From a virus, in IMG/VR virus record IMGVR_UViG_3300021961_000721, positions 1 through 21,782 of that record: a DNA stretch of 21,782 nt. One strand, written 5' to 3'. Below the pieces are notes generated by a model. It did no database searches and was not told where the DNA came from. It saw only the letters and a program-made list of their open reading frames with translations. A program made the translations under genes and the position numbers. Shown one piece after another: positions 1 through 21,782 of this stretch (its first letter is position 1; each line of letters begins with the position of its first letter).

Positions 1-149
1 TGGCTATTGATGTTGCTTTAGTGGTGCATGGATTTATGTACGACATTTCTTTTGAGAACATGGCTGAACATTTGTGGGACAATGAAACACAAGCGTTGTT
101 TGCTTCCATCATAGCTTTCCACTTTGGCGGTAGAGCGTTTGGTAAATGA
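1..149 (+). CDS. Probable holin, C-terminal end only (gene starts upstream of window)
   Basis: Only the last 48 codons are present, reading in frame from base 3 to the TGA at 147-149. The visible part ends in a hydrophobic/aromatic stretch, ALFASIIAFHFGGRAFGK, which resembles the end of the three-transmembrane phage holin family, where the last membrane helix runs into a short FxFGxR...K tail. A holin would sit in the inner membrane and release the cytoplasmic endolysin encoded 190 bases downstream, which has no export signal of its own. Its stop overlaps the next start (ATGA, 146-149), so translation is probably coupled. The N-terminal membrane helices are outside the window, so the assignment rests on the tail motif and on position in a lysis cassette. 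It could instead be another small membrane protein. Confidence 0.5.
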   Translation, partial: AIDVALVVHGFMYDISFENMAEHLWDNETQALFASIIAFHFGGRAFGK

Positions 150-343
150 AAGTAGATTCTAGTAATCTGATTCACGCTCATCGAGTAAGCGAACAGGCTT
201 ATTTGCGTCACGCAGAAAACCTGAAACGAATGCAGGCTATAGTAGATGAGGAAGCTAAAAAGATTAAAGAATTAAATGCTAAATGTGAGGCTAAAGAACG
301 AGAAGCATCTTTAACAACTGGACGAATAGATGTTACAGTATGA
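146..343 (+). CDS. Small helical protein of unknown function in the lysis cassette (65 aa)
   Basis: I do not recognise this protein. It is highly charged, and its middle (residues about 20-52) is rich in Lys, Glu and Ala with regular hydrophobic spacing, as in a coiled coil. There is no signal peptide, lipobox or membrane segment, so it does not look like a classical i-spanin (Rz), which needs an N-terminal membrane anchor. It starts in an ATGA overlap with the probable holin and ends in another ATGA overlap with the endolysin (340-343). This ties its translation to lysis genes on both sides. A lysis-accessory or regulatory role is inferred from context only. Confidence 0.7.
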   Translation: MKVDSSNLIHAHRVSEQAYLRHAENLKRMQAIVDEEAKKIKELNAKCEAKEREASLTTGRIDVTV

Positions 344-816
344 ATGTAAGCGACAAAGCCATTAAGATGATTGTACACCATGAAGGATTACGTTTAAAAC
401 CTTATAGGTGTCCCGCTAAACTTTGGACAATAGGAGTTGGTCATGTTCTGTATCCCGATCAAGGTAAGATGGCTATTAATGAAAGAGATGGTTATCAACT
501 TCGCCCAGAAGACAATAGAGTTTTCACACAAGAAGAAGTTAACAACATTTTAAAAGCAGACCTTAAACGTTTTGAGCAAGGTGTAGATAGATATATAACA
601 ACTCAATTAACTCAAGGGATGTTTGATGCTTTAGTATCTTTCTCTTTTAACGTAGGACTTGGAACACTGCAACGATCCACTTTACGAATGAAACTTAATA
701 GAGGGGATAAAGATGGTGCGGCAGAAGAATTATTAAAATATTGTATGGCTGGTGGTAAAATATTAAAAGGTTTGCAAAATCGTAGGATTGATGAGAAAGC
801 TATGTTTTTATCTTAG
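340..816 (+). CDS. Endolysin, GH24 lysozyme (T4/lambdoid type muramidase)
   Basis: This is a peptidoglycan-degrading lysozyme of 158 residues, close to the 145-165 usual for the family, which cleaves the MurNAc-GlcNAc bond at the end of infection. The GH24 catalytic pattern Glu-8-Asp/Cys-5-Thr is present as E15 (HHEGLRLKPY), C24 and T30 (TIGVGH). The family FNVGLG segment is at 103-108 and the closing GLQNRR at 144-149. The Asp of T4 lysozyme (D20) is replaced by Cys24. There is no N-terminal hydrophobic segment, so it is not a SAR or signal-peptide endolysin and should need a holin, as proposed just upstream. The start has no clear ribosome binding site and overlaps the previous stop (ATGA), suggesting coupled translation. 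Confidence 0.93.
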   Translation: MNVSDKAIKMIVHHEGLRLKPYRCPAKLWTIGVGHVLYPDQGKMAINERDGYQLRPEDNRVFTQEEVNNILKADLKRFEQGVDRYITTQLTQGMFDALVSFSFNVGLGTLQRSTLRMKLNRGDKDGAAEELLKYCMAGGKILKGLQNRRIDEKAMFLS

Positions 817-825
817 GAGAATAAA

Positions 826-963
826 ATGCCGCTTAAAAAAGGAAGTTCACAAAAAGTAATTAGTGCTAATATTAAACGTGAAATGAAACATGGCAAGCCT
901 CAAAAACAAGCAATTGCCATTGCTTTACGTTCGGCAGGTAAAACTAAAAAGAATAAAAAATGA
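826..963 (+). CDS. Tiny basic protein, phage MPLKKGSS family (45 aa, DUF6496-like)
   Basis: This short gene encodes 45 residues beginning [20 protein letters not shown] and ending in a Lys-rich tail (KTKKNKK). The pattern MPLKKGSS...[20 protein letters not shown] is a recurrent small phage/bacterial protein family, which I recall as DUF6496; its function is unknown. A good ribosome binding site (AGGAGA, 816-821) lies five bases before the ATG. The stop overlaps the next start (ATGA, 960-963). The charge suggests nucleic-acid binding, but that is inference. The family match is by pattern memory; the reading frame itself is well supported by its start signal, coupling and conserved-looking composition. 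Confidence 0.8.
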
Positions 964-1226
964 AACTAGCTTATGTCATTTGGGAAGATGCTTCCGAACT
1001 TGACATAACACCTTGGGCTGAACATGAAGAAGACTTTATTTATGTTCCAGTTTTGTGTAAACAAGTAGGGTTTGTTTTATATGATGGGCCAGAAGGGATT
1101 GTTTTAACTGAAGGTGTGTTAGATGATGGAACAGTTGCTAGGCGTAACCAAATACCAAGAGGTATGATTAGGAGTGTAGAATGGTTGACAGAACCAAGTT
1201 TTTGGACGGAAGTGGTAAGCGGGTAA
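960..1226 (+). CDS. Conserved-looking small phage protein, unknown function (88 aa)
   Basis: I do not assign a function. The protein is acidic and rich in Trp and hydrophobic beta-type stretches ([15 protein letters not shown] near the start; [12 protein letters not shown] near the end). This looks like a small beta-rich domain made of three or four strands, without membrane segment or signal. It begins in an ATGA overlap with the tiny basic gene upstream. It ends 46 bases inside the probable small terminase gene, an unusually long overlap for this genome. Small proteins of this look often sit between lysis and terminase genes in podoviruses, but that gives no role. Confidence 0.75.
1170..1174 (+). 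promoter_or_regulatory. Ribosome binding site fixing the small-terminase start
   Basis: AGGAG lies six bases upstream of the ATG at 1181, entirely inside the coding region of the previous gene. It is the only good Shine-Dalgarno sequence near this start and supports initiation at 1181 despite the 46-base overlap. Confidence 0.7.
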
Positions 1227-1660
1227 TATTACAACTCTTCAAAGAGTTTGCTCGTTCAGATGTAAAATTTAAGCCTATATATACACTTCAACAATGGAAA
1301 GAAGTGTTTTTAGATTTACGTGATCCATCTGAATATCAAGCAGCTATGGAACTTCTTGGTGATTGGGAACACTGGTTAGAAGTACGTAATCACCCTTTAA
1401 TAAAACAACACATTGATAAATGGCAAACAGAACTTGAAGTTAAACTTCGTAGTGAAGCAATTCAGCAGATGAAAATGCATGCTAAACAACCCGGTGGTAC
1501 TGCTGCTGCTAAATGGTTGGCTGATAAAGGATACACTCAGGAAGGGCTTAAAAAGCCTGTAGGAAGGCCCAAAAAAGAAGAGGAACCCCCTACCATCAAC
1601 ACAGGTAGAATTGCTGGGGATATGGCTCGTTTGGGTATTGTTATTGGAGGGAAAAAATAA
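1181..1660 (+). CDS. Probable terminase small subunit
   Basis: This 159-residue protein is probably the DNA-recognition subunit of the packaging motor, which loads the viral end onto the large terminase. The middle is helical with a WEHWLEVRNHPLI stretch. Residues 105-118 read GGTAAAKWLADKGY, like the (G)xAAKWLAxKGY helix seen near the C-terminus of many podovirus small terminases. This is followed by an AT-hook-like GRPKK at 128-132. Position supports the call: two small genes upstream of the large subunit, in the same strand and operon. An AGGAG six bases before the start supports 1181. The C-terminus (TGRIAGDMARLGIVIGGKK) may be the segment that meets the large subunit, by analogy. No classical helix-turn-helix is obvious by eye, so a small doubt remains. 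Confidence 0.75.
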   Translation: MVDRTKFLDGSGKRVILQLFKEFARSDVKFKPIYTLQQWKEVFLDLRDPSEYQAAMELLGDWEHWLEVRNHPLIKQHIDKWQTELEVKLRSEAIQQMKMHAKQPGGTAAAKWLADKGYTQEGLKKPVGRPKKEEEPPTINTGRIAGDMARLGIVIGGKK

Positions 1661-1929
1661 TGCCGTTTATGACAAATGGAAAACGTGATTATAAAAAACA
1701 ATACGAAAAATACGATGGCAAATCTTCTGTAAAAAAAGATAGGGCTATGCGTAATAAAGCTAGGCGTATGCTTGAAAGAGAAGGTAAGGTGAGTAAGGGT
1801 GATGGTAAAGATGTAGATCATAAGAAACCGTTAAGTAAAGGTGGAAGTGTTAAACGTAGCAATTTACGTGTTACTAGTAAGAGGAGTAACAGAAGTTTTT
1901 CACGAACATCTAATGGGAGTATGAAATAA
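1660..1929 (+). CDS. HNH-like protein placed between the terminase subunits (89 aa)
   Basis: The C-terminal half carries an HNH-type beta-beta-alpha-metal signature: VDHKKPLSKGG at 52-62 (D53, H54), NLRV at 68-71 (N68) and SNRSFSR at 76-82 (N77 in the place of the last His, as in HNN variants). The N-terminal half is a very basic helix-forming region that could bind DNA. No zinc-binding Cys pairs are present. HNH proteins encoded beside terminases are known in HK97-like phages to stimulate terminase cleavage, and this gene lies exactly in the terminase cluster, so a packaging role is a reasonable inference. The alternative is a free homing-type nicking enzyme. A strong ribosome binding site (GGAGGG, 1646-1651) precedes the TAATG overlap with the previous gene. 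Confidence 0.75.
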   Translation: MPFMTNGKRDYKKQYEKYDGKSSVKKDRAMRNKARRMLEREGKVSKGDGKDVDHKKPLSKGGSVKRSNLRVTSKRSNRSFSRTSNGSMK

Positions 1930-2210
1930 TGGCTAAAGATAGCAGACTAGAACGTGCTGGTGTTAGTGGGTATAACAAACCTAAGCGTACACCAAACCAT
2001 CCTAAAAAAAGCCATGTTGTTGTAGCCAAAGAAGGTGATAAAGTTAAAACTATTCGATTTGGTCAACAAGGTGTTTCTGGTAGCCCTAAAAAAGAAGGTG
2101 AAAGCGAAAGCTATAGGAAGCGTAGGGAGAGTTTTAAGGCTCGTCACGCTAGTAACATATCTAAAGGTAAAATGAGTGCTGCATATTGGGCTAATAAGGT
2201 TAAGTGGTGA
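1929..2210 (+). CDS. Small basic phage protein, DUF5872-like (93 aa)
   Basis: This Lys/Arg-rich 93-residue protein has three recognisable blocks: a SGYNKPKRTPNHPKKSHVVV start, a KTIRFGQQG centre and a FKARHASNISKGKMSAAYW end followed by ANKVKW. The combination VVVAKEGDKVKTIRFG ... FKARH ... AAYWANKVKW matches what I remember of the DUF5872/5754 group, found in phages and some giant viruses and of unknown function. It lacks the Cys residues seen in some members. It sits in a TAATG overlap with the HNH-like gene and in a TGATG overlap with the large terminase gene. The charge and the packaging context suggest DNA binding, but this is inference. Confidence 0.75.
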   Translation: MAKDSRLERAGVSGYNKPKRTPNHPKKSHVVVAKEGDKVKTIRFGQQGVSGSPKKEGESESYRKRRESFKARHASNISKGKMSAAYWANKVKW

Positions 2211-3733
2211 TGACTGAAAAAGAACTAGTTAAGCAAGCGGCAGAGGCAGACCTCCTCACGTTTATCAAGCTAGTAGCCCCACACAGGATGTTGGGTGCTG
2301 TGCATGAAGAACTTTGTAGGTGGTGGCAAAGAGAGGATGCTAAAGACAATCAACTTGTACTTCTTCCTCGTGACCATCAAAAGAGTCAAATGATTGCATA
2401 TAGGGTTGCATGGTGGATTACAAAACATCCAGAAACAACTGTGTTATATGTTTCTGCTACAGCAAACCTTGCAGAAAAACAATTAAAAGCTGTTAAAGAT
2501 ATTTTATTGTCAGATATTTATAGATTTTATTGGCCCGAAATGGTTAATGAAATGGAAGGTAAACGAGAGAGATGGGCTGTAGATGAGATTAGTGTAGATC
2601 ACCCAAAACGTAAAGCAGAAGGTGTGCGAGATGCCACAATTAAAGCTGCTGGTATCACTGCTAACGTAACTGGTTTACATTGTCAAGTAGCAGTGTTAGA
2701 TGATGTGGTTGTTCCAGATAATGCCTACACACAAATTGGACGAGATCAAGTACGTGCCTTCTACTCTCAACTATCCTCAATTGAATCAACTGGTGCAAAA
2801 GAGTGGGCTGTAGGTACACGTTATCATCCCGGTGATTTGTACAAAGATATGATGGAAATGAGTGAATCATATTGGGATGAGGCCATTGATGAAGAAATTG
2901 AAAATGAAGTGTATGAGGTTTTTGAACGTGTAGTAGAAACTAATGGTGAGTTTTTATGGCCTAAACAACGTAGAACAGATGGTAAAGTATTTGGGTTTGA
3001 TGCAAAAGAACTTGCTCGTAAAAAAGCTAAATATCTAGATATTACTCAGTTTTATGCTCAATATTATAATAATCCAAATGCTGTAGAAACTCAATTAATA
3101 GATAAGTCTCGTTTTAATTATTACGAAAGAGATAAAATTGAAAATTTTAGTGGTGCTTGGTATATTAACGACAAGTTACTTTATGTGTATGCAGCAATGG
3201 ATTTTGCATACACAGTTAATAATAGTTCCGATTATACGGTGATAATGGTAGTAGGGGTGGATGAAGATAATAATTATTATGTTTTAGATGTGGATAGATT
3301 TAAAACAAATAAGATTAGTGTGATGTATGATAAGGCAGAAATTGTATACAAAAAGTGGAAGTTTAGAAAACTACGTTGTGAAGTAGTTGCAGCACAAAGA
3401 CTTATTGTACAACAATTCAAAGATTATATGCGTAGTCAAAATATTATGTTTACAATTGACGAATATAATCCCCCACGCAACATGAGTAAATCAGAACGTA
3501 TTGCTGCTATACTTGAACCACGTTACAGTAATAATCAAATATACCACTACAAAGGTGGTAATTGTCAAATATTAGAAGAAGAACTTATGATGAATAATCC
3601 AGAACATGATGACGTTAAAGATGCTTTAGCTTCATGTATTGAAATTTGTAAATCCCCTTTATCTGCTCGTACATGGGGACGTAAAACAAATATTATTCCA
3701 TTCAACTCTAAATTTGGTGGAGTAGCTTACTAA
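2210..3733 (+). CDS. Terminase large subunit (packaging ATPase and nuclease)
   Basis: This is the motor that pumps DNA into the prohead and cuts concatemers. Numbering from the ATG at 2210 gives 507 residues (T7 gp19 has 586). A deviant Walker A, PRDHQKS at 53-59, is followed by a WWITKHPETTVLYVSAT strand typical of the ATPase core. Walker B is AVLDD at 161-165, with a second Asp where Glu is usual. The RNase H-like nuclease shows its acidic residues in AAMDFAYT (D331), CEVVAAQ (E391) and HDDVKDALA (D467/D468 and D471). The GTG at 2204 would add two residues, but the ATG at 2210 forms a TGATG overlap with the previous stop and is preferred. It is followed after nine bases by the portal gene. 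Confidence 0.95.
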   Translation: MTEKELVKQAAEADLLTFIKLVAPHRMLGAVHEELCRWWQREDAKDNQLVLLPRDHQKSQMIAYRVAWWITKHPETTVLYVSATANLAEKQLKAVKDILLSDIYRFYWPEMVNEMEGKRERWAVDEISVDHPKRKAEGVRDATIKAAGITANVTGLHCQVAVLDDVVVPDNAYTQIGRDQVRAFYSQLSSIESTGAKEWAVGTRYHPGDLYKDMMEMSESYWDEAIDEEIENEVYEVFERVVETNGEFLWPKQRRTDGKVFGFDAKELARKKAKYLDITQFYAQYYNNPNAVETQLIDKSRFNYYERDKIENFSGAWYINDKLLYVYAAMDFAYTVNNSSDYTVIMVVGVDEDNNYYVLDVDRFKTNKISVMYDKAEIVYKKWKFRKLRCEVVAAQRLIVQQFKDYMRSQNIMFTIDEYNPPRNMSKSERIAAILEPRYSNNQIYHYKGGNCQILEEELMMNNPEHDDVKDALASCIEICKSPLSARTWGRKTNIIPFNSKFGGVAY

Positions 3734-3742
3734 GAGGAAAAT

Positions 3743-5503
3743 ATGAACGATAATATTCAAGTTAGTTTTGAAGATGATGTGTTAGCACGTACTATCTCAG
3801 ATATGTGGGTAAGGTGGGATAGTTCTCGTTCTAGTTGGAAAACTGAACAACAAGAGTTGCGTAATTATTTATTTGCTACAGATACTCGCAAAACTAGCAA
3901 TAGTAAGTTGCCTTGGAAAAACTCCACTGTTACGCCAAAGTTGACGCAAATAAGGGACAATTTGCATGCCAATTATATGGCTGCTTTATTCCCATCTGAG
4001 AATTGGTTCTTTTGGGAAGCCACAGATAAGAGTCCAGAATTAACTAAAAAGCGTTATGCTATAGTTAATTACATGAAACAGAAATTAAAATCTAGTAACT
4101 TTCAACTTTTAATTTCACAATTAGTATATGACTATATTGATTTTGGTAATGTAGTAGTAACTTATGATTATGTACGTGATGTAATTTCTGACGAAGAAGG
4201 AAATGTAGTTAATAAATATGTGGGGCCAAAAGCCTACCGCATTAATCCTTTAGACTTAGTATTTAATCCTTTGTCTGAAACCTTTGATAAAACCCCTGTT
4301 ATCCGCAGGATGGTTAAGTCAATTGGAGATTTGTTAACTGATGTTGAGACTAAACCTGCACTGAATTATAATAAAGGTGTTGTTGATAAAGCAATGTCTT
4401 TTAGGCAAAACTTTAGGGATGATCCAGAATTCAAAAAAGAAATTAATCTTTCTATAGATGGATTTGGCAGTGCAGATGAATATTTAACCAGTGATATGGT
4501 GGAGTTATTAGAGTTTTGGGGTGATGTATATGATCCCGATAAAAAGAAACTATTACGTAATCAACTTGTAACCATCATTGATAGGAAGTGGGTGTTACGT
4601 AAACAACCCAATCCTTTATGGACAGGTAGCAAACCAATGTTCCATTGTGGTTGGAGGTTACGTCCAGACAACCTATGGGCGCAGGGGCCACTAGACCAGT
4701 TAGTTGGTATGCAATATCGAATTGACCATCTAGAAAACCTAAAAGCTGACGTATTTGACCTTATTGCGTACCCTGTTATGAAAATTAAAGGGAACACAGT
4801 AGAGGAGTTTGAATATGAACCGGGAGCAACTGTGTTTCTGGGAGATGAGGGGGATTTAGAATTCTTACGTCCAGATGCCACTGCACTACAAGCAGACTTG
4901 CAGATTAATGAGTTGATGAATAGGATGGAAGAACTTGCTGGTGCGCCTAAGCAAGCTATGGGTATTCGTACTCCCGGTGAGAAAACAAAGTATGAGGTAC
5001 AAAGCCTTGAAAACGCCGCAGGACGCATTTTCCAAAGCAAGGTGAGTTGGTTTGAAAGGAACATCCTAGAACCGCTTTTAAACGGTATGTTAGCAGAAGC
5101 TATTCGTAATTTTGAAGGTGTAGAGCGTATTCGCACTGTAGATGAGGATTTTGGTACTGAAAGTTTTGTTGAAGTTACTAAAAATGACTTGATGGCTGCT
5201 GGAAAAATCTATCCGATTGGAGCAAGGCATTTTGCTGACCAAGCTAGGTTTATTCAAGAGTTGGCTCAAACTGTACAAGCAGTGCAAGCTATTCCTACAG
5301 TTGCTGCTCACATTTCTGGTAAAGCAATTGCTAAGGCACTTGAGGAAAATCTTGGTTGGCAAAACTATAAGATTGTCTCTGACAACGCTATGATTTTTGA
5401 ACAAGCTGAGACACAGCGGTTGATGAACCAAGTGGCTGAAGACATTCAAACTGAAGCTGCCGTTAGTCCAGAAGGCCCACCTCCAGAACAGCCAATGCAA
5501 TGA
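3743..5503 (+). CDS. Portal protein (head-tail connector)
   Basis: This 586-residue protein forms the dodecameric ring through which DNA enters and leaves the head (T7 gp8 is 536). The N-terminal part has the LPWKNSTVTPKLTQIRDNLH stretch and LFPSENWFFWE that I associate with portals of podoviruses in marine and freshwater phages. Near residue 410 the AGAPKQAMGIRTPGEKTKYE segment corresponds to the conserved loop and stem region of connectors (GxPxxxxGxRtpgEkTayEv). The C-terminus is Gln/Glu/Pro-rich and probably flexible. A GAGG ribosome binding site lies a few bases before the ATG. The gene directly follows the large terminase and precedes scaffold, the standard order. A strong promoter begins five bases after its stop codon. 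Confidence 0.92.
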   Translation: MNDNIQVSFEDDVLARTISDMWVRWDSSRSSWKTEQQELRNYLFATDTRKTSNSKLPWKNSTVTPKLTQIRDNLHANYMAALFPSENWFFWEATDKSPELTKKRYAIVNYMKQKLKSSNFQLLISQLVYDYIDFGNVVVTYDYVRDVISDEEGNVVNKYVGPKAYRINPLDLVFNPLSETFDKTPVIRRMVKSIGDLLTDVETKPALNYNKGVVDKAMSFRQNFRDDPEFKKEINLSIDGFGSADEYLTSDMVELLEFWGDVYDPDKKKLLRNQLVTIIDRKWVLRKQPNPLWTGSKPMFHCGWRLRPDNLWAQGPLDQLVGMQYRIDHLENLKADVFDLIAYPVMKIKGNTVEEFEYEPGATVFLGDEGDLEFLRPDATALQADLQINELMNRMEELAGAPKQAMGIRTPGEKTKYEVQSLENAAGRIFQSKVSWFERNILEPLLNGMLAEAIRNFEGVERIRTVDEDFGTESFVEVTKNDLMAAGKIYPIGARHFADQARFIQELAQTVQAVQAIPTVAAHISGKAIAKALEENLGWQNYKIVSDNAMIFEQAETQRLMNQVAEDIQTEAAVSPEGPPPEQPMQ

Positions 5504-5507
5504 GGTA

Positions 5508-5535
5508 TTGACAAACATAAAAAATAGTGTATAAT
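5508..5535 (+). promoter_or_regulatory. Consensus sigma70-type promoter between portal and scaffold genes
   Basis: A perfect -35 box (TTGACA, 5508-5513) and a perfect -10 box (TATAAT, 5530-5535) are separated by 16 bases (17 is optimal). The spacer and downstream region are very AT-rich. Predicted transcription would begin at about 5541-5543 and feed the 83-residue gene, scaffold, capsid and tail genes. This is the only clear host-type promoter I found in the window. It suggests extra host-polymerase transcription of the capsid block in addition to read-through from upstream. Confidence 0.75.
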
Positions 5536-5546
5536 TATAAATTTAT

Positions 5547-5798
5547 ATGAATAAACTATTATTAAATAATAAACCTAAAGATGTTACTAATGAAGAGTTT
5601 ATTAAACTTTGGAATAATAGTGGATATACTTTAGGATGTTTATATACAACATTATTAATGTTAAAGGAAGAACTTAATAACATTAAAAAAGATGATTTTG
5701 ATTGTGCCAATCATTACGCTAAATTAGCGTACAACATGGGGCAAATTAAAAACATTGATTTTATTATATCATTACTTCCAGATTCTGCCAAGAGATGA
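5547..5798 (+). CDS. Unknown small protein following the promoter (83 aa)
   Basis: I do not recognise this protein. It is rich in Asn, Lys and Leu and looks fully helical: a DVTNEEFIKLWNNSGYTL segment, then CLYTTLLMLKEELNNI, an acidic linker and a final KNIDFIISLLPDSAKR. There is no signal peptide. The start has no ribosome binding site and lies only about five bases after the predicted transcription start, so a transcript from the adjoining promoter would be nearly leaderless. Its AT content is higher than that of the capsid genes downstream. Its position between portal and scaffold could indicate a head-assembly accessory, but a non-structural role or late acquisition fits equally well. Confidence 0.7.
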   Translation: MNKLLLNNKPKDVTNEEFIKLWNNSGYTLGCLYTTLLMLKEELNNIKKDDFDCANHYAKLAYNMGQIKNIDFIISLLPDSAKR

Positions 5799-5845
5799 CG
5801 TTTTAAAAAAACAACACTCTAAGGCTTTTACTTTTAGGAGAAAGC

Positions 5846-6577
5846 ATGACCGATGCAACAATTTTTGGTGAGAAAGAAGACAGTGTTTCCACCGCCACTG
5901 CAACAGCGACAACTGAAGCATCCCTTTTCAACGCATTAGTTGGAGAGACACAAAAATACAAGACTGCCGATGATTTGGCTAAAGCATACTCAAATGCTGA
6001 CCAGTTTATTGAAACTTTGAAAGAAGAAAATCGTAAACTACGTGAGCAAGTAGCGTCTGCTAAAACCATTGATGAGGTTCTTGAAAGAATGTCTAGACAA
6101 GAAATCACACCAGAGGCCGACAATCCTACTGTACAGGGTATTACACCCGATGTTGTGCAACAGCTTGTAGAGAAGACATTAGATGGTCGTAAACAGCAAG
6201 AATATAAAACAAACAATCTTTTAAAAGCAGATGCTTTAATGAAAGAGAAGTTTGGTGAGAAAGCTGCCGATGTTTTTAAACAACGTGCATCCACTCCAGA
6301 AAAACAACGTATTTTGATGGAACTTGCTGCTAATGATCCGAATGAATTTGTATCTTTGTTTGTTGGTGTTCAATCACCCGCTAATAACATGGATGTAAGT
6401 TCTTTTAATACGACTTCTGTAGTTTCTAATGGAAGTGATAGAAGTAAGATAGAAGGTACGAAAGAATGGGCTGCTAAAGTCCGTAAAGACAACCCTCAAA
6501 CTTACTGGTCACAAGAATTCCAATATAAGCTACAACAAACTGTTTCTAAAAACCCTTCCCTATATTTTGGGAATTAA
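5846..6577 (+). CDS. Capsid scaffolding protein
   Basis: This acidic, mainly helical protein of 243 residues (T7 gp9 is 307) probably guides coat-protein assembly and leaves the prohead before DNA fills it. The sequence has a disordered Thr/Ala-rich start, then YKTADDLAKAYSNADQFIE (residues about 38-56), followed by a LKEENRKLREQV coiled coil. This arrangement is typical of podovirus scaffolds. The C-terminal part (EGTKEWAAKVRKDNPQTYW, then SLYFGN) is basic and aromatic, as expected for the coat-binding end. It sits immediately upstream of the major capsid gene with a strong ribosome binding site (TAGGAG, 5835-5840). The assignment combines composition, motif and position. Confidence 0.88.
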   Translation: MTDATIFGEKEDSVSTATATATTEASLFNALVGETQKYKTADDLAKAYSNADQFIETLKEENRKLREQVASAKTIDEVLERMSRQEITPEADNPTVQGITPDVVQQLVEKTLDGRKQQEYKTNNLLKADALMKEKFGEKAADVFKQRASTPEKQRILMELAANDPNEFVSLFVGVQSPANNMDVSSFNTTSVVSNGSDRSKIEGTKEWAAKVRKDNPQTYWSQEFQYKLQQTVSKNPSLYFGN

Positions 6578-6587
6578 GGAGAATTAA

Positions 6588-7544
6588 ATGGCTGGTATTG
6601 ACTACTCAAAAGTTAGTGACCACCTAGTTCGTACAGAACTCTGGTCATCTGAACTAAAAGATATTCTTCAAGAACAACTAATGGGCACAAAATATGTTCG
6701 CATGCTCAACGGTTTTCCTGATGGAGATCAATTTACAATCCCTTCAATTGGTGAACTACCAATGCGTGAAGTTGCTGAAAACACCCCTGTTACATACGAT
6801 GCTATGGACACTGGTGAATTCACTTTCTCCATTGATCGCTATGTTGAAGCAGCAACTTTCATCACCGACAAAGCTAAACAGGATAGTTTCTATTCACAGC
6901 AGCTAATCGGTATGTTCCCATCTAAAATGCGCCGTGCATTGGATGAGAACCTAGAGAGTTCTGTAATGTCTCTTGCTAACACTCAAACTGTTAACAATGC
7001 TAACTCTATCAACGGTGCTTCCCATCGTTTCGTAGCTTCTGGCAGTTCCAACACTGTCCTATCCCTAGACGACTTTGCTAAAGCTAAGTATGCTCTAGAT
7101 AAGGCTCAGGCAGGTGGTTCTCGTGTTGCTATCATTGATCCTTCACAAGAGTATGTGTTTAACACTCTAGTTGGCGCACAAGCGTTTACTAACAATCCTC
7201 AGTTTGGCGGTATCGTAAATGGTGGTTTCGTAAATGAAGTTACTGGCATGCGTTTTATTCGTAGCATCTTTGGTTTTGATGTTTACGTATCTAACTTCCT
7301 TGCTACACCTACTGATACTTCTATTAGCAGTGTTAACGTTCCTACTTCTCCAGTAACAAACATTTTCATGTCTGTTGGTGGTGATCTAACTCCATTCGTA
7401 GGTGCTTATCGTCAAATGCCTCGTGTTGAGTATGAGCGCAATAAAGATATGCGCCGTGATGAGTATGTTATGAATGCTCGTTTTGGACTAAAGCTATATC
7501 GCCCAGAGTGCTTAGTAAGCGTTATCACTAAGTCCACAATCTGA
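6588..7544 (+). CDS. Major capsid protein (HK97 fold expected)
   Basis: This 318-residue protein (T7 gp10A is 345) is the shell subunit. The order scaffold-capsid, the length and the strand-rich layout with a long spine-type helix (DDFAKAKYALDKAQ near residue 165) support the call, as do the SIDRYVEAATFITD and MFPSKMRRALDENLE segments. Its codon choice is clearly richer in C and G than that of its neighbours (many GTC, ATC, CTA, CGT, AAC), as expected for the most highly translated virion gene. It has an excellent ribosome binding site (AAGGAG, seven bases before ATG). No protease or fused domain is visible, and the N-terminus looks mature. Confidence 0.92.
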   Translation: MAGIDYSKVSDHLVRTELWSSELKDILQEQLMGTKYVRMLNGFPDGDQFTIPSIGELPMREVAENTPVTYDAMDTGEFTFSIDRYVEAATFITDKAKQDSFYSQQLIGMFPSKMRRALDENLESSVMSLANTQTVNNANSINGASHRFVASGSSNTVLSLDDFAKAKYALDKAQAGGSRVAIIDPSQEYVFNTLVGAQAFTNNPQFGGIVNGGFVNEVTGMRFIRSIFGFDVYVSNFLATPTDTSISSVNVPTSPVTNIFMSVGGDLTPFVGAYRQMPRVEYERNKDMRRDEYVMNARFGLKLYRPECLVSVITKSTI

Positions 7545-7563
7545 TAGTTGAAAGGAATATAAC

Positions 7564-8022
7564 ATGACTCGCAAATCTACTTGGACTAACGCAGACGGAC
7601 TAGTTGTAGGCTTTGGCCCTAACTATCCTGAGCGTAACGAAGCAGGTGTACTTGAAACTGACGGTGTAGTGAAAGAGGCTCGCCTTGCTATCACCTATCA
7701 ATCTTCTGGTGCAACTGTAGCACTACCTGCTGGCAGTGTTGTTATGGACGTTGTTATGAAGGTTGGTACTGCATGGGCAGGTGGCACAGACGTGCAAGTT
7801 GGTGACGGCAGCGATGCTGATGGCTGGATTTCAGCTACTCAGGGCGCTGTTGCTAACCTAACTGCTGGTGCTACTGTTCGTGCTGCTGGTGCATATGCCA
7901 TTGGTGATGCAGCTACTAACCGTGGTCTAGGCAAAGTGTATGCTTCTGCCGACACCCTAGATGTTGCATTTACTGGCACATTCACTGCTGGTACTGCTGA
8001 CATTTTTGTTCGTTACATTTAA
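7564..8022 (+). CDS. Probable capsid decoration / minor head protein (152 aa)
   Basis: This is a Gly/Ala/Val/Thr-rich, beta-type protein without Cys, directly downstream of the major capsid gene. It shares that gene's GC-richer, high-expression codon pattern. Segments such as ATVALPAGSVVMDVVMKVG, VQVGDGSDADGWI and the end TLDVAFTGTFTAGTADIFV resemble the small beta-barrel proteins that coat phage heads and reinforce the shell. The closing FTAGTADIFVRYI is a beta-strand ending familiar from phage head-associated proteins. T7 itself has no separate gene of this kind. It has an AAAGGA ribosome binding site and ends nine bases before a strong hairpin. The decoration role is inferred from position, composition and codon use; a minor tail or head-stabilising protein is the alternative. 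Confidence 0.7.
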   Translation: MTRKSTWTNADGLVVGFGPNYPERNEAGVLETDGVVKEARLAITYQSSGATVALPAGSVVMDVVMKVGTAWAGGTDVQVGDGSDADGWISATQGAVANLTAGATVRAAGAYAIGDAATNRGLGKVYASADTLDVAFTGTFTAGTADIFVRYI

Positions 8023-8030
8023 GTAACTAA

Positions 8031-8066
8031 GGATGGGGGATTAGTTTTCGGACTAATTTCCCTTCC
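8031..8066 (+). terminator. UUCG-capped hairpin after the capsid genes (attenuator or mRNA end)
   Basis: Bases 8031-8045 pair with 8052-8066: fourteen pairs including two G-T wobbles and one T-T mismatch (8034/8063). T8046 and G8051 can also pair as a wobble, closing a TTCG loop (8047-8050), the exceptionally stable UUCG tetraloop. The following run (TCCCTTTT) is only weakly T-rich, so full termination is uncertain. The hairpin would at least protect the 3' end of a capsid/decoration mRNA or reduce read-through to tail genes. It lies entirely in the gap between two genes. Confidence 0.6.
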
Positions 8067-8084
8067 TCCCTTTTGGAGATATAA

Positions 8085-8666
8085 ATGGCGAATGTGCAAC
8101 ACAGTGCGCTAACTGATCCTAATATTCACGAACCAAAAGGAATTGCTGCCGCTGCTTCTGGTAAGGTGTATGTATCAAATGGTAGTGGAAGTGGTAGTTG
8201 GCAAACTCAACCCGGACATGCGTACGGTGAAATTTACATCAGTGGAAATTCTACAGCATTTACTTTAGCAGCAGCTAGTGCTGCTAGTAAACTTAATCCT
8301 ACAGGCGCATGGACTACTAATGGGTATCAAAATATAACACCATCCCCATCTACAGGACAATTTACTATTGTTAGTGGTGGCGAATACCAATTAAATTTTT
8401 GGGCTACTTTTGAAACAGCAGCAATTGCTAGTAGTGCATTATATAACTTTTATTACGCAATAAATGGAACTCCCGGTTCTAGAAAATCTTACATTAAAAA
8501 AATATCTAACGGTGTAGATGTACTTCATATTTCAGCAGTAGGATTTGCAAGTTTAAATGCTACTGATACTATTTCAATGTTTGTTTCTGGTGATGGTACT
8601 TCGTCAGGTACTAACATAGTTGTTACAGAAGCTGGTTTTAGTTGTTTATTAGTTGACCCAGTATAA
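8085..8666 (+). CDS. Capsid or tail fibre-like protein with LTDPxxHEPKG start
   Basis: This 193-residue protein appears to have two parts. Residues 9-39 contain ALTDPNIHEPKG followed by SGKVYVSNGSGSGSW, a pattern recurrent at the start of phage head- or tail-attached fibre proteins. From about residue 45 the sequence is a run of beta strands with alternating hydrophobic residues (GEYQLNFWATFE, ALYNFYYAINGTPG, LNATDTISMFV). This suggests a C-terminal jelly-roll of the TNF/C1q kind, which normally forms trimers. The likely role is a short surface fibre or knob for host or environmental binding. Its place between decoration and adaptor genes suggests attachment to the head rather than to the tail. 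The start follows a GGAG site. The fold is inferred from pattern only. Confidence 0.65.
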   Translation: MANVQHSALTDPNIHEPKGIAAAASGKVYVSNGSGSGSWQTQPGHAYGEIYISGNSTAFTLAAASAASKLNPTGAWTTNGYQNITPSPSTGQFTIVSGGEYQLNFWATFETAAIASSALYNFYYAINGTPGSRKSYIKKISNGVDVLHISAVGFASLNATDTISMFVSGDGTSSGTNIVVTEAGFSCLLVDPV

Positions 8667-8675
8667 GGATACATC

Positions 8676-9383
8676 ATGGCTAAAATGACACTCCTTGATA
8701 TGACACAGAACATTTTATCAGCACTTGATAGTGATGCTGTAGATTCAATTGATGAAACTGTAGAAGCTGTGCAAGTTGCAGAACTTGTTAAAGAATCTTA
8801 CTTTGAACTTATTAGCCAACGTGATTGGCCTTTTTTGTTTGTACTTGGCAACTTAACTGCATTAAGTGATTTAAACAATCCTACTAAAATGAAAATTCCT
8901 GATACATGGAATAAAGTAAAGTGGATTAAATATAATAAAAAAGAAGTTAAGTATTTACCTCCTGCTGTATTTGATGATGTTATTAGTAATAGAGTAGCAC
9001 AATCAGGTGTAGTTAATAGTGCAGGATTTGTAATTAATACTGATCCTCAATATTGGACTAGTTACGATGATGTGTTTGTTGTATTTGATGGATATAATTC
9101 TTCTGTAGATACAACTTTACAATCTTCTAAAACTTCAGTGTATGGTACACAACAAGCAACATGGTCACACATCGACACATTCATTCCAAACATTCCAGAA
9201 AAGTTTTTTCCAACCCTTCTTGCTGAAGCTAAATCACAAGCATTTGTGAATTTAAAACAACAAAATAATGTAAGAGAGGAACGCAAAGCAACTCGTGGCA
9301 GGATGGCAATGCGGAATGAAGCGTGGAAAAACGATCAGGGAGAAATTAAATATAATGGGAAGGTTGATTATGGACGCAGGTAA
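8676..9383 (+). CDS. Head-tail adaptor, tail tubular protein A-like (T7 gp11-like)
   Basis: This 235-residue protein (T7 gp11 is 196) probably forms the ring below the portal that connects head and tail. It starts with LLDMTQNILSALDSDAVDS, then a helix AVQVAELVKESYFELISQRD followed by WPFL. This is the canonical start of gp11-type adaptors, in which helices are followed by the W-P-F motif. The C-terminal third holds FFPTLLAEAKSQAFVNLKQQ and a basic tail, also typical of the family. An AAGGA ribosome binding site spans the previous stop. The last 14 bases overlap the next gene. Function follows from the family pattern and from its place upstream of the nozzle gene. Confidence 0.88.
   Translation: MAKMTLLDMTQNILSALDSDAVDSIDETVEAVQVAELVKESYFELISQRDWPFLFVLGNLTALSDLNNPTKMKIPDTWNKVKWIKYNKKEVKYLPPAVFDDVISNRVAQSGVVNSAGFVINTDPQYWTSYDDVFVVFDGYNSSVDTTLQSSKTSVYGTQQATWSHIDTFIPNIPEKFFPTLLAEAKSQAFVNLKQQNNVREERKATRGRMAMRNEAWKNDQGEIKYNGKVDYGRR
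9357..9363 (+). promoter_or_regulatory. Ribosome binding site fixing the start of the 87-residue gene
   Basis: GGGAAGG lies six bases before the ATG at 9370, inside the end of the adaptor gene. It supports 9370 over the in-frame upstream ATG at 9295, which has no such signal and would overlap the adaptor by 89 bases. Confidence 0.6.
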
Positions 9384-9633
9384 TTTAGAAACCATTATGG
9401 CAAAACATCAAGCTAAAAAACAAGCCATAAAAGAACGTAAAGAAGAGCGTGAAGAAGCTGGTATTATAAATAAACTTGTAATTGAACGAACACCTAATGG
9501 GATGTATAGTTGTCGTTATTCTATGCGAGGTGGTATTCCAGACGAATTAAAAGGTTGGTTTACACGCAAAGATAGGATTATTTCTATAGCAAAACAAAAG
9601 GGGATTCAAATTGAAGAAGAAAGTTATGCTTAA
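9370..9633 (+). CDS. Small unknown phage protein (87 aa)
   Basis: The first third is a strongly charged helix rich in Lys and Glu (AKHQAKKQAIKERKEEREEA). It is followed by a compact beta-type domain, PNGMYSCRYSMRGGIPDELK and GWFTRKDRI. The pattern 'Y...Y...GG.(I/L)PDELKGWFT' recurs in small proteins of many phages, with unknown function. The start at 9370 is chosen for its ribosome binding site and modest 14-base overlap with the adaptor gene. It overlaps the next tiny gene by eight bases. The position between adaptor and nozzle genes suggests a minor virion or assembly factor, which is inference. Confidence 0.75.
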   Translation: MDAGNLETIMAKHQAKKQAIKERKEEREEAGIINKLVIERTPNGMYSCRYSMRGGIPDELKGWFTRKDRIISIAKQKGIQIEEESYA

Positions 9634-9769
9634 AGAAGATGCTATGCAGCGTCAACGTAGACTTGCTAAACTTGCTGAAGCAGGTGATAAAGCAAAACAA
9701 CAACTCGGTGTTCAAGAAAAAGAAGATGATCGAGATGTTAATAAACACAAATGGAAAGGCATGATGTAA
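9626..9769 (+). CDS. Tiny charged protein ending HKWKGMM (47 aa)
   Basis: This 47-codon gene overlaps the end of the previous one by eight bases. It encodes an almost wholly helical, charged peptide (QRQRRLAKLAEAGDKAKQQL), an acidic linker (EKEDDRDVN) and the closing HKWKGMM. The end is nearly identical to that of the next gene (GKWKGTM), including the DNA, which argues that both frames are real. The start has only a weak GAAGAAG site, so coupling to the upstream gene is likely. Function is unknown; the shared C-terminus may be a docking or packaging tag for the virion (inference). Confidence 0.65.
   Translation: MLKEDAMQRQRRLAKLAEAGDKAKQQLGVQEKEDDRDVNKHKWKGMM
9749..9769 (+). repeat. Copy 1 of a 21-base gene-end repeat coding KWKGMM-stop
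   Basis: This gene end is 19 of 21 bases identical to 9996-10016; the two differing bases fall at 9762-9763. Both copies are in frame, encode KWKG(M/T)M and include the stop codon. Confidence 0.7.
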
Positions 9770-9791
9770 TACTATACATTAGGAGAATATT

Positions 9792-10016
9792 ATGTGGAAA
9801 AACGTAGGAAATATGGTAAGTAAACTTCTTAATGAAATTGATTCTAAACCTAGTGGAGCAAGTAAATATGCTGGTACGTATGGTAGTGATAAAATAACTA
9901 ATGCAGCATCTCCACGTATTACTGCTGCTCCTATACAAGAAAGTGGAATTACAGAATTAGAAAGAATGAATAATATTATTGACGTAAATTCTGGTAAATG
10001 GAAAGGCACAATGTAA
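9792..10016 (+). CDS. Small unknown protein ending GKWKGTM (74 aa)
   Basis: I do not recognise a family. The protein starts MWKNVGNMVSKLLNEI (an amphipathic helix) and continues with a Ser/Gly/Ala-rich low-complexity middle (SGASKYAGTYGSDKITNAAS). It ends in a short helix and the GKWKGTM tail shared with the preceding tiny gene. There is no signal peptide or membrane helix. A good AGGAG site precedes the ATG. The stop is one base from the next start (TAAC ATG), so expression is probably coupled to the nozzle gene. Its location suggests a minor tail component. Confidence 0.75.
   Translation: MWKNVGNMVSKLLNEIDSKPSGASKYAGTYGSDKITNAASPRITAAPIQESGITELERMNNIIDVNSGKWKGTM
9996..10016 (+). repeat. 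Copy 2 of the 21-base gene-end repeat coding KWKGTM-stop
   Basis: This is the partner of 9749-9769 and lies at the equivalent place, the last six codons plus stop of the next gene. Confidence 0.7.
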
Positions 10017-10017
10017 C

Positions 10018-12219
10018 ATGGCAGTGCAAGCCGTAGTTAAAGATGCATTTACTTTTGTAGGTGGCCTCAACACTGAAGGAGGTTACTTCATCATTCCAGA
10101 AAACACCTATAAGGAAGGTGTTAATGTTATTCCACAAATGGATGGTACAATAGAACGTAGAACTGCTATAGACTATGAAACTAATTACTCTTTATATGCA
10201 GCAGGTATTTCTGCCGATAATAAAAACTTATATGCGTTCACAACAGGAGAATGGCATACCGTAGGGGGTAATGGAAATCTGGATTTTATAGTCGTACAAC
10301 TTGGAAACATGTTGCATTTTTACAATGCATCTACTGGTTCAATTAGTGGAAGTAAAAAAAGTTTTACAGTTAATTTAAACTCATATAAACAAACTGGCAA
10401 TACAGAACTTAATGGTACAGCCCTTTGTAGTTTTACAACTGCATATGGTAGACTTATAGTAACTAGTAAAAATACTAAACCAATTTTAATAACATACACA
10501 GCATCCACTGATTCTATTTCAATAAGTGAAATTACAATTAACATTCGTGATTTTAAAGGAAAACCTTTAGTAACTAGCGGTGGAGTTACAGTAGCTATAG
10601 ATGCAGAATACACATCAACAGAATGGGCAAACTTAGGTATATCTCTTTCTGATGTAACTTATAACCTGTATAATCAAGGTTGGACAGATTCACAAATAAA
10701 CACATACAAGTCTGCTAACTCAAATAAATATCCATCTAATACTAAGTCTTGGGTGTTTGGTAAAGATAGTAATGATAATTTTGATGCTTCTGTGTTGAAT
10801 AAACAAGACTTCGGCAACTCCCCTGCACCTAAAGGACACTACATTCTTAATCCATTTGATAATGTAACTTATTCTTTTAAAACTTGTGCATTCTTTGCTG
10901 GTCGAGCATGGTATTCTGGTGTGCCAGAAACATCGTTATTAGGCACTGTATTTTTTAGTCAAGTGCTAGATGACTTTAAAAAGATTGGTAATTGTTACCA
11001 GACTAATGACCCAACTTCAGAAGTGTTGAGCGATTTAGAAGATGATGATGGTGGTACTATAGAGATTCCTGATGCTGGAGAAATAACTGCTATACAATCT
11101 ATTGGTAGGGGTGTGATGGTGTTTGCTACTAATGGTGTGTGGCTTATTTCAAACATTGATCAAGGCTTCACTGCGGCTAGTTACACTGTATCTCAAGTAA
11201 CTAACATTGGATGCCTTAATAATAAATCAATTGTATTGGTGGAAGACACTATCATTTACTGGAGTAGTTCTGGCATTTATGCTATTGCATCTCCAAATGG
11301 TGTTGACTACTCAGCTAAAAACATTTCAGAAATAGCTATCAAATCATTTTATCAAAACATTCCAATTCTAGGTAAACTATATGCAGAGGGTGCTTATAAC
11401 GGCACAAGTAAAGTTATATATTGGTTATACTCCTCTACAACTACCACTTCAACTAGCGAAGGTAGATTTAATAAAAACACCATCCTAGCGTTTGATGTTC
11501 GTTTAAATTCATGGTATTGGTTTAGTTTAGATAGTAGTGTTGGTGTAATACCAGTTTCAATTCAACAAACAAAAGAAACAAATAGTGCTGGAGAAAACTA
11601 CGCAGTGATTGCAGGAACAGATGATGTTATATCTGGATCAGATAGTGTCATTGCAACTATACCTACATTACGTGGCACAGAAAAAGTATTTAAGGTGTTA
11701 ACACTGCATCCCGTTACTAGTAATAATTATTCTGCTACTTTTGCAGATTTTATTAATGAACGAGAAAATACAACTAAATTTAAAGATTGGTATCAGTTTA
11801 ATAATGTGGGCGTAGAAGTACCTGCATATTTTATAACTGGATATAATATGGGTAGTAATGGCCCTGCTCGTACAAAAACTGGACAATACCTCACTGTGTT
11901 TATGAAGCGAACAGAAACTGCTTTTGATGCAAATGCTGTCCCATTAAATCAAAGTGGATGTTTAATGCAAAGCAGATGGGACTTCACTGACAACGCATTT
12001 ACAGGGAAGTGGGCAGATGATGTTCAAGTGTATAGGCAATTGCGCCCATACTTTGCATCTCCTAGCAGTAATTTTGATGATGGATACCCTCTTGTTATTA
12101 GTAAGAATAAACTACGTGGGCGGGGTAAAGCAGTGCAATTTAAATTCACATCTCAAACTGGGAAAGATATGAAAATTGTAGGGTGGTCTGGAACATTCGT
12201 TGGAAGTACAAATGTTTGA
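10018..12219 (+). CDS. Tail nozzle, tail tubular protein B-like (T7 gp12-like)
   Basis: This 733-residue, beta-rich protein (T7 gp12 is 794) probably forms the distal nozzle of the short tail. The start, FTFVGGLNTEGGYFIIPENT followed by EGVNVIPQMDGTIERR, is the family signature: the nozzle begins with a '(F)xGGLN(T/Q)..(p.)....a.N......G...RR' segment. The middle contains propeller-like strands such as GRGVMVFATNGVWLIS and TIIYWSSSGIYAIA. The C-terminus (GKDMKIVGWSGTFVGSTNV) is the strand-rich end usual for these proteins. The ribosome binding site is weak and the gene is probably coupled to the 74-residue gene. No enzymatic depolymerase domain was recognised inside it. Confidence 0.88.
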   Translation: MAVQAVVKDAFTFVGGLNTEGGYFIIPENTYKEGVNVIPQMDGTIERRTAIDYETNYSLYAAGISADNKNLYAFTTGEWHTVGGNGNLDFIVVQLGNMLHFYNASTGSISGSKKSFTVNLNSYKQTGNTELNGTALCSFTTAYGRLIVTSKNTKPILITYTASTDSISISEITINIRDFKGKPLVTSGGVTVAIDAEYTSTEWANLGISLSDVTYNLYNQGWTDSQINTYKSANSNKYPSNTKSWVFGKDSNDNFDASVLNKQDFGNSPAPKGHYILNPFDNVTYSFKTCAFFAGRAWYSGVPETSLLGTVFFSQVLDDFKKIGNCYQTNDPTSEVLSDLEDDDGGTIEIPDAGEITAIQSIGRGVMVFATNGVWLISNIDQGFTAASYTVSQVTNIGCLNNKSIVLVEDTIIYWSSSGIYAIASPNGVDYSAKNISEIAIKSFYQNIPILGKLYAEGAYNGTSKVIYWLYSSTTTTSTSEGRFNKNTILAFDVRLNSWYWFSLDSSVGVIPVSIQQTKETNSAGENYAVIAGTDDVISGSDSVIATIPTLRGTEKVFKVLTLHPVTSNNYSATFADFINERENTTKFKDWYQFNNVGVEVPAYFITGYNMGSNGPARTKTGQYLTVFMKRTETAFDANAVPLNQSGCLMQSRWDFTDNAFTGKWADDVQVYRQLRPYFASPSSNFDDGYPLVISKNKLRGRGKAVQFKFTSQTGKDMKIVGWSGTFVGSTNV

Positions 12220-12496
12220 AACATTTTGGGATGATGAAGACGGTAAATTAGAATTTCAATATGTAGAAGATAAAGTATTTGCTCATGCCACAGCAAAACG
12301 ATGGAATAAATCTATATATTTAAAATTTCAAGATATATGGCATGTAGCCAAAGAAGAATTAAAAGAACAAGGATATAATGAAATATTAGTATTTATTCCT
12401 GACAATAATAAAAAATTATTTAAATTTCAATGTATGTTTGGTTTTGTATTACATATTAAACAAGACAATATGTTGATAATGAAATGTAAAATTTAA
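12212..12496 (+). CDS. Small GNAT-like protein in the T7 gp13 position (94 aa)
   Basis: The gene lies exactly where T7 carries gp13, between the nozzle and the gp14-like protein. The protein resembles small acetyltransferase-fold phage proteins: a RWNKSIYLKFQDIW helix, EELKEQGYNEILVFIPDNN (helix then strand) and a KLFKFQCMFGFVLH end. This matches the 'L...GY..i.v.i...d..l.kF...FGF' pattern of GNAT C-termini. It is too short for a full active acetyltransferase, so a structural or assembly role is likelier, as for gp13. The ATG at 12212 has a GGAAG site five bases upstream and overlaps the previous gene by eight bases. A TTG at 12200 is an inferior alternative. Confidence 0.65.
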   Translation: MFETFWDDEDGKLEFQYVEDKVFAHATAKRWNKSIYLKFQDIWHVAKEELKEQGYNEILVFIPDNNKKLFKFQCMFGFVLHIKQDNMLIMKCKI

Positions 12497-12505
12497 GGAG
12501 TTATT

Positions 12506-12967
12506 ATGCCAGCAAATTTAGCCTTATACGCAGCAACAGCCGTATTAGCTTATTCAACTTATCAACAAGGCGAATCTGCAAGAAAACAAGAACAAGCAGC
12601 AACTAGACAATATCAAGCGGAACAACGTAAATCAGAGATTCAAAACATTCGTAGTGTTCGTCAACAAATACGTGAATCTAGACTTGCGGCAGCAGGAATG
12701 ACTAATTTATCTGCACAAGTTGGTGGTTTTGGTGGAAGTGGTGTTGCTGGAGGAATAGCTAGTACAGGAAGTCAACTTGCAGGTAATTTAAACTACATGG
12801 GACAAGTAGCAGCACAAAATACTCAAATCACTGGAGCAGCTATACAAGGCGCACAGGCACAAGCAGAAGGTGCTATATGGGGTTCTATTGGTCAACTTGG
12901 TGGAACTATATTCTCTGGCTTAGGTGGGTTTAAAGCGTTTAATCGTCCACCAACTGCAACTGCTTAA
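12506..12967 (+). CDS. Internal virion protein B-like (T7 gp14-like)
   Basis: This 153-residue protein (T7 gp14 is 196) is probably part of the head's inner core and, after ejection, the outer-membrane part of the DNA channel. It has an N-terminal hydrophobic helix (ALYAATAVLAYSTYQQG, residues about 6-22) and a long Gln/Arg-rich coiled-coil stretch. A Gly-rich block (VGGFGGSGVAGGIAS) and a second weakly hydrophobic Gly-rich segment (IGQLGGTIFSGLGGF) follow. This layout is characteristic of gp14-type proteins. Context agrees: the two large ejection proteins follow. A strong AAGGAG site precedes the start. Confidence 0.85.
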   Translation: MPANLALYAATAVLAYSTYQQGESARKQEQAATRQYQAEQRKSEIQNIRSVRQQIRESRLAAAGMTNLSAQVGGFGGSGVAGGIASTGSQLAGNLNYMGQVAAQNTQITGAAIQGAQAQAEGAIWGSIGQLGGTIFSGLGGFKAFNRPPTATA

Positions 12968-12978
12968 TAATTTAAAAT

Positions 12979-15900
12979 ATGTCTTCACAAAATTTATACG
13001 AAGAAACTACACCTACTACAGAACCTTTGTACACTGCTCAGGATATGGTTCCTGCTGTAGATAGTACAGTAGGTAATTATTCTGTATTAAAATCTATTAC
13101 AAACATAGCAACTGGTGAAACTCCTCCAGATGAAATTAATTTTAACACCCATGTAGATGAAACTTGGAAAAAAACAGTTCCAGAACAAAACAGAATGGAT
13201 GTAGTTGCTGCTGAAAATGCAGCTTCTAGAGGTGAAATAGATGTAGTCCAACAAGCAATGGCAAGTGTAGCTGCTCGTAATAAATTATTTGGTGAAGTAA
13301 GCGCACAGAATGCAGAAATTGTTCGTGCTAAAATTAAAGAATTATCAGAACAAGCTGTTGAAAATGTAGCTATTAAAAATCCAGCAGTGTTGTTTAATAA
13401 TACTCCAAAAGAAATTTCAGATGCAACTATTAGAGTAGGATCACGAATATCTGCTGCTGCAACATTAGATAGGGCTATTGAAGATGGTAAAAAGTGGAGT
13501 ACGGTTGCATTAGGTTTTGGTTTTGAATTTCTTCCAATGGCGGCAGAACAAGGCCCAGCTATGGATAGGCTTGCTATTAAATATGGTGTGCCTAAAGATG
13601 CTATTAGTAGACTTGATGGTAGATCACAAACTAAAAGTTATTTACAACGAGCATTTCAAGCTACTCCAGATGAACAAAAAGGTGAGTGGTTATCTGGCTT
13701 ATATAAAGATTTAAAAGATAGTTGGCTTATTTCAGATTGGCAAGCTGCATTACTCATACAAGAAGTTGCAACAGGAGCAGAACAAGAGTGGGGTGGTTGG
13801 TCAGATTGGTTAGATAGACTTGGAGTAGTCGGGGCTATTGCTTCTGGTACTCTATCATTATTTAAAGCAGGGCGACTTATAAAAAGTGCTAATGCGTTAA
13901 ATAATCTAGAACGTACAATTGCAACCGCTGGTGGTAAATCTGCTATTGTTACAGCAGAGCAAACTAAAATTGTTTCTGAAGTTGCAAATAAACAACGACT
14001 TGCTGCGGTAGGAGCAATAGCTGGAGAACTTACAGGTATATCTACTGCTATTGACTTAGGTAAACTAGTAAGTGTAAATGCTGCTAAAGTATTACCTGAT
14101 GTTATTACTACTGCTGCATCTGATTTACAAAAACCAATACGTGCTGCTGTAGATAATTTAATTTTAGAACTACAAAATACAATTGCTGGTAAAGGTGTTC
14201 GTGCATCTGAAGCTGCTACTGAATTAGAAAATTTACGTAAGTTTTATTCTCCAGCAGACAATCCACGTATTCATTCATTAGATAATTTTGTAATGTCTGC
14301 TGATGGTACAGCCATTACAGGTAAAGTATATTATAAACCAGAGAATGCAACTTCTTTCTTAACAGAAGATGCGGCTAAGGCATATATAAATGCTATTGAT
14401 CCATCTAATAAGATGGGTATGAAAGTTATTCCAGATACAACTAACACTGGATGGTTAGTTGAGGAAAGTGTTAAGAAAGATTTACAGCTTCGTAAAACTG
14501 CTTTAGAAGCACAAATATTAGAAGAAATTAATAATGCTAAAAAAGCAAAGAAAGCTGCTACAGGAATTCCACTTCCAAAAGGAGATGAGTTAAAACCTCC
14601 TAAAGCACTTGTTACTAGTAAGCCTCGTTGGAATACAGAAACACTTGCTTTTGAAAACAACATAGATAAAGCTGCCTATCAAGTCGGCAGTAAAACAAAA
14701 CTATCTAAATCAGATACAGAAGTTAAAACATGGCTTCAATCCGTTACTGGTTGGACAGATAGAGATATTACATCACATGCATCTGCACTACGTAACTACA
14801 TTAAAGAAAATACAAACGTACTTGATGAACAAGGAAACATTTTTGTATCTTCTCGTGTTCCAGAATCAAAACCCACATTTTCTGCACAACTACGTTTTGA
14901 CCAAGAATTTAAACAACTGCAAGCATTTCAAAATGCAACAACAATTAATAATGTCACTGTAAGTAATAATTCACAGAGAACTTTTATTTTTGAGTTTGTA
15001 GGTAAACTTGGTAAAGCATTAGGTTTAGATGATAGAAAAATTGTAGTGCTTCAAGCATCTGATGTTCGTTCATCATCTGATCCTATGTTAGTTGCTTTAA
15101 AAGACACAATTTCTAAATATGCAGCACGAGGTGCTGGTGCTGTTCATTTTGATTATGGCAGTGGTCAATCTCTTATTGTTATGATGAGGGATGTAAAAGT
15201 AAGTGAGAACCAATTAGGCGGCATTAGTCTACGTAAATATATGGAAGACTTTGCACACGAATATGGACACGCATTTGAAGCACAATTTGCAACTAAATAT
15301 TTCGGCATTATTAATAGCAGTTTTAATAAATGGCTACGTGCAAAAAATATTAAGTGGGTAGGTGAAGGAATCAATCGTAGGATAGATGAAGTGTTTTCAC
15401 CAGAAGCACTACTAGAATATAGAAGTGTTTCTTCAGCAGAAGACTTAATGAGATGGGTTGAAAGATATGCTGCTGGAGATGTTGCAGAATATGGTAAAGT
15501 AGAAAACCAACTACATAAATGGGCAACTTTATACAGCGAATTTTTTGCAGAGAATTTTGCTAAGTGGGCGTTTACTAATGAAGTTCCAACTACAATTTTA
15601 GGACAAGCATTTAAAAAACTTGTTGATGGAATTAAATTAATTATTACTGAAGTAAATAATCGTTTAGCACAACTTGGACTACAACCTGTAGTAGGAACAG
15701 TAGATAAAAATATTGCCGCAATGTTAAATGTACACATTGCACAATTAAAACAAGCAGTTCCAGAAGCACAAGCAACATTTGAACAACTATCTAAAACTGT
15801 TAAAAAACCATCTATAGATGTTTTACAAAAAGAACTTGATGATGTTACAGAGCAATTAAATGCAATTAATGATGCAGAAAAAGGTCTTAAAACTGGATGG

Positions 15901-18894
15901 CTTGTTGAACAACCAATTAATAGAAATTTAGACTATTCAATTATAGGTAAGTATAGTGATGAAGATGTTAATAGTGCAACTAGATTTGCAATGGGTGATT
16001 GGGCCTTGTCTACGTCTTCAGAACTATATACACAACGACTTGTAGGTATTAATCAGCAAAGTAGGTTTCAAAAGCTACTTACTAATTTTGTACGTCCATC
16101 TATTGAACGTCTAAACAAAGCTGATAAAGTTGCATTAAATGATGTACTAGTATTAGGTGATAAAGAAGGAAAAGTGTTCAGCGAAGTAGAACTTGCAGGT
16201 CAAGGCTTATCTTTAAAAGCTAGAGAGGCTTATTATAAAGTAAGAGCATTACGTGATGTGATGTGGCAAGTACGTAATGATGCCGCAGTTAAGAGCATGA
16301 TAAAACGTGGCTTTGTACAATTAAACACAGGCATTAAATTTGAAGATGGAAGTAACAGTGTATTTGCTAAACCAACTTCTCCAAAAGAAAACAGTGTAGT
16401 GTTTATTGTAGATAGTAACGAAACACAACGTGCAAGTGCTAAATGGCTAGAAGAAGCAGATTCAAAAGGCTATGTGTTTTATGAAGTTGCAGAACCAGTA
16501 TTAATTGATGGTAAATATAGAAAAACATTAGCGTTTAAAAAAGGTGCATTTGATAGTCAAAAGATTGACACTGTAATTCCATATAGGGCTGGTGAGTATA
16601 GGCGCATTTACAGTGATGAATACTTTGTTAAAATTCGATCTACAAATGAAATAGATGGTGTTTTAGAAGATGTGGTTAGCACTCATCGTACTGCTACAAA
16701 TGTAGGCGATGCGAATAAATATGCCAAGGCACTATCCACTGCTCGTGATTTGCACAAAGCTGGTAAACTAACTATGGAAGAAGCTAGTAGGCTTATGCAA
16801 CCTTATGGATGGCAACCAGAAGATATTATTAAGGCACTAGATGAGGGAAGATTTGGCGCAGACTTTAAAGTAGAAGTTAAATTTAATCGTATGGATGATG
16901 ATTATATTAACGAAGCAATTGGACTATCTACTAATTTTTCAAGTAAGCGTGGAGATAAAATTCCTTCTGTATTTGGACATGATACAATTAACACTGTATC
17001 CCCACTAGATTCTGTTGCCGCTGAAATTGGAAATACTGCATATGTAGCATCAGTTACAGAGTGGAGAGAAAGTAATGTAATACGTTGGTTTAATACTTTC
17101 TCTGAAGAACTTCCAGCTAATGTGCGTACAATGAATCCTGATGCAGCATTCTTATATATGCTAAATAATAAAGGACAATATGTAGGACTTGGAAAGCGTG
17201 GTGCAGTTGCTGAGAAAGTACAAGATTATATCATATCTCAAATGAATATTCCTACAAAGGAAGAAAAAACATATTTGGGATTTATGAAAATTATTAGCGA
17301 ATCTATTGAAACTGGAATTGGTGGAAAACCAATGCTTAAAGTAGGTGCTGCATTACGTGCAACTAAAGACTATCCTACATGGGCTAGGACTATTTCATTC
17401 CATAGTTTCTTTGCGTTTAATCCTGTACAGTTTTTTATGCAAGGCATGAATGCGTTTAATGCAGTAGCAATTTCTCCTGTTCACGGAATTAAGAGTGCTA
17501 GAGCATCATCCCTATATGCTATGGCATTAATGAGCGATCAAGAATCTATTTGGAGACAATTTGCAAAAGTAAACAAACTTACTTCATTAGGTCTTGGGAT
17601 GGATGAGGAAGAGTTTGTAGCAGTAATATCTTCTATTAGACGAAGTGGATTGTTAGACGGTATTAACACCACAAGTTTGTATGGTGCTGAAACCGGAAAA
17701 TATGGAATCTCTAATCGTATAACTCGGACGGTAGGAAACATTGCGGCAACTCCATTTAATTCTGGTGAAGGATATAGTAGGCTTGTAAGTTTTGATATTG
17801 CACGTAGAGAGTTTATTAGTGCTAATCCCGGCGCAGCATGGTGGACGGACGATAATTTAGCTTCCATTCTAAAACGTCAAGATGATTTAACACAAAATAT
17901 GACTCGTGCAAACACTGCCGAATGGCAGCGTGGGTGGAAATCAATTCCTACACAATTCATACAATACCAAGTTAAACTTATGATGAATGTAGTGCAGAGT
18001 TTACTCGGTAACACTCGTACATTTACACAGCCAGAAGCCATTCGTCTATTGCTAACACACACTCTTGTAATGGGTAGTTCTGGTAGTTTCTTATGGCCTT
18101 TCAGAGATTTATTAACTGGGGTTATTCCAGAAGATATGACTGAAGAACAACGCCTATACGTACAGCAAGGTGTTGTTGCTGGTTTGATTGGTTCAATAAC
18201 TGAGGGCGAAGCTAAACTTGCAATTGGTAGTAGATTTAATACTTTTAAATATTATGAAGATATAGTTAAAGGTATTCTTGACCCACAAAAAAGTTTCATG
18301 GAAGTAGCTGCTGGCCCCTCTGGTTTTGCTGCTTTACGCATGCTTGGTGGTGTTGGTGAAGGTATTCGTATTGTGGTGAAAGCCCCAATGACAATGGACA
18401 CTTTAAAAATTGCACTATCAGAAATTGGTAAGAGTAGTTTTTCAGCACTCAATAACGTACAGAAAGCACGTCTAGCTATGAACAACTATAATGTTGTTAC
18501 TAGTAGCAGTGGTGGTATGATGTATAGAGTTACTGATACTGAGGCATGGATGATTGGATTTGGAATTCCACCTGCTGCTCAAGAAGACCTATCAGTTATG
18601 TATGAAAGTAGTAAAGCACATGCTGATGATATTAAGAAGTCTGCTAAAATAATTGGCAAACATTCTATGCTTGCTCTTACAGCACTACGTGCAGGAGATG
18701 ATGAGGGACATAGAACACATTCTGCTATTGTTCAAGCAGTGTTAAATACATATAGTGGATCAGACTTAAAACAACTATATGCAGAAGCATATAAAGTAGA
18801 AGCATTTACACAATATGAAAAACTACTGACAGATCAAATGGTTAAAGATTGGAAAATAAAAGACTTAATAGTGAATACAGGAGTAAATAAATAA
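12979..18894 (+). CDS. Giant internal (ejection) protein, gp16-like, with embedded zincin-type metallopeptidase
   Basis: At 1971 residues this is half as long again as T7 gp16 (1318). It probably forms the core and the periplasm-spanning channel during DNA ejection. The last third (from about residue 1470, FHSFFAFNPVQFFMQGMNAF and LVMGSSGSFLWPF) looks like the conserved C-terminal part of large podovirus internal proteins. No transglycosylase domain is present, unlike T7. Residues about 690-870 contain a zinc-peptidase signature: FAHEYGHAFE (H760, E761, H764) and, 90 residues on, YSEFFAENF (E854, E858). GWLVE modules at 490-495 and 972-977 and a KADKVALNDVLVLGDKEG region (from about 1045) recall multi-domain 'polyvalent' phage proteins delivered into cells. 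The start lacks a ribosome binding site; an in-frame stop just upstream excludes an earlier start. Confidence 0.85.
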   Translation: MSSQNLYEETTPTTEPLYTAQDMVPAVDSTVGNYSVLKSITNIATGETPPDEINFNTHVDETWKKTVPEQNRMDVVAAENAASRGEIDVVQQAMASVAARNKLFGEVSAQNAEIVRAKIKELSEQAVENVAIKNPAVLFNNTPKEISDATIRVGSRISAAATLDRAIEDGKKWSTVALGFGFEFLPMAAEQGPAMDRLAIKYGVPKDAISRLDGRSQTKSYLQRAFQATPDEQKGEWLSGLYKDLKDSWLISDWQAALLIQEVATGAEQEWGGWSDWLDRLGVVGAIASGTLSLFKAGRLIKSANALNNLERTIATAGGKSAIVTAEQTKIVSEVANKQRLAAVGAIAGELTGISTAIDLGKLVSVNAAKVLPDVITTAASDLQKPIRAAVDNLILELQNTIAGKGVRASEAATELENLRKFYSPADNPRIHSLDNFVMSADGTAITGKVYYKPENATSFLTEDAAKAYINAIDPSNKMGMKVIPDTTNTGWLVEESVKKDLQLRKTALEAQILEEINNAKKAKKAATGIPLPKGDELKPPKALVTSKPRWNTETLAFENNIDKAAYQVGSKTKLSKSDTEVKTWLQSVTGWTDRDITSHASALRNYIKENTNVLDEQGNIFVSSRVPESKPTFSAQLRFDQEFKQLQAFQNATTINNVTVSNNSQRTFIFEFVGKLGKALGLDDRKIVVLQASDVRSSSDPMLVALKDTISKYAARGAGAVHFDYGSGQSLIVMMRDVKVSENQLGGISLRKYMEDFAHEYGHAFEAQFATKYFGIINSSFNKWLRAKNIKWVGEGINRRIDEVFSPEALLEYRSVSSAEDLMRWVERYAAGDVAEYGKVENQLHKWATLYSEFFAENFAKWAFTNEVPTTILGQAFKKLVDGIKLIITEVNNRLAQLGLQPVVGTVDKNIAAMLNVHIAQLKQAVPEAQATFEQLSKTVKKPSIDVLQKELDDVTEQLNAINDAEKGLKTGWLVEQPINRNLDYSIIGKYSDEDVNSATRFAMGDWALSTSSELYTQRLVGINQQSRFQKLLTNFVRPSIERLNKADKVALNDVLVLGDKEGKVFSEVELAGQGLSLKAREAYYKVRALRDVMWQVRNDAAVKSMIKRGFVQLNTGIKFEDGSNSVFAKPTSPKENSVVFIVDSNETQRASAKWLEEADSKGYVFYEVAEPVLIDGKYRKTLAFKKGAFDSQKIDTVIPYRAGEYRRIYSDEYFVKIRSTNEIDGVLEDVVSTHRTATNVGDANKYAKALSTARDLHKAGKLTMEEASRLMQPYGWQPEDIIKALDEGRFGADFKVEVKFNRMDDDYINEAIGLSTNFSSKRGDKIPSVFGHDTINTVSPLDSVAAEIGNTAYVASVTEWRESNVIRWFNTFSEELPANVRTMNPDAAFLYMLNNKGQYVGLGKRGAVAEKVQDYIISQMNIPTKEEKTYLGFMKIISESIETGIGGKPMLKVGAALRATKDYPTWARTISFHSFFAFNPVQFFMQGMNAFNAVAISPVHGIKSARASSLYAMALMSDQESIWRQFAKVNKLTSLGLGMDEEEFVAVISSIRRSGLLDGINTTSLYGAETGKYGISNRITRTVGNIAATPFNSGEGYSRLVSFDIARREFISANPGAAWWTDDNLASILKRQDDLTQNMTRANTAEWQRGWKSIPTQFIQYQVKLMMNVVQSLLGNTRTFTQPEAIRLLLTHTLVMGSSGSFLWPFRDLLTGVIPEDMTEEQRLYVQQGVVAGLIGSITEGEAKLAIGSRFNTFKYYEDIVKGILDPQKSFMEVAAGPSGFAALRMLGGVGEGIRIVVKAPMTMDTLKIALSEIGKSSFSALNNVQKARLAMNNYNVVTSSSGGMMYRVTDTEAWMIGFGIPPAAQEDLSVMYESSKAHADDIKKSAKIIGKHSMLALTALRAGDDEGHRTHSAIVQAVLNTYSGSDLKQLYAEAYKVEAFTQYEKLLTDQMVKDWKIKDLIVNTGVNK
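15256..15549 (+). other. Zinc-binding motif of the metallopeptidase-like domain (HEYGH to EFFAEN)
   Basis: This in-protein site covers residues 760-857. HEYGH supplies two zinc-ligand His residues and the catalytic Glu of an HExxH peptidase. The downstream EFFAEN helix supplies a candidate third ligand, E854 or E858, preceded by Tyr852. The 'Y-x-EFFAE-x-F' pattern resembles anthrax lethal factor-like (ATLF/M34-type) and related zincins. Activity is not proven by the motif. Confidence 0.6.
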
Positions 18895-21167
18895 TGGCAA
18901 CAATGTATAGACAACAACTATCTCAGGCTCCAGAACCAGCGGTAGCAAGTCCTGCTGCCATACAACAAGCTGCTATGGCCCAAGCTAGGGCTGCTGAATC
19001 TTTAACAGGATTTGCTGGAAGTATGTTTAAGGGATATGTTGAAGGACAAATTGATTTAATAGGTGTTGAAGCTGAAAAATTTACCCAAGAATTTCTTATT
19101 AAAAATCAAGCTGCTGAAAAAGCTGTTGAACAAGCTGCTGAAATACAACAACAAAGAACTTTATTTGATAAGTTGAATGAGGGGCCACGACAAACATTAG
19201 AAGAACAACAACAATTTCAACAACAACTTAGTAGTTTTGATAATGAAGTTAATCGTCTTAAACTTGCCGCTGAAGGTGGAATGTCTAACAAGCAATATAT
19301 TTCTCGCATTAACACACTAACACGTAATGCAATTGCAAAATATCCCGGTCTTGCTAACGAAATTAGGCAGAAAGTTTCTAGTTCTACTGGACTAGAAGGG
19401 GCAGAACAATGGGCTGCTAAACAATTTGTAAAAGAAAGATTTTCTACTGCAAAAGGAAAAGAAACTAAAACAGAAAGAGATTTTGCAATAGCAGACACTG
19501 CAAGGGTTGCTCCATTAGGTACGTTTGGATCACAGCTTGATTTAATGAATTTATATGATAATGATAGACCAGAATATTATAGAAGAATGAATGCTGCAAA
19601 TAAAGTATTTAAGATTGAAACTGAAACTAAATTACTTAAAGATAAACTATCAGCAGAACAAAATGTATCCGATCAACAAGCAGATACTATGAGGCCAGCG
19701 TTTACTGGAGTTTTTTCTAGTACGTTTGCATCATCAGTTGTTGCTAAAGAAGCAGTAAGTAAAGAAACTGTATATAAACAAGTTTTAGACTTAATGGCTA
19801 AAGGCGAAAATATTATAGTAAATCCAAAAGCATTTGAAGTACAAATTAAAATGCATGTTGCTCAAATGAGAGACATTATTAATAATGCTAAAGTTCAAGC
19901 AGAAGAATTTTTTAATAAATGGGCAGGAACACAACAAATTTCAGATGCTAAACGTAATGAGATAAGAAAAGATATTGACAGGGCTTCTGAAGTAGCTATG
20001 GCTAAGTATGGTGATGAAAAAGGCATTGGTTTGATAGCAATGGCTAACATTATGAGTGTTTATAGGGATAAAAGTTTACAAGAACAAGTTCAACTCGTAG
20101 ATTTAGCTATTAAACACCAATCCGCAATGCAAAACAATCCACTGGTGTCAGCATATTGGGCGGGTAAGGAATCTCGTGAAAATTTAAAACGAACACATCC
20201 ACAATTTTATGAGTTTATGGTAGGACAAGAACGAGATTTAACTAGTTCTATTATGGGTGTTCGCAATGAAATTCAAGGTGCTACAGATTTAGCTAATGTT
20301 CAACGTGTTATTACACAAGCGCAGCAAGACTCTAAAGCTATTCCAGTAGACCCTAATGTTGATCCAAAAATAATTAAAGCTACTCATCAAGCACTTATGT
20401 CTTCTTCTATGGAAGTATTAAAGAAGTCAGAACTTACTGCACAAGAAATTAACACTGTGTCTGCTGCTCTATCTACAAATACTGTTACTGGCGCTAATAG
20501 TTTAATTCTACAGCGTGAATATAAGCAACTTGGTGTTAAGATTAGCAAATTACCAGAATCAGATCAAGCAGTGATTAAGTCTAATGTTAGCAACAGCATT
20601 TCTAATGCCGTAACAAACGTTACTAGTATTAAAAATGTAATTGAAGCAAAGTATAAGTTTCCAATTACTCTCGGTGTAAATGATGCTGGTGAAATTAGTG
20701 TAATTGCTCCTAGTGCATCTGCATTTAAAACTACAGGCACTATGGAAGCTAGGCAACGTGCTATGCGTGAATATCCAAAAGCTGCTGAAGAGTTTATGAA
20801 GCAAGCAAAGCCAGTATTAAATAATATGGTGTATGGTAAAGCTATGCTAACTATGGAAACACCTAAGCAAGTAGGTAGTGAGTTTGCATCCATCATTAAT
20901 GGTGGTCAAACCTACACTGGGTTTTTCAGCATGGAAGCTAAACCAGTTGCAGAACAAGCATCAGCTAGAAAAATAGATGTAGAAGCAATGTCTCCTTCAA
21001 TTTCTCCAGTACAACAAACAGACGTAAATAAACCATTAACCCCAACAGAAGTAGTAGTAGGTGGTGCTACCCCTACAACATCAACTCAAAAAGCTAATGA
21101 ACAAACTACAACTCCTGTTAGGGGTAATGTTATCCTTAACTCTTTACGTGAACTTAAACCACAGTAA
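18894..21167 (+). CDS. Internal virion (ejection) protein, T7 gp15-like (757 aa)
   Basis: The length nearly equals that of T7 gp15 (747), and the protein is almost entirely helical. It has a Gln/Ala-rich start (AAIQQAAMAQARAAESLTGF) followed by GSMFKGYVEGQIDLIGVEAE, and long coiled-coil stretches. The last about 60 residues are Thr/Pro-rich and disordered (PTEVVVGGATPTTSTQKANE). A helical, Gln-rich start of this kind is usual for gp15-like proteins, which stack on gp16 to form the channel through periplasm and inner membrane. The start overlaps the previous stop (TAATG) with a GGAG ten bases upstream. Assignment is by length, composition and position; sequence identity to T7 was not tested. 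It follows rather than precedes the giant gp16-like gene, reversed relative to T7. Confidence 0.75.
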   Translation: MATMYRQQLSQAPEPAVASPAAIQQAAMAQARAAESLTGFAGSMFKGYVEGQIDLIGVEAEKFTQEFLIKNQAAEKAVEQAAEIQQQRTLFDKLNEGPRQTLEEQQQFQQQLSSFDNEVNRLKLAAEGGMSNKQYISRINTLTRNAIAKYPGLANEIRQKVSSSTGLEGAEQWAAKQFVKERFSTAKGKETKTERDFAIADTARVAPLGTFGSQLDLMNLYDNDRPEYYRRMNAANKVFKIETETKLLKDKLSAEQNVSDQQADTMRPAFTGVFSSTFASSVVAKEAVSKETVYKQVLDLMAKGENIIVNPKAFEVQIKMHVAQMRDIINNAKVQAEEFFNKWAGTQQISDAKRNEIRKDIDRASEVAMAKYGDEKGIGLIAMANIMSVYRDKSLQEQVQLVDLAIKHQSAMQNNPLVSAYWAGKESRENLKRTHPQFYEFMVGQERDLTSSIMGVRNEIQGATDLANVQRVITQAQQDSKAIPVDPNVDPKIIKATHQALMSSSMEVLKKSELTAQEINTVSAALSTNTVTGANSLILQREYKQLGVKISKLPESDQAVIKSNVSNSISNAVTNVTSIKNVIEAKYKFPITLGVNDAGEISVIAPSASAFKTTGTMEARQRAMREYPKAAEEFMKQAKPVLNNMVYGKAMLTMETPKQVGSEFASIINGGQTYTGFFSMEAKPVAEQASARKIDVEAMSPSISPVQQTDVNKPLTPTEVVVGGATPTTSTQKANEQTTTPVRGNVILNSLRELKPQ

Positions 21168-21168
21168 T

Positions 21169-21663
21169 ATGAAAGAACTAGACGAACTAATGGCTATGCC
21201 TGTTGAAGAACGCTCCAAACTTCCTTGGAACGACAGTAGACTTGATTTCGTAGCAAGAAAACTTGAAGAACAGTTTAAACTTCCAGAGGATTCTCTTAGA
21301 GCATTAAAATATGCTGAAAACACTGGTCTAGTGAATGGGAAAATAAGTTTAAGCAAAAACGACAGCACTGCTGTAAGTCCTGCGGGTGCTAGAGGGATTA
21401 TGCAAATTATGCCTTCTACAATGGAATTGCAAGGAGGAAAATTTAAACACAACCATCTTGACCCTGTTGAGTCGCTTTATACAGCCGCATCCTATCTATC
21501 TACTACGATGCAACAATATAAAGGAAATGTGGCAGCAGCATTTGCAGACTACAATGGTGGCCCTAAAGCTGCTAAAGATGTGTTAAAGGGAAAGCGACCT
21601 AAGAATAAAGAAACAAATAACTATCTTACAAAGATAGAAAAGTTTTACGAGGAAAGACAATAA
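21169..21663 (+). CDS. Free-standing virion lytic transglycosylase (SLT family)
   Basis: This 164-residue enzyme cleaves peptidoglycan glycan strands, forming anhydro-muramyl ends. In phages of this type it opens a local hole for the ejection channel. The soluble lytic transglycosylase signature is complete: catalytic Glu at position 50 (KYAENTG), SPAGARGIMQIMPST at 70-84 and AFADYNGG at 124-131. There is no signal peptide. The start at 21169 follows the previous stop by one base (TAATATG). In T7 this domain is fused to the start of gp16; here it is separate and last in the operon. It is followed directly by a terminator whose A-tract includes its stop codon. Confidence 0.92.
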   Translation: MKELDELMAMPVEERSKLPWNDSRLDFVARKLEEQFKLPEDSLRALKYAENTGLVNGKISLSKNDSTAVSPAGARGIMQIMPSTMELQGGKFKHNHLDPVESLYTAASYLSTTMQQYKGNVAAAFADYNGGPKAAKDVLKGKRPKNKETNNYLTKIEKFYEERQ

Positions 21664-21664
21664 A

Positions 21665-21699
21665 AAAGGGGGTTTAGGCCCCCTTTCTTTTTATTTACG
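21665..21699. terminator. Strong bidirectional rho-independent terminator
   Basis: AAAGGGGG (21665-21672) pairs perfectly with CCCCCTTT (21679-21686) around a six-base loop (TTTAGG). A T-rich tail follows on the + strand (TTTCTTTTTATTT). Read on the minus strand, the A-run of 21662-21667 gives a T-tract as well. It therefore can stop the long + strand late transcript and transcription arriving from the minus-strand gene on the right. Confidence 0.9.
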
Positions 21700-21782
21700 A
21701 TTAATAGCAAATCCTAGCGAGTTAATCCACAACATTGTTGGATGTGTAGATGAAGAAGCTAGACCTTTCTGACGCAAATATT
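21691..21782 (-). CDS. C-terminal end of a convergent minus-strand gene, unknown product (partial)
   Basis: Reading the minus strand from the window end gives 29 open codons ending at a TAA (complement of 21691-21693). The visible end includes KGLASSSTHPTMLWINSLG and closes FAINRK. The composition looks like real protein, with an aromatic/hydrophobic strand (MLWINSLGFAI), and the stop falls inside the tail of the shared terminator. This is the expected arrangement for a convergent gene. I do not recognise the family. The short length leaves some chance that it is a random open frame. Confidence 0.55.
   Translation of the reverse strand, partial: YLRQKGLASSSTHPTMLWINSLGFAINRK

Follow-up and report, generated by a model that had tools for sequence, protein, structure and literature searches.

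A conserved sigma70-type promoter at the portal/small-gene junction of a Zobellviridae-like phage and its variable distance from the small-gene start codon

An exact sigma70-type promoter lies between the portal gene and an 83-residue gene in the window (the whole 21.8-kb virus record analysed here, 21,782 nucleotides), in which the gene order is terminase, portal, 83-residue gene, scaffold, capsid. Promoters of the same kind are conserved at this junction in most of the relatives compared. The reading preferred here, with a probability of roughly three in four, is that it is a mid-operon promoter for host sigma70 polymerase that would serve the scaffold and capsid genes, and that the small gene is its first cistron, translated leaderless where the spacing allows and from leadered or read-through mRNA elsewhere. 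The features concerned are as follows.

3743–5503, + strand: portal (head–tail connector) gene, an open reading frame (ORF) matching phrog_332 with E = 2e-88
5508–5513, + strand: −35 box TTGACA, 4 bases (GGTA) after the portal stop
5530–5535, + strand: −10 box TATAAT, after a 16-nt spacer from the −35 box
5541–5546, + strand: predicted 5′ leader of ∼5–6 nt, from canonical −10 to +1 spacing, no Shine–Dalgarno (SD) sequence
5547–5798, + strand: 83-residue gene for a small helical protein, by homology phrog_8956 (function unknown)
5836–5840, + strand: Shine–Dalgarno sequence AGGAG of the scaffold gene (SD 5)
5846–6577, + strand: scaffold gene, phrog_7931 (no PHROGs function), named by position
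6588–7544, + strand: major capsid gene, phrog_267, major head protein

The promoter and the genes around it

The TTGACA and TATAAT boxes are exact, 16 nt apart and just past the portal stop, as an earlier note on this DNA had described them, and 11 nt (5536–5546) separate the −10 box from the ATG of the small gene (5547–5549). They form the sole 12/12 sigma70-type match in positions 1–20000 of the window; the hexamers are near-consensus, the spacer of 16 nt is within the accepted 16–18 nt and the site is conserved. Because promoter-like sites overall are not enriched in the window (60, against 68.8 ± 9.9 in shuffles), the case for the promoter rests on its conservation. Two further promoter-like sites in the window score 11/12 (4344–4372 on the + strand and 5791–5763 on the − strand); they reach 11/12 in none of the 15 other window-clade representatives, several of which reach 10/12.

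With canonical spacing the unmapped transcription start is predicted at about 5541–5542, which would give a leader of about 5–6 nt and agrees with the five or so untranslated bases proposed earlier. The absence of a ribosome-binding site at 5547 is borne out by an SD score of 0. At least three consecutive anti-SD matches precede 16 of the 18 picked gene starts in the window; only 5547 and 12979, the latter being the start of a 1971-residue gene, have none. In the predicted fold of 5541–5600 the start codon is unpaired, and the folding energy is the same as in shuffles.

The phage, of which the window is a 21.8-kb fragment, is by sequence a Zobellviridae-like podovirus: the order portal, small gene, scaffold, capsid is the same in records labelled Zobellviridae, and the best 40 portal matches listed are 45–52% identical. 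A search of genome contigs with the window portal protein found no relative. The scaffold gene was named from its place between the small gene and the capsid gene, as in MEP401 and ICBM2. A phage lysozyme (PF00959, 340–816) is encoded near one end of the window and a lytic transglycosylase domain (PF01464, 21061–21663) near the other.

The small genes of the relatives align as one family. In a profile search 43 of the 51 aligned homologues matched phrog_8956 at E ≤ 0.01, a cut-off that the window protein did not reach. The gene sits between portal and scaffold, the scaffold gene follows it wherever the contig continues, and a gene of 68–85 residues lies directly between the portal and the scaffold position in 7 of the 9 named relatives fetched; in GX1 further ORFs precede the small-gene candidate, and in SIO1 the annotation differs at this place. 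A tblastn search with the small gene gave no match in the named phages. The AlphaFold2 model of the protein is helical (pLDDT 89.5), and fold searches with it yielded a single viral homologue but, at E ≤ 0.001, no solved structure. The gene and the gap before it have 19–27% G+C against about 35–45% in the surroundings, which prompted the idea of an inserted cargo gene (moron); this was rejected, the gene being present in all of the 101 window-type loci that reach far enough past the portal end and also in most of the named relatives fetched.

Conservation of the promoter among relatives

The relatives comprised the best 80 of 139, 80 of 148 and 80 of 138 matches, together with all 26 and all 73 in two lists. 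Identical junctions were merged, and 51 loci were left out because the portal was off the contig or absent or because there was no small-gene match, leaving 138 distinct junctions, the window included. These were labelled M (MEP401-type), O (ctOsX528-type) or W (window-type) by the best BLAST match of the small gene, although the tree places one O row, L130, within M.

A TTGAC[AT] box followed after 16–18 nt by a −10 box, with a score of at least 10/12, is present in 117 of the 138 junctions; the spacer is 17 nt in 113 of the 117 and 16 nt in the window and L001. Of 54 cluster representatives, from clusters of portal C-termini formed by single linkage at 92%, 29 (window included) score at least 11/12 before the small gene, against 0.18 of 54 expected from shuffled junctions, these clusters not being independent lineages and possibly hiding variation (27 members make up the window's cluster, and the L124 cluster contains distances of 6 and 8). 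The same score was reached before 0/42 terminase, 0/53 portal, 0/27 scaffold and 0/52 capsid starts (0/174). In 49 of the 64 window-type junctions TTGACA begins 17–32 bases upstream of where the portal stop ends, with the −35 box inside the portal coding sequence; it spans the stop in L002 and L004 and follows it in the window and L001. That both boxes are retained while the portal stop shifts around them counts for a real promoter. The GAC within TTGACA was unusable as a codon test, since the junctions had been picked for TTGACA.

By the rule used the promoter is absent from 21 of the 138 junctions, 11 of them in the window clade, so that it is not required in every case; scoring by hexamers is coarse, and L019 (TTGAAC) and L095 (TGCACA) count as promoter-less even though these hexamers precede TATAAT. 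Of the left-out loci, 31 of the 51 were inspected: 27 are without any site of at least 10/12; L138 has a promoter at the portal stop, on a contig that ends too soon for its distance to be measured; and L170, L171 and L111 have one 188–233 nt further on (in L170 and L171 sites of 12/12 and 10/12 lie ∼200 nt past the portal stop). Bar L138, these more distant relatives have no such promoter here, and neither do P12053L, ICBM2 and CRP-5, the Cobavirinae fetched.

Promoter-to-start distance and translation of the small gene

The number of nucleotides between the −10 box and the ATG differs between the clades. Among 47 M junctions 45 have the promoter, all with a spacer of 17 nt and an extended TGn, and the distance is 6 in 39 of the 45, 7 in two, 8 in two and 66–67 in two. 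Counting from the A of the ATG, a distance of 6 means that TTGAC[AT] occupies −35 to −30 and TATAAT −12 to −7, as in textbook promoters, and T stands at −1 in 20/20 representatives chosen for this distance. All 43 M junctions at distances 6–8 have T at −1 and are without an SD sequence; judged from sequence, this layout supports leaderless expression.

The 27 O junctions include 19 with the promoter, all with a spacer of 17 nt. The distance is 6–12 in 13 of them and 344–599, with other ORFs between, in four (L118, L121, L141 and L175); it is −59 in L120, the promoter lying within the small gene, and nominally −53 in L255, which has a broken frame, a mis-called start and a homologous ATG at 6. 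Among the ORFs inserted beside the promoter, that of L141 has an endonuclease VII domain and that of L117 is lyase/tailspike-like; those of L118 and L121 (162 and 165 residues) have no match above the family cut-off, and L175 has a 167-residue ORF inserted at the portal/small-gene junction.

Of the 64 W junctions 53 have the promoter, at a distance of −2 in 14, 6 in four, 11 in two and 19–91 in 33, so that only six of the 53 fall within 5–12 nt. The distance is 11 in the window and the near-identical L001 and 31 in the nearest tree relative, L002. In most of the 33 the intervening sequence is TA-rich; L003, L005, L027, L064 and others have a variable TA-rich filler that differs between close relatives, the portal stop and the ATG being at most 95 nt apart. 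On the portal tree the ATG distance changes 10 times and the portal-stop distance 18 times over the 28 M and O rows with promoter, against 20 and 10 times, respectively, over 30 W rows; thus, the ATG stays tied to the promoter in the M clade and drifts in the W clade.

SD sequences of at least four bases occur in 0/62 junctions at distances 5–12 and in 30/72 of the other tabulated classes, the four O junctions at 344–599 being excluded (Fisher p = 3e-10; 0/63 against 30/71 if L255 is moved), a contrast that is partly geometry and not independent evidence because the −10 box occupies the SD slot. Within W such sequences are found in 14 of the 33 junctions at distances 19–91. At distance −2 transcription should begin within the gene, leaving the ATG off the promoter's mRNA; an SD sequence lies upstream of the ATG in 8 of these 14 junctions and the members compared have similar N-termini, so that in these junctions the small gene is most probably translated from upstream mRNA.

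Zheng et al. (2011; PMC3160421) describe a TA-like signal about 10–12 bp before the start codon of leaderless genes and a −10 to start-site spacing range of 8–14 nt. The window agrees with that description in being without a Shine–Dalgarno sequence (SD score 0) but departs from it in the −10 spacing, as its ATG lies 16 nt after the A at position 2 of the −10 box, outside the 8–14 nt range; 39 of the 45 promoter-bearing M junctions, those at distance 6, agree with it in the −10 signal.

The earlier note had offered two routes for the small gene, leaderless translation from its own promoter or translation from longer read-through mRNA, and layouts suited to both occur among the relatives. The leaderless route is backed by the M junctions (distance 6 in 39/45) and did not hold up as a conserved trait of the window lineage, in which the distance runs from −2 to 91; for the small gene of the window itself leaderless translation is possible.

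That the window's small protein comes mainly from an own-promoter mRNA that is leaderless or has a 5-nt leader, and that this is the purpose of the arrangement, is thinkable but rather less than an even bet. The window start has no SD sequence, in MEP401-type relatives the ATG is kept exactly at the predicted +1, and the window-clade representatives L008 and L099 also have a distance of 6. Set against this are the distances of 11 in the window and L001, 31 in L002 and −2 to 91 clade-wide with 20 changes on the tree, and a review table in which a 5′ UTR is given as inhibiting ribosome binding in leaderless initiation (PMC9031893).

A similar, somewhat doubtful standing is given to the opposite reading, in which the promoter would be for scaffold and capsid only and the small gene would be translated solely from read-through mRNA, through coupling to the portal gene or an upstream SD sequence. 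Besides the W junctions at −2, it is favoured by L083 and L087, in which the upstream SD sequence lies inside the portal 3′ end, and by L016, L017, L018, L022, L023 and L094, which are promoter-less by the rule used and whose small-gene starts overlap the portal stop by 4 bases. However, the window ATG is 43 nt past the portal stop without an SD sequence, and some other reason would have to be found for the MEP401-type clade keeping to a spacing of exactly 6.

A stronger version of the leaderless reading is likewise tentative, with the odds somewhat against it: a fixed device in which the sigma70 +1 would be the A of the phrog_8956 start (in the MEP401-type also of the DUF3310 start), the proteins would be made only by 5′-AUG initiation, uncoupled from SD-driven scaffold and capsid, and the window clade would be losing the device as TA-rich filler grows. 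MEP401 has five TTGACT-17-TGnTATA[AC]T sites, two of them 6 nt before an annotated ATG, at gp43 (the small gene), whose ATG is at record position 29779 on the minus strand, and at gp21 (DUF3310), whose ATG is at 10794. Genome-wide, sites of at least 11/12 are barely above chance (MEP401, 5 against 3.3 expected; ctOsX528, 4 against 2.9), so that what counts is their common form and location rather than how many there are. A survey of gp21-type sites (39 distinct sites, drawn from MEP401 and from 80 viral-contig loci around gp20, two of the three MEP401 sites in the set lying elsewhere) found an ATG-started ORF at distance 6 in 19 of the 39, at 0, 1, 3 or 5 in ten and at longer distances in six, with no ORF in range in four. 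Distances below 5 do not suit leaderless initiation and argue against a strict rule.

A true start downstream of 5547, with a normal leader, might be suggested by the lack of an SD sequence at 5547; it is highly improbable and was rejected, since ATGAA[TC] stands at the gene start after the portal in 63/63 distinct window-type junctions compared and the N-terminal residues are alike across distance classes. Least probable of all is that the boxes are a chance product of the A+T-rich gap, which the low G+C content and the lack of excess over shuffles in the window would allow, and which was rejected on the 29/54 representatives against 0.18 expected, the 0/174 control starts and the −35 box within portal coding sequence in 49/64 window-type junctions.

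Role of the promoter and comparison with known systems

The preferred reading, a mid-operon promoter for scaffold and capsid with the small gene as first cistron, may be put as follows, with the start site, the use of host polymerase, the translation mode and the relative amounts inferred. A sigma70 promoter kept at the portal/small-gene junction would produce extra mid-operon mRNAs for scaffold and capsid, adding to read-through from the packaging genes. The phrog_8956 gene would be the first cistron, with its start codon in or beside the +1 region. Where the −10 box is 6 nt before the ATG, as in the MEP401-type, the mRNA would begin with AUG and be read leaderless; in the window a leader of ∼5–6 nt without an SD sequence would make initiation leaderless-like and weak. 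The scaffold and capsid genes downstream have good SD sequences, and read-through mRNA could also supply the small protein. The spacer of 16 rather than 17 nt in the window and its distance of 11, which is 5 nt off the leaderless optimum, speak against this reading.

No terminator-like site was found on the + strand from the promoter through the capsid gene. In L120 and L146, two separate tree rows, a perfect (12/12) TTGACA-17-TATAAT lies inside the small gene, at about codons 11–25, and still before the scaffold gene; that of L146 is outside the scanned range and hence not among the 117. In the resolved cases the promoter is upstream of scaffold. Throughout the relatives it most likely serves scaffold and capsid, and the common factor would be extra transcription of these genes, probably by host polymerase. 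A T7-type RNA polymerase was sought with PF00940 and not found in any of 12 records (nine of them IMG/VR records that may be incomplete), while the T7 control matched.

In T7 the promoter φ9, between gene 8 (portal) and gene 9 (scaffold), is likewise an extra promoter feeding scaffold and capsid, but T7 uses its own polymerase and its record shows no gene between, whereas here there are sigma70 boxes and the phrog_8956 gene. In ICP2 (Zobellviridae) an annotated sigma70 promoter similarly feeds a scaffold-position gene (gp17) and the capsid gene; it shares sequence with the 3′ end of gp18, the small gene, whose own start is preceded by GGAG, whereas the promoter described here comes before the small gene. 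The promoter is unmentioned in the titles or abstract openings of the literature found.

Leaderless phage mRNAs have mostly been discussed through repressor genes, and cI is the repressor of the temperate phage λ. The λ cI leaderless mRNA resembles the present case as a phage gene with a 5′-terminal AUG, read or proposed (PMC9031893), and differs in that the gene here leads a structural operon. Phage transcripts are described as often leaderless (PMC5312081). In the main text of the MEP401 paper (PMC10580990) the words 'promoter' and 'leaderless' occur 0 times.

Of greater interest is the MEP401-type layout, in which the start codon is kept at the predicted +1. As the MEP401 isolate and its host FZCC0133 are in culture, leaderless tuning of a structural operon by lytic phages would be directly testable there, and the window clade offers a natural series of predicted leaders, from none to about 85 nt, before one and the same gene.
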